This document shows positions 1 through 64,000 of a stretch of 64,000 nt of DNA, piece by piece (positions within the stretch are counted from its first letter, which is position 1; every line of letters starts with the position of its first letter). Source of the DNA: Flavobacterium sp. I3-2 (GTDB taxonomy: Bacteria; Bacteroidota; Bacteroidia; Flavobacteriales; Flavobacteriaceae); the NCBI RefSeq assembly GCF_013389595.1, contig NZ_CP058306.1, forward strand, positions 1,674,001 to 1,738,000, given 5' to 3'. Position numbers and translations under genes: made by a program. The notes below the pieces were generated by a model. The model made no database searches and was not told the origin of the DNA. It saw only the letters and a list, made by a program, of their open reading frames with translations.

Positions 1-4
1 TACA

Positions 5-1171
5 ATGTTAAAGCAAGCTGTTCACGGAAAAGTTAATCCAAATAAATATTATTCTGACTGGGTAGCTCCACAAAAACAACTCGATTTTAATCAACTGCTA
101 CTAACAGCTTTAAATGAAAATAAAGTTGAACAAACTTTTACAGATAATATTCCAAATAATAATTATTATAATGGGATAAAAGAAGCTATTGCATACTATG
201 AAAATTTGCCAAAAGATACATTGGTTGGTCTTCATAATTCGGATGTTGTAAAAATCAAGAAAAAATTAGATTACTATTCTGATGCTGTTTTTTCAGATTT
301 AAATACTGATTTGAATGAAGAATTTAAAGACGGTTTGAAAAAATTTCAAAAAAGACACGGGATTTATCCATCAGGAAATATCACGGAAGAAACTTTAAAT
401 GCATTAAATGTTTCGAAAGAGAAGCGTTTAGAGCAATTACGAGTTAATTTAGAACGCGCGCGATGGTTTTATAATGATTTAGGAGAAAATTATGTTTTAG
501 TTAATTTACCTGAATGTAAATTGTTTTTGTATGAAAATGGAAATTTAGTAGAAACACATGATGTAATTATTGGCAAAAACGAAAGACGTACTCCTGTTTT
601 ATCATCTGTTTTTAGTAATCTAGTAATAAATCCAACTTGGACAGTTCCGCCAACGATTTTAAAAAACGATTTGGTACCCAAAGCTTCTGCAAGTAGGTCT
701 TATTTTGCAAATCATAGAATGACTATCTATGACAAAAAAGGTAAAGTTGTTGAACCAGGAAATTGGAATCCGTCAGAATATAAAAGTTATAGATATGTTC
801 AGAAACCCGGAAGTGGTAATGCTTTAGGTTTGATAAAATTTGACTTTCCAAATGCGCATAGCGTTTATCTTCACGATACAAATAACCGTTCGGCATTTGC
901 TCAAAAGAAAAGAGATTTGAGTTCAGGTTGTGTTCGGGTTAAAGACCCATTTGAATTAGCGATGCGTATATTAGAAATTGAAGGTAGTACTTATAATCGT
1001 GAACAAATTGATACTTTGGTTGTCAGAGAAAAGACTAAAATAATTCCATTAAAAAAGAAAGTAAATGTACATCAGCTATATTGGACAGCCTGGAAAGATG
1101 ACCAAGGTATCCAATTTAGAAATGACATTTACTCACTTGATGATAATTTATATAAAAAATTAATTAAGTAA
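5..1171 (+). CDS. L,D-transpeptidase (PG-binding + YkuD domains), 5'-partial
   Basis: Periplasmic peptidoglycan cross-linking enzyme of the YcbB/LdtD type, forming 3-3 cross-links between meso-DAP residues. Residues about 75-137 look like a PG_binding_1 domain. Residues 160-325 are the YkuD catalytic domain, with the conserved His290 (LHDTNNRS) and the catalytic Cys309 in SSGCVRV. The reading frame is open to the window edge and no signal peptide is visible, while family members are usually longer than 388 residues. The true start is therefore probably upstream of the window and the Met at position 5 is internal. It converges on the next gene, a second L,D-transpeptidase, with a 12-bp overlap of the two 3' ends. 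Family assignment is firm; which cross-link or attachment it makes cannot be told. Confidence 0.92.
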   Translation: MLKQAVHGKVNPNKYYSDWVAPQKQLDFNQLLLTALNENKVEQTFTDNIPNNNYYNGIKEAIAYYENLPKDTLVGLHNSDVVKIKKKLDYYSDAVFSDLNTDLNEEFKDGLKKFQKRHGIYPSGNITEETLNALNVSKEKRLEQLRVNLERARWFYNDLGENYVLVNLPECKLFLYENGNLVETHDVIIGKNERRTPVLSSVFSNLVINPTWTVPPTILKNDLVPKASASRSYFANHRMTIYDKKGKVVEPGNWNPSEYKSYRYVQKPGSGNALGLIKFDFPNAHSVYLHDTNNRSAFAQKKRDLSSGCVRVKDPFELAMRILEIEGSTYNREQIDTLVVREKTKIIPLKKKVNVHQLYWTAWKDDQGIQFRNDIYSLDDNLYKKLIK

Positions 1172-1972
1172 TTTTGATTTGTTTAGATAATCATTACTAC
1201 CGTCGTGATAGATAAACAGGCAACTTTCTTCTTTTATATATTCAATAATTTCTTTGTGATTTTTCATAGGCAGAGCTGGACATCCCAAGCTTCTTCCTAG
1301 ATAACCTTGTCTTATGCCAAGATTTTCATCTGCATAATCTGCACCATGAATTACAATTGCACGACTTCTTGCGTTGTCATTTATTCCTGGTTCTAAACCG
1401 TCTAGGCGTAAAGATAATCCATTGGCACCCATATAAGTTTCGGCAGTTTTGTAAAAACCTAAACTGCTTTTATAACTTTCGGAAGCATTTGAAAAATCGT
1501 TTGCAAATTCTTTTCCGCTATTTCTTCCGTGTGAAACAACCGTTTGAAAAATAATTTCATTTTTTTTCATGTCAATAACCCACATTCTTTTTTCAGTAGA
1601 AGATTGTGTGAAATCAATAATCGTTAAAATTTCTTTATCTATTTTTCCTTCAGATTTTAATTTAAAATAACCTTTAAAAGCTGATTCAAAACTTTGTAAT
1701 TGTGGTTTTTCAAAACTTTTTTCTTCTAAATCAAAGTATTTAGATAAAATAAATTTATTCACATTCTCAATTTTGAATTCTTTTTTTGTTACAGCTGCAA
1801 TTTCTTTACTTGATTTGTTAGGCGTTTCTTTCTTAAGTGTTGCTTTTTTTGTTACTGCCTTTTTCTTTCCGCCGCCATTTCCGTCTAAATAATCATTCGA
1901 TGATTTCATGTTTAATGGAGTTAACATAAGTGCTCCAATCAAGAAAATAGGTAATAATTTTATTTTTTTCAC
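1160..1972 (-). CDS. L,D-transpeptidase catalytic domain protein, exported
   Basis: Second murein L,D-transpeptidase-like protein, of the shorter YkuD_2-type family. The N-terminus is a signal sequence (KKIKLLPIFLIGALML) followed by a Lys/Thr-rich linker up to about residue 60. The catalytic region near residues 205-240 has VIHGADY and then GRSLGCPALP, giving the conserved His and Cys. The start codon is GTG; I chose it because the signal peptide follows at once. It overlaps the 3' end of the opposite transpeptidase gene by 12 bp, so the two genes converge without a separate terminator. Likely a periplasmic cell-wall enzyme; its donor and acceptor are not evident. Confidence 0.88.
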   Translation of the reverse strand: MKKIKLLPIFLIGALMLTPLNMKSSNDYLDGNGGGKKKAVTKKATLKKETPNKSSKEIAAVTKKEFKIENVNKFILSKYFDLEEKSFEKPQLQSFESAFKGYFKLKSEGKIDKEILTIIDFTQSSTEKRMWVIDMKKNEIIFQTVVSHGRNSGKEFANDFSNASESYKSSLGFYKTAETYMGANGLSLRLDGLEPGINDNARSRAIVIHGADYADENLGIRQGYLGRSLGCPALPMKNHKEIIEYIKEESCLFIYHDGSNDYLNKSKLLN

Positions 1973-2124
1973 GCTAATTTATTGTGTGTTTGTTGTTTGT
2001 AAAAAGTAAATATAGGTATTTATTTTTTTAGAAATTTAAAAAAAAAACTTTTTTAAATCATATTTAACAAAATTAATTAAGATGTTTTTTTATAAAAAAC
2101 TATGAAAAAGTTTTAAACTATCAG

Positions 2125-2132
2125 TAAATTTG
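2125..2132 (+). promoter_or_regulatory. Bacteroidetes-type -7 box upstream of gpmI
   Basis: TAAATTTG fits the TAnnTTTG -7 consensus of the Bacteroidetes primary sigma factor and lies 20 bp before the gpmI ATG. No convincing -33 TTG is seen at the usual spacing. Confidence 0.5.
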
Positions 2133-2152
2133 AACGAAATAACACAATAATT

Positions 2153-3673
2153 ATGAACAAAAAAGTTATACTTATGATTTTAGATGGATGGGGAAAATCT
2201 CCTGATCCAAAAATCTCTGCAGTAGATCAAGCAAAAACACCTTTTATAGATTCATTATACCCAAAATATCCGAATACATTATTGCGAACCGATGGTTTAA
2301 AAGTTGGACTTCCAGAAGGTCAAATGGGAAATTCAGAAGTTGGACATATGAATCTTGGTGCTGGACGAATTGTATATCAAGATTTGGCAAAAATTAATTT
2401 AGAAGTACAAAACAAAAGTATCGCTTCTAATTTAGAATTAAACAAAGCATTTGAATATGCAAAAGCAAATAACAAGAAAGTTCACTTTTTAGGATTGGTT
2501 TCTGATGGTGGTGTACATTCTCATATTAAACATTTGTTTGGATTATTAGATGCAGCGAAAGAAGCAAATGTCGAGAATGTATTTGTTCATGCTTTTACAG
2601 ATGGTCGTGATGTAGATCCTAAATCAGGTGTTAAACATATCGATGATTTAGTAAATTATATGCAGCATTCAACTGGAAAATTAGCAAGTGTAATTGGACG
2701 TTATTATGCAATGGATCGTGATAAACGTTGGGAACGTGTAAAAAAAGCGTACGATTTATTAGTGAAAGGAATTGGTATGCCTTCGCAGAATGCAACACTT
2801 TCAATAGCAGACTCATATTTAAATAATGTAACCGATGAATTTATTGAACCAATTTTAATGGTTGATGAAAATAATAAAACGGTTGCGACGATTGAAGAAG
2901 GTGATGTTGTTATTTTCTTTAATTTTAGAACAGATCGTGGTCGTCAATTAACTGAAGTTTTGTCGCAACAAGATTTGCTTGAATTTGGAATGCAAAAATT
3001 GAATTTATATTATGTTACCATGACTAATTATGATGACCAATATCAGAATATTCATGTAATGTATGATAAAGATAATATTACAGAAACTTTAGGTGAAGTG
3101 ATTTCAAACGCTGGTAAAACGCAGATTCGTATGGCCGAAACTGAGAAATATCCGCATGTAACTTTCTTTTTCTCGGGTGGAAGAGAAGAACCATTTGAAG
3201 GCGAAAGTCGTATTTTGTGTCCATCTCCAAAAGTAGCAACTTATGATTTGCAACCAGAAATGAGTGCTTATGATTTAAAAAATGCACTTTTGCCAGAACT
3301 GGATAAAGCGGAAGTAGACTTTGTTTGTTTGAATTTTGCTAATGGCGATATGGTTGGTCATACAGGAAGTATGGAGGCTGCAATTATTGCTTGTGAAACG
3401 GTTGATAAATGTGTGAAAGAAATTGTTGAAAAGGCAATTGAAAAAGAATATACTGTTTTAATCTTAGCTGACCACGGAAATTGCGAAACCATGTATAATC
3501 CTGACGGATCACCAAATACTGCTCACACAACAAATCCAGTTCCGTTTATAGTCGTTGATAAAGAAATTAAAGAAGTAAAACCAGATGGTGTTTTGGGAGA
3601 TATTGCTCCAACTATTTTACATTTAATGGGAATCGATAAGCCTAAAGTAATGACACGTCATTCGTTGGTATAA
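2153..3673 (+). CDS. gpmI: 2,3-bisphosphoglycerate-independent phosphoglycerate mutase
   Basis: Cytosolic glycolytic/gluconeogenic enzyme interconverting 3- and 2-phosphoglycerate, Mn-dependent, of the alkaline-phosphatase superfamily. The 506-residue length is typical. Asp11 in LMILDGWG and Ser61 in QMGNSEVGHMNLGAGR match the first metal ligand and the phosphorylated Ser. DGRDVDPKSG and ADHGNCETM supply further substrate and metal ligands. It is monocistronic, with its own -7 box upstream and a strong hairpin immediately after the stop codon, which it shares with the convergent CoA-transferase gene. Confidence 0.98.
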   Translation: MNKKVILMILDGWGKSPDPKISAVDQAKTPFIDSLYPKYPNTLLRTDGLKVGLPEGQMGNSEVGHMNLGAGRIVYQDLAKINLEVQNKSIASNLELNKAFEYAKANNKKVHFLGLVSDGGVHSHIKHLFGLLDAAKEANVENVFVHAFTDGRDVDPKSGVKHIDDLVNYMQHSTGKLASVIGRYYAMDRDKRWERVKKAYDLLVKGIGMPSQNATLSIADSYLNNVTDEFIEPILMVDENNKTVATIEEGDVVIFFNFRTDRGRQLTEVLSQQDLLEFGMQKLNLYYVTMTNYDDQYQNIHVMYDKDNITETLGEVISNAGKTQIRMAETEKYPHVTFFFSGGREEPFEGESRILCPSPKVATYDLQPEMSAYDLKNALLPELDKAEVDFVCLNFANGDMVGHTGSMEAAIIACETVDKCVKEIVEKAIEKEYTVLILADHGNCETMYNPDGSPNTAHTTNPVPFIVVDKEIKEVKPDGVLGDIAPTILHLMGIDKPKVMTRHSLV

Positions 3674-3678
3674 AAAAA

Positions 3679-3697
3679 GCACTTCAATTTGAAGTGC
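3679..3697. terminator. Bidirectional intrinsic terminator between gpmI and CoA-transferase gene
   Basis: Perfect 7-bp stem GCACTTC/GAAGTGC with a 5-nt loop, flanked by an A-run on one side and a T-run on the other. It can stop transcripts of both convergent genes. Confidence 0.85.
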
Positions 3698-3703
3698 TTT
3701 TTT

Positions 3704-4969
3704 TTATCTAGTTAAAATATAATATTCTTTTTCTATTTGTTCTCTAAAATTCGGATGAGCAATTTCAATCATGGCTTTTGCGCGTTCTTTTAATGTTTTA
3801 CCATATAAATTCGCAATTCCATATTCGGTAACTATGTACTGAACATGCGCGCGAGTTGTTACAACTCCAGCACCTTGATTTAACATTGGTACAATTTTAT
3901 TAACTCCTTTTGCTGTAACCGAAGGTAATGCAATAATAGCTTTTCCTTTTTTACTTAAAGATGCGCCTCGAATAAAATCCATTTGACCGCCAACTCCAGA
4001 ATACATTTTTGAGCCAAAAGAATCTGCGCAAACTTGCCCTGTTAAATCAACTTCAATGGCAGAATTTATTGCAATCATTCGGTCATTTTTACGGATATTG
4101 GCTGTGTCGTTTACATAAGACGATTCTTTCATTACTAAGAAGGGATTGTCATTTACAAAGTCATACAAACGTTGTGTACCATTTAAAAAAGTTGCTAAAA
4201 TTCTATCTTTAAGTAAACCTTTGTGTTTTCCTGTGATAACACCCGCATGAACCAAATCTATTACACCATCAGAAAACATTTCGGTGTGAATTCCTAAATT
4301 TTTATGATTTTTTAGTTTAGTAAGCACAGCGTTTGGAATAGAACCGATTCCCATCTGTAAACAACTATTGTCTTCAATTAAACCGGCAACGTAATCACCA
4401 ATTTTGTTTTCTATTTCGTTTATTTCATCTGCGATTGTTTCGTGTAATGGTGTGTGATGCTCCACAGCAAAATCAATTTCAGAGACATGAATATTTGCAT
4501 CTCCAAAAGTTCGAGGCATAAATCTGTTGATTTGAGCAATTACTAATTTTGCATTTTTTACTGCTGATTTTGTTGCTTCTACTGAAACGCCTAAAGAGCA
4601 ATAGCCGTGCGAATCGGGAGGAGAAACCTGTATGAAAACGGCATCTAATTTTAAAATGCCTTTTGAAAATAATAACGGAACTTCACTTAGGAAAACTGGT
4701 GTGTACGAGCCATTTCCTGCAGCAATTGTATGACGTACGTTTGCTCCGATAAAGAACGAATTTACATGAAAACTTTCTTTGAACTTTATATCCGCATATC
4801 TAGCTTCGCCTTCAGTGTGAATGTGACACAATTCGACATTTTTTAGTTCATTGGCTCTGTCGGTTAATGCATTAGTAAGAATTGTAGGGGTTGCAGCTGC
4901 CGCATGAATATAAATTCGGTCGTTAGATTTTATATGTTTAACAGCTTCTTCAGGAGTAGTTATTTTCAT
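3704..4969 (-). CDS. Acetyl-CoA hydrolase/transferase family protein (4-hydroxybutyrate CoA-transferase-like)
   Basis: Acyl-CoA:carboxylate CoA-transferase of the Cat1/4-hydroxybutyrate family, about 421 residues, cytosolic. Recognisable blocks are the glycine-rich GIGSIPNAV, then HTEMFSDGV, whose Glu is the usual active-site residue, and the C-terminal VTEYGIANL. The frame can be extended 18 codons to a TTG at 5023. I reject that because a TAnnTTTG promoter box lies inside the extension and the ATG at 4969 gives the usual family N-terminus. The physiological acyl donor cannot be read from sequence; acetate/butyrate-type turnover is the family's common role. It shares a terminator with gpmI. 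Confidence 0.9.
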   Translation of the reverse strand: MKITTPEEAVKHIKSNDRIYIHAAAATPTILTNALTDRANELKNVELCHIHTEGEARYADIKFKESFHVNSFFIGANVRHTIAAGNGSYTPVFLSEVPLLFSKGILKLDAVFIQVSPPDSHGYCSLGVSVEATKSAVKNAKLVIAQINRFMPRTFGDANIHVSEIDFAVEHHTPLHETIADEINEIENKIGDYVAGLIEDNSCLQMGIGSIPNAVLTKLKNHKNLGIHTEMFSDGVIDLVHAGVITGKHKGLLKDRILATFLNGTQRLYDFVNDNPFLVMKESSYVNDTANIRKNDRMIAINSAIEVDLTGQVCADSFGSKMYSGVGGQMDFIRGASLSKKGKAIIALPSVTAKGVNKIVPMLNQGAGVVTTRAHVQYIVTEYGIANLYGKTLKERAKAMIEIAHPNFREQIEKEYYILTR

Positions 4970-5290
4970 GTAATGCTTAATTAAATTTTGTGTTGTTCTA
5001 CAAAAGTACATCTTAAAAGCCAATATTTTTTAGGAAGTGCTATGTATTTTAAATTTATTTTCAATATATATTTTTAATGTATTCTAAAAGTATGTTTGAT
5101 TTTTTGACATCAAGATTTAAGTGTGTTTTTGTTTATTTTAATATATTTGTTTAATTCTTGCGTGTAAAAATGTTAATATATTTAAATTTTGTTATTTGTG
5201 TTAATTTTTTAAATTGCAGTTGTTCGATGTTGAAAATAAAATGGTTTACATCATGAGATTTATTAAGAAAATTTTAAAAAATAAGAAAGT
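4970..5290. other. Intergenic region between divergent genes
   Basis: This AT-rich 321-bp stretch lies between the CoA-transferase gene and a small + strand membrane protein gene. It contains the minus-strand -7 box described separately. I see no open frame of interest and no RNA gene. Confidence 0.6.
5001..5008 (-). promoter_or_regulatory. -7 box for CoA-transferase gene
   Basis: On the minus strand this reads TACTTTTG, an exact TAnnTTTG. It sits 32 bp before the ATG at 4969, inside the longer alternative reading frame, and so supports the downstream start. Confidence 0.5.
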
Positions 5291-5833
5291 ATGAATTTTA
5301 CAAGGAAAATGAATTTTAAATTGGACGGAATTGATGGAGATTTTTCAGTTCATTCAAGTCCGTTTTATTTCAGTGGAGTTAAATTATATCAGAACGGTGT
5401 TTTGTTATCAAAAACAAGTTCGGGGTTTAAAGGAATAACTTATACCGTTAAAAACAATTCTGGTAGTTTTGAAATATTATCAATTAAAGGAAATGGTTTT
5501 GTGCCTGTTACGGTACAGACTCAGAACGGAAAAATCCTATTAGAGCGTGAACTTGATGGATTGGAAAAAGTGTTGTCTTTTTTACCTTTTGCTATTTTTG
5601 GAATTCTGATGTTTTTGTTTGGCGGAGTAGGTGGAATTATTGGAGGTTTTTTTATTGGTTTGTCCATAGCATTGTCGTTGTTTATTAGTTCGAGTCTTAT
5701 CAGACAAGATATAAATAAGGGATTGTTAGTAATATATTTGATTTTATTAGGTATCATTCTTTATGCGATTTATTTTGTGGTTACTATAATTTTTGCATTA
5801 ATGATGGGTGGTATGATTTCGGCCTTTATTTAA
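5291..5833 (+). CDS. Hypothetical membrane protein
   Basis: A 180-residue protein I do not recognise. The first 90 residues look soluble and beta-rich (alternating polar and hydrophobic stretches), with no signal peptide. The C-terminal half holds about three hydrophobic segments (roughly residues 94-112, 114-134 and 143-172), two of them Gly-rich. The topology suggests a small cytosolic domain anchored in the inner membrane. It stands alone between the CoA-transferase and map. Confidence 0.65.
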   Translation: MNFTRKMNFKLDGIDGDFSVHSSPFYFSGVKLYQNGVLLSKTSSGFKGITYTVKNNSGSFEILSIKGNGFVPVTVQTQNGKILLERELDGLEKVLSFLPFAIFGILMFLFGGVGGIIGGFFIGLSIALSLFISSSLIRQDINKGLLVIYLILLGIILYAIYFVVTIIFALMMGGMISAFI

Positions 5834-5931
5834 ATTTTTAATAGAAATTGTTTTTACGCAAAATGTTTTTTTTGATTTATAATTTAATTTATGTTTTAGA
5901 ACTATTTTTTTTTCATCGTTTTAAAAATGCG

Positions 5932-5939
5932 TACTTTTG
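5932..5939 (+). promoter_or_regulatory. -7 box upstream of map
   Basis: TACTTTTG (TAnnTTTG) ends 20 bp before the map start codon. A -33 element is not obvious in the T-rich stretch before it. Confidence 0.5.
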
Positions 5940-5959
5940 TAATCTGAAAAATCAAAATC

Positions 5960-6778
5960 ATGATTATAATTAAAACACGCGAAGAAATTGAATTGATGCG
6001 TGAAGCAGCTTTATTGGTTTCTAAAACATTAGGAATGTTAGCTAGGGAAATTAAACCTGGTGTTACAACTTTACAATTAGATAAATTAGCAGAACAATAT
6101 ATTAGAGATAACGGTGGAGTTCCAGGATTTTTAGGACTTTATGGTTGTCCAGCAACTTTGTTGACAAGCGTAAATGAGCAAATTGTTCATGGATTACCAA
6201 CAGACCGTCCTTTAGAAGATGGCGATGTTGTTTCTTGTGATTTAGGTGCAATTGTACACGAATATTACGGAGATCATTGTTATACTTTTGAAGTGGGTGA
6301 TGTAGCTCCGGAAACAAAAAAATTACTTCAAGTTACAAAAGAATCTTTATATGTTGGAATCAACGAATTTAGATTAGGAAATAGAGTAGAAGATGTTGGT
6401 CATGCAATTCAAAAGTATGCTGAATCTCATGATTATGGTGTTGTTCGTGAATTAGTTGGACACGGAATTGGTAAAAAAATGCACGAAGCTCCAGAAATGC
6501 CTAACTATGGTAAAAAAGGTCGTGGTAAAAAATTTGTCGAAGGTATGGTAGTTGCTATTGAGCCGATGGTGAATATGGGAACTAAAAATATCAAGCAATT
6601 AAAAGACGGTTGGACAATTGCAACTCGCGACGGAAAACCATCTGCTCACTTTGAACACGATGTAGCTTTAGTTGATGGTAAACCAGAGATCTTATCTACG
6701 TTTTACTACATTTATAAAGAATTAGGAATTGTAAGCAACGAAGAAGATGCTTTCAGACAAGTTCCATTAGTTCTTTAG
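5960..6778 (+). CDS. map: Type I methionine aminopeptidase
   Basis: Cytosolic metalloprotease removing the N-terminal Met from nascent proteins. All five metal ligands of the pita-bread fold are visible: Asp94 (VSCDLGA), Asp105 (YYGDHCY), His168 (LVGHGIG), Glu201 (AIEPMVN) and Glu232 (HFEHDVA). The substrate-binding His77 is in EQIVHGLP. At 272 residues it is a standard bacterial type I enzyme. It is followed 6 bp later by a methyltransferase gene, so the two are likely one transcript. Confidence 0.97.
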   Translation: MIIIKTREEIELMREAALLVSKTLGMLAREIKPGVTTLQLDKLAEQYIRDNGGVPGFLGLYGCPATLLTSVNEQIVHGLPTDRPLEDGDVVSCDLGAIVHEYYGDHCYTFEVGDVAPETKKLLQVTKESLYVGINEFRLGNRVEDVGHAIQKYAESHDYGVVRELVGHGIGKKMHEAPEMPNYGKKGRGKKFVEGMVVAIEPMVNMGTKNIKQLKDGWTIATRDGKPSAHFEHDVALVDGKPEILSTFYYIYKELGIVSNEEDAFRQVPLVL

Positions 6779-6784
6779 TCCTGC

Positions 6785-7549
6785 ATGAAAAAAATATTTA
6801 AGATAGTTTTGAACCGCATACCTCGACCAATTTTAATTCGGTTGAGTTACATGGTTCGACCTGTTTTAGCTCTTTGGTTAAAAGGAGATAAATTTACTGA
6901 TCCGATTGACGGAAAATCGTTTCGCGCTTTTTTGCCATACGGATACGGACATCAACGAAATAACGTGCTGTCACCAAGTACACTTTCATTAGAAAGACAT
7001 CGTTTGTTGTGGTTGTATCTTCAGAACGAAACGGATTTTTTTACCAAAGATTTGAAAGTTTTGCATTTTGCTCCTGAACAAGCTTTTTACAAACGTTTCA
7101 GAAATCAAAAAAATCTTGATTATACAACAACGGATTTAGAATCACCTTTGGCAGATGTTAAAGCTGATATTTGTAATTTACCTTTTGAGGATAATTCGTT
7201 CGATTTTATACTTTGTAATCATGTTTTGGAACACATTCCAGATGATAAAAAAGCTATGCAAGAATTGTATCGGATTTTAAAACCTGGAGGAGTTGGTGTT
7301 TTTCAGATTCCTCAAGATTTAAATCGAGAAGTTACCTTTGAAGATGATACAATTGTTGATAAAGAAGAACGTGCTCGAATTTTTGGACAATATGATCACG
7401 TACGCGTTTATGGACGCGATTATTTCGATAAATTAAGAGCGATTGGTTTCAAAGTAGATGAAGTAGATTATACTCAAACGCTTACATCACAACAAGTAGA
7501 AAAATATTGTTTAGCTCCAGGCGAAATTATTCCCGTTTGTTATAAGTAA
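6785..7549 (+). CDS. Class I SAM-dependent methyltransferase
   Basis: Methyltransf_11-type fold, about 254 residues, cytosolic. Motif I is degenerate (KVLHFAPEQA, near residue 97) and is followed by an acidic TTDLES. FDFILCNHVLEHI and LKPGGVGVFQIPQ are the typical motifs after the SAM site. HFAPE in place of a classical E/DxGxGxG loop is common in flavobacterial homologues annotated only as SAM-dependent methyltransferases. Its substrate is unknown. It is co-transcribed with map by spacing (6 bp) and ends in an intrinsic terminator overlapping its stop codon. Confidence 0.87.
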   Translation: MKKIFKIVLNRIPRPILIRLSYMVRPVLALWLKGDKFTDPIDGKSFRAFLPYGYGHQRNNVLSPSTLSLERHRLLWLYLQNETDFFTKDLKVLHFAPEQAFYKRFRNQKNLDYTTTDLESPLADVKADICNLPFEDNSFDFILCNHVLEHIPDDKKAMQELYRILKPGGVGVFQIPQDLNREVTFEDDTIVDKEERARIFGQYDHVRVYGRDYFDKLRAIGFKVDEVDYTQTLTSQQVEKYCLAPGEIIPVCYK

Positions 7550-7569
7550 AATCCTGTTTCTCAGGATTT
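7549..7569 (+). terminator. Intrinsic terminator after map-methyltransferase operon
   Basis: 8-bp stem AAATCCTG/CAGGATTT with a 5-nt loop, followed by a T-run. It starts at the last base of the methyltransferase stop codon. Confidence 0.8.
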
Positions 7570-7625
7570 TTTTTATTTTTAATTTCGATGAAAATTAATA
7601 TCTTTAGAATTCTAAATTAAATCAT

Positions 7626-8873
7626 ATGTTTCGAAAAAAAATAGTTCTCTTTTTTATGGTTTTGAGCTTTCAAATGTTTGCTCAGAAGATAAACGAAGTA
7701 GCTCCACCATATTATATTAAATCAATTTCAGTCAATACTGGTGCAGAAGCCGTTTATCCAATGTTTCGTTTGGGAGATTATTTCAATATTGAATTTGATG
7801 ATTTATTAGCTCAAAGTTCAAATTATTTTTACAAAATAAAACATTGCAATGCAGATTGGACGCCTTCAAATTTACAGATTACTGAATATTTAGGAGGATT
7901 CAATAATATGCAAATATTGAATTTCCAAAATTCATTTAACACACTTCAAAATTACACACATTATAAATTTACACTTCCGAATAGTAATTCTCGTTTTTTG
8001 ATTAGTGGAAATTATATAATTGAAGTTTTAGATGATGATGGAGATGTTATGTTTTCAAAAAAAATAATCGTTTTTCAAGAAGAAGTTAGTGTTGGTGTAA
8101 CAATCAAACGAACTAGAAATAATGCAACTATAGATTCAAAGCAAAATGTAGGAATTACAATTGATTACAATGCTGAAACGTATAATAATCCAAAGGAAAA
8201 TTTCAAAATAGCAATTATGCAGAATGGACGCTTTGATAATGCAATAACAAATGTTCCTCCGCAATATACTTTAGGAAATCAATTCATTTATAATTACGAT
8301 ACAGAAACACAGTTTTTTGCAGGAAATGAATATTTATATTTTGATAATAGCAATATAAATCAAGTGAATAATAATATTGCTAAGATAACTTCAACTGATA
8401 TTTACAATACTTATTTATATCCACTTCCTCCACGAGGATTGAAACAATATTCATACTACGAGGATGTTAACGGGACTTTTTTACCGAAGAATAAATTTCG
8501 AAATGATGCTGCAACAGAAGCAGATTATTCTTGGGTTTATTTCAATTTACCAACAGAAGAATATGTAGGAAAAGATGTTTATGTTGTTGGAATGGTAGAT
8601 AATTATTTGTTAACAGATAGTAATAAATTAGAATATGATACCAATGAAAAAGCGTATAAAAAAGCGATTTTATTGAAACAAGGATTTACCAGTTACTTAT
8701 TTAGCTTAGTGGATTCTAAAACTCAAAAAATAGATTATAAAGATTCGATAGATGGTAATTTTTATCAAACTGAAAATGATTATCAAGTAATTGTTTATTA
8801 CAGAGGAATTATTGATCGATCTGATCGTGTAATTGGGTTTGGAGGGACTAAAAGCTTAAATATTACAAATTAA
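7626..8873 (+). CDS. Type IX secretion system plug protein (DUF5103 family)
   Basis: A 415-residue exported protein with a clear signal peptide (FFMVLSFQMFAQ, cleavage after about residue 19). The sequence fits the DUF5103 family, now called T9SS plug protein. In Flavobacterium johnsoniae the plug is known to close the periplasmic end of the SprA translocon when it carries no substrate. Visible features are many aromatic/Asn-rich beta strands, the early block VNTGAEAVYPMFRLGD and the internal PLPPRGLKQYSYYED. The downstream apaG and pruA follow the arrangement I know from other flavobacteria. Family identity is from memory of the family pattern; no residue proves plug function. Confidence 0.82.
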   Translation: MFRKKIVLFFMVLSFQMFAQKINEVAPPYYIKSISVNTGAEAVYPMFRLGDYFNIEFDDLLAQSSNYFYKIKHCNADWTPSNLQITEYLGGFNNMQILNFQNSFNTLQNYTHYKFTLPNSNSRFLISGNYIIEVLDDDGDVMFSKKIIVFQEEVSVGVTIKRTRNNATIDSKQNVGITIDYNAETYNNPKENFKIAIMQNGRFDNAITNVPPQYTLGNQFIYNYDTETQFFAGNEYLYFDNSNINQVNNNIAKITSTDIYNTYLYPLPPRGLKQYSYYEDVNGTFLPKNKFRNDAATEADYSWVYFNLPTEEYVGKDVYVVGMVDNYLLTDSNKLEYDTNEKAYKKAILLKQGFTSYLFSLVDSKTQKIDYKDSIDGNFYQTENDYQVIVYYRGIIDRSDRVIGFGGTKSLNITN

Positions 8874-8897
8874 CAAATATTTAAAAGTAAAATTTAT

Positions 8898-8905
8898 TAA
8901 CTTTG
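8898..8905 (+). promoter_or_regulatory. -7 box upstream of apaG
   Basis: TAACTTTG (TAnnTTTG) lies 21 bp before the ATG at 8927. It overlaps an in-frame TTG at 8903 and so argues against that earlier start. Confidence 0.5.
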
Positions 8906-8926
8906 AAATTCTTACGACTTATAATT

Positions 8927-9313
8927 ATGATTTCTCAAATTACAAAAGGCATAAAAATTTCTGTAAAAACTAGTTTTGAAGGTACTTACTTTCGAAACTA
9001 TAAAATTCAATTTGCTTTTAGTTATGAAATTACCATAGAAAACCAAAGCAAAGATTTTGTTCAATTAAATTCTCGTCATTGGGAAATTAAAGATGCATTA
9101 AATGAACTTGAAGTTGTTGATGGAGAAGGTGTTTTGGGACAAAAACCTATTATTAAACCTGGAGGAAAACATGTTTATAGTTCCGGGTGTTTATTGACAT
9201 CACCTTTCGGAAGTATGAAAGGTTACTACAACATGATCAATTTTTCGACTACAAAAAAATTCAAAGTGGTTATTCCAACTTTTAAGTTGAGTGCGCCATT
9301 TGCAATAAATTAA
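8927..9313 (+). CDS. apaG: ApaG domain protein
   Basis: Small (128-residue) ApaG/fibronectin-III-like protein. Its cellular role is poorly defined: Salmonella CorD/ApaG affects Co2+/Mg2+ efflux, and the same fold occurs in eukaryotic Fbx3 and PDIP38. Visible family blocks are YEITIENQS, the N-x-SRHW-x-I pattern (LNSRHWEIKDA), VVDGEGVLGQKPII and the C-terminal LTSPFGSMKGYY. I chose the ATG at 8927 over a TTG 24 bp upstream because it gives the normal N-terminus and the upstream codon overlaps a promoter box. pruA follows 31 bp downstream. Confidence 0.92.
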   Translation: MISQITKGIKISVKTSFEGTYFRNYKIQFAFSYEITIENQSKDFVQLNSRHWEIKDALNELEVVDGEGVLGQKPIIKPGGKHVYSSGCLLTSPFGSMKGYYNMINFSTTKKFKVVIPTFKLSAPFAIN

Positions 9314-9344
9314 TCAAAATTAACTAAATCAAAAAAATTTAATT

Positions 9345-10970
9345 ATGCCTAAAGGAATTTTTAATGTTCCAAAAGCGTACAACGAAGTTGTAAAATCATA
9401 CGCGCCAGGAACATCAGAGAGAGAAGAAGTAAAAAAAGCGTTCAGCGCATTATATAATTCAACGGTTGATATTCCACTTTATATCGGAGGAGAAGAAGTT
9501 AGAACAGGAAATACCAAAAATTTATTTCCTCCTTTTGACCACCAACATCATTTAGGAGTTTATCATTTAGCTGATAAATCCTTGGTTGAAAAAGCAATTT
9601 CAACTGCGCTTGAAGCTCGTAAAAAATGGTCGGCAATGGCTTGGGAACACAGAGCTTCTATTTTCTTAAAAGCGGCTGAATTGTTAGCTGGGCCTTACCG
9701 CGCTAAAATTAATGCTGCAACAATGATTGCTCAAGCAAAAACGGTTCATCAAGCAGAAATCGATTCGGCTTGTGAATTTATTGATTTCTTGAGATATAAT
9801 GTGGAGTACATGACGCAAGTTTATGCACAACAACCTGCATCTTCAGAAGGAATTTGGAATCGCGTTGAGCACCGTCCGTTAGAAGGTTTTGTATATGCAA
9901 TTACGCCATTTAATTTTACAGCAATTTCAGGTAATTTACCTTCTTGTGTGGCAATGATGGGTAACGTTGTGGTTTGGAAACCAGCTGCAACTCAAATTTA
10001 TTCTGCGCAAGTTATTGTTGAAGTTTTCAAAAAAGCAGGATTACCTGACGGAGTTATCAATGTTGTTTATGGTGATTCAGGTATGATTACGGATACTATT
10101 TTAGATAATGAAAACTTTGCAGGAATTCACTTTACAGGTTCAACAGGTGTTTTCAATGATTTCTGGGGAACAATCGGAAAAAACATTTCTAAATACAAAA
10201 CATATCCAAGAATCGTTGGAGAAACAGGCGGAAAAGATTTCGTTTGGGCACATCCATCTGCAGATGCAAAAGAAGTAGCTACAGCTTTATCTCGTGGTGC
10301 TTTTGAATACCAAGGACAAAAATGTTCGGCAGCTTCTCGTGCTTATATTCCAGCTTCGTTATGGGAAGAAGTTAAAAATTTCGTAATCGAGGATGTGAAA
10401 TCATTTAAGATGGGATCTCCAGAAGATATGAGTAATTATGTTTCTGCTGTAATCACAGAAGGATCTTTTGATAAATTGGCAAAAGCTATAGATGCTGCAA
10501 AAGCTTCAAATGAGGCAGAAATTGTTGTTGGTGGTGGATACGATAAATCAAAAGGATGGTTTATTGAACCAACGGTTATCTTAACTTCAAATCCTAAATA
10601 CGATACGATGGAGCGTGAATTATTCGGTCCAGTTTTAACGGTTTATGTTTATGAAGATGCGAAATGGGAAGAATCATTAAAGTTAGTTGACGAAACTTCG
10701 AATTACGCGTTAACAGGAGCGATTTTCTCTCAAGATCGCTACGTGATTGAGATTGCTTCAAAAGCTTTAGAAAATGCAGCAGGAAACTTCTATATCAACG
10801 ACAAACCAACAGGTGCTGTTGTAGGACAACAACCATTTGGTGGCGCTAGAGGATCTGGAACAAATGATAAAGCAGGTTCTGTGTTGAATTTATTACGTTG
10901 GGTTTCTCCACGTACCATTAAAGAAACATTTGTGCCAGCTACAGATTATAGATATCCGTTTTTAGGATAA
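9345..10970 (+). CDS. pruA: L-glutamate gamma-semialdehyde dehydrogenase (1-pyrroline-5-carboxylate dehydrogenase)
   Basis: Second enzyme of proline catabolism, oxidising glutamate semialdehyde to glutamate with NAD+. The 541-residue single-function form is the one found in Bacteroidota, not the PutA fusion. The aldehyde dehydrogenase active site is intact: catalytic Cys in EYQGQKCSAASR, general-base Glu in VGETGGKDF, cofactor loop HFTGSTGVF, and the C-terminal PTGAVVGQQPFGGARGSGTN anchor. It lies 31 bp after apaG and ends at a strong bidirectional hairpin. Confidence 0.97.
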   Translation: MPKGIFNVPKAYNEVVKSYAPGTSEREEVKKAFSALYNSTVDIPLYIGGEEVRTGNTKNLFPPFDHQHHLGVYHLADKSLVEKAISTALEARKKWSAMAWEHRASIFLKAAELLAGPYRAKINAATMIAQAKTVHQAEIDSACEFIDFLRYNVEYMTQVYAQQPASSEGIWNRVEHRPLEGFVYAITPFNFTAISGNLPSCVAMMGNVVVWKPAATQIYSAQVIVEVFKKAGLPDGVINVVYGDSGMITDTILDNENFAGIHFTGSTGVFNDFWGTIGKNISKYKTYPRIVGETGGKDFVWAHPSADAKEVATALSRGAFEYQGQKCSAASRAYIPASLWEEVKNFVIEDVKSFKMGSPEDMSNYVSAVITEGSFDKLAKAIDAAKASNEAEIVVGGGYDKSKGWFIEPTVILTSNPKYDTMERELFGPVLTVYVYEDAKWEESLKLVDETSNYALTGAIFSQDRYVIEIASKALENAAGNFYINDKPTGAVVGQQPFGGARGSGTNDKAGSVLNLLRWVSPRTIKETFVPATDYRYPFLG

Positions 10971-10992
10971 CAAAAATATTTTTTTGATAGAA

Positions 10993-11022
10993 AAGAGAAT
11001 TTCAAAATTTTGAAATTCTCTT
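10993..11022. terminator. Terminator after pruA
   Basis: A long AT-rich stem (AGAGAATTTCAAA with TTTGAAATTCTCT) followed by a T-run. The A-run on its left also allows use from the minus strand, where the lipoprotein gene at 11096 converges. Confidence 0.8.
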
Positions 11023-11095
11023 TTTGTTTTATAACTAAACTATTTTAGTATTACAGCAAACTAACTTTTTATTATTTGCTTGGATTCTTTAGAGG

Positions 11096-11587
11096 TTATT
11101 CAATTACAACTACTTTTTTAACGATTTGTTGTTTCAAATCATCATATTCAACTGAATTTAAAATTCCCTTTTCATTATAACCCTCATAACTCATTTCATC
11201 TAGTATTAATCCATAAAAAAAATATTCTCCTTTTTCTTTGAATACAATATTATTAATTTCAAATTTTTTATTCAGTACAAAAGTCGAATCTATTAAGAAA
11301 AAATTACTTAATGAATTCATAGGTGATTTAATTGGTTTATAATTGTAATATGTAATAAGCCTCATTTTAGTAGAATCATGCGGATTAATTTGTACAGCGT
11401 CTATAATTTTATCAAAATCACTTTTAAATTCAATAGTTACTTTATATGGTTTATTTACTTTAACTGTATCTGGTAAACTTAATTTATATTCTAAATCATT
11501 ATGAATAAGTTCAGGAAAATCTGATTCTGTTTTTTTATTACAAGAGTTTAAAAAAAATACGATTAGAATAGGTAAAATATATTTCAT
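11096..11587 (-). CDS. Hypothetical lipoprotein
   Basis: A 163-residue lipoprotein with a short signal ending in lipobox LNSC (Cys16). The mature part is beta-rich with no recognised domain (LPDTVKVNKPYKVTIEFKS suggests an Ig-like strand pattern). I do not recognise a family. It converges on pruA and is separated from the HMA lipoprotein upstream by about 100 bp containing a terminator. Confidence 0.7.
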   Translation of the reverse strand: MKYILPILIVFFLNSCNKKTESDFPELIHNDLEYKLSLPDTVKVNKPYKVTIEFKSDFDKIIDAVQINPHDSTKMRLITYYNYKPIKSPMNSLSNFFLIDSTFVLNKKFEINNIVFKEKGEYFFYGLILDEMSYEGYNEKGILNSVEYDDLKQQIVKKVVVIE

Positions 11588-11654
11588 ACTTTTTAATTCA
11601 CATTTAAATAGTCAGTTAGCCATATAAAGATAATCTAATTTGCGCACAAAAAAA

Positions 11655-11674
11655 CTCTCAATGAAAATTGAGAG
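11655..11674 (-). terminator. Terminator downstream of HMA lipoprotein gene
   Basis: 8-bp stem CTCTCAAT/ATTGAGAG closed by a GAAA loop, with a run of A on the plus strand that becomes T on the minus transcript. Confidence 0.78.
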
Positions 11675-11692
11675 CTTTTAAGCGGTAATTTA

Positions 11693-12241
11693 TTACAAAA
11701 GATTTGCTTTCTTTTCAGATTTTTCTTCTTTCTTTTCAGATTTAGTTTCTTCTTTTTTCTTGTCTTTATCACAAGATTTTCCTGATTTAGAACAACAACC
11801 TTTTTTCTCTTTTTTAGGTTCTTGATCAAACAACATAGCTGTTTCTAAAGAAGTGCTCATGTTTTCTACTTGGTATAAACCGTCTCCAATTTTTTCAACA
11901 GTTTCTTCTAAAGTTGTAGGAGTTTGTTTAGCGTTGTCAAATTCAACCGTAGCTTTTTTGGTTTCAAAATCTACAGTTGCAGATTTAACTCCGTTTAATT
12001 TAGCTAGTTTTCCTTCGATAACTTTTGCACATCCAACAGCGCAAGACATACCTTCGATTTCGAAAGTTGCTTTTTCCATAGTTCCAGCAATTTCGTTTGT
12101 TGAAGTTTCATTAGAAGAAACTTGTTCAACTTGAAGTGAATCGTTTCCGTTTGAGTCGATTGTTTCTACAACTTTGTCTTTACATCCTACCATGAAAATA
12201 GTTGATAAAGCTAATAAAGCGATTGTTTTTTTGAATTTCAT
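11693..12241 (-). CDS. Lipoprotein with heavy-metal-associated (HMA) domain
   Basis: A 182-residue lipoprotein with lipobox FMVGC. An HMA/copper-chaperone-like domain covers about residues 55-125. Its metal loop is GMSCAVGCA, a CxxxC spacing instead of the canonical CxxC, followed by the normal VEFDNAKQT and LEETVEKIGDGLY. The C-terminal tail is Lys/Glu-rich with a second Cys cluster (GCCSKSGKSC). It probably binds or buffers a soft metal outside the inner membrane; the metal is not determined by the sequence. The start at 12241 is chosen because the 21 residues upstream spoil the signal peptide. Its first 35 residues and its promoter/terminator flank match the next gene, indicating local duplication. 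Confidence 0.85.
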   Translation of the reverse strand: MKFKKTIALLALSTIFMVGCKDKVVETIDSNGNDSLQVEQVSSNETSTNEIAGTMEKATFEIEGMSCAVGCAKVIEGKLAKLNGVKSATVDFETKKATVEFDNAKQTPTTLEETVEKIGDGLYQVENMSTSLETAMLFDQEPKKEKKGCCSKSGKSCDKDKKKEETKSEKKEEKSEKKANLL

Positions 12242-12278
12242 CTTATATAAAATTTTAATTAATTGTCTTTTTGATATA

Positions 12279-12286
12279 CAAATGTA
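12279..12286 (-). promoter_or_regulatory. -7 box for HMA lipoprotein gene
   Basis: Minus-strand TACATTTG (TAnnTTTG), 38 bp before the ATG at 12241. It lies in the duplicated flank shared with the next lipoprotein gene. Confidence 0.5.
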
Positions 12287-12337
12287 TAAAAAAAAAGCCA
12301 CCAAAAAATGGAAGCTAAAAATTTAAGTTTTTTATAT
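12281..12337. repeat. Duplicated intergenic unit, copy 1
   Basis: About 57 bp nearly identical to 12585-12640. It contains an A-run, the block GCCACCAAAAAATGG and an AAGTTTTTTATA tail. In minus orientation each copy carries the terminator of the upstream gene followed by the promoter of the downstream lipoprotein gene. In this copy the hairpin is weakened (GGAAGC in place of GGCGGC). Confidence 0.75.
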
Positions 12338-12537
12338 TATTTTAATTCGTCACCTGTAGCGGTTTCGTAACCCACAGCTTCTGTTGGAGTAAGTTCTGTT
12401 GAAGTTGTGTCTTTTGGAGTTACATTTTCGATTTCAGGAGCATCAGTTCCGTTCGTTTCAATTGTATCTACAACTTTATCTTTGCAGCTTACCATGAAAA
12501 TAGTTGATAAAGCTAATAATGCGATTGATTTTTTCAT
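12337..12537 (-). CDS. Small lipoprotein, paralogue of the HMA lipoprotein N-terminus
   Basis: A 66-residue lipoprotein with lipobox FMVSC. Residues 1-30 are nearly identical to those of the following HMA lipoprotein (IALLALSTIFMV, then CKDKVV, then Thr/Asn/Asp-rich). The metal-binding domain is absent and the chain ends in an acidic, Thr-rich tail. It may be a surviving truncated copy of a tandem duplication or a genuine small lipoprotein. It has its own promoter box and is transcribed toward its paralogue. Confidence 0.65.
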   Translation of the reverse strand: MKKSIALLALSTIFMVSCKDKVVDTIETNGTDAPEIENVTPKDTTSTELTPTEAVGYETATGDELK

Positions 12538-12582
12538 TTCTTGTGATTTGAATTAATATGTAATAACGTTGTTATTTTTGTG

Positions 12583-12590
12583 CAAATTTA
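12583..12590 (-). promoter_or_regulatory. -7 box for small lipoprotein gene
   Basis: Minus-strand TAAATTTG (TAnnTTTG), 46 bp before the ATG. It corresponds in position to the box before the HMA paralogue. Confidence 0.5.
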
Positions 12591-12640
12591 TAAAAAAAAA
12601 GCCACCAAAAAATGGCGGCTAAAAATTAAGTTTTTTATAA
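12585..12640. repeat. Duplicated intergenic unit, copy 2 (includes terminator for M16 genes)
   Basis: Second copy of the 57-bp unit. In minus orientation it forms a good terminator for the M16 peptidase operon: stem AGCCGCCA/TGGTGGCT around a T loop, then a long T-run. The first copy has two substitutions in the stem. Confidence 0.75.
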
Positions 12641-12644
12641 AATA

Positions 12645-14690
12645 TTATTTAAAATCAGCATCAGAAACTCCTTCGTTGATTTTAACGTCTTTAGTAATCA
12701 TTTCGATGTCAATACCCATATTTAAAGTAGTTTTGAAAGGAACTTTAATTCCTTTTACATCTTTGTAGTCATCGTAATAAACTGTTTGAACACCTTGTTG
12801 ACCTTGAACGTCATAAGCTGTAGCAACTGCAGTTTTTAATCCTGTTTTTGTATCAAAGTAATGTGTAGTGTCACCATCTTTGATTCCGTAACAATCTACA
12901 CCTTCAATGTTTTCAATTCCAACTAAAACTACACCAGGTTTAGTAGCTAATTCCATTTCACTAAACAATTTTGCAGAAGCTTGAGCTTGTTTTAAATCGT
13001 CTCCTGATAATGTTTGCTTTTGACCTTGTTGTTCAACATATCCCATTGATGGTGTAATAATTTGTTTTGACATTGTCTGACCCATCATTGTTGTTGTTGA
13101 ATTTAATTGACCTTTGTTAGTTTGTTTTGTAACTGAAATCAATTCCATTCCTTGAACAGTTGCGTTAGCAGTTGTTGCAATCGATTTAACTGTTTTTAAT
13201 TTAGCTTCTCCACCAATTGCATTAATGTAATTATCAACTACACTTTTTACAGTTGTTCCTGCAGGAACTTCTTTTTTTACTTCTGGTTTAGAAGTTGGTT
13301 TACCATATTTATCATAGAAATTGATTTTGTAAGGTAATTTTTCCAATCCAGGTAAAACGTCAGCGGCTTTACCAACGATGATAATTCTTAAATTATCTGC
13401 TTGGAAATATCTTTTAGCTGCATTTTGTACATCTTCTACAGTAACTGCATTTAAGTTTTTAATGTAGTTTTCGTAGTAATCTGCAGGTAAATTTTGAGTT
13501 TTTGTTCTTAAAGCAAAAGAAGCAATAGTTCCAGGTTTTTGAGTTCCCATTACAAAACTTCCAATAAATTTAGCTTTAGCTAATTTTAATTCTTCTTCAG
13601 TTACTTTTTCAGTTCTGATTTTGTGAATTTCTTTCATGAATTCTACAACAGCACTATCAGTAACGGTATTTCTAACAGATGCAGTTGCTTTGAATTTAGA
13701 AGTGTATTTTCCTGAACCGATTGAAGAGTATGCACCGTAAGTCCATCCGTGAGCTTCACGTAAGTTTAAGAACAAACGGCCTTCACCACCACCACCAAGA
13801 ATTTGGTTAGCCATTGTTGTAGCAAAGTAATCTTTGTCAGTCATTTTTAACTCAACAGCATTTACAATAGCGATTTCAGACTGAACTGCGTTTGGCATAT
13901 CAACAAAATCGATTTGAGTTTTACCAACATTTTTAGTTGCTGGGAAATCTTGTTTTGGAGCAGCAGCTTTTTTCCAACCACCAAATAATTTCTCAACTTG
14001 TTTTTTAACTTTTTTATAATCAACATCTCCGATGATTACTAAATAAGCATTTTCAGGAACAAAGTATGAAGCGTAATTGTCTTTTACATCTTGTAAAGTA
14101 ACAGCTGTAATAGTTTCTTCAGTTTCAAATTCTCCGTAAGGGTGGTGTGTTCCGAATAATAATGCGTTTTCAACACGTCCAGCAACAGCTGTAACCGATT
14201 TTTCTGAAGATTTTAAACCTTCAATAGCTTGTGCTTTACTTTTATCAAATTCTTCTTGTGAGAAAATAGGATTTAAAGCACCGTCTGCCATAATTTCTAA
14301 AATACGGTCGCTGTATTTAGATAAACCACTACCTGCAGCTCCTGTATTCCAAAAACTAATGTTTGCACCTAAAAAGTCAATCTCTTCGTTAAAAGCTTCT
14401 TTAGATATTTTTTTAGTTCCGTTACCTACCACTGCACTTGTTAATGAAGAAACTCCTGCAATGTTCCCTTCGTGATATGGAGGTGTGTCGATAGTTAAAC
14501 TGTAGCTAACGCGTGGTAATTTATGATCTTCAACAACTAAAACTTTTAAACCGTTTTTAAGTGTAAATTCTTTTGGTTTAGAAACGTTAACCGTAGGCGC
14601 TGGTCCTGGTTGAGGTTGAGGTCTTTTAATTTGAGCTTCTGAGCTTAAAGTAAGCATTAAAGCTGTTGCTATAATAAATATTTTTTTCAT
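12645..14690 (-). CDS. M16 family peptidase-like protein, catalytically inactive subunit with C-terminal extension
   Basis: A 681-residue exported protein (signal peptide IIATALMLTLSSEAQ). Residues 40-445 form two M16 halves, recognisable by FTLKNGLKVLVVEDHKLPRV, the LGANISFWN region and the second-half REAHGWTYGAYSS. The zinc motif HxxEH is missing from the first half, so this is the non-catalytic partner. It lies 13 bp downstream of the active subunit gene, and such active/inactive pairs are known in the family. Residues about 475-681 form an extra domain (VKSIATTANATVQG to DYKDVKGIKVPFK) resembling LolA/outer-membrane lipoprotein-sorting-like beta sheets. That likeness is only pattern-based. 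Confidence 0.9.
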   Translation of the reverse strand: MKKIFIIATALMLTLSSEAQIKRPQPQPGPAPTVNVSKPKEFTLKNGLKVLVVEDHKLPRVSYSLTIDTPPYHEGNIAGVSSLTSAVVGNGTKKISKEAFNEEIDFLGANISFWNTGAAGSGLSKYSDRILEIMADGALNPIFSQEEFDKSKAQAIEGLKSSEKSVTAVAGRVENALLFGTHHPYGEFETEETITAVTLQDVKDNYASYFVPENAYLVIIGDVDYKKVKKQVEKLFGGWKKAAAPKQDFPATKNVGKTQIDFVDMPNAVQSEIAIVNAVELKMTDKDYFATTMANQILGGGGEGRLFLNLREAHGWTYGAYSSIGSGKYTSKFKATASVRNTVTDSAVVEFMKEIHKIRTEKVTEEELKLAKAKFIGSFVMGTQKPGTIASFALRTKTQNLPADYYENYIKNLNAVTVEDVQNAAKRYFQADNLRIIIVGKAADVLPGLEKLPYKINFYDKYGKPTSKPEVKKEVPAGTTVKSVVDNYINAIGGEAKLKTVKSIATTANATVQGMELISVTKQTNKGQLNSTTTMMGQTMSKQIITPSMGYVEQQGQKQTLSGDDLKQAQASAKLFSEMELATKPGVVLVGIENIEGVDCYGIKDGDTTHYFDTKTGLKTAVATAYDVQGQQGVQTVYYDDYKDVKGIKVPFKTTLNMGIDIEMITKDVKINEGVSDADFK

Positions 14691-14703
14691 CTCTTAAATA
14701 ATC

Positions 14704-16029
14704 TTAGTTTGCAGCTTCTTCTTTAACAGGAACGTAATCTAAAAGTAAACGTGCGTTTGGTTTTAAGTATTTTTTAGCTACTTCTCTAATTTCTTCTCTT
14801 GTGATTGAACGGTAAATATCAATTTCTTCGTTGATTAAATTAATATCACCCATTAATAAATAGTTTGTAGCTAAGTTTTCTGCTAAACTTTCTAAGTTTG
14901 AATTACTGTTTACGTAGTTATTTTCGAACTCGTTTTGTAATTTTTGAAAATCTCTTTCAGAAATTAATTCAGTTTGCATTTTTACAATTTCTGCATCAAT
15001 AACTTCTTGAATTTGCTCGCGTGTAAATCCAGGCATTGGTATTCCTAAGATGATGTACATTCCGTAATCTTCTTGAGAGAAGTTGAAAGCACTTACTTGC
15101 ATCGCCATTTTATCTTCGTCAACTAATTTTTTGTATAAACGTGAAGATTTTCCTCCTGATAAGATTGACGAAACCATATCTAAAGCACGCGCATCTTTTG
15201 TTTTGTTAGATGGAGTTCTGTATGCTGTGATATACATTGGTAATTGAATGTTCGGATCTTGGTACTCAGCAATGATTGGTGAAGTAATTGGATCTTCTTC
15301 AATTTTAATTCTTTCAACCGGAGTTCCTTTTTGGATAGGTCCAAAATATTTCTGAACTAAATCTTTTGTTTGTTTAAAATCGATATCTCCAGCAATAACT
15401 AAAACGGCATTGTTAGGAATATAGAATTTTTTATTAAACGCTTGGAATTCTTCTAAAGTTGCTGCGTCTAAATGTTCCATTGAACCGATTGGAGCCCAAC
15501 GGTATGGGTGTTTTTTAAACATATTACGTTTAACTTCTGTAATCCAATTTCCGTAAGGTTGATTGTCTACACGTAAACGTTTTTCTTCTTTAACAACTTC
15601 GTTTTGTGTATCAACCCCAATTTGGTTGATTACTGGTTGTAACAAACGATCAGATTCCATCCAAATGGCTAACTCTAAATTGTTAGAAGGGAATACTTCG
15701 TAGTAATATGTTCTGTCGTCAGAAGTGTTTGCGTTATTGTGTCCTCCATTAGCAGTTACTAATTTGAACCATTCTCCACGACCAATATTTTCTGTTCCTT
15801 CAAATAATAAATGTTCAAAGAAGTGAGCAAAACCAGTACGTTCTGGGTTTTCGTCTTTAGCACCTACATGGTACATTACAGAAGTAACAACTACTGGAGC
15901 AGATTTGTCTTGATGTAAAACTACATGCAGACCATTGTCCAATGTATACTCTTCAAATTCAACTTTTTGAGCAAATACAGCACCGCTTAAAAAAAGTGCT
16001 GCAGTCAAAGCTGTTAAAGATTTTTTCAT
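14704..16029 (-). CDS. M16 family zinc metallopeptidase, active subunit
   Basis: A 441-residue exported pitrilysin/insulinase-type peptidase. The signal peptide (LTALTAALFLSGAVFAQ) places it in the periplasm. The inverted zinc motif is intact: HFFEH in GFAHFFEHLLFEGTENI, with the third ligand Glu expected in the NEVVKEEKR stretch. The second half has the usual RTPSNKTKDARALDMVSSIL and Arg/Tyr substrate region. It precedes the gene for its inactive partner by 13 bp, so a heterodimer processing periplasmic peptides is likely. Natural substrates are unknown. Confidence 0.93.
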   Translation of the reverse strand: MKKSLTALTAALFLSGAVFAQKVEFEEYTLDNGLHVVLHQDKSAPVVVTSVMYHVGAKDENPERTGFAHFFEHLLFEGTENIGRGEWFKLVTANGGHNNANTSDDRTYYYEVFPSNNLELAIWMESDRLLQPVINQIGVDTQNEVVKEEKRLRVDNQPYGNWITEVKRNMFKKHPYRWAPIGSMEHLDAATLEEFQAFNKKFYIPNNAVLVIAGDIDFKQTKDLVQKYFGPIQKGTPVERIKIEEDPITSPIIAEYQDPNIQLPMYITAYRTPSNKTKDARALDMVSSILSGGKSSRLYKKLVDEDKMAMQVSAFNFSQEDYGMYIILGIPMPGFTREQIQEVIDAEIVKMQTELISERDFQKLQNEFENNYVNSNSNLESLAENLATNYLLMGDINLINEEIDIYRSITREEIREVAKKYLKPNARLLLDYVPVKEEAAN

Positions 16030-16181
16030 AATTTTAAATTAAATTAATTTTGACTTTGTGTAATAGGACGCAATTTCCGAAAAATGTTACACTTTTTTTT
16101 ATTTTTTTTAGTTGAATCGTTATCAATTTGTTAGCTAAATAAAAAAAGTAGAAATTGTGTTTTAGAATAGATAAAATTTTA

Positions 16182-16189
16182 TATATTTG
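16182..16189 (+). promoter_or_regulatory. -7 box upstream of rplU
   Basis: TATATTTG (TAnnTTTG), 34 bp before the rplU ATG. It falls inside a longer alternative frame and so excludes the upstream start. Confidence 0.5.
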
Positions 16190-16223
16190 CAGACTTATAA
16201 TAAACTTAATTAATTTTATTGTT

Positions 16224-16535
16224 ATGTACGCAATCGTAGAGATAGCAGGGCAACAATTCAAAGTTAGCAAAGACCAAAAAGTTTATGTTCACCGTTTAGC
16301 GGCAGAAGAAGGATCAAATGTAACGTTTGATAAAGTTCTTTTTGTTGATAACGCAGGAGCAATTACTTTAGGCGCCCCAGCTATAACAGGAGCTTCAGTA
16401 GGAGCGAAAGTTTTAAAACACCTTCAAGGTGACAAAGTTATCGTTTTCAAGAAAAAAAGAAGAAAAGGATACAAAAAGAAAAATGGTCACAGACAAGCAT
16501 TAACTCAAATCGTAATTGAGGGGATCAACATCTAA
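16224..16535 (+). CDS. rplU: 50S ribosomal protein L21
   Basis: Large-subunit ribosomal protein binding 23S rRNA. The 103-residue product starts with the universal MYAIVEIAGQQFKVSKDQ and carries the basic KKKRRKGYKKKNGHRQ segment near the C-terminus. An upstream in-frame start at 16155 is rejected because it adds 23 unrelated residues and spans the promoter. The gene is paired with rpmA (53-bp gap), as in almost all bacteria. Confidence 0.98.
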   Translation: MYAIVEIAGQQFKVSKDQKVYVHRLAAEEGSNVTFDKVLFVDNAGAITLGAPAITGASVGAKVLKHLQGDKVIVFKKKRRKGYKKKNGHRQALTQIVIEGINI

Positions 16536-16588
16536 GAAATTAGATAACTGTAACTAAAAAAGTATAAACAATTTAAAACCAAAACATC

Positions 16589-16849
16589 ATGGCTCACAAA
16601 AAAGGTGTCGGTAGTTCTAAGAATGGTAGAGAATCAGAATCGAAACGTTTAGGCGTTAAGATTTTTGGTGGTCAAGCTGCTATTGCTGGAAACATCATTG
16701 TAAGACAAAGAGGTTCTAAGCATAACCCAGGTGAAAACGTTTACATGGGTAAAGATCACACTTTACACGCTAAAGTTGACGGAGTTGTACAATTCGTGAA
16801 AAAGAAAGATAACAAATCTTTCGTTTCTATTGTACCATTCGAGGCTTAA
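16589..16849 (+). CDS. rpmA: 50S ribosomal protein L27
   Basis: An 86-residue large-subunit protein whose N-terminal tail reaches toward the peptidyl-transferase centre. It begins [16 protein letters not shown] without the Firmicutes-type cleaved extension, and has the typical [22 protein letters not shown] core. It is in an operon with rplU and followed by an intrinsic terminator. Confidence 0.98.
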
Positions 16850-16877
16850 GAATTACTTAATTAAGTAAAAAAATAAA

Positions 16878-16897
16878 ACCGTTCTGATAAGAGCGGT
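16878..16897 (+). terminator. Terminator after rplU-rpmA
   Basis: Stem ACCGTTC/GAGCGGT with a 6-nt loop and a run of eight T. Confidence 0.82.
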
Positions 16898-16914
16898 TTT
16901 TTTTATTTAAAAAA

Positions 16915-16936
16915 AGCACCTCATTTCTGAGATGCT
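16915..16936 (-). terminator. Terminator after msrAB
   Basis: Imperfect 9-bp stem (AGCACCTCA/TGAGATGCT, one mismatch) preceded on the plus strand by an A-run, which gives a T-run on the minus transcript. Confidence 0.65.
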
Positions 16937-16943
16937 TTGCTAA

Positions 16944-18038
16944 TTATTTATCAAGTAATTTTAAATAAGCTTCGTAACCTTTGGTTTTCATTTCTTCTTT
17001 AGGGATGAATTTTAACGAAGCACTGTTAATACAATAACGCAATCCGCCTTTATCTTTCGGGCCGTCTTCAAAAACATGACCCAAATGCGCATCGCCTGTT
17101 TTACTTCGAACTTCGGTACGAATCATACCATAAGTTTTATCTGTTTTTTCGTCGATTAAACTGTTGTCAATTGGTTTTGAAAAACTTGGCCATCCACAAC
17201 CCGATTCAAATTTGTCTGTCGAAATAAACAAAGGCTCGCCTGTAGTGATGTCGACATAAATTCCTTCTCTGAATTCATTATAGTATTCATTCTGAAAAGC
17301 TCTTTCTGTTCCGTTTTCTTGCGTAACTTGATATTGAATAGGAGACAAGCTTTCTTTTAAAGTTGCTTTATCTTGTTTTTTATACGTTGTTTGCGCTTCT
17401 GTTTTTGGATTTGCTTTTCGAGCCATCTCAAATAATTTAGTTGGAATGTGGCAATATCCATTCGGATTTTTCTCTAAATAATCTTGATGATACGTTTCGG
17501 CAGTATAAAAATTTTGCAAAGGAATGGTTTCTATCGCTAAAGGTTTATCATATTCAAAAGCTAATTTACTAACGCGTTCTTTTACAATTGCAGCAGTTTC
17601 ATCGTCAATGGTGTAAATTCCAGTTCGGTATTGGTCGCCCACATCATTTCCTTGTTTGTTGATGCTTGTTGGGTCAATCGTATCAAAATACAAATCAATC
17701 AATAAATTTAAATCAACCTGATTTGGGTCATAAACAACTTTCACTGCTTCTGCAAATCCTGTGGTATGCGTTAAAACATCTTCATACGTAGGATTTTTTG
17801 TTTTTCCGTTTGCGTAACCAACTTCTGTTTCAAGAACGCCGCGTATTTGTTGAAAAAAATATTCGGTTCCCCAAAAGCAGCCACCTGCAAAATAAATTTC
17901 TTTTTTATTTTCTGTATTCATATCGGTTTCGTTTTTAAAATTTGTTGTATATGTTGGTTTTGTTTGACAACTTGTAAAGCTCATTGCTAAAGTTGAAATG
18001 CTTAAAAGCATCATGGTAAATAAGATTATCTTTTTCAT
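16944..18038 (-). CDS. msrAB: MsrA-MsrB fusion methionine sulfoxide reductase, lipoprotein
   Basis: Bifunctional repair enzyme reducing both epimers of methionine sulfoxide. MsrA covers about residues 48-200, with catalytic Cys in [11 protein letters not shown]. MsrB covers about residues 225-355, with catalytic Cys in [10 protein letters not shown] and a further Cys in ESGCGWPSF. The CxxC zinc pairs of many MsrB proteins are not seen. The N-terminus is a signal with lipobox FTSC (Cys24), so the enzyme is probably a periplasm-facing lipoprotein protecting envelope proteins. An ECF sigma/zinc-finger pair lies upstream on the same strand, about 70 bp away; co-regulation is possible but not shown. 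Confidence 0.94.
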
Positions 18039-18111
18039 TTTATTTGGATTTTAAATGACTACTGTTTTCAATCATATAGTCGTTACAAATTTTAAAACCT
18101 GACAAAAAAAA

Positions 18112-18381
18112 TTAAAGATTTAGTTTTTTATTTATTTTGTCTTTAAATTCATTTAGTTCATTATCGTTAATCGGTATGTTTTTTTCTGCTGTTTTAGGAG
18201 AAATTAATTTCTCAATATAGGTTAGTTTTTTATTGTAAGCAGCGCAATATTTACAAACTAATAAATGAAAATTCAATTGGATTTTTTTTCTAAAACTTAG
18301 AATATGTGCATTTTTTTGTTCTAAAAGTAAAGTTGCTTCACAACATGTTAACTTTAATTTTTTTAAGAAGGATATATTCAT
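18112..18381 (-). CDS. Small zinc-finger-like protein, putative anti-sigma factor
   Basis: An 89-residue protein located 11 bp after the ECF sigma gene. The pattern CCEATLLL ... FHLLVCKYC, with His and two Cys spaced HxxxCxxC, matches the zinc-binding anti-sigma (ZAS/zf-HC2) fold. No transmembrane segment follows, so it would be a cytosolic anti-sigma factor whose Cys residues could sense oxidants. Assignment rests on the motif and on position. Confidence 0.72.
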   Translation of the reverse strand: MNISFLKKLKLTCCEATLLLEQKNAHILSFRKKIQLNFHLLVCKYCAAYNKKLTYIEKLISPKTAEKNIPINDNELNEFKDKINKKLNL

Positions 18382-18392
18382 AAGATAAACTT

Positions 18393-18947
18393 TTAGTTAA
18401 CCGAAAACCATTTTGTTTCTAAACACGTTCTCAATTGCATTCTACTGCGTTGAAGAATCTTCCAAAGATTAGTCGTATTAATATTTAATTCCTGACTAAC
18501 TTCTGGTGCTTTTTTTTCGTCTAGATAATAGAGCTTTACCAAAATGCTCCATTTTTGAGGAAGTTCATCAATACATTTTTCTAACGTCTGATTAAAAGAT
18601 TTGTTGTTTAGTAAGGCGGTTTCGTTTTCTGAAATATTCCAATCGTTTATGACATCTTTTGTTTTCCAATTTCCTGATGCGTCAAAAAAATGGTCTAAAC
18701 TTATGTTCGGTTCAGTTTTGTATTTGGAACGATAATAGTCGGCAATCTTATTTTTCAAAATTCCCATCAACCAAGTTTTGGGTTTACTATCTTCTTTGAA
18801 GTTTTCGAAAGAGTTATAGGCAGCAATCAACACTTCTTGAACCAAATCTTCGGCATCTTCTTTATTTGAAAGTAAGTAAGTGGCTCTTTGCAAAAGTAGT
18901 TTTGAATAATCACTTATCCATTGTCTAAAAATTTCGTTTTTATTCAT
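18393..18947 (-). CDS. ECF-type sigma-70 family RNA polymerase sigma factor
   Basis: A 184-residue alternative sigma factor. Region 2 is visible in DAEDLVQEVLIAAYNSFENF and the -10-recognising TWLMGILKNKIADYYR. Region 4 is WSILVKLYYLDEKKAPEVSQ followed by an HTH with LWKILQRSRMQLR. The following small zinc-finger gene is its probable anti-sigma partner and msrAB lies just beyond, which hints at an oxidative or electrophile stress regulon. The target promoters cannot be inferred. Confidence 0.92.
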   Translation of the reverse strand: MNKNEIFRQWISDYSKLLLQRATYLLSNKEDAEDLVQEVLIAAYNSFENFKEDSKPKTWLMGILKNKIADYYRSKYKTEPNISLDHFFDASGNWKTKDVINDWNISENETALLNNKSFNQTLEKCIDELPQKWSILVKLYYLDEKKAPEVSQELNINTTNLWKILQRSRMQLRTCLETKWFSVN

Positions 18948-19090
18948 TTTCTTTTGTTTGATAGCAAATTTTGGAATCTTAAAAATAAGAATATAAATTG
19001 AAATTTTTATTGCATTTACTTGTTAATTGAAACTTAAAATTGTCGGTTCGACTTTAAAATGGATTTTTTAAAAGTAAAACCACAAAAAAA

Positions 19091-19112
19091 GCAGTAATTA
19101 TAAAATTACTGC
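19091..19112 (-). terminator. Terminator downstream of small membrane protein gene
   Basis: Perfect 9-bp stem GCAGTAATT/AATTACTGC with an A-run on the plus strand, so a T-run on the minus transcript. It lies about 90 bp after the stop at 19199. Confidence 0.7.
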
Positions 19113-19198
19113 TGGGATATTTTAAAGTTATTTTGGCTTTAGACAAGATGTCCCGAACAGAGTGAACCTAAAGTTTAGTTATTAGCTGTAGTTTCTGT

Positions 19199-19519
19199 CT
19201 ATTTTATTTTAATTATTTTTTCTGTTTGTAACCAAACTACAGTTATTGTACATGCTAAAACAAATAAACTAAAGACATAAAATATGAAAGGAATTGGATT
19301 TGACCTTAATTCAGTAACTTGAACTCTGTTAATGAATTCTTCAAATCTATAACCTGAAATTCTTGGAACATACGATACTAAATAAGCTTGAATTAAAATC
19401 ATAATAAGACTAAAAGTAAAGAAAATAAATTTAGGTTTTCGTATTAATTTTCTTCCGACAAAAAATTGACAGAATATCGGAAAAAGTAAAAAAAATAAAC
19501 TAATAAAAATCATTTCCAT
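19199..19519 (-). CDS. Hypothetical small membrane protein
   Basis: About 106 residues from the ATG at 19519. The frame is open further upstream, but those residues (Asn/His/Cys-rich) look non-coding. Three hydrophobic segments are seen: ISLFFLLFPIFCQFF, FIFFTFSLIMILIQAYLV and the C-terminal FIFYVFSLFVLACTITVVW. Family unknown. It lies just beyond one end of the inverted repeat that encloses the phospholipase-D-like gene. Confidence 0.5.
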   Translation of the reverse strand: MEMIFISLFFLLFPIFCQFFVGRKLIRKPKFIFFTFSLIMILIQAYLVSYVPRISGYRFEEFINRVQVTELRSNPIPFIFYVFSLFVLACTITVVWLQTEKIIKIK

Positions 19520-19625
19520 AAATCTCGTAAATAAATTACAGTTAACGTGCTTGTGCTTTGCGGAGTTGTGATATTTATTCTCAAACTTTAATGCTATCTC
19601 AAACCCGCAATTTAGCAAAATACGA

Positions 19626-19640
19626 GTTAGCGGCAGGTAT
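19626..19640 (+). repeat. 15-bp inverted repeat, left copy, flanking PLD-like gene
   Basis: GTTAGCGGCAGGTAT; the reverse complement recurs at 20454-20468 with 14 of 15 matches. The repeat touches the stop codon of the enclosed gene. Confidence 0.8.
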
Positions 19641-20434
19641 TATTTTATAAGTTCAATAAATTCTGTAGCAAATTTTTCAGCTATTTCTCTTCCAAAATCA
19701 ACTGAAATAGTTTCTTTATTCCATTGAGCTTTTACAGTCCAATTGTATGAACCGTGAATAACAGTTCGGAAATCTATTATACAAAATTTGTGATGCATAA
19801 TATTTTCATATTTGCCGATAGGTTTTACTCTTTTAGCTTCAAAAAAATCTTCAAATTTGATTCCGTATTTAGTATTAATTTCGTCATCTATTATAACTAT
19901 TCTAATACTTAAACCTTGTTTTTTCTTTTGATATAATTCTCTTAAAATTACTTTATCTGTAAACCAAGCTACTGCAATCCATATTGAAAATTTAGCGTTT
20001 TGAATCTGTTCAATAATTTTTGACTGAATATCTTCGAAATGAATTTCAACTTCAATAGCTTCAGGAATATCGGATCCAATTATTCTATATTGATTTTCAA
20101 TTAGTTCTAATCTATATCCGTCGTGTTGTATGAGTTTGTTAAATTTTTCAACAGCAACAGATAAATCTTTTGTTACATCTGCTGAAAAGTGCCTTTCATC
20201 AAATAAAATTTCAAAGAATTTAACAATTTCTTTTCTACTATTAATTTCTTTTAATTTATTAAAAACATATCCATTTCTACTTTCATTTTGTGGCATTCCA
20301 CCGTCATATATATCTCTAATACCAACTTCTCCAAATAATTTAAGAATTTTAGGACCACTTAAATATGGTGTTAGTTCGTTGTCGCCTGTAATAAATTCTT
20401 TTATGCTATTAATTGTATATTCTGAAAGAGTCAT
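19640..20434 (-). CDS. Phospholipase D-like domain protein (putative nuclease)
   Basis: A 264-residue protein with one HKD motif near the C-terminus: His214, Lys216 and Asp221 in MHHKFCIID, followed by the usual HGSYNWT. The PLD domain covers about residues 125-260. The first 110 residues are an extra helical domain. A single HKD motif implies a homodimer, as in Nuc/BfiI-type nucleases. Its enclosure in a 15-bp inverted repeat, and the lack of any operon partner, suggest a gene cassette acquired by transfer. DNA or RNA cleavage in defence is a reasonable guess but not shown. Confidence 0.82.
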   Translation of the reverse strand: MTLSEYTINSIKEFITGDNELTPYLSGPKILKLFGEVGIRDIYDGGMPQNESRNGYVFNKLKEINSRKEIVKFFEILFDERHFSADVTKDLSVAVEKFNKLIQHDGYRLELIENQYRIIGSDIPEAIEVEIHFEDIQSKIIEQIQNAKFSIWIAVAWFTDKVILRELYQKKKQGLSIRIVIIDDEINTKYGIKFEDFFEAKRVKPIGKYENIMHHKFCIIDFRTVIHGSYNWTVKAQWNKETISVDFGREIAEKFATEFIELIK

Positions 20435-20453
20435 TTTTTAGATTTGTTATGAA

Positions 20454-20468
20454 ATACTTGCCGCTAAC
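20454..20468 (-). repeat. 15-bp inverted repeat, right copy, flanking PLD-like gene
   Basis: ATACTTGCCGCTAAC; it pairs with 19626-19640 with one mismatch. It lies about 20 bp upstream of the PLD start codon. Confidence 0.8.
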
Positions 20469-20620
20469 CTTGTTTTTTTTCGAAACAATCAAGATAAAAG
20501 TTTCGTAAAAAAAATACATGTTCGTGTTTTTTTTTGTTTGGTTCATGGCGAATGTAATTATTTTTTTGGTAATTTATTAATAAAGTGTTAATTTAAATAA
20601 AACAAATGTTCTTAGTTGTA

Positions 20621-20735
20621 TCATAAAGTGTGAAATGCTCATCATGAAGTGTGAAATGCTCATCATGAAGTGTGAAATGCTCATCATAAAGTGTGAAATG
20701 CCCACCATGAAGTGTGAAATGTACACCATGAATGA
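20621..20735. repeat. 21-bp direct tandem repeat array (five copies plus partial)
   Basis: Units begin at 20621, 20642, 20663, 20684 and 20705 with consensus TCATGAAGTGTGAAATGCTC plus A, and a degenerate sixth follows. Sequence drifts toward the right end (CTCA to CCCA to TACA). Having no spacers, it is not a CRISPR array. Confidence 0.9.
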
Positions 20736-20905
20736 GGTGATGTATAACTTTTGATTTTTATATGAATACAACCAATTATATATAAAATGTCATGAGAAAT
20801 AAATTAGGTTGTAAATATAAACTCTGAAAATCAAGTTGTAGATTTGTTTCTCAATAGTGTCCCATTAGTCATTTGCATACGTGGTGCACTTAAAAAAAAT
20901 AAACA

Positions 20906-20923
20906 GCCTCAGTTTTTTGAGGC
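20906..20923 (+). terminator. Orphan intrinsic terminator
   Basis: Stem GCCTCA/TGAGGC with a T-run on the plus strand, but no plus-strand gene precedes it. It could end an unannotated small RNA or mark a decayed gene. Confidence 0.5.
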
Positions 20924-20962
20924 TTTTTTGTTTACAATAATATTTCGTTTGTTTAGAATATA

Positions 20963-20994
20963 AAAATAGTCCAACAATTACGTTGGACTATTTT
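20963..20994 (-). terminator. Terminator after dgt
   Basis: Perfect 13-bp stem (AAAATAGTCCAAC/GTTGGACTATTTT) with a 6-nt loop, 5 bp beyond the dgt stop codon. Confidence 0.85.
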
Positions 20995-20998
20995 AGTT

Positions 20999-22333
20999 TT
21001 ATGAAACTTTAATCGATTGATAAAGTTCTAAAGCTTTACCATCGGTTAACATCGAAACGAATTTACAAACATTCATCAAACGTTCGTAAAGCGAATCGGT
21101 TTCGATATGATATTGTTCTGGAAGCATTTTCAGAATTAAATCGTCAAAATGCGTCATTTTCCCGTTGTATTGATTATTTACTGCCGTGCTAAATTTTTCT
21201 AACAAGGTGTTGATTACTTGATAACCGATTACTTCTTTCTGAATCACTTCTTTACTTTCGTAAACGTTAGAAATACTAATGGTAATGATGTCTTTCATTT
21301 GCGCAACATAGGTGCATTTCTCAGTTAAAGCAAACGGAAATTCGCCCATCATAATCGCTTCTTCATTATCCATGAAAACACGAACCGCATCGTTAATTAA
21401 ACTTCCAATAGCTAATGCACGAAGGTAACTCACACGTTCGGCTTTGGTTCTTAATTGTGCATATTTTGCAGAATTGATGTTGTCTTTTACAATTTTAATT
21501 AAGAATTCCAAAGCGTGTTCTTCAGGTATCCAACCTAAATTTATACCGTCTTCAAAATCAATAATCGTATAACAAATATCATCTGCAGCTTCCATGACAT
21601 AAGCTAACGGATGACGATGAAAACGCAATTCTTCATCTTTCTTTTTTATTAAACCTAATTCGTTGGCAACATCTAAAAAGGCTTCTTTATCGTTTTGAAA
21701 GAATCCGTATTTTTTGTCAGAAACATCTAACGTAGGTTTTTTAGGTAAGCTTTCTTTCGGATATTTCATAAAGGTTCCTAAGGTTGCATACGAAATACGT
21801 AAACCACCTTCAGCTCCCGGACGACTTGCCGTTAGTACATTAAATCCGTTGGCATTACCTTCAAAATCAATTAAATCTTGCCATTGCTTAGGTTCTAAAT
21901 CCAATCGGTATTTTTCGCCCAAACCGTTTTTAAAGAAATCGCCAATGGCTTTTTCACCCGAATGTCCAAATGGAGGATTTCCGATATCGTGAGCCAAACA
22001 AGCAGCTGCTACAATAGCGCCAAAATCGTTTATGGTATATCCTAATTCTTTTAAATCTTCGTGTTTATCTAAAACTTGTTCACCTATCAATCTACCTAAC
22101 GAACGTCCAACCACAGAAACTTCTAAACTATGCGTTAATCTGGTATGAACAAAATCGGTTTTAGAAAGCGGAATTACCTGAGTTTTATCTTGCAAACTTC
22201 TAAAAGCATTTGAAAAAATAATTCGGTCGTAATCAACTTCAAATCCAACTCTCGAGTCTTTTTCGTCTTTTCTATTTCTAATATGTTCGTCGCCGTGTTT
22301 TTTTAACGAAAGCAACTGTTTCCAATGCATCAT
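20999..22333 (-). CDS. dgt: Deoxyguanosinetriphosphate triphosphohydrolase family (dNTPase)
   Basis: HD-domain dNTP triphosphohydrolase releasing deoxynucleoside and tripolyphosphate, which tunes dNTP pools. HD residues are visible in VHTRLTHSLEVS and AACLAHDIGNPPFGHSGE, and the late YVMEAADDICYTIIDFEDG holds the last metal ligand. The frame can start at a TTG at 22357, but that codon lies inside a TAnnTTTG promoter box. The ATG at 22333 (or the next at 22330) gives the family's normal MHWKQLLSL N-terminus. Relatives of this family also act against phages; the location next to a cassette-like gene is suggestive only. Confidence 0.95.
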   Translation of the reverse strand: MMHWKQLLSLKKHGDEHIRNRKDEKDSRVGFEVDYDRIIFSNAFRSLQDKTQVIPLSKTDFVHTRLTHSLEVSVVGRSLGRLIGEQVLDKHEDLKELGYTINDFGAIVAAACLAHDIGNPPFGHSGEKAIGDFFKNGLGEKYRLDLEPKQWQDLIDFEGNANGFNVLTASRPGAEGGLRISYATLGTFMKYPKESLPKKPTLDVSDKKYGFFQNDKEAFLDVANELGLIKKKDEELRFHRHPLAYVMEAADDICYTIIDFEDGINLGWIPEEHALEFLIKIVKDNINSAKYAQLRTKAERVSYLRALAIGSLINDAVRVFMDNEEAIMMGEFPFALTEKCTYVAQMKDIITISISNVYESKEVIQKEVIGYQVINTLLEKFSTAVNNQYNGKMTHFDDLILKMLPEQYHIETDSLYERLMNVCKFVSMLTDGKALELYQSIKVS

Positions 22334-22354
22334 AAATTCATAATAAGGTGTTTT

Positions 22355-22362
22355 CAAAGATA
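22355..22362 (-). promoter_or_regulatory. -7 box for dgt
   Basis: Minus-strand TATCTTTG (TAnnTTTG), 21 bp before the ATG at 22333. It overlaps the alternative TTG start. Confidence 0.5.
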
Positions 22363-22388
22363 GTGTTTATCTGAGTTTTTTTAAAATG

Positions 22389-22413
22389 AAAAGCCGTCTA
22401 ATTGACGACTTTT
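22389..22413 (-). terminator. Terminator overlapping the 3' end of the AAA ATPase gene
   Basis: 10-bp stem with one mismatch (AAAAGCCGTC/GACGACTTTT), T-rich on the minus side. The stop codon of the ATPase lies in the stem and loop. Confidence 0.6.
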
Positions 22414-23111
22414 TGATTATTTATTTCGGTTTGAATGATGTTCTTTTTGATTTGATATAAGGCCGAATTTTTAGCTTCTGCAAATGAAGTGTTGTAAATT
22501 TTATTTATTGTTTGATATTTTTCTGGAAAATTCGAAAGTAGTTTGTCGTAATATAAATCTAAGGTTTCGTTAGTTGGATTTGTGAATTCTAAATGCATTT
22601 CGAATCTGCGCTTTAAAGCTTCATCAATCATTTGAACTTGATTGGTTGCTGCCATCAAAATGGATTTTTGAGGGAAGTTATCAATCAACTGAAGAATCGC
22701 ATTTACGACACGTTTCATTTCTGAATTGTCTTTGTTGTCGTAATCTCTGATTTGTCCTAACGAATCGAATTCGTCAAAAAATAAAACCAAACCTTCATAT
22801 TGCGCTTCTTTAAATAAGGCATCGATATTTTTGGCAGTTTCTCCCAATTTAGACGAAATAATGGTTGCTAAATTTACGATTACCAATTTGCGATTTAAGT
22901 GTTTTGCTATCGCTTTTGCAGTCATCGTTTTTCCGCATCCTGTTGCACCATACATTAAAATTTTATTGGCAATTGGTAATTTATATTCCAATAATTTTTC
23001 TCTGAATTGTTGTTCTAATAAAAAATCATCAATCTGTTTAGCTACATTTTCGTTAAATACAACGTCATCTAAATTAACGTCACTTCGGTCGATATAATAA
23101 AAAGAACTCAT
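22398..23111 (-). CDS. AAA+ family ATPase
   Basis: A 237-residue single-domain AAA+ protein of the FtsH/spastin-like clade. Walker A is GATGCGKT (55-62), Walker B VLFFDEFDS (109-117), sensor 1 ATN (146-148) and arginine fingers RRF (168-170). The N-terminal 40 residues hold no known substrate-binding domain, and there is no protease or membrane segment. The start codon shares one base with the stop of the preceding MFS transporter gene (TAATG), so the two are translationally coupled. A role in remodelling a membrane partner is possible; I know of no defined function for this pairing. Confidence 0.85.
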   Translation of the reverse strand: MSSFYYIDRSDVNLDDVVFNENVAKQIDDFLLEQQFREKLLEYKLPIANKILMYGATGCGKTMTAKAIAKHLNRKLVIVNLATIISSKLGETAKNIDALFKEAQYEGLVLFFDEFDSLGQIRDYDNKDNSEMKRVVNAILQLIDNFPQKSILMAATNQVQMIDEALKRRFEMHLEFTNPTNETLDLYYDKLLSNFPEKYQTINKIYNTSFAEAKNSALYQIKKNIIQTEINNQKVVN

Positions 23112-24343
23112 TATTTTTTGATGTATGAATTTGAATATTTACGCAAGCTTTTGTTTGATATAAAAATAGCAAAAAGCATAAAGACTACGGCAATGATAAA
23201 TGGCGCGCCTGGAAATAAAAATGGTGCTTCGTCGTGTGTGAAATAATAAAATACATTGGTCATTAATAACGGACCAAATATGGCTGTTGCACTGTTTAAA
23301 CTGGCTAATGTTCCTTGAATTTGGCCTTGCTCGGTTGCCGGAATATGTGTAGTTATTTCGGTTTGCATGGCTGGACCAGCGATTCCGCCTAAACAATACG
23401 GAATTAAAAAGACAAACATCATCCAACTTTCTTGTGCGAAAGCAAATAGTAAAAGACCTAAACAGTTTAAGGAAAGTCCGATTAAAATACTTTTAGAATT
23501 ACCTAATTTCGGATTTACCCAACGGATTAATCCTCCTTGTACAACAGCAACTAAAAATCCGATAACACCAAGAGAAATACCGACCATTTGCTCGTCCCAT
23601 TTAAATCGATACATCGTATAAAAACTCCAGTTTCCGTGAATGGCATGCGAAGCTAAATACATAAAGAAAATGGCGCTCGCTAACCCTAATACTTCAGGGA
23701 ATTTTTTTAATCGTAAAAGTGCTCCAACCGGATTCGCAGTTTTCCATTCAAAAGCTCTTCTTTTTTCTTTAGGTAAGGATTCTGGAAGGACAAATATTCC
23801 GTATAAAAAGTTTACAAAACATAAAATGGCTGCTGCATAAAAAGGAACTCGCGAACCGTATTGACCTAAAAGTCCACCAATAACTGGTCCGATGATAAAT
23901 CCAACTCCAAAAGTAGCGCCAATCATACCAAAGTTTTTTGCTCTATTTTCGGGGGTACTTACATCGGCAATATAAGCCGTTGCGGTTGATATACTTGCTC
24001 CGGTAATTCCAGCGATAATTCTTCCTAAGAAAACCAATCCAATAGTAGGAGCGACCGCTAAAAGTAGGTAATCTAATCCAAAAGCTAAAAGGGAGATTAA
24101 TAAAACTGGTCGTCTTCCGTATTTATCACTTAAATTTCCGATAAAAGGAGCAAAGATAAATTGTGTAAATGCGTAAGCGAAAGCTAGCCATCCACCAATC
24201 TTAGCTGCTTCTGTAATGTCTGATTGTAGAAGTTCTTCAAGTAATTTTGGAATAACGGGAATGATAATCCCAATTCCAATTACGTCAAGTAATATGGTAA
24301 TTAGTATGAAACCAACTGCAGCTGATTTTTTTGATGATGACAT
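23111..24343 (-). CDS. MFS transporter, TetA/drug-resistance type
   Basis: A 410-residue inner-membrane protein with 12 predicted helices. Motif A is [14 protein letters not shown] after helix 2, and motif C-like glycines occur in [12 protein letters not shown] (helix 5), typical of the TetA/DHA1 drug:H+ antiporters. It probably exports a drug or metabolite; tetracycline specificity is not implied by sequence alone. It is first in a two-gene operon with an AAA+ ATPase and has its own promoter box. Confidence 0.9.
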
Positions 24344-24357
24344 AGTTTTATTTTTTT

Positions 24358-24365
24358 CAAAGCTA
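24358..24365 (-). promoter_or_regulatory. -7 box for MFS-AAA operon
   Basis: Minus-strand TAGCTTTG (TAnnTTTG), 14 bp before the MFS start codon. Confidence 0.5.
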
Positions 24366-24392
24366 CGAAATAAATCTTTTGAGCATAAAAAA

Positions 24393-24413
24393 AGTCCTTC
24401 GAAGTGAAGGACT
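24393..24413 (-). terminator. Terminator after odhB
   Basis: 8-bp perfect stem AGTCCTTC/GAAGGACT with a 5-nt loop. The plus-strand A-run gives a T-run on the minus transcript. Confidence 0.82.
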
Positions 24414-24435
24414 TTTTGATATGAAAAACAATCTA

Positions 24436-25659
24436 CTAAAGTTCAAAAGCTCTTTTTGGATCGTTGTTTAATAATAATTCAGTTGGGTTTTCTAAAGCTT
24501 CTTTAACAGCAACTAAGAAACCAACAGACTCACGACCGTCGATAATTCTGTGATCGTAAGATAATGCGATGTACATCATTGGTGCGATAACCACTTGTCC
24601 GTTTACAGCAACTGGACGCTCGATGATGTTGTGCATTCCTAAAATTCCAGATTGTGGAGGGTTGATGATTGGCGTAGATAACATTGAACCAAATACACCA
24701 CCGTTAGTGATTGTAAAAGTTCCACCTGTCATTTCATCAACTGTGATTTGTCCGTCACGAGCTCTTGTTGCTAAACGTTTGATGTCTGCTTCAACGCCAC
24801 GGAAAGATAATAATTCTGCGTTACGAACAACAGGAACCATTAATCCTTTTGGTCCAGAAACTGCCACAGAGATATCTGCGAAGTCAAATTTAATTTGCTC
24901 TTGACCATCAATCATTGAGTTAACATCTGGGAATAATTGTAAAGCACGAGTTACAGCTTTAGTGAAGAAAGACATATATCCTAAACCTACACCGTGTTTT
25001 GCTTTAAAAGCATCTTTGTACTCGTTTCTTAATTTGTTTACAGCAGTTAAGTTAACTTCGTTGAAAGTTGTTAACATAGCTGTTGTGTTTTTAGCTTCAA
25101 CTAAACGCTCTGCTACTTTACGACGTAACATAGACATTTTTTTGCGCTCCATTCCACGTGGTCCTCCAGTTGGAGTTCCCATTGAAGGTACAGCGTTGAT
25201 AGCGTCTTCTTTAGTTACACGACCGTCTTTTCCAGTTCCTTGAATTGAAGAAGCGTCCATGTTTTTTTCATCTAAGATTTTCTTAGCTGCTGGAGAAGCT
25301 GAACCTGTTGCATATGTAGCTGCAGGTGCTGCTGCTACTGGAGCAGGAGCTGCTTTAACTTCTTCTTTAACCTCTGCTTTTGGAGCTTCAGTTGCAGGTG
25401 CGCTACCAGATGGTTTTGCTGCACTTGTATCGATTAAACAAACTACTTGACCTACTGCCACAGCGTCACCTTCTTCAGCTTTTAAAGTGATGATTCCACT
25501 TACTTCTGCAGGTAATTCCAAAGTTGCTTTATCTGAATCAACTTCAGCAATAGCTTGGTCTTTTTCTACATAATCTCCATCTTTTACTAACCAAGTAGCA
25601 ATTTCCACTTCAGTGATTGACTCCCCTGGCGAAGGAACTTTCATTTCTAAGATACTCAT
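24436..25659 (-). CDS. odhB: 2-oxoglutarate dehydrogenase E2, dihydrolipoyllysine succinyltransferase
   Basis: TCA-cycle enzyme core transferring succinyl groups to CoA. Domains in order are: a single lipoyl domain (1-75, lipoylated Lys44 in [10 protein letters not shown]), an Ala/Pro/Lys linker, an E1/E3-binding domain (about 115-155, [11 protein letters not shown] to GRVTKEDAI), and the catalytic domain (180-407) with the active-site His and Asp in [16 protein letters not shown]. It lies 37 bp downstream of the E1 gene. E3 is not in the window and is probably shared with other complexes. Confidence 0.97.
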
Positions 25660-25696
25660 GAGTATATTAATTTATATTGTTATTGTAACTACTTTA

Positions 25697-28462
25697 TTAT
25701 TTTAAATCTTTATCAAAAACCATGTTAATTGCATGTGCATAACGTGCTTTTGAACGTACAGATGAACCTGCTGCTGGAGCAGAAGCGTCTGCTGGTGATG
25801 CTAAACGGAATTTAACTAAGTCAAAGTTCATTAACATGTATCCGTAAGCTCCCATATTTCTTGGCTCTTCTTGTGCCCAAACATAGTCAGTTACGTTTGG
25901 ATAAGAATCGATAATTGCTTTTATTTCGTTAATCGCTAACGGGAATAATTGCTCTAATCTTACAAATGCTACATCTGTTCTTCCTAATTCTTCAGCTTTA
26001 GCTGTTAAATCGTAATAGAATTTACCAGAAACAAATACTAATGTTTTGATTGCTGATTTATCTGTTACTTTCGGATCATCTACAACTGGTTTGAATGAAC
26101 CGTTTGTGAAATCTTCGATAGGAGAAACTGCTAGTGGATGACGTAATAAACTTTTTGGAGAGAAAACGATTAATGGTTTTCTAAAGTCTGTTACCATTTG
26201 GCGACGTAATAAATGGAAGTGGTTAGCAGGTGTTGTACAGTTTGCTACATACATATTATGGTTTGCACATAATTGTAAGTAACGCTCTAAACGTGCTGAA
26301 GAGTGTTCTGCACCTTGATGCTCATATCCGTGAGGTAATAAAATTACTAAACCGTTTTGGTTGTTCCATTTATCTTCTCCAGCAGAAATGTATTGGTCAA
26401 ACATAATTTGAGCTCCGTTAGAGAAATCTCCAAATTGCGCTTCCCAAATAGTTAATGCTTTTGGATTGGTCATAGCGTAACCGTACTCATATCCAACTAC
26501 AGCATACTCAGATAAGTGCGAGTTAAAGATACGCATTTCACCATTACGAGATTGTAATTGGTTTAACATCGTTACTTCTTCTTCAGTATCTTCAGTTTTT
26601 ACAACAGCATGACGGTGAGAGAATGTACCACGTTGAACATCTTGTCCTGTGAAACGAACGTCAAAACCTTCTTGCATTAAAGTTCCGTAAGCTAAAAGTT
26701 CACCCATTGCCCAATCTAAACGGTCTGTTTCGTACATTTTAGCACGGTCACCGATTAACTTAGTTGTTTTGTTGATGAATTTTTTGTCTTCTGGTAATTT
26801 TGTGATTACCTCAGAAACTTTATCTAAAGATTCGCGTGAAACAGTTGTATCAAAAGTTTCTAACATTCTAGAACGATCAGCAATGTTGTAACCGATCCAT
26901 TCTTTTTGCATGAAAGGTATAACTGTTGCTTTTTCGTTTGCTTTAGCGATAGTTAAGTTGTCTTCTAGTAAAGCTTTGTATTTATCTTCTAATGCAACCA
27001 CATATTCTTCAGTTACAACTTTGTTTTCTAATAAACGAGCGTTGTAAATGTTACGAGCATTTTGGTGTTTAGAAATTAATTTATATAAAAGAGGTTGCGT
27101 GAAACGAGGTTCGTCTCCTTCGTTGTGACCGTATTTTCTGTATCCAACTAAATCAACAAAAACATCTTCGTTGAATTTCATACGATATTCTAAAGCGAAG
27201 ATAAATGCTTTAACAGCAGCTTCGGTATCATCAGCATTAACATGAACTACAGGTGCAGCTACAACTTTAGCGATGTCTGTAGAATAAACTCCAGAACGAG
27301 CATCTTTATAATTAGTTGTAAATCCAACTTGATTGTTTAAAACCACATGAATTGTACCACCTGTTTGGTATGCACGTAATTTAGACATTTGAACAATTTC
27401 ATAAACAATTCCTTGTCCTGCTATTGCTGCATCTCCGTGTAAACAAATTGGTAAAACTTTTGAGAAGTCGTTAGCAAAATACTTATCTTGTTTTGCGCGA
27501 GCAACTCCTTCAATTACGGCTCCTACAGTTTCTAAATGCGAAGGGTTTGGAGCTAAATTTAAATTGATTTTTTTACCGTTTTCAGTCGTTTTTTCAAACG
27601 TGTAACCTAAGTGGTATTTTACGTCACCGTCAAAAGAATCAGAAACATCTGCGTAATCTTTTCCGTCGAATTCAGTAAAAATGTTTTGAGCTGGTTTTTG
27701 GAAGATGTTTGCTAAAATGTTTAAACGTCCACGGTGAGCCATTCCCATTACAAATTCTTCAACGCCTTTATCAGCAGCTGCATCAATTAATGCATCTAGT
27801 GCTGGTACAGTAGCTTCTAAACCTTCTAGAGAGAAACGTTTTTGACCTACATATTTTGTGTGGAAAAAGTTTTCGAAAGCAGCTGCTTGAACTAATTTTT
27901 CTAAAACGTGTTTCTTTTTGTCAGTAGTTAATTCAGTAGATTGAGCTTCAAAATAATTTGAAATCCAGTTTACTTTTTCTTCATTCGGAATATACATAAA
28001 CTCTACACCTGTTGATGTACAGTAAACATTTTCTAAATGATTTAAAATTTCTTGAAGCGTGCTTGAAGAAAGTTTTATCGATTTAGCTGCATCGAAACGT
28101 GTGTTTAGATCAGCTTGATTTAATCCAAATTTCTCAATTGATAAATCTGGAGTTGCTACTTGTCGTTCACAAAGAGGATTCGTTTTCGTTAGTAAATGTC
28201 CATGCGTTCTGTAAGCTTCTATAAGTTTAAGAACTGCGAACTCTTTTTGAAGACTTTCAACAGCTTGCGTAGATTCTCCAGAACCTACATAAGCATTTGA
28301 TAATTGTTCAACAGGGCTACCGTTGTATTCGTTTGCGAAATCAAAACCTTGAAAAAAACTTCTCCAGCTTGGTTCTACGCTGTCAGGACTTTCTAAGTAC
28401 TGGTCGTATAAATCTGCAAAAAATGCTGTATGTGCCGCGTTTAAAAAGGAAAACCTATCCAT
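25697..28462 (-). CDS. sucA: 2-oxoglutarate dehydrogenase E1 component
   Basis: Thiamine-diphosphate-dependent decarboxylase of the 2-oxoglutarate dehydrogenase complex, 921 residues. The N-terminal E2-binding segment (DLYDQYLESPDSVEPSWRSF) is present. The ThDP site includes GMAHRGRLNIL, CLHGDAAIAGQG and the later HNEGDEPRFTQP, and the pyrimidine domain has SHRHAV and LPHGYEHQGAEHSSAR. The frame extends to a TTG at 28504, but that codon sits in the promoter box, so the ATG at 28462 is preferred. It forms an operon with odhB. Confidence 0.97.
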   Translation of the reverse strand: MDRFSFLNAAHTAFFADLYDQYLESPDSVEPSWRSFFQGFDFANEYNGSPVEQLSNAYVGSGESTQAVESLQKEFAVLKLIEAYRTHGHLLTKTNPLCERQVATPDLSIEKFGLNQADLNTRFDAAKSIKLSSSTLQEILNHLENVYCTSTGVEFMYIPNEEKVNWISNYFEAQSTELTTDKKKHVLEKLVQAAAFENFFHTKYVGQKRFSLEGLEATVPALDALIDAAADKGVEEFVMGMAHRGRLNILANIFQKPAQNIFTEFDGKDYADVSDSFDGDVKYHLGYTFEKTTENGKKINLNLAPNPSHLETVGAVIEGVARAKQDKYFANDFSKVLPICLHGDAAIAGQGIVYEIVQMSKLRAYQTGGTIHVVLNNQVGFTTNYKDARSGVYSTDIAKVVAAPVVHVNADDTEAAVKAFIFALEYRMKFNEDVFVDLVGYRKYGHNEGDEPRFTQPLLYKLISKHQNARNIYNARLLENKVVTEEYVVALEDKYKALLEDNLTIAKANEKATVIPFMQKEWIGYNIADRSRMLETFDTTVSRESLDKVSEVITKLPEDKKFINKTTKLIGDRAKMYETDRLDWAMGELLAYGTLMQEGFDVRFTGQDVQRGTFSHRHAVVKTEDTEEEVTMLNQLQSRNGEMRIFNSHLSEYAVVGYEYGYAMTNPKALTIWEAQFGDFSNGAQIMFDQYISAGEDKWNNQNGLVILLPHGYEHQGAEHSSARLERYLQLCANHNMYVANCTTPANHFHLLRRQMVTDFRKPLIVFSPKSLLRHPLAVSPIEDFTNGSFKPVVDDPKVTDKSAIKTLVFVSGKFYYDLTAKAEELGRTDVAFVRLEQLFPLAINEIKAIIDSYPNVTDYVWAQEEPRNMGAYGYMLMNFDLVKFRLASPADASAPAAGSSVRSKARYAHAINMVFDKDLK

Positions 28463-28501
28463 AATATTGTCTAAAGACCTTTTGTTTAAAAAATATTTGT
28501 G

Positions 28502-28509
28502 CAAAAATA
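28502..28509 (-). promoter_or_regulatory. -7 box for sucA-odhB
   Basis: Minus-strand TATTTTTG (TAnnTTTG), 39 bp before the ATG. It overlaps the rejected TTG start. Confidence 0.5.
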
Positions 28510-28833
28510 CGATACTTTATAATAATAATACAAAAATTTAGACAGTTTTATGATATTATTTTTCTGTATATTCTATATTCAAAATGATATAAATCATTAA
28601 TTTAACTCGAAATGTATGAATATAATTTTTTAAACCCTTTTTTTTAGGTAATAACTTTTGTCTTTTTTATTTTTATGGGCTTAAAATACGAATTTATTAA
28701 AACTTATTTTTTGATTCTTTGTGTGATGAAAAGGTTTAATTTCAGATGATTATAATTTATTAATTTATTTTTTTTTCTTTATGTTTTTTTTAAAGGGTAT
28801 GTTTTTTGTTTATGTGTAAGCGAAATAAAATGC

Positions 28834-28841
28834 TAACTTTG
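28834..28841 (+). promoter_or_regulatory. -7 box for outer-membrane protein gene
   Basis: TAACTTTG (TAnnTTTG), 21 bp before the ATG at 28863. Confidence 0.5.
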
Positions 28842-28862
28842 TAACGTAAAAAAAATAAGATT

Positions 28863-29420
28863 ATGAAAAAAATTATATGGATATTACTTTTTTCTGGATT
28901 ATTAGTTCAGAATGAAATAAATGCTCAAGTTACACATCCTCAAAATAATGAACCAAGAAAAGTTAAAAGCGATTTTTTTGATCATGTACAATTTGGTGGA
29001 GGTTTAGGTTTGTCTTTTGGTAATAATTTTACTGATATTTCAATTGCACCGAGTGGAATTTATCATTTTACAGATAAACTTGCTGCTGGAGTTGGTTTAC
29101 AATATAATTATGTAGAATCAAAAGATTATTATAGAAGTAGTTCTTACGGGATTAATTTAATTGGTTTATATACACCAATTCCTCAATTTCAACTTTCTGC
29201 AGAATTAGAACAATTACGTGTGAATAATGCTATTGATATTTATTCTCAAGGTTATTATTACGGTAAGTTTAAAGATAATTTTTGGAATACCGGTTTGTTT
29301 TTAGGAGCAGGATATCGTACCAATAATGTTACCGTAGGAGTTAGATATAATGTTTTGTATAAAACAGATAACTATGTGTATTCACAATCTTGGATGCCAT
29401 TTGTTAGAGTTTATTTCTAA
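28863..29420 (+). CDS. Outer-membrane beta-barrel-like protein
   Basis: A 185-residue exported protein. The signal peptide (IIWILLFSGLLVQNEINAQ) ends at about residue 22. The rest alternates aromatic and Gly residues in beta strands (FGGGLGLSFGNNFTDIS, GVGLQYNYVES, GYRTNNVTVGVRYNVLY) and closes with the terminal aromatic VRVYF, as expected for an outer-membrane barrel. Function is unknown. Its last 17 bp overlap the convergent gene, and its probable terminator lies inside that gene. Confidence 0.78.
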   Translation: MKKIIWILLFSGLLVQNEINAQVTHPQNNEPRKVKSDFFDHVQFGGGLGLSFGNNFTDISIAPSGIYHFTDKLAAGVGLQYNYVESKDYYRSSSYGINLIGLYTPIPQFQLSAELEQLRVNNAIDIYSQGYYYGKFKDNFWNTGLFLGAGYRTNNVTVGVRYNVLYKTDNYVYSQSWMPFVRVYF

Positions 29421-29745
29421 AATATACTTTTTGACATTCGCGCTTTAAAATTAAATAACATAAAACCTCGATCATTTGGTCGGGGTTTTCTTTTAGGTTT
29501 TTATGAACTTCATGTTCGGGAATATCTATTAAATACAAAAGAGTTGAAAGTTTATTTGGATGCTGATCGACTATCACTTTTAATTGAATTTCAAGATTAG
29601 CGACTATTTCAAATACAGAAGCATTACTTGGAACAACTTCTTCTTGTGTGGCTCTATAAAAATCTTTATTAAGCTGAAGAATTAATTGGTCAAGTAATGC
29701 TTTGTTTGTTAATTCGGTATTTAATAATGAAATCGATTTATCCAT
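29404..29745 (-). CDS. Conserved hypothetical protein downstream of polyprenyl synthase
   Basis: A 113-residue, helical, soluble protein rich in Leu and Glu. No motif is recognised (LLYLIDIPEHEVHKNLKENP is its most distinctive part). It begins directly after the stop of the polyprenyl synthase gene, so translation is probably coupled. Homologues in this position are common in flavobacteria as far as I recall, but I know no function for them. The 3' end overlaps the convergent barrel gene by 17 bp. Confidence 0.75.
   Translation of the reverse strand: MDKSISLLNTELTNKALLDQLILQLNKDFYRATQEEVVPSNASVFEIVANLEIQLKVIVDQHPNKLSTLLYLIDIPEHEVHKNLKENPDQMIEVLCYLILKRECQKVYFRNKL
29462..29489 (+). terminator. 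Terminator of barrel-protein gene located within the opposite coding region
   Basis: 10-bp stem AAAACCTCGA/TCGGGGTTTT (one G-T pair), loop of 8, then a T-rich tail. It starts 42 bp after the + gene stop yet is entirely inside the convergent coding sequence. Confidence 0.7.
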
Positions 29746-30720
29746 TTATACAGCTCTGTTCATTAATTCTAAAGCAAAAATACGCAATTCGTTTTTGTGA
29801 TTTTCGTTTATTTCTAAATCGTTCAAAATAGCTAAAGCTTTGTCCGTGTAATCTTCTATTTGTTTTTGTGTAGCTAATGTTGCTTTAGTATTTTCAAAAA
29901 TATATTTTACTTCGTTTATTTTTTCTTGACTGTTGTTTTCAGTTGATGCAAACCAAGTTTGTAAATCCTGTTTTTGTTCTGTATTTGCGTTTTCTAAGGC
30001 AAGTAAATAAAGGTACGTTTTTTTGTTTTCTAAAATGTCTCCTCCAATTTGTTTTCCAAAAGTAGTGGCATCCCCAAATGCATCTAAATAATCGTCTTGT
30101 AATTGAAAGGCAATCCCTAGATTTAAACCAAAATCATAAATAGCCTTTTTGTTTTCGATTGAAGTTTCTGCAACAATTGCACCCATTTGTAAAGCTGCGC
30201 CAACTAGAACAGCAGTTTTGTATTGAATCATTTTAATGTATTCAGAAACAGAAACGTCAGTTCTAGTTTCAAAATTAATATCCATTTGTTGACCTTCACA
30301 AACCTCTAAAGCTGTTTTGCTGAAAAGTTGCGCCAATTCTTTAAAGATTTGTGGTTCGTAATTTTCAAAATATTGATATGCTAAAATAAGCATTGCATCT
30401 CCAGATAAAATACCGGTATTGATATTCCATTTTTCGTGAACTGTTTTATGACCTCTGCGCAAAGGTGCATCGTCCATGATGTCGTCGTGAATAAGTGAAA
30501 AATTATGAAAAAGTTCAATGGCTGTTGCTGCATATAATGCTTTTTCATATTTAGCGCCGAAAATTTCTGCTGTGAAAAGAGTTAAAACTGGTCTAAGTTG
30601 TTTTCCGCCTAGCGACAAAATGTATTTGATTGGGTCGTAAAGTTCGTTTGGCGTTTTTTCAATTTTTAATGAACTGATATATTTTGAGGTAATCTCTTTG
30701 TATTTTGAAATTGAATTCAT
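29746..30720 (-). CDS. Polyprenyl synthetase family protein (farnesyl/geranylgeranyl diphosphate synthase-like)
   Basis: A 324-residue trans-isoprenyl diphosphate synthase. The first Asp-rich motif is LIHDDIMDDAPLRRG, with the Arg-Arg pyrophosphate clamp, and the second is FQLQDDYLDAFGD. The residues before the first motif (FHNFSLIHDD) set chain length; two aromatic residues at those positions point to a short C15-C20 product, though this is only a rule of thumb. The product feeds quinone, carotenoid or undecaprenyl synthesis. It is in an operon with the 113-residue gene that follows at once. Confidence 0.93.
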   Translation of the reverse strand: MNSISKYKEITSKYISSLKIEKTPNELYDPIKYILSLGGKQLRPVLTLFTAEIFGAKYEKALYAATAIELFHNFSLIHDDIMDDAPLRRGHKTVHEKWNINTGILSGDAMLILAYQYFENYEPQIFKELAQLFSKTALEVCEGQQMDINFETRTDVSVSEYIKMIQYKTAVLVGAALQMGAIVAETSIENKKAIYDFGLNLGIAFQLQDDYLDAFGDATTFGKQIGGDILENKKTYLYLLALENANTEQKQDLQTWFASTENNSQEKINEVKYIFENTKATLATQKQIEDYTDKALAILNDLEINENHKNELRIFALELMNRAV

Positions 30721-30830
30721 TTCCTAAGTTTATTGCTATTTGTAAGTTATGGCAAATATAAGCTTATTTTTTTAACTTAAAATTAATAAAAAAAAACCTA
30801 GAAAACTTTTTTGGTATAAAAAGTTTCTGT

Positions 30831-30838
30831 TAACTTTG
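30831..30838 (+). promoter_or_regulatory. Promoter of tetR-RND efflux operon
   Basis: -7 box TAACTTTG, with a TTG at 30811-30813 17 bp upstream as a possible -33. It lies 25 bp before the TetR start codon. Confidence 0.5.
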
Positions 30839-30863
30839 CCTAGAATTTTTTAAAAAATGATTT

Positions 30864-31475
30864 ATGAAAGAAGCAATTTTAAATAAATCGCTAAAAATGT
30901 TTGTTGTCCATGGTTTTAAATCCATAACTATGGATGATATAGCTAAAGAAATGGGAATTTCTAAAAAAACGATTTATCAACATTTTGATTCAAAAAACGA
31001 GTTAGTTAAAGCAACGGTTGAGTATGTTTATGATTCTGCTTCTAACCGAATGAAAAAAATATCAGGAAAATGCGAAACACCAATACACGAGTATTTTGAA
31101 ACAAGAGAATGTGTATCTGAATTGTTAGGACACAATATTCAACCAAGTTCTATTTATCAATTTAATAAATATTATCCAGATTTATCTAAATGGATTGAAG
31201 ATAAAAGACATAAAGATTTTGATACAACAATTATAAGAAATCTTACAGAAGGAGTAGAGTTGGGATTATACAGAAAAAATATTGATATTGATTTTATAGG
31301 AAGAATATTTTTTGCATTGCCATCTTCTTTTTTGCACAACGAATTATTTCAAGAGTCATTAAAGATGAGTTCGTTAGAAGAATTAAATATGAAATTTTTG
31401 GAATATCATTTAAGAGGAATTGTAACTCCAAAAGGATTAGAAGTTTTAGAACAAATTTTAAAAGAAATAAATTAA
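30864..31475 (+). CDS. TetR/AcrR family transcriptional regulator
   Basis: A 203-residue repressor. The HTH is TMDDIAKEMGISKKTIYQHF (residues 22-41), followed by the family's DSKNELVKATVEYV. The ligand-binding domain is not recognisable. As first gene of a tetR-tolC-adaptor-RND operon with 4 bp to the next gene, it is probably an autoregulated repressor responding to an efflux substrate. Confidence 0.94.
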   Translation: MKEAILNKSLKMFVVHGFKSITMDDIAKEMGISKKTIYQHFDSKNELVKATVEYVYDSASNRMKKISGKCETPIHEYFETRECVSELLGHNIQPSSIYQFNKYYPDLSKWIEDKRHKDFDTTIIRNLTEGVELGLYRKNIDIDFIGRIFFALPSSFLHNELFQESLKMSSLEELNMKFLEYHLRGIVTPKGLEVLEQILKEIN

Positions 31476-31479
31476 ATAT

Positions 31480-32799
31480 ATGAAAAAGCTCACAGTTGCT
31501 TTAGTTGCTTTACTGTTCGGAAATATAGTTCAGGCGCAACAAGTTTTAACGCTAAAAGATGCGGTAAATTTCGCTTTAGAAAATAAAGCAGAAGCTATAA
31601 AAGCTAAATTAGATGTCAAAAATAGCGAGTTTATGATTGACGAAGTTAGAGCAAGTGCGCTGCCTCAAATCAGTGCAAATGGTGGTTTAACTTATAACGC
31701 TATTTTACAAGAAACAGCTTTAGATTTTGGTGGAACTTCTCAAGTAATTAAAATGGGTAAACCATGGCAATCAACAGCTTCGGTTTCGTTAAATCAACAA
31801 ATTTTTAATCAGGCTGTATTTACAGGTCTAAAAGCTGCTAAATCAACGCGTGAATTTTATCAGATTAATGCTAAGTTAACAAACGAGCAGGTTATTGAGA
31901 AAGTAGCTTCAACTTATTACGAATTGTATAAAACTAAGTCTCAGATTGAAACTTTAGATAAAACAATCGAAAATACAACACGTGTTCGTGATGTAATTCA
32001 AAGTTTATTTAATAGTGGTTTAGCTAAAAAAATTGATTTAGACCGTATGAATGTAACTTTAAATAATGTTATAAGTTCTAAACAACAATTAATCAATGGA
32101 TTAGAATTACAAGAAAATTCATTGAAGTATTTAATCGGAATGGATATTAATAATGAGATTGAACTTCCTGAAAATACGTTTGAAATTACTTCTTTAGCTT
32201 TTGTTGAAGATGCACATACAAGCCTAAACAGAACCGAAATTGAATTGTTAGAAAAACAAGGCGAACTTTATGACTTGAATTTAAAAGCTACTATAGCTCA
32301 AGGATATCCAACATTGAGTTTAACAGGTAATTACGGTTATTTAGGAATTGGAGATAAAATGCCTTGGTTTCAACATTATCCAAATGCATATTGGTCAGAT
32401 TATGCTTCAGTTGGTTTAAATTTAAATATTCCAATTTTTAATGGTGGTGTAAATAGAGCAAAAATCAAACAAGCAAAAGTGGATATTGAAAAATTTAATG
32501 CTGATGTGAATGATGCTAAATTAGGTTTAAGTTTAGAATTCGAAAACGCTAAAGCACAAATTACAAACTCATTAATTACTTTAAATACACAAAAAGAAAA
32601 CGTGCAATTGGCGAAACAAGTTTTAGAAAATGTTGAGAATAACTATAAAAACGGTTTGGCAACATTAACAGATTTGTTAGAAGCTGAGACTTCGTATTCA
32701 GATGCTCAAAACAATCAAACAAATGCTTTATTAGATTATAAACTGGCAGAAGTTCAGTTAATTAAAGCTAAAGGAGAATTAAATTCATTAACGAAATAA
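31480..32799 (+). CDS. TolC family outer-membrane efflux protein
   Basis: A 439-residue outer-membrane channel subunit of a tripartite pump. The signal peptide ends at about residue 20 (FGNIVQAQQ). Two structural repeats are seen, with long helices (ASTYYELYKTKSQIETLDKTI and the second-half equivalent) and the late ENVENNYKNGLATLTDLLEA typical of TolC homologues. It is the second gene of the operon. Confidence 0.95.
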   Translation: MKKLTVALVALLFGNIVQAQQVLTLKDAVNFALENKAEAIKAKLDVKNSEFMIDEVRASALPQISANGGLTYNAILQETALDFGGTSQVIKMGKPWQSTASVSLNQQIFNQAVFTGLKAAKSTREFYQINAKLTNEQVIEKVASTYYELYKTKSQIETLDKTIENTTRVRDVIQSLFNSGLAKKIDLDRMNVTLNNVISSKQQLINGLELQENSLKYLIGMDINNEIELPENTFEITSLAFVEDAHTSLNRTEIELLEKQGELYDLNLKATIAQGYPTLSLTGNYGYLGIGDKMPWFQHYPNAYWSDYASVGLNLNIPIFNGGVNRAKIKQAKVDIEKFNADVNDAKLGLSLEFENAKAQITNSLITLNTQKENVQLAKQVLENVENNYKNGLATLTDLLEAETSYSDAQNNQTNALLDYKLAEVQLIKAKGELNSLTK

Positions 32800-32815
32800 A
32801 ATAGGAAACATAAAT

Positions 32816-33874
32816 ATGAAAAAAGTAATCATTACTGGAATCGTTGTAATTGCTGCATTAGCTGGAATTATGTATGTATTGAATAAAAACAAAGCAACTG
32901 CTGAAATGCAAACACAAATTGTTGCTGAGAAAAATGCAGCGATAATGGTTCGTGTAGAGCCTGTTGAATTTAAAGAAGTTAACGGACAATATATTGCTAA
33001 TGGTATTTTTATGCCTAAACAAGATGTGAAAATTTCTACAGAAACTCCAGGTGTTGTTTCTCGTGTTAATGTTTCTGAAGGTTCGTTTGTGAAAGCTGGT
33101 CAAATTTTGGCAGTCGTTAAAAGCGATAAACAAAATGTTAGTGTAGCAAATGCTCAGGCAGTTTATAACAATGCTAAAGCTGAAGTAGCTCGTTTTGAAA
33201 GCGCTTATGCAACTGGTGGAGTTACCAAACAACAATTAGATAATGTAAAATTACAATTGGTTAACGCTAAAAATAATTTAGAGAGTGCTCAAATTACGGC
33301 ATCTGATGTTAATATTACTGCATCTTTCTCTGGAATTGTAAATAAGAAAAATATCGAACCGGGTTCTTACGTTAATCCAGGTCAAGAAGTTTTCGAAATC
33401 GTGAACGTATCAACTTTAAAATTACGTGTAAATGTTGACGAAAAAAATGTCGGAAGTCTAAAAATTGGTCAAGCTATAAAAGTTGAATCTCCAGTTTTAA
33501 CAGGAAAAACGTTCACAGGAAAAATTACTTTCATTGCACCTAAAGCAGACGGAAGTTTAAATTTCCCAGTTGACTTAGAAATTCAAAATAATCCAGATAA
33601 CGAATTGAAAGCTGGTATGTACGGAAATGCATATTTTGGAGATTCGCAAATGTCTAACGTATTAGTAGTTTCTCGTAACGCATTTGTTGGTTCAGTTAGT
33701 TCAAATGAAGTTTTTGTTTTAAGAGACGGAAAATCATATTTAACTAAAGTTACTGTTGGTAGAACTTTTGGCGATTTAATCGAAATTACATCTGGATTAA
33801 AAGCTGGTGAGCAAGTTATTGTTTCAGGACAAATTAACTTAGTAAACGAAGCAGTAGTTGAAATCATCAAATAA
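32816..33874 (+). CDS. RND efflux periplasmic adaptor subunit
   Basis: A 352-residue membrane-fusion protein linking the RND pump to TolC. An N-terminal membrane anchor (IITGIVVIAALAGIMYVL) is followed by a short hairpin, a lipoyl domain split by it (TPGVVSRVNVSEGSFVKAGQ and GIVNKKNIEPGSYVNPGQ), and the beta-barrel domain. The coiled-coil hairpin is short, about 45 residues. It has no lipobox. Confidence 0.95.
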   Translation: MKKVIITGIVVIAALAGIMYVLNKNKATAEMQTQIVAEKNAAIMVRVEPVEFKEVNGQYIANGIFMPKQDVKISTETPGVVSRVNVSEGSFVKAGQILAVVKSDKQNVSVANAQAVYNNAKAEVARFESAYATGGVTKQQLDNVKLQLVNAKNNLESAQITASDVNITASFSGIVNKKNIEPGSYVNPGQEVFEIVNVSTLKLRVNVDEKNVGSLKIGQAIKVESPVLTGKTFTGKITFIAPKADGSLNFPVDLEIQNNPDNELKAGMYGNAYFGDSQMSNVLVVSRNAFVGSVSSNEVFVLRDGKSYLTKVTVGRTFGDLIEITSGLKAGEQVIVSGQINLVNEAVVEIIK

Positions 33875-33885
33875 AGAATTTGTAA

Positions 33886-36800
33886 ATGAAAATATCTGAA
33901 ATATCAATTAAAAGACCCAGTGTAATTATAGTACTTTTTTCGTTACTATTACTGGGTGGTATCGCTTCGTATTTCTCTTTAGGATATGAGCTGATTCCAA
34001 AGTTTGACGTAAACGTAATTACTGTACAAACGGTTTATCCTGGAGCTGCTCCAGAAGAGGTAGAAACCTCTGTAACCAAAGTAATCGAAGATGCAGTTTC
34101 GTCGCTAGAAAATGTTAAGAAAATTGAATCAAAATCAATGGAAAGTGTTTCTGTGGTTATGATTACATTAAATACTGGCGCCGATGTAAATTTCCTGCTT
34201 ACCGATGCTCAACGTAAAATTAATGCCGTAGTCAACGATTTACCCGACGATGCCAAAACGCCATCGTTAAGTAAATTCTCGTTAGATGATGTGGCGATTA
34301 TGAACCTTTCGGTAACATCGAATTTAACAGAAAAAGAATTATACGATTTATTAGACCAAAAAATTCAGCCGGTTTTTGCACGTATTAATGGTGTTGCAAA
34401 AGTTGACATGGTTGGAGGTGAAGAAAGAGAAATTCAAGTTAAGGTTTTTCCTGAAAAACTTACAGGTTACGGTTTAACTATTAATCAAGTTCAACAAATT
34501 CTTGCGGCTTCCAACTTAGATTTTCCTACCGGAAATATTAAAACAAGAAACAATCAAACAACGATTCGTTTATCTGGTAAATTCAGTTCGTTAGAACAAA
34601 TGCGCGATTTACCTATAACAACTCCATCAGGAGCTACCATTCGTTTAAGTGATATTGCTGAGGTTTCTGACGGAATTAAAGACGTTGAAAAGATTGCACG
34701 TATCGATATGCAAAATACCATCTTATTACAGGTGTTTAAACAATCTGATGCGAATGCGGTAGAAGTTTCGAATCTAGTTAAGAAAACTATCGAAACAGTT
34801 CAGACAGATTATGCAGACCAGAATATTAAAATTTCTGTTGCATCCGATTCAACAGATTATACCATCAATGCTGCAGACCACGTAATGGTCGATTTAGGTA
34901 TTGCGGTTGTGTTAGTAGCATTTATTATGTTATTCTTCTTACACAGTTTACGTGATGCTGCAATTGCAACATTTGCAATTCCGTTATCGTTAATTGCTAC
35001 TTTTATTGCATTAAAAATGTTTGGTTATACCTTAAACTTAATGTCATTATTAGGACTTTCGCTTGTGGTTGGTATTCTTGTGGATGATGCCATTGTGGTA
35101 ATCGAAAACATTCACCGTCACATGGAAATGGGTAAAAATAAAGTTCGTGCTTCATACGATGGTGCAAAAGAAATTGGATTTACAGTAACAGCGATTACCA
35201 TGGTAATTGTGGTAGTATTCTTACCAATTGCGCTATCAACTGGTTTGGTTTCTGATATCTTACGTCAGTTCTGTGTAACAGTAATGATTGCAACAATGTT
35301 CTCGTTCTTGGTGTCATTTACAGTTGTGCCTTGGTTATATTCTCGTTTTGGTAAATTACAACACATCAGTAAGCATTCTTTCTTCGGAAAAATATTAAAC
35401 GGATTTGAAGCTGGTTTATCAAAATTAACTCACGGAATTTCTGGAATCTTAGTTTGGTCGTTAAAAAACAGATGGAATAAGATTATCACTTTAGCAATTA
35501 CATTGGTTATGTTCTTTGCTTCTTTAGGATTAGTTGGTGCAGGTTATATTGGAGGGGATTTCTTCCCAGCGAGTGATAAAGAAGAATTCTATGTTCAGTT
35601 TGAGTTAGATAAAGATGCGTCAATTGAGCAGACCAATATCTTGATTCAAAAAGCGGAAGCTTATTTAGCTAAAAAACCTGAAATAGATAAAATTATTACT
35701 ACTGTAGGTCAATCTTCAGATGGAATGATGTCAACTTCAGGAACTAAATATAAAGGTGAAATTCAAGTCTTTTTAGAAGATGGACATAAGAAAAAAGAGC
35801 CAACAAAAGTTTATGCGGCTAGGTTAAAACGTGAAATGGAAAACATTGCTATTGGTGCAAAAGTTAAAACTATTAATGTTGGATTAATGGGAGCAGAACA
35901 AGCGCCATTAAACTTAACTGTAATTGCTCCAACGCAAGAAGTTGCATTAGAATATGCTGAAAAAGCTGCTGAATTATTAGCTAATATTCCAGGTTCTTCT
36001 CAAATTAAATTGACTTCAGAAGATGGTTCGCCAGAGGTTGTAGTTAAATTAGACCGTGATAAGATGAACTCTTTAGGTTTAAATGTTGCAACAGTTGGGG
36101 GAACAATGCAAACAGCTTTCTCTGGTAATACAGATACAAAATTTAGAGCAGGTGATACAGAGTACGATATCAATATTCGTTATGACGATATGGGTAGAGG
36201 TACTATTGATGATGTGAAATCAACTAAGTTCATAAACAGTAATGGAGAAAGTATTACATTAGACCAATTTGCTGATGTTACTTATGGTTCTGGACCATCG
36301 TTATTAGAGCGTAGAGATAAATCTCCATCGGTTTCTATTCAATCTCAAGTTGTTGGAAAACCTGCGGGTACTTTAGCTGACGAATGGCAAGCACAATTTG
36401 AAAAATTAGAATTAAAACCAGGGGTAACTTTTAAATGGGGTGGAAATAAAGAAAACCAAGATGAAGGTTTTGGTACTTTAGGAATTGCATTATTAGCTGC
36501 TATTTTATTAGTTTATTCTGTAATGGTAATTTTATATGATAGTTTCTCTAAACCGTTTATTATCTTATTCTCAATTCCATTATCGTTCATTGGAGCTTTA
36601 TTGTTCTTAGCATTAACAAACGAGACGTTAAATATTTTTACTATTTTAGGTATCATTATGTTAATTGGACTTGTGGCCAAGAATGCGATTATGTTAGTGG
36701 ATTTCGCGAATCATAAAATTGAGTTAGGAGCTAGTGTTTATGATGCTTTAATTGCAGCAAATCATGCGCGTTTCCGTCCGATTTTAATGACGACTATTGC

Positions 36801-37059
36801 GATGGTTATTGGTATGTTACCAATTGCAATGGCTACAGGTGATGGAGCTGACACAAACCGAGGATTAGCAATTGTAATTATTGGTGGTTTATTATCATCA
36901 TTATTCTTAACCTTAATTATTGTACCGGTTGTTTATTCTATTTTTGATAGTATTGGTAGAAGATTTGGTAAAAAAGATAAAGACAATTATTCTGAATTAA
37001 TTTCAGCTGACTACGTTCCGAATGAGAATTATGTTGATGAATTTGATGATATGAAATAA
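33886..37059 (+). CDS. RND family efflux permease (AcrB/MdtB-like)
   Basis: A 1057-residue inner-membrane proton-driven pump with the usual 12 helices and two large periplasmic loops. Signatures include RPSVIIVLFSLLLLGG at the N-terminus, the proton-relay Asp pair in GLSLVVGILVDDAIVVIENI (helix 4), and FTILGIIMLIGLVAKNAIML (helix 10). The double Asp in helix 4 indicates a hydrophobic/amphiphilic (HAE) pump, not a heavy-metal CzcA type. The operon ends at a strong terminator 24 bp on. Confidence 0.96.
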   Translation: MKISEISIKRPSVIIVLFSLLLLGGIASYFSLGYELIPKFDVNVITVQTVYPGAAPEEVETSVTKVIEDAVSSLENVKKIESKSMESVSVVMITLNTGADVNFLLTDAQRKINAVVNDLPDDAKTPSLSKFSLDDVAIMNLSVTSNLTEKELYDLLDQKIQPVFARINGVAKVDMVGGEEREIQVKVFPEKLTGYGLTINQVQQILAASNLDFPTGNIKTRNNQTTIRLSGKFSSLEQMRDLPITTPSGATIRLSDIAEVSDGIKDVEKIARIDMQNTILLQVFKQSDANAVEVSNLVKKTIETVQTDYADQNIKISVASDSTDYTINAADHVMVDLGIAVVLVAFIMLFFLHSLRDAAIATFAIPLSLIATFIALKMFGYTLNLMSLLGLSLVVGILVDDAIVVIENIHRHMEMGKNKVRASYDGAKEIGFTVTAITMVIVVVFLPIALSTGLVSDILRQFCVTVMIATMFSFLVSFTVVPWLYSRFGKLQHISKHSFFGKILNGFEAGLSKLTHGISGILVWSLKNRWNKIITLAITLVMFFASLGLVGAGYIGGDFFPASDKEEFYVQFELDKDASIEQTNILIQKAEAYLAKKPEIDKIITTVGQSSDGMMSTSGTKYKGEIQVFLEDGHKKKEPTKVYAARLKREMENIAIGAKVKTINVGLMGAEQAPLNLTVIAPTQEVALEYAEKAAELLANIPGSSQIKLTSEDGSPEVVVKLDRDKMNSLGLNVATVGGTMQTAFSGNTDTKFRAGDTEYDINIRYDDMGRGTIDDVKSTKFINSNGESITLDQFADVTYGSGPSLLERRDKSPSVSIQSQVVGKPAGTLADEWQAQFEKLELKPGVTFKWGGNKENQDEGFGTLGIALLAAILLVYSVMVILYDSFSKPFIILFSIPLSFIGALLFLALTNETLNIFTILGIIMLIGLVAKNAIMLVDFANHKIELGASVYDALIAANHARFRPILMTTIAMVIGMLPIAMATGDGADTNRGLAIVIIGGLLSSLFLTLIIVPVVYSIFDSIGRRFGKKDKDNYSELISADYVPNENYVDEFDDMK

Positions 37060-37082
37060 TCTAAATTTATATAAATACAAAA

Positions 37083-37106
37083 AGCCTTTCAGTTTTCTGA
37101 AAGGCT
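37083..37106 (+). terminator. Terminator of RND efflux operon
   Basis: Perfect 10-bp stem AGCCTTTCAG/CTGAAAGGCT with a TTTT loop and a T-run. Confidence 0.88.
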
Positions 37107-37360
37107 TTTTGTATGTAGTAAAGTGGTATTGCTCATTGATTTGTTTTTATTCTTTTTTCTAGTTCGAATCGTAAGTATTTTGAAGAAGTTTTGCATAAAT
37201 ATCTCATTTATAAAACTAAATAGAAAATGTTATTTAAATGATTAAAGCGATAAAAATTGTACTTATTTCGATTGTTTAACTGAACAAATATTTTATATAG
37301 CAATTTTGAACTCTCTTATGAATAAAAAATCAATATCATTTTTTAATAGGCTACAAAAAA

Positions 37361-37388
37361 AAACTCTAGTTGTATTTAACTAGAGTTT
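37361..37388. terminator. Strong bidirectional terminator without an intact gene
   Basis: Perfect 11-bp stem AAACTCTAGTT/AACTAGAGTTT with a 6-nt loop. It has the longer T-run (nine) in the minus direction, so it most likely ended a minus-strand transcript. Confidence 0.75.
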
Positions 37389-37402
37389 TTGTTATATAAT
37401 GC

Positions 37403-37480
37403 TTATTTGTTAATGTTAAATTTAGCAGGTTTCTTAGAGCTAACTTTAAGAAAATATTCTAATTTATAAAAAAAAATAAT
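37403..37480 (-). pseudogene. Possible C-terminal remnant of a decayed gene
   Basis: A 25-codon frame bounded by TAA on both sides, reading IIFFYKLEYFLKVSSKKP then AKFNINK. The Lys/Ser/Asn composition looks like a flavobacterial protein C-terminus, and the frame ends 15 bp before a strong minus-strand terminator. There is no start codon. Evidence is compositional and positional only. Confidence 0.35.
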
Positions 37481-37659
37481 TTATTGATTACCATCGTAAC
37501 TTTTATTTTAAAATCGATAGTATAAAACTTTTTTAAAATGTAAATAGTTATTTGGTATTATTGTGACAAAAAACTTCAATAAATTACTGTTAAAGTCAAA
37601 ACAATACTTGATTGTTTGGATTCTAAATATAAAAATTATTGGTTGAATTTGGAATTGAA

Positions 37660-38046
37660 TTATCCACCAACATAAACAACAGTTACTGTTGGACTATCAA
37701 TATAACCATTTAGTTTAGCTTTAACTCGAAAAGTACCAGGAAAAGCAGATGTAATTGAACTTCCTCCAATTTGTAAATCATTTACGTAATAAGTTACTTC
37801 GTTAGTTACATCTTCTCCGTTTAAAACAGTTGTGAAACTAACTAGAGAACCAGCACTTACATTGCTAGCTGAAACGTATAATGCTAACTGATTATGTTGA
37901 ATATTTGAACTGCCTTCATCACCTGGAATCTCTAAAGATTCTTTGTCTGTTTGCGCTTGTTTAGCAGATTCATCATCAGTGGTACATGAAACTATAGGAA
38001 GTACAAATACTAATGAAATAGCGAATAATTTAAATATTTTTTTCAT
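37660..38046 (-). CDS. Hypothetical lipoprotein with Ig-like C-terminal part
   Basis: A 128-residue lipoprotein with lipobox PIVSC (Cys21), then a Ser/Glu/Asp-rich linker. The beta-rich C-terminal part (ALYVSASNVSAGSLVSFTTV to PTVTVVYVGG) is about 75 residues, with the strand spacing of an Ig-like or invasin-type fold. It is not tied to any operon. Function unknown. Confidence 0.68.
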   Translation of the reverse strand: MKKIFKLFAISLVFVLPIVSCTTDDESAKQAQTDKESLEIPGDEGSSNIQHNQLALYVSASNVSAGSLVSFTTVLNGEDVTNEVTYYVNDLQIGGSSITSAFPGTFRVKAKLNGYIDSPTVTVVYVGG

Positions 38047-38133
38047 AAAAAGTTATTAATTAAATAAAAACGAATTTATTAAATAATTCTTAATATCAAA
38101 AAAAATACTTGTTAAAACCGAAAAAATATTGAT

Positions 38134-39339
38134 TTAAGTGTATAAATATTTTTTATTTATACGTGTTGATGCTAGAAGTGATGCAAAAAACGATAAAATA
38201 AATATCGTAAAAAATACAATAATTATATTCAAAACATTAATTTCAACAGGATATGGGACTTGTTCTGAAATGGTTATGAATTGAAATTTATATTGTAGAT
38301 AAACAATAAGGAAGCCTAATATCAGACCAAAAAATGCTCCAAGTGTAGAAAGAAGCATTCCTTGAAAAAGAAAAATTCGTTTTAAATTTTTTATACTAAC
38401 TCCAATATCATTCAATGTTTTTAGATGCTCTTTTTTTTCTAAAATCATCATGATTAATGCTCCAGCTAACGAAAACAATGTGACGATAATAACTAAGGTG
38501 AAAATTAAATATATAGCAATGCTTTCTGTTTGATGCATTTTGTGCAAACTCGCATTTAACTCGGAACGATTTTTTATTTGATATTTATCTCCAAAAATTT
38601 GTACTAAAGCTTTTTTAGCTTGGTTTTCTGAAAATTCATTTGCAATTTTGAATTCAATTTTTGAATATTGATTCTTATTCCATTCCAAAAGTTCTTGAGC
38701 TAAACGAATGTCGGCGTAAATGTATTTTCCATCAACATCTGAATTTTGAAGAGAATAAATACCAATTGGATGAATGTTGAATTTGTTATAAGCATCTTCT
38801 GGAGAATCAAATGCACCTTCACCAGGTTTCATCGCCAAAACTTCTAGGGATTTATCTTCAGAATAAGTTCCGACTGATAAGTTATTTGCAATCATTTGAC
38901 CTAAAACAACTTGATTTGTATTATGAAGTAGCCAATCTCCATAAATTACATGATTGCTAATTTTAGTTACATTATTATACAAAGAATCAATACCTTTGAT
39001 GTTAGCAACTAATTGTTTTTCTCCAAAATTAAAAACAACTCGTTCTTCAACTACGCAAGAATATGCTAAAATTTCTTTTAGATTATTTATTTTTTGAATT
39101 TCATTTTCAGTTAAAGAAATTGATTTTCCATGAATAGGTTCTATCGTAATATCAGGATCAATTTCGTTTGTAAACGAAAGGTTGAATGTTTTTAAACCAC
39201 TGAAAACAGATAAAACAACAAATAATGCCATAGCACTTACTATAATTCCAAAGGTCGAAATTTTAGTAATTGTGTTAATTGCTTTGGTCTTACTTTGACT
39301 AAAAGCGTAACGTTTGGCTATGTAAAAAGGTACGTTCAA
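38134..39339 (-). CDS. FtsX/LolC-E family ABC transporter permease
   Basis: A 401-residue inner-membrane permease with the MacB/LolE topology: helix 1 at ISTFGIIVSAMALFVVLSVF, a large periplasmic domain (about 50-260), then three C-terminal helices (IFTLVIIVTLFSLAGALIMM and two more). FYIAKRYAF at the start is the typical N-terminus of flavobacterial LolC/E-like proteins. Because of it I accept the TTG start at 39339, which lies 1 bp after the rbfA stop. It may take part in lipoprotein transport to the outer membrane; the ATPase subunit is not adjacent. Confidence 0.88.
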   Translation of the reverse strand: MNVPFYIAKRYAFSQSKTKAINTITKISTFGIIVSAMALFVVLSVFSGLKTFNLSFTNEIDPDITIEPIHGKSISLTENEIQKINNLKEILAYSCVVEERVVFNFGEKQLVANIKGIDSLYNNVTKISNHVIYGDWLLHNTNQVVLGQMIANNLSVGTYSEDKSLEVLAMKPGEGAFDSPEDAYNKFNIHPIGIYSLQNSDVDGKYIYADIRLAQELLEWNKNQYSKIEFKIANEFSENQAKKALVQIFGDKYQIKNRSELNASLHKMHQTESIAIYLIFTLVIIVTLFSLAGALIMMILEKKEHLKTLNDIGVSIKNLKRIFLFQGMLLSTLGAFFGLILGFLIVYLQYKFQFITISEQVPYPVEINVLNIIIVFFTIFILSFFASLLASTRINKKYLYT

Positions 39340-39340
39340 G

Positions 39341-39733
39341 TTATTTTTTCTTTCTACGTGCTAATAAATCTCTATCAACAATCGGATTTTCTTCAGCTTT
39401 TAATGCATTGTCAATTTTTTCGATATAATCTAAACTATCATCGATGTAAAACATTAAATTCGGAACTTTACGTAATTGATTTTTTACACGCTGCGCTAAA
39501 TCATGTTTAATTAACGGTGCGTTAGTTTTAATTGCAGTTAACAATTCAGCAGCTTTTTCGTTAGGAAAAATACTTAAATAAACTTTAGCAATAGATAAAT
39601 CAGTAGTTACGGTTACTTTAGAAACGGATATAATTAAATTAGATATTCCGTTTTTACGTACTTCACCTTGTAAGATGTCAACTAAGTCACCTTGTAATAA
39701 AGCACCCATTTTTTTCTGTCTGTTTGTTTCCAT
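39341..39733 (-). CDS. rbfA: 30S ribosome-binding factor A
   Basis: Small (130-residue) KH-domain assembly factor for 16S rRNA maturation and cold adaptation. Conserved parts are LLQGDLVDILQGEV, the strand VTVTTDLSIAKVYLSIF, the helix NQLRKVPNLMFYIDDSLDY and the basic tail RRKKK. The start at 39733 is preferred over a TTG at 39748, which lies in a run resembling the -7 box. It is followed 1 bp later by the LolC/E-like permease gene, a pairing common in flavobacteria. Confidence 0.95.
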   Translation of the reverse strand: METNRQKKMGALLQGDLVDILQGEVRKNGISNLIISVSKVTVTTDLSIAKVYLSIFPNEKAAELLTAIKTNAPLIKHDLAQRVKNQLRKVPNLMFYIDDSLDYIEKIDNALKAEENPIVDRDLLARRKKK

Positions 39734-39766
39734 GCTGCAAAAATACAAAATTTAAGCAGATATATT

Positions 39767-39774
39767 TATCTTTG
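39767..39774 (+). promoter_or_regulatory. -7 box for methylmalonyl-CoA epimerase gene
   Basis: TATCTTTG (TAnnTTTG), 23 bp before the ATG at 39798. Confidence 0.5.
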
Positions 39775-39797
39775 TATCATATTACAATTAAAAAAGC

Positions 39798-40199
39798 ATG
39801 AGAAAAATAGAACATATCGGAATTGCGGTAAAAGATTTACAAACCTCAAATTTAATTTTCGAAAAATTATTTGGAGCTCCAGCTTATAAAGAAGAAGAAG
39901 TAGCATCTGAAGGCGTAAAGACCTCTTTTTTTATGAACGGTCCAAATAAGATTGAATTGTTAGAAGCAACAAATCCAGATTCACCTATTGCTAAATTTTT
40001 AGAAAAAAAAGGCGAAGGAATTCATCATATTGCTTTTGATGTTGAGGATATTGTTTCTGAAATAGAACGTTTAAAAAATGAAGGATTTACAGTTCTTAAC
40101 GAAATTCCAAAAAAAGGTGCTGATAATAAATTAGTTACATTTTTACATCCTAAAACTACAAATGGCGTTTTGATAGAACTTTGTCAAGAGATAAAATAA
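39798..40199 (+). CDS. mce: Methylmalonyl-CoA epimerase
   Basis: A 133-residue vicinal-oxygen-chelate protein racemising (R)- and (S)-methylmalonyl-CoA in propionate metabolism. The metal ligands fit the family: His in IEHIGIAVKDL, Gln/Glu in the NKIELLE strand, His in GEGIHHIAFDVEDI and Glu in GVLIELCQ. It is monocistronic, and is the last clear core-metabolism gene before the tRNAs and the mobile region. Confidence 0.94.
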   Translation: MRKIEHIGIAVKDLQTSNLIFEKLFGAPAYKEEEVASEGVKTSFFMNGPNKIELLEATNPDSPIAKFLEKKGEGIHHIAFDVEDIVSEIERLKNEGFTVLNEIPKKGADNKLVTFLHPKTTNGVLIELCQEIK

Positions 40200-40268
40200 A
40201 TTTATTAGAATGCTTGTAAGAATGTAGAATTTGCCTTAATATTGCACTCGTTAATAACCATTGACGCC

Positions 40269-40342
40269 GGTCCTATAGCTCAGTTGGTTAGAGCACCTGA
40301 CTCATAATCAGGTGGTCCCTGGTTCGAGCCCAGGTGGGACCA
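40269..40342 (+). tRNA. tRNA with CAU anticodon, probably tRNA-Ile2 (copy 1)
   Basis: Complete 74-nt cloverleaf: acceptor GGTCCTA/TGGGACC, D-loop AGTTGGTTAGA, anticodon stem CCTGA/TCAGG around CTCATAA, and T-arm CCTGG/CCAGG. CCA is not encoded. The C4-G69 and C5-G68 pairs are those recognised by TilS (lysidine synthetase), which favours tRNA-Ile2 reading AUA over elongator tRNA-Met. That specificity call is inference. Confidence 0.93.
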
Positions 40343-40368
40343 CAACAAACCAAAGTTGTAAAAATATT

Positions 40369-40442
40369 GGTCCTATAGCTCAGTTGGTTAGAGCACCTGA
40401 CTCATAATCAGGTGGTCCCTGGTTCGAACCCAGGTGGGACCA
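40369..40442 (+). tRNA. tRNA with CAU anticodon, probably tRNA-Ile2 (copy 2)
   Basis: Identical to the first copy, exactly 100 bp upstream, except for G to A in the T-loop region (TTCGAG to TTCGAA). It is followed by a strong terminator. All sequence beyond it looks accessory, so it may mark the insertion point of the mobile element, but no att repeat was found. Confidence 0.93.
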
Positions 40443-40454
40443 CTCTCAGAATCA

Positions 40455-40478
40455 AGCCTTTACAGAAATGTAAAGGCT
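40455..40478 (+). terminator. Terminator of tRNA transcript
   Basis: Perfect 10-bp stem AGCCTTTACA/TGTAAAGGCT with a GAAA tetraloop and a T-run. Confidence 0.88.
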
Positions 40479-40569
40479 TTTTTATTTTTTACTCCCTAAC
40501 ATTTGACGAACATCATTTCTTTCACTATCACTTATTTTTTTTATATTTATGAAAGCTAAATGATCTTAC

Positions 40570-41409
40570 ATGACTGCTTACATATACTTCTTATCCTTTG
40601 TTTTAGTTTTTTCAAGAATATTCATTCCTATATTTCTGCTCTTAAGGTTGTTTTTTATTGTTAAGCCGGTATTTGTGAATTTGTATGTAGAAGAGAAATT
40701 AAAATATTATGAAGGTGTAAACAAAAGCAGATTGTTCATTTTGCTGGTTCTTTTTCTACTATCCACTTTTATAGGAATTTTATACAGCAATGATATCTTT
40801 GATAACTCCAATACGTACAATATAACATTCAATGTTTTTACACTTGCGTTAATTCAGTTTTTGCTTTTGTACTTATTTGAAATGAAGACGCCAAAAAACA
40901 GTATAAAATTAGTTAGAAACTATTTCCAGAATCCTCGAGAAATTTTAAAAGAAAAAAAGATCGTATTCGAAGATACTATTGAACCTTTACCAATTAGTCC
41001 TACTTTACCGTTTACTCCTCTTGGTGTCAGTTTTAAAGATTCAATAAATTTACTGAACGGTGATATAATTAAACAAATAGATCGCAGGGTATTCGAATTG
41101 ATTATTGAGAAAAGTCTTCCTGTTTTTCAAGATCAAGCGTCTATTGATAATCTATACAAATTGTGTAATGGAATTGAAATCAAACCAAAATCGATTTTAA
41201 TAAAAATTAATAATAAGAGGAATTCAAAACAATCCATAGTTGAAATTTTAGCAGGCGTTTTCAATATTCAAAATAATTGGAATTCAGAAATTAAAGAACG
41301 TACCAATACAAAAATCGTAGAATTTTTGAATACGTACGTTCTTATTAACAGCGGAGAAAAAACGTTACATAGTAACGATTTTACGCGATTATTTGAAAAA
41401 TTGGATTAG
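40570..41409 (+). CDS. Hypothetical membrane protein at mobile-element edge
   Basis: A 279-residue protein I do not recognise. There are three hydrophobic segments in the first 105 residues (about 4-30, 54-73, 85-104), then a soluble domain of about 170 residues. It is the first gene past the tRNAs and precedes the excisionase-like HTH gene. The soluble part has charged, helical sequence (FKDSINLLNGDIIKQIDRR) and no known motif. It presumably belongs to the mobile element. Confidence 0.65.
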   Translation: MTAYIYFLSFVLVFSRIFIPIFLLLRLFFIVKPVFVNLYVEEKLKYYEGVNKSRLFILLVLFLLSTFIGILYSNDIFDNSNTYNITFNVFTLALIQFLLLYLFEMKTPKNSIKLVRNYFQNPREILKEKKIVFEDTIEPLPISPTLPFTPLGVSFKDSINLLNGDIIKQIDRRVFELIIEKSLPVFQDQASIDNLYKLCNGIEIKPKSILIKINNKRNSKQSIVEILAGVFNIQNNWNSEIKERTNTKIVEFLNTYVLINSGEKTLHSNDFTRLFEKLD

Positions 41410-41588
41410 TACCAATGTAAAATGCGATTACAAAAGTCTTTTCTATTCATAAGAAATAAGACATAATGATTTAACCTCTCTATTGAAACTTCATTTTAGG
41501 TTATTTTGTTCGTGTAAATCTTTTTTAAACGATTTTTTACGCTTCAGAACTGCTGTAAAATTGCTCCATAATTCAAAACATCAGAATC

Positions 41589-41924
41589 ATGGACAACAAA
41601 ATTTTTATTTCCAAACTTGATCGGTTAGAGTCAATCGTTCAGGAACTTTCAAAGAAGCAAGACGCTTTTATTGAGAAAGCATTGATGAAATTATCTTTAA
41701 ACAGTAAAGATATTTACTCCTCTGAAGAGGCAGCTGAATTTTTATCAATCGAAGTTAAATACATCTATCAACTTACCCATCAACGAAAGATTAGGTATTC
41801 AAAGAAAAAAGGACAAAAGAAAATTTATTTTAGAAAAGAAGATCTTTTAGACTATTTAAATGGAGAGATCATGAGCACCACAGAAGACTTAGAAAATGCT
41901 CACGCTTCTGTATGGAAGAAATAG
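41589..41924 (+). CDS. Excisionase/MerR-type helix-turn-helix protein
   Basis: A 111-residue protein with a winged HTH of the excisionase class: YSSEEAAEFLSIEVKYIYQL, then KIRYSKKKGQKKIYFRKEDL (residues 38-85). Its N-terminal 35 residues form a short coiled coil (LDRLESIVQELSKKQDAF). Such proteins sit at the head of Bacteroidota mobilizable elements and control excision or replication genes. It is followed by helicase and primase genes. Confidence 0.85.
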   Translation: MDNKIFISKLDRLESIVQELSKKQDAFIEKALMKLSLNSKDIYSSEEAAEFLSIEVKYIYQLTHQRKIRYSKKKGQKKIYFRKEDLLDYLNGEIMSTTEDLENAHASVWKK

Positions 41925-42000
41925 TCATTCTTTTTGAGCAAAAATTTCTTTCTCCATCTTTTTAATAAATCCTGAATTAAGGATTTTAATACTACATCTT

Positions 42001-43248
42001 ATGAATTTAGATATTCCATATATCCGAGTCGGCACTTCTTATTTCAAAATAATCGATAAGCCCTTAATTTCGGGCGATAAAGTTAAAGTTATGGTTCGCT
42101 GGAACCGGGAAACTATTATTTCCGATCATGGTAGATCATTTTTAAACAAAGTACTTAAGTTAGACGGATTTTGCTGCATCCCCAACCATTTTGGCTACGC
42201 ACAAATCGTTGGTGATTTTTATAATACGTACAATGAGCTTCCTATGAAGCCCATTGACAAAAAGTTCTCGTTAGAGGAACTCGAAAAGCTCATTCCGAAT
42301 TCGCTACAGTTTATGTACCACATTTTTGGCGAGCAAAAAGAATTCGGGTTGGATTACATTAAACTTTTATACGAAAAACCAACACAGACGCTGCCTATTC
42401 TTTGTTTGGTAAGTAAGGAACGCTCCACTGGTAAAAGTTCATTTATCAAATGGCTGAAAGCTATCTTCGGTATGAACATGACGTACATTAAAGGCGATTC
42501 GTTTGGTTCGCAATTTAATTCTGACTGGGCAAGTATGTTGATTGTCGCTATTGACGAAGTGTTTTTTGATAAAAAAGAAATTACAGAACGCTTGAAATAT
42601 CTATCGACAACCGACAAAGACAAAATTGAAGCTAAAGGAAAAGACCGTCAGGAAATCGAGTTTTTTGCCAAGTTCATTCTTTGTTCAAACAATGAAGATA
42701 ATTTTATCCAAATAGACGAAGAAGAAATTCGCTTTTGGATTCGTAAGATTCGTCCCATTCAAACCGAAGATGTATTCTTTCTTAAAAAGCTGTATAAAGA
42801 AATCCCTTATTTTCTGAAGTTCCTTCAAACAAGAAAATATTTTTCTGAACAAAAAACACGCATGTGGTTTAAACCCGAACAAATCATGACAGCTTCTTTA
42901 CTGAAATTGGTCAATCGTAATAAAGAAGAAATATTGATTTTAGAGCTTCTGCATGAATGTTTTGAGAAAATAGATGAAGAAGAACTTAAAGTAGCTCCTA
43001 ACGATCTTTATCTTTTGTTGCGCAGGCACAACAGCAAAATTTCTATTTCTGCTAATGAAATAAGAAATATTTTGAAACGATGGAATTTCAATCCCGAAGA
43101 TAATACAAAGTCTTATCAGGGAATTGAACTATTGTCACATGGCGAGTTTATAAAAGTAGATCGTAGAGGACGATTTTACACCATTAAAAAGTTTTTGTTT
43201 TATAAATTATTTGATGCTTTGATGCAAAATGATGATAAAGCCTTGTAA
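42001..43248 (+). CDS. Primase-helicase family protein (DUF5906/SF3-like helicase)
   Basis: A 415-residue replication protein of mobile elements. The central P-loop ATPase has a variant Walker A (KERSTGKSSF; the first Gly is replaced), Walker B MLIVAIDEVF and a sensor Asn in FILCSNNEDN, which is the order found in D5/VirE-type superfamily 3 helicases. The C-terminal 100 residues are probably a winged helix. It is followed by a cluster of repeated GATGC sites and then a primase, suggesting that the element replicates during transfer. Confidence 0.85.
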   Translation: MNLDIPYIRVGTSYFKIIDKPLISGDKVKVMVRWNRETIISDHGRSFLNKVLKLDGFCCIPNHFGYAQIVGDFYNTYNELPMKPIDKKFSLEELEKLIPNSLQFMYHIFGEQKEFGLDYIKLLYEKPTQTLPILCLVSKERSTGKSSFIKWLKAIFGMNMTYIKGDSFGSQFNSDWASMLIVAIDEVFFDKKEITERLKYLSTTDKDKIEAKGKDRQEIEFFAKFILCSNNEDNFIQIDEEEIRFWIRKIRPIQTEDVFFLKKLYKEIPYFLKFLQTRKYFSEQKTRMWFKPEQIMTASLLKLVNRNKEEILILELLHECFEKIDEEELKVAPNDLYLLLRRHNSKISISANEIRNILKRWNFNPEDNTKSYQGIELLSHGEFIKVDRRGRFYTIKKFLFYKLFDALMQNDDKAL

Positions 43249-43406
43249 ACCTTAGAAAAAAGGATTGCATCAAAGTTTGCATCAAACTTTAAAAAGTCAT
43301 TTTTTGATGCAAAACTGATGTAGACAAAAAATAAAGTGATGCAATGATGCAGGTGTTGATGCAGATCAAAGTGTATTTAATCAGTTACTTAAGCTCTTTT
43401 TGCATC
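43213..43406. repeat. Iteron-like cluster of GATGC/GCATC sites, candidate replication origin
   Basis: Nine GATGC or GCATC words begin at 43213, 43221, 43267, 43279, 43306, 43338, 43346, 43358 and 43402. Most lie in a longer consensus TTGATGCAAA or its complement. About 0.4 would be expected by chance in this length. The cluster starts in the end of the helicase gene and fills the gap before the primase gene. Confidence 0.7.
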
Positions 43407-43443
43407 AAACTCACTTAAAATTCTAATCTTTAATTACTACAAC

Positions 43444-44322
43444 ATGAATTGCGAAACAGCAAAAAACATACAACTTACTTCTATTTTGGATAAAATAGGA
43501 GCTTGTAAAATACGGACATCAAACCACGATATATGGTATTTAAGTCCTTTTAGAAAAGAGAAAACAGCTTCTTTTAAAGTTGATATTCGGAAAAACATCT
43601 TTTACGATTTTGGAGAAGGTTTTGGTGGTAACACTATAGATTTTGTCATGCGATATTTTCAATGTGATATTTCTAATGCGTTAAACATTCTTCGGAATGA
43701 TTTCAGTTCATTTTCTTTTCAACAGCAAACTGTTCCGGTTTTAACCGAGCAAACGAATCTTAAAAAATCTTATGAAATAACCAGCGTACAATGTTTGTCT
43801 AATCCTATTTTATTAAATTATTTGAAAAGCAGAAAACTACATTTAGAAATTTGTAAAAAGTATTTATTCGAGGTAAATTATGAAATTAACAACAAAAAAT
43901 ATTTTGGAGTTGGATTTAAAAATGATTCCAACGGATTTGAAATTCGTAACAAATACGTGAAAATTTGTTTGGGTAAAAAGTGGTTTACACATTTAAATAA
44001 CGATTCTAAATCAGTGGTCATTTTAGAATCCTGGAGCGACTTTATGGCACTCCTAACATTGCATCCAAAAATGGAAAAAGTGCATGATTATTTAATCCTT
44101 AATTCGTTAGCACTTCATTCTAAAATTGATCCGGTTACTGAAAAATATATACAGATATTTTTAGCATTAGATTCAGACGAAGCTGGCTCGAAAGCAACAC
44201 AAAAGTTGCTTGATAAATGGAAAGGAAAATCTTCGGATTTTCGGAATTTATATCCAAATGCAAAAGATATAAATGAGTTTCTCATAAAGAAAACTCCCAT
44301 TGGGATTAAACGGAAATTATAA
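43444..44322 (+). CDS. Toprim-domain primase with zinc-less CHC2-like N-terminus
   Basis: A 292-residue DnaG-type mobile-element primase. The N-terminal fold follows the CHC2 pattern (WYLSPFRKEKTASFKVD, then FGEGFGGNTIDFV), but the positions of the usual Cys/His zinc ligands are Ser, Arg, Tyr and Glu. The Toprim domain starts near residue 195 with the catalytic Glu in VVILESWSD and the DxD in FLALDSDEAGSKA. It follows the helicase and the iteron-like cluster and precedes mobC. Priming activity is assumed from the family. Confidence 0.86.
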   Translation: MNCETAKNIQLTSILDKIGACKIRTSNHDIWYLSPFRKEKTASFKVDIRKNIFYDFGEGFGGNTIDFVMRYFQCDISNALNILRNDFSSFSFQQQTVPVLTEQTNLKKSYEITSVQCLSNPILLNYLKSRKLHLEICKKYLFEVNYEINNKKYFGVGFKNDSNGFEIRNKYVKICLGKKWFTHLNNDSKSVVILESWSDFMALLTLHPKMEKVHDYLILNSLALHSKIDPVTEKYIQIFLALDSDEAGSKATQKLLDKWKGKSSDFRNLYPNAKDINEFLIKKTPIGIKRKL

Positions 44323-44339
44323 ACACGTTTCGTGGAAGC

Positions 44340-44399
44340 AAGGGGCTGAAATGTATATACAAATCGCTTCACTAATTGTATATCCTATTTCCGACCCTT
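44340..44399. other. Imperfect inverted repeat, candidate origin of transfer (oriT)
   Basis: Left arm 44340-44362 and right arm 44376-44399 match over AAGGG, GAAAT and ATATACAA with a 13-nt spacer. The region is more GC-rich than its surroundings and lies within 115 bp of mobC. Position and structure fit an oriT; the nick site is not identified. Confidence 0.5.
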
Positions 44400-44452
44400 G
44401 TCCTGCGGAGCGAAAAATCTTCACGCTTCGCTAATTTTTTAAACTTTTAAAA

Positions 44453-44761
44453 ATGAATAAAAAAGATATTATAAGAGATCAAGTGATTGTTATTAGAGTT
44501 AGTGTTTTTGAAAAAAAACAGATTCAAAAAAATGCTGAAAAATACCGTTTAAGTATTTCTGATTTAGCTAGACAATTTTTGCTAAATGGACAAGCTTGGG
44601 CAAAGTCAAGCAATGAAATTTCCGATGGAATCTTAGAACGAAAAACGTTGATTGGTTTGGCAAATAATTTAAATCAATTAACAAGGTATGCACATCAAAA
44701 AAAAGAGCTTCCAATCATTATGGAGCTATTACAAAAAATTAATAAAGTATTCGATCCATGA
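44453..44761 (+). CDS. mobC: MobC-like relaxosome accessory protein
   Basis: A 102-residue protein with an N-terminal ribbon-helix-helix-like part (VIVIRVSVFEKKQIQKNAEK, then LSISDLARQFLLNG) and a helical C-terminus (IGLANNLNQLTRYAHQKK), the pattern of MobC/BexRN family mobilization proteins. It overlaps the relaxase gene by 4 bp. It probably binds oriT and helps the relaxase open the strands. Confidence 0.87.
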   Translation: MNKKDIIRDQVIVIRVSVFEKKQIQKNAEKYRLSISDLARQFLLNGQAWAKSSNEISDGILERKTLIGLANNLNQLTRYAHQKKELPIIMELLQKINKVFDP

Positions 44762-46131
44762 TTGCATTTTCAAATACAGGTACAGGTTTTAAGGGTGCAA
44801 TTTCTTATGCGTTAAAAGAGCATGAGAAAAATTTACCAGCTCATCAAAAACCTGTTGTAGTGGAGCAAAATAATATTTGGGGAACTTCTTCTGAAATTGC
44901 TAAACAAATGCGGTTTATTGCAGATTCTAATTCCAAAAGTTCTCGCCCTGTGCTTCACATTGCTTTTAGTTTTCATAAAGATGAAAAGTTGCCGTTGGAA
45001 AAAAGCATAGAAGCAATGCACCTTGCGTTACAGGAAATTAATTTTCACCGAGAAAAAAATCAATATCTTTTGGTTCAACACAATGATACAGATGTGGAAC
45101 ATTATCATTGGATCATCAACAAAGTGGATTTGAATGCTAAAAATTTAGACACGAGCTACATTAAAAACCGATTGCAGGTTGCTTGCGATAAGGTAGAGAA
45201 GCAGTTGAAATTACGCTACACCCAGGGGAGAACTATTATTTATGATCCGGAATCTGAAAAAGGTTATAAGTTCACGCAAAAAGCAAATCTTAAGAATAAA
45301 ATTTTTAAAGATAAGTCGATCAATATTTCAGATGTCAAGCAATTTATTTACGATGAATTGATACGAATTTTATCGTATTTAAAAACAATTGAACAATTAG
45401 TGCCTGAACTTTCAAAAAAAGGAATTGCTTGCCAAACAACTTTTAATAAAAATGGATTAAGCGGAGTTTCGTTTCGATACAACAATCAAGCATACAAGGG
45501 AAGTCAGATTGGTGTAAAAGCAAAAGATATTGTAAATGCCATACAACAAAACCAAACGTTAGGTAGTAAAGATCATATAACATTGTTGAATGCTTTTCAT
45601 AAAAATATACAGACTACTTTAAAAGCTATTGTAGCTGATTATGAAACCGGAAATCCGTATCCTGATTTTGAAAAGTGTTTTTTAAATAATGAAATTCGTT
45701 ATGAAGATGAAAAGTTGTTTTTCAAAGGTTATCGTATCTCCAACAAACCTATTGAATATTTTAGAAAAGCAGCCGAAACCTTTGTTTTGGGTTCATTAAA
45801 AAACTTTGAATATAAAATGTATTGCTACAATGATTTGATGAATCAAGAACCTAGGAAAGTTCCGCTACTATTTGGTAGGGATAAAATTCTTACAGAAAAT
45901 AAGCAATTATTAAAAGAGCAGCAGAATGCAGTTGAACCGCAATTAAAAATTAGAATAAGTCGTTCTATTATTCCTGATTTTTCAGGTGTTTTTCTGAAAA
46001 GTATAAAACACCACAAAGATAAATTAGCAGAATTAACAGAAAACAAAAAAACTACAATCGCTAACATAGAAAAACAAAAAAAAATTAGAAAGGAAGTTAG
46101 GATAATGCTTGTGAAAATTCTTAGGTTGTAG
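44758..46131 (+). CDS. mobA: Relaxase/mobilization nuclease (MOBP-like)
   Basis: A 457-residue relaxase. The metal-binding motif is HND...HYH (His108, His115, His117) in VQHNDTDVEHYHWIINKVD, and a conserved N-terminal stretch GFKGAISYALKE precedes it. The C-terminal 150 residues are charged and helical with no coupling or helicase domain. It would nick oriT and stay attached to the 5' end, with a co-resident conjugative element supplying the channel. No type IV secretion genes are in the window. Confidence 0.9.
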   Translation: MIAFSNTGTGFKGAISYALKEHEKNLPAHQKPVVVEQNNIWGTSSEIAKQMRFIADSNSKSSRPVLHIAFSFHKDEKLPLEKSIEAMHLALQEINFHREKNQYLLVQHNDTDVEHYHWIINKVDLNAKNLDTSYIKNRLQVACDKVEKQLKLRYTQGRTIIYDPESEKGYKFTQKANLKNKIFKDKSINISDVKQFIYDELIRILSYLKTIEQLVPELSKKGIACQTTFNKNGLSGVSFRYNNQAYKGSQIGVKAKDIVNAIQQNQTLGSKDHITLLNAFHKNIQTTLKAIVADYETGNPYPDFEKCFLNNEIRYEDEKLFFKGYRISNKPIEYFRKAAETFVLGSLKNFEYKMYCYNDLMNQEPRKVPLLFGRDKILTENKQLLKEQQNAVEPQLKIRISRSIIPDFSGVFLKSIKHHKDKLAELTENKKTTIANIEKQKKIRKEVRIMLVKILRL

Positions 46132-46220
46132 ATTTTTAATAAGTTTTTATCTAAAATATATTAATTATAAAATCTATTTATCTTTTTGTTTTTAGATTTA
46201 CAATTTATTTTAAAGATTTG

Positions 46221-46243
46221 CAGAAAGTACATGTACTTTTCTG
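46221..46243. promoter_or_regulatory. Near-perfect palindrome upstream of Septu-like ATPase gene
   Basis: CAGAAAGTACA and TGTACTTTTCTG face each other with one extra T. It lies 35-57 bp before the start codon, a plausible regulator site or hairpin. No TAnnTTTG box is clear nearby. Confidence 0.35.
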
Positions 46244-46277
46244 TAATTGATTTTTGTAATACAAAATAAGTTAGATA

Positions 46278-48230
46278 TTGGAACTTTCAAGTAAATTAAA
46301 ATTAGAAATTTTAAGAGTATTATTAGCGGAAAAAGAACTATTTGGAAAGCCTGATGATGAAGAAAATGTTATCAAGTTCTTAGATGATTTGTTTGATTTG
46401 AAAACACTGCCTTCCGAAGATTCAAGGTTTAGAAATGCCTACGAAGATGCTTATCAGCATTTGGTAAATAATTATGATTGGGAATATGAATATGTATTTA
46501 CAGAAAGGTTTAATATTATTGATAATACCGAAACCTTTGTCAAGTTTTTAAACAAAATTATTCACCCTAGTTTAAGGGAAGATGAAGATGATATTTTCAA
46601 GTTTTATACAATCATTAATCCATATTTAGAAAAAGGAAAATTAAATTATAGTTTAGTTTCATATGAAGAAGGAGGTTTTCCAGTCTATGAGGTGAGTATA
46701 TATGACGATAATGACACATCTCCCATAAACATTATTCAAAATAAGATTCCATTTTTTATTGATAACTTACCTAAAGGATATTACAATAATCCAAACTCTC
46801 ATGATAAACCAAGTGTCTTTCCTTCCTTCGTACTTGTTAACGATAGAGATTGGAACGATTTTTTCAAGTATACGGGTTATTTTCTTTTTTACTATCCAAC
46901 AGTAGATCAATGTGTAGAAATAGGTGCGCTCAAAATTATTACTAAAGAAATCGAAAATATTTCGAACATATTAAGTGACAGTTTTTATAATTTGGACAGT
47001 AGTTATTGTTCCTTAGGTTTTGATTTTAAATTTTACGAGAATATTAAAACAGTATTTGGTAAAACCTATGAAAGTATTTTATGGGCTTTGAAAGATGCTG
47101 CATTCTTTTCAGAAATTTTAGAGGAATTCGAAAATGATTACTATTTCAGGAATTCATTAATTAGATTTGATGAACAAGAACAATTACTAAGAGAAGCAAA
47201 ACATCGTTTAGAAGGGTACGATATAAAAAGCTTGTACAGTTTCAAATACTCCTTTAAACCAAAATTTTCTAGCGATTCTGTCTCAATCGACTTTAATTTT
47301 GACTCTGAAAAAAGTATTCCATCAAGAATATTTGCCATAATTGGAAAAAATGGAACAGGAAAAACCCAATTGATTACAACCCTACCACTTGATATATCTA
47401 AAAAAAATGATATAGCTTTTATTCCTAAAAGACCCATTTTTAGTAAAGTTGTAGCTGTATCATATAGTGCTTTTGACACTTTTGATATTCCTAAAAAGAC
47501 AGCGGATTTTAATTATGTTTATTGTGGCATAAGAGACCCTAAAGGTGAATTATATACTGAAAGAGGTCTAAAATTGAGATTTCACAATTCATGGAAAAAA
47601 ATCAAAGAAAAAAATAGATTTGACAAATGGAAGAACTTACTACATTTTTTTATGGAAGAAGAATTAATCAATGAGTTTATTATTTTTAATGATAATTCTT
47701 TCGAGTATACCGTTGATATAAAAGGTTTCAATAGTGTAAGTAAAAAATTAAGTTCCGGTCAGAGTGTTTTATTATATATAATAACAGAAATTGTAGCGAA
47801 TATAAGATTTGATTCTCTAGTCATTTATGATGAACCGGAAACACATTTACACCCAAATGCAATATCACAACTAATAAATACAATTTATCAGTTAACTCAA
47901 GAGTTCCGATCATATTGTATTATTGCAACTCATTCACCAATTATAGTTAGAGAATTACTTTCCAGAAATATTTATATAGTGGAGAGGGAAAGTAATGTAA
48001 TTTCTGTCAGAAAACCGTTGGTTGAAACATTCGGTGAAAACCTTACAATGATAACAGAAGAAATATTCGGTAATAGAGATGTACCCAATCAATTTGAAAA
48101 AATATTATCGCGATTAGCTAAGACAGGTAAAAGTTATGAAGAAATACTATCTGTAATAGAAACTGAAAATATTCCATTGAGTTTAAACGCACGTATTTAC
48201 TTAAAAAGTATTATTGATGAAAAATCTTAA
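46278..48230 (+). CDS. ABC-type AAA ATPase, PtuA-like (Septu-type defence)
   Basis: A 650-residue cytosolic ATPase: Walker A GKNGTGKT (356-363), ABC signature LSSGQ (491-495), Walker B LVIYDEPETHLHP (514-526) and switch His in IIATHSP (552). The first 340 residues are an all-alpha/beta domain without known motifs, longer than in many PtuA proteins. The HNH nuclease gene follows with a 14-bp overlap, the signature of the Septu pair PtuA-PtuB. The start is TTG; a stop lies two codons upstream and no ATG is near. A retron Ec78-type system is ruled out within this locus by the lack of a reverse transcriptase. Confidence 0.8.
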   Translation: MELSSKLKLEILRVLLAEKELFGKPDDEENVIKFLDDLFDLKTLPSEDSRFRNAYEDAYQHLVNNYDWEYEYVFTERFNIIDNTETFVKFLNKIIHPSLREDEDDIFKFYTIINPYLEKGKLNYSLVSYEEGGFPVYEVSIYDDNDTSPINIIQNKIPFFIDNLPKGYYNNPNSHDKPSVFPSFVLVNDRDWNDFFKYTGYFLFYYPTVDQCVEIGALKIITKEIENISNILSDSFYNLDSSYCSLGFDFKFYENIKTVFGKTYESILWALKDAAFFSEILEEFENDYYFRNSLIRFDEQEQLLREAKHRLEGYDIKSLYSFKYSFKPKFSSDSVSIDFNFDSEKSIPSRIFAIIGKNGTGKTQLITTLPLDISKKNDIAFIPKRPIFSKVVAVSYSAFDTFDIPKKTADFNYVYCGIRDPKGELYTERGLKLRFHNSWKKIKEKNRFDKWKNLLHFFMEEELINEFIIFNDNSFEYTVDIKGFNSVSKKLSSGQSVLLYIITEIVANIRFDSLVIYDEPETHLHPNAISQLINTIYQLTQEFRSYCIIATHSPIIVRELLSRNIYIVERESNVISVRKPLVETFGENLTMITEEIFGNRDVPNQFEKILSRLAKTGKSYEEILSVIETENIPLSLNARIYLKSIIDEKS

Positions 48231-49065
48231 TGTATATAATAGGAATGTTCATGATTTTTTAGATGACATAGTAAGATCTAAAAAACACACACAAAAGGAT
48301 CCAAATTTTAAACAAAGATTAGCTTTATTAATTCCTAATGTTAACGCATGTTATGATTTATATAATATTGCTCACGATGCTAATAACCATGTTTCACTTA
48401 TAGCTCATGGTTACATTGGTCAGGATCAAAATGATTTATTAAAATTATACAATTCTAAAGCAGTTAAGTTAGTTAATTTCAAAAATGATGCGACAACAGT
48501 TTTAGATAATAGAGCCTCAACTATATGTCAATATTGCACAATCAATTCAGCTAACACATTAGATCATATTATCCCAAAGGTTGAATTCGTTGAATTTGCT
48601 GTTAATCCAAAAAATTTATTACCAGCTTGTTCAGAATGTAATGGATATAAATTAGATCGATTTAAAAACAATCAGGATAGATTATTTTTAAATCTATACA
48701 CTGATTTATTACCTTCAGTTCAATATTTATTTGCTGATGTTATAATTATTAATAACATAGTAGAAGTAGATTTTAGGCTGTCAAATGTAAATAATATAGA
48801 CCCTCGTTTATTCAGACTTCTTGAAAGTCATTATGAAAAATTACATTTGTTTCGTAGATTTAAGAGTAAATCAAATACTATTATAAGTGAAATGATTAAC
48901 TCAATTAATGCCTCGATAAACCAAATATCAAGACAAACTTTTATAGATATAACTCTTGATAAAATCAATAGAGATAAATTATTACATGGGCACAATCATT
49001 ACAAATTAATATTAGAGGAGGCTCTTATAAATAACAATGCTTACCTTAGTCAATATTTTCCATAA
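48217..49065 (+). CDS. HNH endonuclease, PtuB-like (Septu-type defence)
   Basis: A 282-residue HNH nuclease. The finger has two Cys pairs, CQYC (104-107) and CSEC (138-141), around the catalytic LDHIIP (Asp116-His117), with Asn133 and NGYK at 142-145. Helical regions precede and follow the nuclease. The start overlaps the ATPase gene; an adjacent TTG at 48214 is also possible, but the ATG is preferred. In Septu the ATPase holds or gates the nuclease until phage infection, and that model is assumed here by family. Confidence 0.82.
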   Translation: MKNLNVYNRNVHDFLDDIVRSKKHTQKDPNFKQRLALLIPNVNACYDLYNIAHDANNHVSLIAHGYIGQDQNDLLKLYNSKAVKLVNFKNDATTVLDNRASTICQYCTINSANTLDHIIPKVEFVEFAVNPKNLLPACSECNGYKLDRFKNNQDRLFLNLYTDLLPSVQYLFADVIIINNIVEVDFRLSNVNNIDPRLFRLLESHYEKLHLFRRFKSKSNTIISEMINSINASINQISRQTFIDITLDKINRDKLLHGHNHYKLILEEALINNNAYLSQYFP

Positions 49066-49160
49066 GGTAATTTATATTTATCAGTTAATGATTATATATA
49101 GAACTGAAAATGAGCTTAATTTTTTATATAAGATTTCAAAGACTTCAATTTTAGATGTAA

Positions 49161-49325
49161 CTATTTCAAATATGAAGAAATTTTGTCTTCTAAAATTTTA
49201 ATTAATTCTGTTTGATAGTACTTGTAAATACCCTCGATATCTAATGTAATTATCTCTATTTTAAACCGACCATTAATAAAATTTTTCAATTCCTTTTTTT
49301 CATAAAAAAGATTGGTTTGATATAT
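49161..49325 (-). pseudogene. Possible gene remnant (54 codons, no start)
   Basis: The minus frame is open from after a TAA to a TAG and reads like real protein (FYEKKELKNFINGRFKIE, then IYKYYQTELIKILEDKI). It has no ATG and no recognisable family. It may be the 3' end of a gene lost when the neighbouring defence systems were inserted, or chance. Confidence 0.3.
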
Positions 49326-49375
49326 TTATTTTAAAATTAGCCTTGACTTTGTAGCGTAAGTGTCATAAAATATGC

Positions 49376-49406
49376 TTGTAAGATCCTATCAATTATTGTA
49401 CTTTTG
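49376..49406 (+). promoter_or_regulatory. Promoter of restriction-modification operon
   Basis: -33 TTG at 49376-49378, a 20-bp spacer, and -7 TACTTTTG at 49399-49406, the best Bacteroidetes promoter match in the window. It is 23 bp before the control gene ATG. Confidence 0.7.
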
Positions 49407-49420
49407 ACCGCTTAGGTCAA
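49404..49420. promoter_or_regulatory. Palindromic operator (C-box candidate)
   Basis: Perfect inverted repeat TTGACC-N5-GGTCAA overlapping the end of the -7 box and the expected start point. A bound control protein would block RNA polymerase. The XRE protein encoded just downstream is the obvious binder. Confidence 0.6.
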
Positions 49421-49429
49421 TTTCATACT

Positions 49430-49720
49430 ATGATAAAAACAGGAGATATAATACGGAAAAAAAGAATAGAAATTGGTATTTCTCAAAAAGACTTAGCGTC
49501 AAAAATTGGCGTAGATGTTTCTTTTCTTTGCAAAATTGAAAAGAATGAAAAGAAGTTAAGTTTAGAGAAACTAGAATTAGTTTCAACTATTCTAAATTTA
49601 GACTTTCTTAAATATAAAAATGAATATTACTATGACAAGGTTGATTCGATTTTTGAAAATGAAAAAGAGGATTATAAGGTTATGATAATTAATAATATAA
49701 TTAATAAAAACAATGTATAG
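49430..49720 (+). CDS. XRE-family control (C) protein of restriction-modification operon
   Basis: A 96-residue protein with a lambda-repressor-type HTH (GDIIRKKRIEIGISQKDLAS, then KIGVDVSFLCKIEKNEKKLS; residues 4-45) and a short helical tail. It precedes and overlaps (8 bp) the first methyltransferase gene. Size and position match C proteins, which delay restriction until the host is methylated. A perfect palindrome in its own promoter supports autoregulation. Confidence 0.83.
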   Translation: MIKTGDIIRKKRIEIGISQKDLASKIGVDVSFLCKIEKNEKKLSLEKLELVSTILNLDFLKYKNEYYYDKVDSIFENEKEDYKVMIINNIINKNNV

Positions 49721-50900
49721 TTTTGTCGATTTATTTGCAGGATGTGGAGGATTAAGTGAAGGTTTTTACAAAGAAGGTTTTAAAGCATTGGCTCACGTTG
49801 AAATTAATAAATATGCGTGTGAAACTTTGAAAACTAGAATGAAATTCTACGGTTATGAAAATGTTGATGATGAAGTTTTAAATGTAGATATAACTAATGA
49901 AAATATAAATGAAATTATCGATAATGCAGTAAAAAATAGAAATGTAGATTTAATTGTAGGAGGTCCTCCTTGTCAAGCTTACTCAACTTTAGGTAGAGCT
50001 AAAGATAGTAATGCAATGCATGATGATCCACGTAACTTTTTATTTGAAAGTTATATCAAAGTATTACATCATTTAAATCCAAAACTTTTTGTTTTTGAAA
50101 ATGTTACTGGTCTATTAACTGCGAAGTTAAACAACAAGTCGATTTTAGATACCATACTTAAAAAATTGGGTAAAAATTATAAATTAATTAAGTCACCCAA
50201 GGGAATGGTTTTAAATTCGGCTGATTATGGTGTTCCTCAAATTAGAAAACGTGTTATTATAATAGGTGTTAGAAAGGATTTACCATTTGATGCAGATGAA
50301 GTTTATAAAAATATTTTAAAAACGAATTCTGATTCTTACGAATCTAACTTGAAGCCTTATGTTACTGTGTCTGATGCAATTAGTGATCTACCTTCTTTAA
50401 AAGCTGGAGAAGGTTCTGATGTTGTGAAATTTAAATCAAGTCGTACTAATAATTTTTTAGATGAAATTGTGGATAAAAAATCTAATATTTTAAGACATCA
50501 TGTAGCTAGAAAATTGAACAATTTAGATATTGAAAGATATTCAGTAATGAGTAAGAATAATTGGGTATTTACTCAATTATTGGAAAATAGAGAAGATTTA
50601 AGACATCCTAAGCAAAGAATTTTCAATAATAGTTATTGTGTACAATTTTGGGATAAACCTGCACGTACTATAATAGCACATTTATATAAGGATGGTAACC
50701 AATTTATACATCCAGATCATAAACAAGGGCGCTCTATAACTCCAAGAGAAGCAGCAAGATTGCAGTCTTTTCCTGACGATTTTGTATTTGAAGGATCAAG
50801 AACAGAAATTTATAAGCAAATAGGTAATGCAGTTCCTGTACTATTAGCTCAAGCTATTGCTAAAGGATGTAAAAATGTTTTAAAGAAATATGATATTTAA
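49713..50900 (+). CDS. DNA (cytosine-5-)-methyltransferase M1
   Basis: A 395-residue 5mC methyltransferase with all core motifs: I FVDLFAGCGGLSEGF (4-18), IV with catalytic Cys87 (GGPPCQAYS), VI FVFENVTGL (127-135), VIII QIRKR (176-180), and IX/X REAARLQSFPDDF with KQIGNAVPV. The target-recognition domain, between VIII and IX, covers about residues 190-325. It is the first of two MTases in this operon. In LlaJI-type systems two such enzymes methylate the two strands of an asymmetric site, which is the likely arrangement here. Confidence 0.95.
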   Translation: MYSFVDLFAGCGGLSEGFYKEGFKALAHVEINKYACETLKTRMKFYGYENVDDEVLNVDITNENINEIIDNAVKNRNVDLIVGGPPCQAYSTLGRAKDSNAMHDDPRNFLFESYIKVLHHLNPKLFVFENVTGLLTAKLNNKSILDTILKKLGKNYKLIKSPKGMVLNSADYGVPQIRKRVIIIGVRKDLPFDADEVYKNILKTNSDSYESNLKPYVTVSDAISDLPSLKAGEGSDVVKFKSSRTNNFLDEIVDKKSNILRHHVARKLNNLDIERYSVMSKNNWVFTQLLENREDLRHPKQRIFNNSYCVQFWDKPARTIIAHLYKDGNQFIHPDHKQGRSITPREAARLQSFPDDFVFEGSRTEIYKQIGNAVPVLLAQAIAKGCKNVLKKYDI

Positions 50901-52407
50901 GAATATTAAAGAAATAAACGATAAAAAATTAAAGGTAACTTTTTTAGAGAAGATAGATCTACATATTAGAATTGTAGATTCTTTAGCTGTGCTTAATAAT
51001 TTAGATATCGAAAATTATAATGATTCAGTTGATGTAAATACCGCAAAGTATTTAATTGAATTAGGTATTATTTATGCTGATACAGAAATACCGTTATTGA
51101 AGAAAATATTATCTTCAAGATTTCAATCATTTATAAAGAGTGTAAATTTTACAATCCAGAATAATAAGATTATTGGTAATCATTTAGATAAATTGAATAA
51201 TTCAATTCGTTTAAAATATCAACAAAAAGAAAATGCTTTAGATAAACCTACACTAGTTGATTTCTTTTGTGGGGCAGGAGGTCTAAGTTTAGGATTTGTA
51301 AAAGAAGGTTTTAAAGTTATTTTAGCTAACGATCACGAAGATGTTTGTATAGATACATATTCTTACAATCATCCAGAAGTTAGAGATGATAAAATTATTA
51401 ATGGTGATATTAGAAAAATCGTAGATAATGTAAAAGATTATATTGATCAAGATGTAGATGTTATTGTTGGTGGTCCTCCTTGTCAAGGATTTAGTTCTGC
51501 AAATCAGCAACGTATTATTGATGATCCTAGAAATGAATTATATAAATATTTCATTAAAGCGATTACGCATTTAACTCCAAAATTTGTTGTGATGGAGAAT
51601 GTTAGAGGAATGCTTCCTCATGCACAACAAGTTATTGATGATTATAAAGATATCGAAAGTTTAAAGAAAGGTATTAATTATACTTACGATGTAAATTGTA
51701 AAATTTTAATTTCTGATGATTTCGGTGTTGCTCAAAAAAGACAACGTTTAATTTTTATAGCAATTAGAAATGACGTTGCTAAAGAAAATAATATAACTCC
51801 GGATAAAATATTTGAACAAATTATTTCTAATTCAGACTCAATTAAAAGACATATATTAAATGATGCCTTAGAATATATCAAGCCATTAGAACCAAATAGA
51901 GTTAAAAATTCTAACGAAATTGATAGTGATGAGTCTGGTAAAAAAGTAGATGTAAATCAATTTAATGGTAATGAAAATTCTTATTTGAAATTAATTAATA
52001 ATGGTAGAAGTATTCCATTAATTTTTAATCATAAATCTCGATTTGTTAATGATTTAAATTTTGATATTTATAGATTACTAGACCAAGGTGATGATGCCAC
52101 AAATGAAAAAATTGCTCATTTAATGCCTTACTCTCATCGTAATAATGTTTTTAAAGATAAATATTATAAATTAGTGGCAGATAAGCCTTGTAGAACTATT
52201 ACTGCACATATGAGAATGGACTGTCATTCACATATTCATCCTTATGCAGTTAGAAGTTTATCACCAAGAGAAGCTGCAAGGATTCAATCTTTTCCAGATG
52301 ATTATGTTTTTATGGGAGCTTATCTTAAAACATATATGCAAATAGGAAATGCAGTACCTCCAATAATGGCTTCGTATGTAGCTAAAGAGATAAAAAAATA
52401 TTTATAA
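50890..52407 (+). CDS. DNA (cytosine-5-)-methyltransferase M2 with N-terminal extension
   Basis: A 505-residue second 5mC methyltransferase overlapping M1 by 11 bp. Motifs are I LVDFFCGAGGLSLGF (122-136), IV with Cys198 (GGPPCQGFS), VI VVMENVRGM, VIII AQKRQR, and X MQIGNAVPP. An extra 120 residues at the N-terminus carry no known motif and may help recognition or pairing with M1. Its target-recognition domain differs from that of M1, as expected if each enzyme modifies a different strand or sequence. Confidence 0.94.
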   Translation: MIFKNIKEINDKKLKVTFLEKIDLHIRIVDSLAVLNNLDIENYNDSVDVNTAKYLIELGIIYADTEIPLLKKILSSRFQSFIKSVNFTIQNNKIIGNHLDKLNNSIRLKYQQKENALDKPTLVDFFCGAGGLSLGFVKEGFKVILANDHEDVCIDTYSYNHPEVRDDKIINGDIRKIVDNVKDYIDQDVDVIVGGPPCQGFSSANQQRIIDDPRNELYKYFIKAITHLTPKFVVMENVRGMLPHAQQVIDDYKDIESLKKGINYTYDVNCKILISDDFGVAQKRQRLIFIAIRNDVAKENNITPDKIFEQIISNSDSIKRHILNDALEYIKPLEPNRVKNSNEIDSDESGKKVDVNQFNGNENSYLKLINNGRSIPLIFNHKSRFVNDLNFDIYRLLDQGDDATNEKIAHLMPYSHRNNVFKDKYYKLVADKPCRTITAHMRMDCHSHIHPYAVRSLSPREAARIQSFPDDYVFMGAYLKTYMQIGNAVPPIMASYVAKEIKKYL

Positions 52408-53108
52408 TGACACTTACATTTACTAAAAAAATAACGAAATCAAATTTAGGAAAGGCAGATATGCATCATTGCTATATAACAATTCCTAAACGACAAGTTG
52501 ATCCAAATAACTTTTTTGGTAAACCAAATGGAAAAAAAAGAACTATTATAGATAAATTAACTGGAATTCCTTTTGAATTTACATATAGTCAAAATCAAAG
52601 TAAAAAAAACAAAGAACATAGATTATCAAGTTTTTTAACGTATTTCAGATTAGTTAATGCTCAAGTCGGTGATATTTTATGTGTTGAAAAATTAATTGAA
52701 AATGTAAAAGGAAAACAGAAAGTAAAGTTTTATATGTCAATTATTGATAATGATTCTTATTTTGATAATGGTGAGGATAATGTAGAACTTTATGAAGGAG
52801 CAAAGAAAATAATTATAGTTAATAAATATGAACGTAGTCGAAAAGCTAGGAAAAAATGTTTAGAATATCATGGCTATAATTGTAAAATTTGTAATATATT
52901 ATTAGAGGATAAATATGGTGATATTGCATCTAAGTATATACATGTACATCATTTAACGAAAGTTGCTGATATTGGTAAAGAGTATATTATAAATCCAATC
53001 CAAGATTTGGTTCCTATTTGTCCAAATTGTCATAGTATGATTCATAAATTGAATCCGATGTTATCTATAGAAGAATTAAAATCAAGAATTATAGAGAATG
53101 AAATCTGA
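52407..53108 (+). CDS. HNH endonuclease with possible EcoRII-N/B3-like N-terminal domain
   Basis: A 233-residue protein. The C-terminal HNH finger (about 145-225) has CKIC, the catalytic HVHH (HVHHLTK) and CPNC followed by HSMIHK, an McrA/restriction-type pattern. The N-terminal 110 residues contain SNLGKADMHHCYITIPKR, FF and VGDILCVEKL, a layout resembling the EcoRII N-terminal/B3 DNA-binding fold. That likeness is my inference. It shares a base with the M2 stop codon. It may be the sequence-specific nuclease of the system or an accessory to the McrBC-like pair downstream. Confidence 0.8.
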   Translation: MTLTFTKKITKSNLGKADMHHCYITIPKRQVDPNNFFGKPNGKKRTIIDKLTGIPFEFTYSQNQSKKNKEHRLSSFLTYFRLVNAQVGDILCVEKLIENVKGKQKVKFYMSIIDNDSYFDNGEDNVELYEGAKKIIIVNKYERSRKARKKCLEYHGYNCKICNILLEDKYGDIASKYIHVHHLTKVADIGKEYIINPIQDLVPICPNCHSMIHKLNPMLSIEELKSRIIENEI

Positions 53109-53730
53109 AAAATATATCAAAATACTTAATAATACAGAATTAGGTAAAGGTAACACCAATGAGAGTTATGTTTTAGTAACAGGAGCCTATAATGTAAATG
53201 ATATTTTTAACGGCTTTATTAATTATACAACTAATTTTATTGATAAGACTGATAATAGTATTGTTTCAAATATAAGACTTCAATCTGGTGATGAAACTAG
53301 AATTGTAGGATTAGGTCCTTATTATAGAAAACATGATTTAAATGCAGGAGATTTTTTAATATTTGAAAGATTTGAAAATTCAGATGGTTCTACATTATTC
53401 TATTTAAATAATATTAAGAAAAATAACAATATAATTTTACAAAAAGTCGGTTCTAAAGGGTATGAAATTCTAACACAAAATGTACCCACTCTATACCCAC
53501 TTATTATCGATCCATGTTTCTTTAATGAAGATTATAAAAAAAATGTAGAAATTAGATTTAAGCAATCTATACGTAAGCGTTCAGACTCTCCAAATATTAC
53601 AGATTTTTATGAAATATTAGTTGATGGTATTTCTTTAAATTTACGTGATAAAGAAATGATAGAAATTGTAATTGATGATAAAATTATAAAACAATTAACA
53701 ACTTGGAATAAATATACTCTACAATGGTAA
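53098..53730 (+). CDS. Possible free-standing B3-like DNA-recognition protein
   Basis: A 210-residue protein without an established family that I can name. Its first 110 residues parallel the N-terminus of the preceding HNH protein: LNNTELGKGNTNESYVLV against TKSNLGKADMHHCYITI, and YYRKHDLNAGDFLIFERF against YFRLVNAQVGDILCVEKL. There are no nuclease motifs. It overlaps the genes on both sides (11 bp with HNH, 7 bp with the McrB-like gene). LlaJI.R1 homologues carry a B3-like recognition domain fused to the AAA+ motor, so this could be the same module split off. Confidence in the fold is low; confidence that it is a gene is high. Confidence 0.72.
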   Translation: MKSEKYIKILNNTELGKGNTNESYVLVTGAYNVNDIFNGFINYTTNFIDKTDNSIVSNIRLQSGDETRIVGLGPYYRKHDLNAGDFLIFERFENSDGSTLFYLNNIKKNNNIILQKVGSKGYEILTQNVPTLYPLIIDPCFFNEDYKKNVEIRFKQSIRKRSDSPNITDFYEILVDGISLNLRDKEMIEIVIDDKIIKQLTTWNKYTLQW

Positions 53731-55151
53731 AAAAATATCTTTTATATATTCATGATTTAGGATCATTTACTAGTTTGTCTCCTACATCTCAAATAATTTT
53801 TTCATCTGAAAATATTATTACTACCGCTTATTTAGAAGCATTTAATCAAAATGATAAATTTTTAGTTATTTCTGAGCATAGATCATTCCTTCTGAATTTC
53901 CAAAACTTGAATAATACTGAAATTACATTTAATAAAATATTCGAAATTGAAATAGAAAGTAACTTGAATTCTATTACAAATCCATTTAAAGAGATACAAG
54001 AAATAGAATATAATAAACTTTTATCTTCATTATTGGTAAATTTAATTAGTGTAGATTCTAACCTGGATAAAAATCAAGAGAGAGTTATAGATAATATCGA
54101 ATCGCAATCATTAATTAGTGGTTTCAACAAAATCTATTTCGGTTCTCCAGGTACAGGTAAATCCCATAAAGTAGATAAGACAATTGAAAAATTAAAATCT
54201 CATTATTACGAAAGAGTAACTTTTCATCCCGAGTTTGATAATTCAACTTTTGTAGGAGGATACAAACCTATTTCTGTAAAAGTTAAATTTTATGAAGGAG
54301 AAAATGAATATTTTGAAAATGAAGTACATTATAAATTCGTACCACAAGCCTTTACCAATATTTATGAACGTGCTTGGCAAGATTTAGACAATCAATACTA
54401 CTTAGTGATTGAGGAAATCAACCGTGGTAATTGTGCTGAAATCTTTGGTGAAATTTTTCAATTATTAGACCGTAATTCAAACTACACCGTTTCGCCAAGT
54501 AAAGAATTAAAAGAATATTTAATGCACGAAGCATTTAAAGATGAGAATCATGATGGAATTATTAATGGCTTAAAACTACCTCCTAATTTAAGTGTTTTGG
54601 CAACAATGAATACTTCTGATCAATCTTTATTTCCAATGGATAGTGCTTTCAAAAGACGTTGGGATTGGGAGTATGTTCCTATCTGTTATGAAGAGTATTA
54701 TCTAGATGAAAATAGCAGTAAACAAAAAAATGATTCATTTGATTTCGTAATTGATATTCAAGATGGAGAAAAATACAGCTGGATTAAATTTATTGAGAAG
54801 GTCAATTTAAATCACATTAAAAGCAATCAATCTTTAGGAATGGATAAATGTATTGGGAATTATTTTATCAAACCGGAGAAGGATAACACAATAGCACTAA
54901 AACCTTTCATTAACAAAGTGATTTTTTATTTATGGAATGATGTTTTTAAAGACGAAGACAATAAAGTTTTCGAAGAAAACACCTCTTACGAAGATTTTTT
55001 CCCAATAAACACGAATGGTAAAAAGAAAATAAAGGAATTATTTGATAGAATTGAATTAAAACCAAAACTTAAAGAACCTTTGATTTATGCAGAAGATGAT
55101 GTACAACTTAGTCAAGTAGCCGAACCGCAACAAGAATTAGAGTCGAAATAG
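53724..55151 (+). CDS. McrB-like AAA+ motor (LlaJI R1-like restriction subunit)
   Basis: A 475-residue AAA+ NTPase. Walker A is GSPGTGKS (140-147), Walker B YLVIEEINRGN (226-236), and the McrB-type MNTSDQSL (295-302) stands in place of the GTP-recognition MNTADRSL. KRRWDW (310-315) supplies the arginine finger. The N-terminal 130 residues are unassigned and shorter than a full DNA-recognition module. It directly precedes the McrC-like nuclease gene (no gap). It would translocate DNA and activate the nuclease as in McrBC and LlaJI. Confidence 0.88.
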   Translation: MVKKYLLYIHDLGSFTSLSPTSQIIFSSENIITTAYLEAFNQNDKFLVISEHRSFLLNFQNLNNTEITFNKIFEIEIESNLNSITNPFKEIQEIEYNKLLSSLLVNLISVDSNLDKNQERVIDNIESQSLISGFNKIYFGSPGTGKSHKVDKTIEKLKSHYYERVTFHPEFDNSTFVGGYKPISVKVKFYEGENEYFENEVHYKFVPQAFTNIYERAWQDLDNQYYLVIEEINRGNCAEIFGEIFQLLDRNSNYTVSPSKELKEYLMHEAFKDENHDGIINGLKLPPNLSVLATMNTSDQSLFPMDSAFKRRWDWEYVPICYEEYYLDENSSKQKNDSFDFVIDIQDGEKYSWIKFIEKVNLNHIKSNQSLGMDKCIGNYFIKPEKDNTIALKPFINKVIFYLWNDVFKDEDNKVFEENTSYEDFFPINTNGKKKIKELFDRIELKPKLKEPLIYAEDDVQLSQVAEPQQELESK

Positions 55152-56831
55152 ATGAAAATTCTAATAGAAAAAGAAATATATCCAATTGAATTACTTGAAG
55201 AAGTATTTGATGATCCAAAGTTTTATAAACAAAACGGTTTGGATGGAACAATTACGTCTGTTGGTTACTACCATTCTTTTGAAAAAAACAGTTTAGTTTT
55301 TATGTTGCCTAAAGTTTTTATGGCTGAAGATGAAGAAACGGTTTTCGATTGTACTAAAGAAGAGTTAGTTGACTTGATCAATAACGAATCAATTAAGCAT
55401 AAAACCCAATATAATTGGGTACGTCAGTTATCAGTACATTTTTATAACAGTTTAATCGAGTTTAGAAAAAGATACAATCAAACTTCAATAATTTTAGATA
55501 CTGAAACTTTTGAGCTAAATACCAATTTAGGAGATAAGGAATATTCCTTTTTAGACCTTTTATTGAGTTTCGTCAACTTCTATAAAAAAAACAAGCATCA
55601 AATTTTATTCAAACATATTGAATTTGTTTCCAATCAAGCCAAAAAGCCAAAATGGGAAAAGACGATTAGAAAGTCACTTCCTATCGTAACAAATGGTAAA
55701 GCACCTATATATATTGAAATTACCAACAAAAAGAAAATTATAAATACGGAAGAAGAATTATTAACCTATTTTTTTTCTATTTTAAATCATTTAAATAAAG
55801 AATATAAACTGAATCTAAAAATTGATAAATCGTTCAATTTTATATCAGGTCAACAGTTTGAAAACTTATGCCAAAACGGTTCATCTAAATTGCGTAAAAT
55901 CAAACACCGCTACTTCAACGATACATTAAGAAGGATGTATGTGTTATGTGAAATGTATTTTTCTCAATTTGACAAAAGTAGTAGTAAACGAAAGCGAGAA
56001 GATTTTTTAGCTATCTACAACTATAATTTAGTTTTTGAAGACATGGTTGATAAATTATTTTCAGATAAACTCAATATGCTAGACGTTGATGGTATTACAA
56101 TAGATAAGCTGAAAAAAAATGATGATGGTAAAATTATTGACCATATTTATGATTATAAGTCTTTAATTGATACTAGTAATATATTTTATATTGGAGATTC
56201 GAAATACTATAAATCAGACAGTTCAGCTGGTAAGTTGTCAAAATACAAACAATTTACTTACTCCAAAAATGTCATTCAATTTAATATTGATTTATTGAAC
56301 AAAAGGGGGCAGCAGCATTTAGGTAACTTAAGATATAGGGATAAATTAACGGAAGGCTATAACATATCGCCAAATTTCTTCATTTACGGTTACATTGATG
56401 ATATTGATAACTATGATGAACATTCGGTAAAGAAAAAGGGCAATCCCCAACCTTCATGCCATTTTGAAGAACGATTATTTGACCGAGATACACTTTTTGT
56501 ACACCAATACAAAATCAATTTTTTATTTGTATTAAAAGCCTATACACATTTTAATGAATTTGAGATACAAGTTTTTAGAGATGATGTTAAAAAACGATTC
56601 AGAAAACACTTTTTAGAATTTTTAAATAATCAACACGAGTGTGGTTTTGAATTTTACGAATGCAATAAGACTCTACATGAATATAAATCATTTGTAGAAG
56701 ATAACTTTAAAAAATTAAACGGAAAATGTTTTTGCACTATCGACAACAGATTACTAATAGCAAAACACCATAACGATAAAGAATTAGATGCATTATTAGA
56801 AGATTTTATCAAAATAGACCAACTCACCTAG
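55152..56831 (+). CDS. McrC/LlaJI-like restriction endonuclease subunit
   Basis: A 559-residue LlaJI/McrC family nuclease. The PD-(D/E)xK core is seen as Glu296 (YNLVFEDMVD), Asp330 (KIIDHIYDYK) and the D-x-K of FYIGDSKYYK (Asp349, Lys351), followed by YKQFTYSKNV. The N-terminal 200 residues match the McrB-interacting region only by position. It starts at the base after the McrB-like stop codon. Two 5mC MTases followed by McrB- and McrC-like subunits define the LlaJI-type system, which cuts unmethylated DNA. Confidence 0.87.
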   Translation: MKILIEKEIYPIELLEEVFDDPKFYKQNGLDGTITSVGYYHSFEKNSLVFMLPKVFMAEDEETVFDCTKEELVDLINNESIKHKTQYNWVRQLSVHFYNSLIEFRKRYNQTSIILDTETFELNTNLGDKEYSFLDLLLSFVNFYKKNKHQILFKHIEFVSNQAKKPKWEKTIRKSLPIVTNGKAPIYIEITNKKKIINTEEELLTYFFSILNHLNKEYKLNLKIDKSFNFISGQQFENLCQNGSSKLRKIKHRYFNDTLRRMYVLCEMYFSQFDKSSSKRKREDFLAIYNYNLVFEDMVDKLFSDKLNMLDVDGITIDKLKKNDDGKIIDHIYDYKSLIDTSNIFYIGDSKYYKSDSSAGKLSKYKQFTYSKNVIQFNIDLLNKRGQQHLGNLRYRDKLTEGYNISPNFFIYGYIDDIDNYDEHSVKKKGNPQPSCHFEERLFDRDTLFVHQYKINFLFVLKAYTHFNEFEIQVFRDDVKKRFRKHFLEFLNNQHECGFEFYECNKTLHEYKSFVEDNFKKLNGKCFCTIDNRLLIAKHHNDKELDALLEDFIKIDQLT

Positions 56832-56863
56832 TATTAATAAATTAATCTCAATTAAACAGTCTT

Positions 56864-58945
56864 ATGAAAATTACTCAACTCACAGTTACCAATTTTAGAT
56901 TGCTGGAAAATATTACAATCAACATAGAAGATGACATAACCTTAATTGTAGGAAAAAATAACACAGGTAAAACGTCATTATTTGAAGTTATAAACCTATT
57001 TTTTGACATCAAGAATAGGATATCTTTTCATGATTTCTCTTTAAATAGTCATGATGTTTTCAAATTATGCGATGCAAAATTTCAAAATGAATTGTTAGTT
57101 GAAATTAAGGATGATAAGAAAGATGAAATTGAAAAGTCTTTGATTAATGATATACCTAAGATCACTTTAAGTATTCAAGTTGAATATGATAAGGTGAAAG
57201 ATTCTTTAATTAATATAAGTGATTTTATTTCCGACTTAGATGATACGAAATCAGATGCTACAATTCTTTTTAAATACGAACCTAAAGAAACAATTAATTT
57301 GTTTAGGTCATTTCATAATAGACCCAATAAGGACGTTGAACTAATAGAGTGGTTAAATGAGAATATATCATCTTTCTACACACTCCATGTTTTTGGTGGT
57401 GAAAACTTAATAGAAGATCATGTTTTAACGAAAATACTTTCGGTAATAAATTTTGAGACAATCCAAGCATCAAGAAAACTTGATGATACAAAAATGGATA
57501 AAAACAGATCTTTGGCACTTGGATTTTCTGACTACTATCAAAACATTCATGGAGATAATAATGCAGATGTAGAAAGTTTGAAAGATACGCTGAAAAGTGT
57601 TTCTACTGTTTTAGATGGCAAGTATGAAAAGGTTCTTGAAAAAATCCTTGAGAAATTGAAGTCTTTTGGTATTGATAAGGATATTAATATTCCTGAGATT
57701 ATACTGAAATCAAAATTTGATCCTGAATCAATTATTCGAAATAACATAAAGTACTATTACAAAAGCGGTGATATAGAACTGCCAGAAAATTACAATGGAT
57801 TAGGTTATAGCAACCTAATATTTCTTGTTTTAAAAATTGTAGCCTTTATTGAAAATTTCAAAAAAAACAAAGAAAAAAATGCAACTGAAATTCTGACAAT
57901 TTTAATAGAAGAGCCTGAAGCGCATTTACATCCTCAAATGCAACAAGTTTTTGTAGAGCAAATAAGAGAAACAATTTCTAAGGCTTTAATTGAGGATAGT
58001 ATTCAAGTACAATTAATTATTAGCACTCATTCATCTCATATGATTGCCGAAGCAGGTTTGAATGTCAAACGAAGCTTTGAAAGAATACGATATTTCAATA
58101 AATATAAAAAAGAAGATAGAACAATTGTTGAGGTAAAAGATTTTAATGAATTTAAGCATAAGGAAACAGATAAAGATACTTTTCGATTTTTAAAGCAATA
58201 TTTAAATCTGCATAAATGCGATTTGTTTTTTGCAGATAAAGTTATTATGGTCGAGGGAATCACAGAAAAAATATTAATGCCATTATTTATTAGAAAAGTA
58301 GCTAAACAACTTGAAAATGAATATGTATCCATAATTGAAGTTGGAGGAGCATATACCCATAAATTTAAAGAATTTTTTAAGTTTTTAAATACAAAGGTTT
58401 TGGTAATAACTGATATTGATTCTGTGGACGCTATGACGAATAAATCTTGTCACGTACTAAAAGAAATGGCAAACACAAGTAATTCAACATTGTCAACCTG
58501 GTTACCTCAAAAAACAAAAATTTCTGAATTATTGGCCTTGACTTTTGATGAAAAACTAGATGAATCTAAAATTATTAGAGTAGCTTTTCAAATTAAAGAA
58601 GATGATGGAGATTTTGTGCCAAGAAGTCTAGAGAATGCCATAATTAATTGTAATCAAACATTTTTTAAAAGTAAATATTTACTCGAAGGTGAAATAGAAA
58701 AAGAGGTTTATAAATCTTTTTCTTTTCAAAAGTTGAAGAACATAGATGAATTGATCTATATGGATACAAGTAGAGATCAATCTGATGTAGACCCTTCTTC
58801 AAAACAAAAGACAGATTTTACATTTGATTTAATGACTTTTGATGAAAAGGGAACTAATCTTGAATGGAAAGTGCCTAAGTATATAAAAGAAGGTTTAGAA
58901 TGGTTGTCAAAAAACGAACATTTATTAACAGTAAAAGTTGATTAA
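56864..58945 (+). CDS. gajA: Gabija protein GajA, OLD-family ATPase/Toprim nuclease
   Basis: A 693-residue OLD-family endonuclease. The ABC ATPase has Walker A GKNNTGKT (30-37), Walker B ILIEEPEAHLHP (346-357) and the switch His in IISTHSS. The Toprim domain has Glu464 (IMVEGITEK) and DID (517-519). It is longer than the about 580-residue GajA I know, mainly in the middle and the C-terminus. A UvrD-type helicase gene follows 1 bp after the stop, the GajA-GajB layout of Gabija. In Gabija, GajA forms a tetramer and nicks DNA when nucleotides are depleted. It lies 32 bp after the McrC-like gene. Confidence 0.88.
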   Translation: MKITQLTVTNFRLLENITINIEDDITLIVGKNNTGKTSLFEVINLFFDIKNRISFHDFSLNSHDVFKLCDAKFQNELLVEIKDDKKDEIEKSLINDIPKITLSIQVEYDKVKDSLINISDFISDLDDTKSDATILFKYEPKETINLFRSFHNRPNKDVELIEWLNENISSFYTLHVFGGENLIEDHVLTKILSVINFETIQASRKLDDTKMDKNRSLALGFSDYYQNIHGDNNADVESLKDTLKSVSTVLDGKYEKVLEKILEKLKSFGIDKDINIPEIILKSKFDPESIIRNNIKYYYKSGDIELPENYNGLGYSNLIFLVLKIVAFIENFKKNKEKNATEILTILIEEPEAHLHPQMQQVFVEQIRETISKALIEDSIQVQLIISTHSSHMIAEAGLNVKRSFERIRYFNKYKKEDRTIVEVKDFNEFKHKETDKDTFRFLKQYLNLHKCDLFFADKVIMVEGITEKILMPLFIRKVAKQLENEYVSIIEVGGAYTHKFKEFFKFLNTKVLVITDIDSVDAMTNKSCHVLKEMANTSNSTLSTWLPQKTKISELLALTFDEKLDESKIIRVAFQIKEDDGDFVPRSLENAIINCNQTFFKSKYLLEGEIEKEVYKSFSFQKLKNIDELIYMDTSRDQSDVDPSSKQKTDFTFDLMTFDEKGTNLEWKVPKYIKEGLEWLSKNEHLLTVKVD

Positions 58946-58946
58946 G

Positions 58947-60779
58947 ATGGAGGCATTTGAGCAAATAAAGCAATGTATTGAAGTTAATTCAAGCTTTGTG
59001 GTGGAGGCTGGTGCAGGTTCTGGAAAGACTTATACATTAATTCAAACCCTCAATTATTTAATAGAAACTAAAGGAGAGGTATTACATACTAAAAAACAAA
59101 ATATAGTTTGCATTACTTACACGAATGTTGCTAAAAACGAAATCATTAAACGGATTGAATATAATGACTTAGTTGAGGTTTCTACAATTCATGAGTTCTT
59201 ATGGAAGTCTATCAAACAGTTTCAGAAGCAATTGAGAATTGAACTTTGTAAACTTAATGAAATAAGGTTAAAAATTGATGAAACTAAAGGTAATGAAACA
59301 AAATACATTAAAAATCTGAATGAGCGGATTAATTTAGTTAGTGAAGTTTTTTACAACGATTCTTCTTTTCGTGATTTTGAAAAAGGTGAACTTCATCATG
59401 ACGACGTGATTGAGTTGTCAAAAATGCTTTTTAAAGAATATCCATTATTAACCTCTATTATCGCTCAAAAATTTCCATATATTTTAATTGATGAGTATCA
59501 GGATACTTCAATAGAAACAATTGGAGCATTAATAGATTGTTTATTAATGCGTAATAAAGACAAGATAATCCTTGGATTTTATGGCGACTCTCATCAAAAA
59601 ATTTACGATACTGGAATCGGAAGTCTTGAAAATTATTATGAAGGAGAAAATAAAGTACTTAGGTTAATCAAAAAAGAAGAAAATTATAGATCGTCAAGAG
59701 CTGTGGTTGATCTACTTAATAACTTTAGAACAAACATTAAACAAGAACCCAAAAGGGATGTAGACGGATCTATAAAATTTATTTATTGGGGAAATCATCC
59801 TGAAAAAGAACCCAAACAAAAGGTTAGAGAGTTTGAAGATTCCTTAAAAAAGTTTAAAAATGATTTTTATGAGGAAGTTAATCATAAATTGATTGGGTTG
59901 GGCTGGGATTTCAGTAGCAATAATTTAGATAAGATTTTAGTGTTAGCTAACAGTAGAATTGCAGATAGAGCTGGATTTTTGAAATTATATAAAATTTATT
60001 CTAAACGATATGGTCAATCAACGAAAGAACGACTTTTAGATAGAAATCATTTTCTAATTAAGTTGTTTACCGGATATATTGATAAAAAGACTTCTCAAGA
60101 GAGAGAAGTTGGTTTAGAACATCTCATGACTTACTGGTTGGAAAATAATCATAATAAAGCGATTAGATTTTTAAGAAGAAATGGAACTGCTTTACATGAA
60201 TTTCAGCATCCTAAGAAAAAAGAAATATCTGATATACTAGATGATTTATCCAATAATAGAAGTAATAAAACAGTAAAAGAAGTATTAGATGTTGTTTTGC
60301 AAAAAGGGATTGTTTATTCTAAAAATTATGAAGAATTTATTTCTCGCATTTATCAAGATTTGGAAGGCATTAATCCAGAAATCCAAGAAAAAATTGAAAA
60401 GGACAAAACCTTTTATGAATCATTTATAAATCTTTCATATAGTGAAATTATAAACTTTTGGAAACATATCCAGAATGAAACAGTTTTCTCAACTAAACAT
60501 GGAACAAAAGGAGATGAATATAGAAATGTATTAACTGTGATTGATGATACTGAATGGAAGCAAGAATATAATTTTAATAATTTCTTTAATAATTGTGACG
60601 AAAAGCCTGAAAGGTCGTTAAGAACCCGTAATCTTTTTTATGTTGAATGTTCAAGAGCCAAAGAAAATTTAGTTGTTTTAATGTTATCTAAAATTGAAGA
60701 TGATGCTTTAGTAAATATTAAACAATGGTTCGGGGAAATAAATGTATTAAATATAGATGATTATTTAAAATCAGAATAA
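58947..60779 (+). CDS. gajB: Gabija protein GajB, UvrD/Rep-like helicase
   Basis: A 610-residue superfamily 1A helicase: motif I AGAGSGKT (21-28), Ia CITYTNVAKNEI, motif II LIDEYQD (180-186), motif III GFYGDSHQKIY, motif IV EENYRSS, motif V TKHGTKGDEYRNV and motif VI FYVECSRAKENLVV. The length exceeds the about 500 residues of typical GajB. The ATG at 58947 is chosen over a TTG 9 bp upstream. It is the partner of the preceding OLD-family nuclease, and three further small genes follow at 3 bp or less. Confidence 0.88.
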   Translation: MEAFEQIKQCIEVNSSFVVEAGAGSGKTYTLIQTLNYLIETKGEVLHTKKQNIVCITYTNVAKNEIIKRIEYNDLVEVSTIHEFLWKSIKQFQKQLRIELCKLNEIRLKIDETKGNETKYIKNLNERINLVSEVFYNDSSFRDFEKGELHHDDVIELSKMLFKEYPLLTSIIAQKFPYILIDEYQDTSIETIGALIDCLLMRNKDKIILGFYGDSHQKIYDTGIGSLENYYEGENKVLRLIKKEENYRSSRAVVDLLNNFRTNIKQEPKRDVDGSIKFIYWGNHPEKEPKQKVREFEDSLKKFKNDFYEEVNHKLIGLGWDFSSNNLDKILVLANSRIADRAGFLKLYKIYSKRYGQSTKERLLDRNHFLIKLFTGYIDKKTSQEREVGLEHLMTYWLENNHNKAIRFLRRNGTALHEFQHPKKKEISDILDDLSNNRSNKTVKEVLDVVLQKGIVYSKNYEEFISRIYQDLEGINPEIQEKIEKDKTFYESFINLSYSEIINFWKHIQNETVFSTKHGTKGDEYRNVLTVIDDTEWKQEYNFNNFFNNCDEKPERSLRTRNLFYVECSRAKENLVVLMLSKIEDDALVNIKQWFGEINVLNIDDYLKSE

Positions 60780-60782
60780 TTT

Positions 60783-61331
60783 ATGAAGATAGCAATATTA
60801 GGATGGGGATCGTTAATATGGGATTCTAGGAATTTAAGATTTGATAAAAAAATAGGTTGGAATACTGGAGGACCAATATTACCAATTGAATTTGCAAGGA
60901 TATCAGGTGATGGTCGTCTTACATTAGTTATTACAGAGAGTGGAACTAATGTAAAAACTTTATATTCAATATCAGAATCTAACAATATTGAAGAAGCAAA
61001 AGAAAATTTAAGAAGTAGAGAAGGAACAAACTTAAATTTTATAGGTTCTTATAATAAAGGTGCAGATACATTTATCCCTGAAGATTTTTTATTTAAAGAA
61101 AATATAAAGTCTTGGATTAAAGAAACTGATTTAGACTTTGTTATATGGACTAACCTTGCTGAAAAATGGATTACAAGTAATAAAAGTGTGATAGATTCTG
61201 AAGATCGAATAAATTACCTAGAAATGTTAGAAGGTGATACAAAAGCAAAATCAATAGAATATATACAAAAAGCACCAGATCAAATTCAAACACAATATAG
61301 ACAAAAAATTAAAAATAAATTAGGATGGTAG
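60783..61331 (+). CDS. Small protein with YGSL-like N-terminus, putative GGCT-like fold (Gabija-associated)
   Basis: A 182-residue protein starting 3 bp after gajB. The N-terminus AILGWGSLIWDSR resembles the YGSL glutamine-cyclization loop of gamma-glutamylcyclotransferase-like enzymes, and LPIEFARISGDGRLTLVI could be the next strand pair. The catalytic Glu of GGCT is not clearly placed. I do not know a function. Its position ties it to the Gabija pair or to the nuclease that follows (7-bp overlap). Confidence 0.6.
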   Translation: MKIAILGWGSLIWDSRNLRFDKKIGWNTGGPILPIEFARISGDGRLTLVITESGTNVKTLYSISESNNIEEAKENLRSREGTNLNFIGSYNKGADTFIPEDFLFKENIKSWIKETDLDFVIWTNLAEKWITSNKSVIDSEDRINYLEMLEGDTKAKSIEYIQKAPDQIQTQYRQKIKNKLGW

Positions 61332-61906
61332 ATAAATTTCAATATATCTTAAAAGATTTTGATAGTTTAATTGATCAATATATACTTCAAATAGAAGAAG
61401 AAATTAGTAATGTCGATTTTGATAGTACTGCATCTTTTGAATTTAAATTAAATAATGAATTTGATTCATCAATATTTAAAGGAAAAGATAAAATCAGAGG
61501 ATTATATTTTTTTGAAGTTGACTTAGATAGTACTATACTGAAGGGACAAAAAAGAATAACTAAGTTGAACAGACTTATACAAGATTGGGGTAAAAAGAAA
61601 AATGATTCTTTTTTTTCATCAAGTGTAATTAAAGGTAAGGTAAAACATTATGATGCATTTGACAAAAGGTGGTTACCACTTTATATAGGAAAAAATAAGG
61701 ATGTCTATAAACGCATTATTGACCATATTGAACTTAAATCAACTTCACAAACGTATGCAATGAAATTAAGACATCGTAAAAATTTAAATGATATAAATTT
61801 CAGAGTTAGTATATTAAATATAGACATAGTTAATTATGATTTCATTGTTCCACATATTGAAAGAACCTTGCGAGAAAAGTACAAACCAATAGTTGGTAAA
61901 CAATAA
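61325..61906 (+). CDS. GIY-YIG-like nuclease domain protein
   Basis: A 193-residue protein. IRGLYFFEVD (residues 56-65) and LPLYIGKNKDVYKRIIDHIE (about 118-137) correspond to the GIY and YIG blocks with the downstream Arg (KR). The C-terminal HIERTLREKYKPIVGKQ has the Glu and Pro-x-x-G pattern of the metal-binding helix. The two halves are separated by a longer insert than usual. It overlaps the preceding gene by 7 bp. Possible effector nuclease in the Gabija tail; catalytic activity is inferred from the motif only. Confidence 0.66.
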   Translation: MVDKFQYILKDFDSLIDQYILQIEEEISNVDFDSTASFEFKLNNEFDSSIFKGKDKIRGLYFFEVDLDSTILKGQKRITKLNRLIQDWGKKKNDSFFSSSVIKGKVKHYDAFDKRWLPLYIGKNKDVYKRIIDHIELKSTSQTYAMKLRHRKNLNDINFRVSILNIDIVNYDFIVPHIERTLREKYKPIVGKQ

Positions 61907-61929
61907 ACGAATTAAAAATAAATAGTTAA

Positions 61930-62574
61930 ATGCCAAAGACTAGAAAAAAGCGAAATGAACAAAGGAAATATGAGCAGTATAAATTACTTATACAAGCTAG
62001 AAATTTTCATTATGACAACTACAATAAATGGATGACCTATTTTTATGTTGCAATGGCAGCATTCTTTGTTGGTTATTATACATTAATAGCTTCAGAAATT
62101 AAAAATAATTTAAATTTTGAAATACATGCTCTTTTATCTGTAGGATACATAATATCACTTTTATGGTTTATCTCTAGTAAAGGATATTATTATTGGAATA
62201 TTAACTTTATAAAACTGATTAATTCTTTTGAAAAAAATATTCTAAAAATTAAAGAAAGTGAAAGAGTTTATTTTGTGTTTGCTAATAAAAAAGAGGAGAA
62301 TAAACCATTTAGTCCAATTAATGGGGCAAATTTCTCAACTTCTAAAATAACAATTTTATTTTCTTACATTATTACTGTTTTTTGGGGAGTTTTATTGCTA
62401 AATAAAATAACAAATGATAAAGATTTTATAGTAACTATTCTTGTGGTACTTTCCTCGTCTTTTATAACATTGATAATATCATCATTACTAAGTATTATTC
62501 TAAAAAGTAATATAGAAAACACGCCCGATTTAGAGTTAAACGAGAAGTCAGAAATAAAAAATTTAAAATTTTAA
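61930..62574 (+). CDS. Four-helix membrane protein at end of defence operon
   Basis: A 214-residue protein with hydrophobic segments at about 34-55, 64-82, 139-158 and 165-191. Both termini and the 83-138 loop are probably cytosolic, and the N-terminus is strongly basic (PKTRKKRNEQRK). The stretch IQARNFHYDNYNKWMTYFYV looks conserved in hypothetical proteins I have seen in Bacteroidota. It lies 23 bp after the GIY-YIG-like gene. A membrane partner at the end of a defence operon often acts as effector or sensor; that is a guess here. Confidence 0.62.
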   Translation: MPKTRKKRNEQRKYEQYKLLIQARNFHYDNYNKWMTYFYVAMAAFFVGYYTLIASEIKNNLNFEIHALLSVGYIISLLWFISSKGYYYWNINFIKLINSFEKNILKIKESERVYFVFANKKEENKPFSPINGANFSTSKITILFSYIITVFWGVLLLNKITNDKDFIVTILVVLSSSFITLIISSLLSIILKSNIENTPDLELNEKSEIKNLKF

Positions 62575-62690
62575 GTTATAATTAAATAATATTATAATCG
62601 ATAAGTTTAAATAATTTAAGATACTTATAAATTCCAATCTAGAGACAAATAAAAAAAGAATCAATCAAAATTTACTAAAAAATACTATAA

Positions 62691-62724
62691 AAAATGTCTT
62701 TTTCATTTACGAAAAAGACATTTT
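62691..62724. terminator. Strong bidirectional terminator ending the defence island operon
   Basis: Perfect 14-bp stem AAAATGTCTTTTTC/GAAAAAGACATTTT with a 6-nt loop. It lies 1 bp from the stop of the convergent XRE gene and 116 bp after the last defence gene. Confidence 0.87.
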
Positions 62725-62725
62725 T

Positions 62726-63136
62726 TTATTTATTCATTAATAATTGCTCTAAATACGAAGTTTTCTCTTTTTCAGCTTGTAAGAGGCGCTCATACAATTT
62801 CTTGTTTTCATCATATGCTTCAACAAGCTTATCTAACGGGTTGAAAGTTGGATTGTATAAATTCTTCACAGCAGAAGAATCATCTTGAAAAGTATTATGA
62901 GAAATTATATTAATCATTCGTTCGTCAGAATATTCTTTGATTGCGCTTGCTGGTACTTCCAATGCCTTTGCAATTTCGTTAAGCTTGGCATCCTCTAAAT
63001 CTTCTGTATTTTCTATTACCGACATCTTCTGCTGGCTGATACCCAGAATCTCGGCAAGTGTTTCTTGTTTCATACCTTTCATTTCGCGTATGCGACTGAT
63101 GTTGCGTCCTATATGTTTTTTTACAGTAGTTTCCAT
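62726..63136 (-). CDS. XRE-family transcriptional regulator
   Basis: A 136-residue regulator. The HTH is IGRNISRIREMKGMKQETLA, then EILGISQQKMSVIEN (residues 9-43), followed by the Cro/CI dimerisation-like LNEIAKALEVPASAIKEY and a C-terminal coiled coil (LVEAYDENKKLYERLLQAEK). The ATG at 63136 is preferred over a TTG at 63163, which lies in the promoter box. It is transcribed toward the defence island and is divergent from the last gene. It probably regulates the adjoining mobile-element genes. Confidence 0.88.
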   Translation of the reverse strand: METTVKKHIGRNISRIREMKGMKQETLAEILGISQQKMSVIENTEDLEDAKLNEIAKALEVPASAIKEYSDERMINIISHNTFQDDSSAVKNLYNPTFNPLDKLVEAYDENKKLYERLLQAEKEKTSYLEQLLMNK

Positions 63137-63160
63137 AAGTCCTCTGTTTTTTGATAAATT

Positions 63161-63168
63161 CAAATATA
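63161..63168 (-). promoter_or_regulatory. -7 box for XRE regulator
   Basis: Minus-strand TATATTTG (TAnnTTTG), 24 bp before the ATG at 63136. Confidence 0.5.
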
Positions 63169-63250
63169 CTGATTTTTTTAATACGAGAAAGCTTATGTAT
63201 GCTGGAAAAATCTTTTGTTGTAGTCTGTTGGCGGTAATTTACTACCCGTT

Positions 63251-63286
63251 ATAGGTACGATACATAGTTTTATAGTACGGTACATA
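63251..63286. repeat. Direct repeat pair in divergent promoter region
   Basis: ATAGGTACGATACATA (63251) and ATAGTACGGTACATA (63272) are spaced 21 bp start to start, two helical turns. They lie between the divergent XRE gene and the last gene and could bind a regulator. Confidence 0.45.
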
Positions 63287-63332
63287 AAAATGGTTATGCA
63301 ACTTTGAAATATTCAACTTTAAATCTGTTAGT

Positions 63333-64000
63333 ATGAAAAGTTCAAACCACACAATTCCCGACGAGCTCCACGATTCTATAAAGCAATTCATCTTGGTTGC
63401 AATTAGGATGTCACAAGTTTATATGGTGTTCTACACACCTATTGTTTACAGCAGTATTAAACTGCTAACATTCGTTGTTGCGAAGAATATCAATGCTGAT
63501 ACCCTCGCAGGTTTACAAAGTCACATAAAGGTATTAGACGCTTTAACAAGACATGATACTTTGATAAGCGTAAATTTTCATACGGTTGCACCAAATGATT
63601 CCCAATTTCATTTTAGCTTTTTGCAACTTCATTTGCAACCTTGTTTTGTAATATATGCGGATGATCCTAAACGATGGAACAGCTTGTTTCAAAATTTCTA
63701 CTGTAGCGATAAACAAAAAGTATCAATGCTTTTTGCTAATCATTTGAAGGCTGTTGAGCATCGTGTAAAAGAAGCTGTAGTAATGCTTGTAGATCCATTA
63801 GTGAAGAAACAATTATATCAGGCTGCTCACGCAGCGTTACTCGAGGTGTTTTCATATTATATGGATTTGCTTAAAAATGTACTGCTTCCTAAATCGGTAC
63901 ATCAAGATTTTAATGAGCAAGAATTTAATCGCTTTGTTGATTTGTATTATCCGGAGCTGTCTAAAACTTTGAACCGGATTTCTAAAGTAAAAGCTGTATC
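63333..64000 (+). CDS. Unrecognised gene, 3'-partial at window end
   Basis: The frame is open from ATG 63333 to the window edge (222 codons). The product starts MKSSNHTIPDELHDSIKQF, is helical and His/Leu-rich, and contains FHFSFLQLHLQPCFVIYADD and a later helical part (HAALLEVFSYYMDLLKNVLL). I do not recognise a family. It is divergent from the XRE regulator, and its codon choice is less AT-biased than the preceding defence genes. It may belong to a second mobile element. Confidence 0.7.
   Translation, partial: MKSSNHTIPDELHDSIKQFILVAIRMSQVYMVFYTPIVYSSIKLLTFVVAKNINADTLAGLQSHIKVLDALTRHDTLISVNFHTVAPNDSQFHFSFLQLHLQPCFVIYADDPKRWNSLFQNFYCSDKQKVSMLFANHLKAVEHRVKEAVVMLVDPLVKKQLYQAAHAALLEVFSYYMDLLKNVLLPKSVHQDFNEQEFNRFVDLYYPELSKTLNRISKVKAV

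What the first reader, a model, noticed from the sequence alone, without database searches (positions are those of the whole stretch)
52407..56831. LlaJI-like restriction system with its DNA-recognition module apparently split onto two separate proteins
Two 5mC methyltransferases followed by McrB-like and McrC-like subunits match the LlaJI layout. Here two extra genes intervene. One is an HNH protein whose N-terminus, and the other a stand-alone protein, share a pattern (LGK near the start; Y-[FY]-R followed by GD and an acidic strand) that resembles the EcoRII-N/B3 fold. In LlaJI R1 homologues the B3-like module is fused to the AAA+ motor. A split recognition subunit plus an added HNH nuclease would be an unusual hybrid of type II and McrBC-like logic.
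Basis: partly seen in the sequence, partly recalled or inferred. Interest (0 to 1): 0.72.

Follow-up and report, generated by a model that had tools for sequence, protein, structure and literature searches.

The report
Restriction operon with separate DNA-reading subunit
A bacterial anti-virus gene cluster keeps its probable DNA-reading part on a separate protein instead of on the motor that hauls DNA to the cutter, and adds a second DNA cutter with its own reading domain, which suggests such enzymes can be built from exchangeable parts.

Summary
The 210-aa protein (P210) models at pLDDT 90; residues 1-110 match solved B3 domains, including Helicobacter LlaJI.R1, UbaLAI, BfiI and EcoRII-N. The HNH protein's N-terminus is a B3 paralogue (hhalign 96.5%). 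"Split" is only half right: these are two complete B3 domains. In all 24 loci compared, P210 directly precedes the motor gene; a B3-HNH gene is seen in 4, including an orthologue in the same slot in another genus (37%), there with another motor and nuclease. It accompanies P210 in 24 of 24 loci and was not found in 31 related loci without P210. Methyltransferases, P210 and this domain behave as one specificity block found on two distinct motor-nuclease chassis. Best reading: a LlaJI/McrBC-superfamily restriction-modification system with a detached B3 specificity subunit and an accessory B3-HNH nuclease; a new variant of a known kind. DNA binding and target site are untested; BsuMI, a possible precedent, could not be compared.

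The parts
49404..49420 (.). Inverted repeat TTGACC-N5-GGTCAA, 9 nt before the HTH gene: probable operator of the controller
   Evidence: Only exact match in the window; with up to 1 mismatch 2 found, 0.09 expected. Also 15 nt before the HTH gene in L101 and L104; not found in L116 or L117
49430..49720 (+). HTH_3 controller-type regulator (96 aa)
   Evidence: PF01381 1e-10; PADLOC control-protein models
49713..50900 (+). M1, cytosine-5 DNA methyltransferase
   Evidence: PF00145 3.7e-68; region between motifs VIII and IX conserved in the 15 P210 loci examined
50890..52407 (+). M2, cytosine-5 DNA methyltransferase with ~118-aa N-terminal extension
   Evidence: PF00145 7.3e-67 over 122-503
52407..53108 (+). 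B3-HNH nuclease (233 aa): B3 domain ~1-118, HNH ~146-215
   Evidence: hhalign to P210 96.5%; PF01844; orthologue in L117, 36.6% over 235 aa; CxxC pairs and HVHH invariant in 7 of 7
53098..53730 (+). P210, stand-alone B3 specificity subunit: B3 ~1-110; second beta-rich part ~111-200 of unassigned fold
53724..55151 (+). McrB-like AAA+ motor (475 aa): EVE/YTH-like domain ~1-111, helix to ~122, AAA+ from ~135
   Evidence: AAA_5; Walker A at 140, EE at 230, MNTSD at 295; N-terminal model pLDDT 79.4, YTH/EVE matches
55152..56831 (+). McrC-like PD-(D/E)XK nuclease subunit (559 aa)
   Evidence: hhalign to RE_LlaJI-type set 91.2%; D330...D349-S-K351 kept in 4 of 4

Best explanation
A restriction-modification operon of the LlaJI/McrBC superfamily. 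M1 and M2 methylate one fixed target site. P210 is a detached specificity subunit whose B3 domain binds that site when unmethylated. It hands the site to the McrB-like AAA+ motor by contact with the motor's EVE/YTH-like N-terminal domain. NTP hydrolysis, presumably GTP, drives translocation and the McrC-like PD-(D/E)XK subunit cuts. The B3-HNH protein is an accessory nuclease that brings its own B3 reader to the same or a related site and relies on the same methylation for self-protection. The HTH protein controls expression through the upstream inverted repeat. Shown by computation: gene order, domains, predicted folds of P210 and of the motor domain, homology of the two B3 domains, linkage and module exchange. 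Inferred: site binding, P210-motor contact, translocation, shared specificity of B3-HNH, regulation.
For: P210's B3 fold and the HNH B3 homology. P210 lies directly before a motor gene in 24 of 24 loci; the named ones are Bacteroidota or Bacillota records. The motor's N-terminal domain accompanies P210 in 24 of 24 (14 of them built the profile; 9 others by profile, L013 by eye) and was not found in 31 related loci without P210, 29 of which hold a motor. Exchange both ways: L117 keeps M1/M2 (62/61%), B3-HNH (37%), P210 (40%) and the domain, but has a PDC-M26A-type motor and a DUF2357-PDDEXK_7 nuclease. The Pedobacter plasmid locus L019 keeps motor (54%) and nuclease (52%) but has other methyltransferases (27-37%) and shows no P210, B3-HNH or N-terminal domain. 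Methyltransferase region VIII-IX is 47-84% (M1) and 51-88% (M2) identical to the window in the 15 P210 loci examined, against 11-35% for six methyltransferases from three loci without P210. Catalytic motifs look intact.
Confidence: 0.62

Rival explanations
1. B3-HNH is a passenger: an independent small type II-like nuclease captured in the operon and merely shielded by the same methylation, with no part in the motor system.
For: Not seen in 20 of 24 loci; stand-alone B3-HNH genes without another P210 match exist (L025, L026, L027, L029, L030), one beside another methyltransferase fragment (L026).
Against: Genes overlap with M2 and P210; orthologue in the same slot in another genus although motor and nuclease differ; equal contig lengths suggest co-occurrence in 4 of 7 close relatives.
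Confidence: 0.4
2. P210 and B3-HNH act as a pair, each reading one orientation of an asymmetric site (as two methyltransferases may do), so the recognition unit is truly divided between them.
For: Two B3 proteins in 5 of 24 loci (window, L117, L009, L014 with B3-HNH; L104 with a second P210); shared signature residues.
Against: In 19 of 24 loci only one B3 protein was seen (some contigs are cut short), although both methyltransferases are kept wherever the contig reaches them.
Confidence: 0.13
3. The EVE/YTH-like domain is the true reader and the system attacks modified phage DNA like McrBC, P210 being a regulator or a self-DNA marker.
For: EVE/YTH domains serve as modified-base readers in other McrB proteins (PMC7641849 and PMC12707154, passages); the domain always accompanies this system.
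Against: Dedicated M1/M2 with a conserved specificity region argue for restriction of unmethylated DNA; the domain is poorly conserved (3 invariant columns of 14 rows).
Confidence: 0.12
4. It is simply the BsuMI/LlaI three-gene type already in the literature, P210 being the known third subunit.
For: LlaI and BsuMI have three restriction ORFs and short motors of 337 and 343 aa (PMC1459862 section 5).
Against: A 252-aa ORF before the 337-aa motor on pUCCL629C (L021), taken here as LlaI-like by size and not named so in the record, is not P210-like (0.1%); such a negative is weak. That 337-aa motor starts with the AAA domain at residue 8, leaving no N-terminal domain.
Confidence: 0.15

Closest known systems
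LlaJI (Lactococcus plasmid pNP40; L020)
   Same: Two 5mC methyltransferases, McrB-like motor and McrC-like nuclease in one operon; Helicobacter LlaJI.R1 has a B3 domain (6c5d)
   Different: R1 itself binds the site (PMC1459862, passages); no separate B3 subunit or HNH gene annotated; no EVE/YTH-like domain found in R1 (0.1%); methyltransferases 25-26% identical
LlaI and BsuMI three-ORF cassettes (PMC1459862)
   Same: A separate third restriction gene beside McrB- and McrC-like genes
   Different: Motors of 337 and 343 aa; BsuMI's third subunit not compared; a LlaI-like 252-aa ORF gave no B3 signal
CglI/NgoAVII (PMC4267653, passages)
   Same: B3 reader and NTP-driven motor on different proteins that must interact
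McrBC (E. coli; T. gammatolerans)
   Same: AAA+ motor with NxxD motif plus PD-(D/E)XK partner; YTH or EVE N-terminal domain in some homologues
   Different: Type IV, no cognate methyltransferases; specificity domain fused to the motor
PcaI (PMC8989522, passages)
   Same: McrBC-like restriction of unmethylated DNA with a cognate 5mC methyltransferase
   Different: One methyltransferase and two restriction genes, as described in the passages seen

Membership tests
LlaJI-type restriction-modification | Two C5 methyltransferases, McrB-like motor and McrC/LlaJI-like nuclease in one operon | tested here: met
LlaJI-type restriction-modification | B3 recognition domain fused to the motor's N-terminus | tested here: not met
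   Motor gives 0.7% to the P210 B3 profile and its N-terminus models as an EVE/YTH-like fold; B3 domains are on separate proteins
LlaJI-type restriction-modification | Nuclease matches RE_LlaJI PF09563 | tested here: inconclusive
   No Pfam match; homology seen only by profile comparison, 91.2%
LlaJI-type restriction-modification | Restricts unmethylated site-bearing DNA | not testable with these tools
   Needs experiment
B3 / EcoRII-N fold (P210) | Fold match to solved B3 domains | tested here: met
B3 / EcoRII-N fold (HNH N-terminus) | Homology to an established B3 domain | tested here: met
   hhalign 96.5% to P210, 18 other sequences at most 1.1%; not folded on its own
EVE/YTH (PUA-like) fold, motor N-terminus | Fold match to solved EVE/YTH domains | tested here: met
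EVE/YTH (PUA-like) fold, motor N-terminus | Modified-base pocket | not tested
   No sequence-level match to EVE or YTH; pocket residues not examined
McrBC type IV | No cognate methyltransferases; acts on modified DNA | tested here: not met
   M1 and M2 lie in the same operon; activity untested
BsuMI/LlaI three-ORF type | Third subunit homologous to P210 | tested here: inconclusive
   LlaI-like ORF negative; BsuMI sequence not obtained

The most novel reading that the evidence does not exclude
A two-key restriction enzyme: P210's B3 domain finds the target sequence, and the motor's EVE/YTH-like domain then inspects the methylation state of a base at that site before the motor is released. Sequence and methylation reading would sit on two proteins. 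The pair, with its methyltransferases, would be a portable specificity cassette that can steer two distinct motor-nuclease engines, and its B3 reader was also wired to HNH nucleases.
Probability: 0.2. Interest if true: 0.82.

Novelty: new variant of a known kind. Interest (0 to 1): 0.6.

Why it matters
If right, McrBC-type enzymes have a counterpart of the type I specificity subunit: a small separate reader that can be coupled to different motors and nucleases. That gives a natural test of how sequence recognition is transmitted to an AAA+ motor. It also suggests a role for two protein families, P210 and the motor N-terminal domain, for which Pfam, NCBIfam and PADLOC gave no match over cut-off or none at all (P210; domain). 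The natural exchanges (L117 and L019) are ready-made chimaeras for experiments.

Tried and rejected
Viral contigs with the P210 alignment: 46 stretches matched a pattern, none encodes a relative. P210 in plasmids: no match. BsuMI YdiR: no readable record found. LlaJI.R1 (L020) and the 252-aa LlaI-like ORF gave no B3 signal with the P210 profile; this shows little, since Helicobacter LlaJI.R1 is a solved B3 domain and the profile is family-specific. I first thought that the B3-HNH fusion arose independently in the window and in L009/L014 (position differs, and L009/L014 align over both P210 parts), but the tree does not reject a single origin (p-AU 0.17-0.24), so this is open. Target site not predicted: the nearest solved methyltransferases are HaeIII, HhaI, DNMT1 and an unnamed-specificity enzyme. 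Promoter and terminator scans are at chance level. P210 residues 111-200 have no assigned fold and were barely tested by the fold search. PMC6066307 and PMC6970917 (LlaJI.R1 and T. gammatolerans McrB N-terminal domain structures) are not held; they are known here only from a reference list.
Full report
What is there. The stretch 49430-56831 holds seven tightly packed + strand genes: HTH, M1, M2, B3-HNH, P210, McrB-like motor, McrC-like nuclease. Neighbouring genes overlap by 1-11 nt at five of six junctions and abut at the sixth, which suggests one transcript. The finding's span 52407-56831 is exactly the last four genes. M1 and M2 are C5 methyltransferases. The motor has Walker A at 140, EE at 230 and MNTSD at 295, the NxxD signature of McrB (signature from PMC11090510, passages). 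The McrC-like subunit is too diverged for Pfam RE_LlaJI, but a four-sequence profile aligns to six RE_LlaJI-type proteins at 91.2%, control 0.2%, with D330 and D349-S-K351 kept in 4 of 4.

The HNH protein. Its first ~115 residues align to P210 1-107 (96.5%, E 9.5e-10). The single protein against the P210 profile gives 94.9%, while 18 other proteins, shuffles and reversed sequences give 1.1% or less. Both B3 domains share E-x-R, GD and a following E. The HNH part keeps two CxxC pairs and HVHH in 7 of 7 sequences. Five close database clusters exist (71-83%). By equal contig length, 4 of 7 close P210 relatives appear to share a contig with a B3-HNH relative; this is indirect.

Neighbourhoods. Of 17 genome-contig loci found with the P210 alignment, a methyltransferase match lies beside P210 in 17 of 17, and a motor matching the window's by BLAST in 15 of 17. 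The other two are L007, with another motor type, and L013, whose motor frame was masked in my ORF caller but is there. In L002 two other genes lie between M2 and P210. Whole-genome searches gave full-length P210 in 2 of 395 genomes of the window's phylum (7 further genomes had partial matches: five B3-HNH genes, one solo B3-like gene, one apparently chance), 4 of 397 of the L009 family (a fifth match looks like chance), 2 of 395 of the order at E 1e-8 and 3 of 199 of the genus at E 1e-6; these sets overlap. With L117, found through the HNH search, there are 24 distinct P210 loci. In that HNH search 14 of 199 family genomes matched; the window and L117 (residues 9-229) cover the B3 part, while the other matches begin at residue 68 or later and were not followed. 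A B3-HNH protein lies nearby in 4 of 24 loci (window, L117, L009, L014) and a second P210 in 1 (L104); several contigs are too short to exclude one.

Module exchange. L117 (another genus of the family) keeps HTH-M1-M2-B3-HNH-P210 and the motor domain, but its motor is PDC-M26A-like and its nuclease DUF2357-PDDEXK_7. L007 and L116 have the same chassis without HNH. The two nuclease types show no homology by hhalign (0.1%), although DUF2357 is the McrC N-terminal domain according to PMC11090510 (passages), so this may be another McrBC branch. Conversely the Pedobacter plasmid pA27BH1 (L019) keeps motor and nuclease at 54% and 52% but has methyltransferases at 27-37% and none of P210, B3-HNH or the domain. 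So M1, M2, P210 and the motor domain, sometimes with B3-HNH, go as one block. The region between methyltransferase motifs VIII and IX, where specificity resides (established knowledge of C5 methyltransferases), is 47-84% (M1) and 51-88% (M2) identical to the window in the 15 loci examined; every window residue is aligned in 15 of 15 for M1 and 13 of 15 for M2. This points to one shared target site.

Against. L101 has M1/M2 90/87% identical to the window's and McrC 69%, but P210 only 25%; a reader of the same site should change more slowly. L104 carries this divergent kind of P210 before the motor and a window-like P210 (42%) after McrC. Stand-alone B3-HNH genes occur in genomes with no other P210 match (L025, L026, L027, L029, L030). 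Of 392 Bacillota genomes, 26 have RE_LlaJI (27 matches); in the 26 loci re-fetched, a motor lies directly before the nuclease in 24, two hold only nuclease fragments, and P210 is in none; it appears only in the seed genome. So P210 is a minority layout.

Regulation. TTGACC-N5-GGTCAA lies 9 nt before the HTH gene here and 15 nt before it in L101 and L104, 3 of 5 HTH-bearing loci examined. It is probably the controller's operator (inference).

Literature. LlaJI's two-subunit enzyme and the three-ORF LlaI and BsuMI cassettes are in PMC1459862 (passages and section 5). LlaJI as a B3-using relative of McrBC is in PMC12707154 (passages). CglI/NgoAVII separate B3 and motor (PMC4267653, passages). The McrBC census PMC11090510 names methyltransferase-associated branches and defers them to a later paper (passages); a find there gave 0 hits for HNH, EcoRII and B3-like. 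The listings of searches showed no title or abstract start describing a separate B3 subunit with an EVE/YTH-like McrB motor; only open-licence papers are searched and I read no paper in full, so this is not proof of novelty.

Verdict. The interpretation changes from 'split module' to 'detached specificity subunit plus accessory B3-HNH nuclease, with an EVE/YTH-like domain on the motor'.

Noticed in passing
window 56864-60779: Complete Gabija pair (GajA, GajB) starts 32 nt after the McrC-like gene (PADLOC): two defence systems back to back.
   Followed up: no
window 46278-49065: AbiJ_NTD3-AAA ATPase overlapping an HNH gene, a Septu/retron-effector-like pair, just upstream; another AAA-HNH pair follows the second P210 in L104.
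   Followed up: partly
window 44758-46131 and 60783-62574: MobA/VirD2-type relaxase upstream, and two small genes without Pfam match plus an 8xMP membrane protein downstream: the island looks mobile.
   Followed up: no
L104 6256-6939 and 10142-10807: Two divergent P210 genes in one operon, one before the motor and one after McrC.
   Followed up: partly
L007, L116, L117: Same specificity block on a PDC-M26A-like NTPase and DUF2357-PDDEXK_7 nuclease, a possible function for that PADLOC candidate.
   Followed up: partly
L017 8640-11601: P210 operon whose nuclease matches the McrBC family PF10117 instead of RE_LlaJI: perhaps a third chassis.
   Followed up: no
L009 11177-12331, L014 11230-12342: P210-like protein (both parts) fused to HNH, directly after McrC in two Lachnospiraceae.
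   Followed up: partly
L025, L026, L027, L029, L030: Stand-alone B3-HNH genes of about 277-308 aa; L026 sits beside what by eye is a TSPPY-type methyltransferase, partly masked.
   Followed up: no
L028 1456-1881: Solo 141-aa EcoRII-N-like protein between what by eye are an SNF2-type helicase and a GHKL-type ATPase: another detached B3 reader.
   Followed up: no
L101 10406-13646: GHKL ATPase and response-regulator-like gene directly after the McrC-like gene.
   Followed up: no
L004 11165-11611, L009 12353-12799: Vsr mismatch endonuclease genes near the P210 operons, fitting repair of deaminated 5mC.
   Followed up: no
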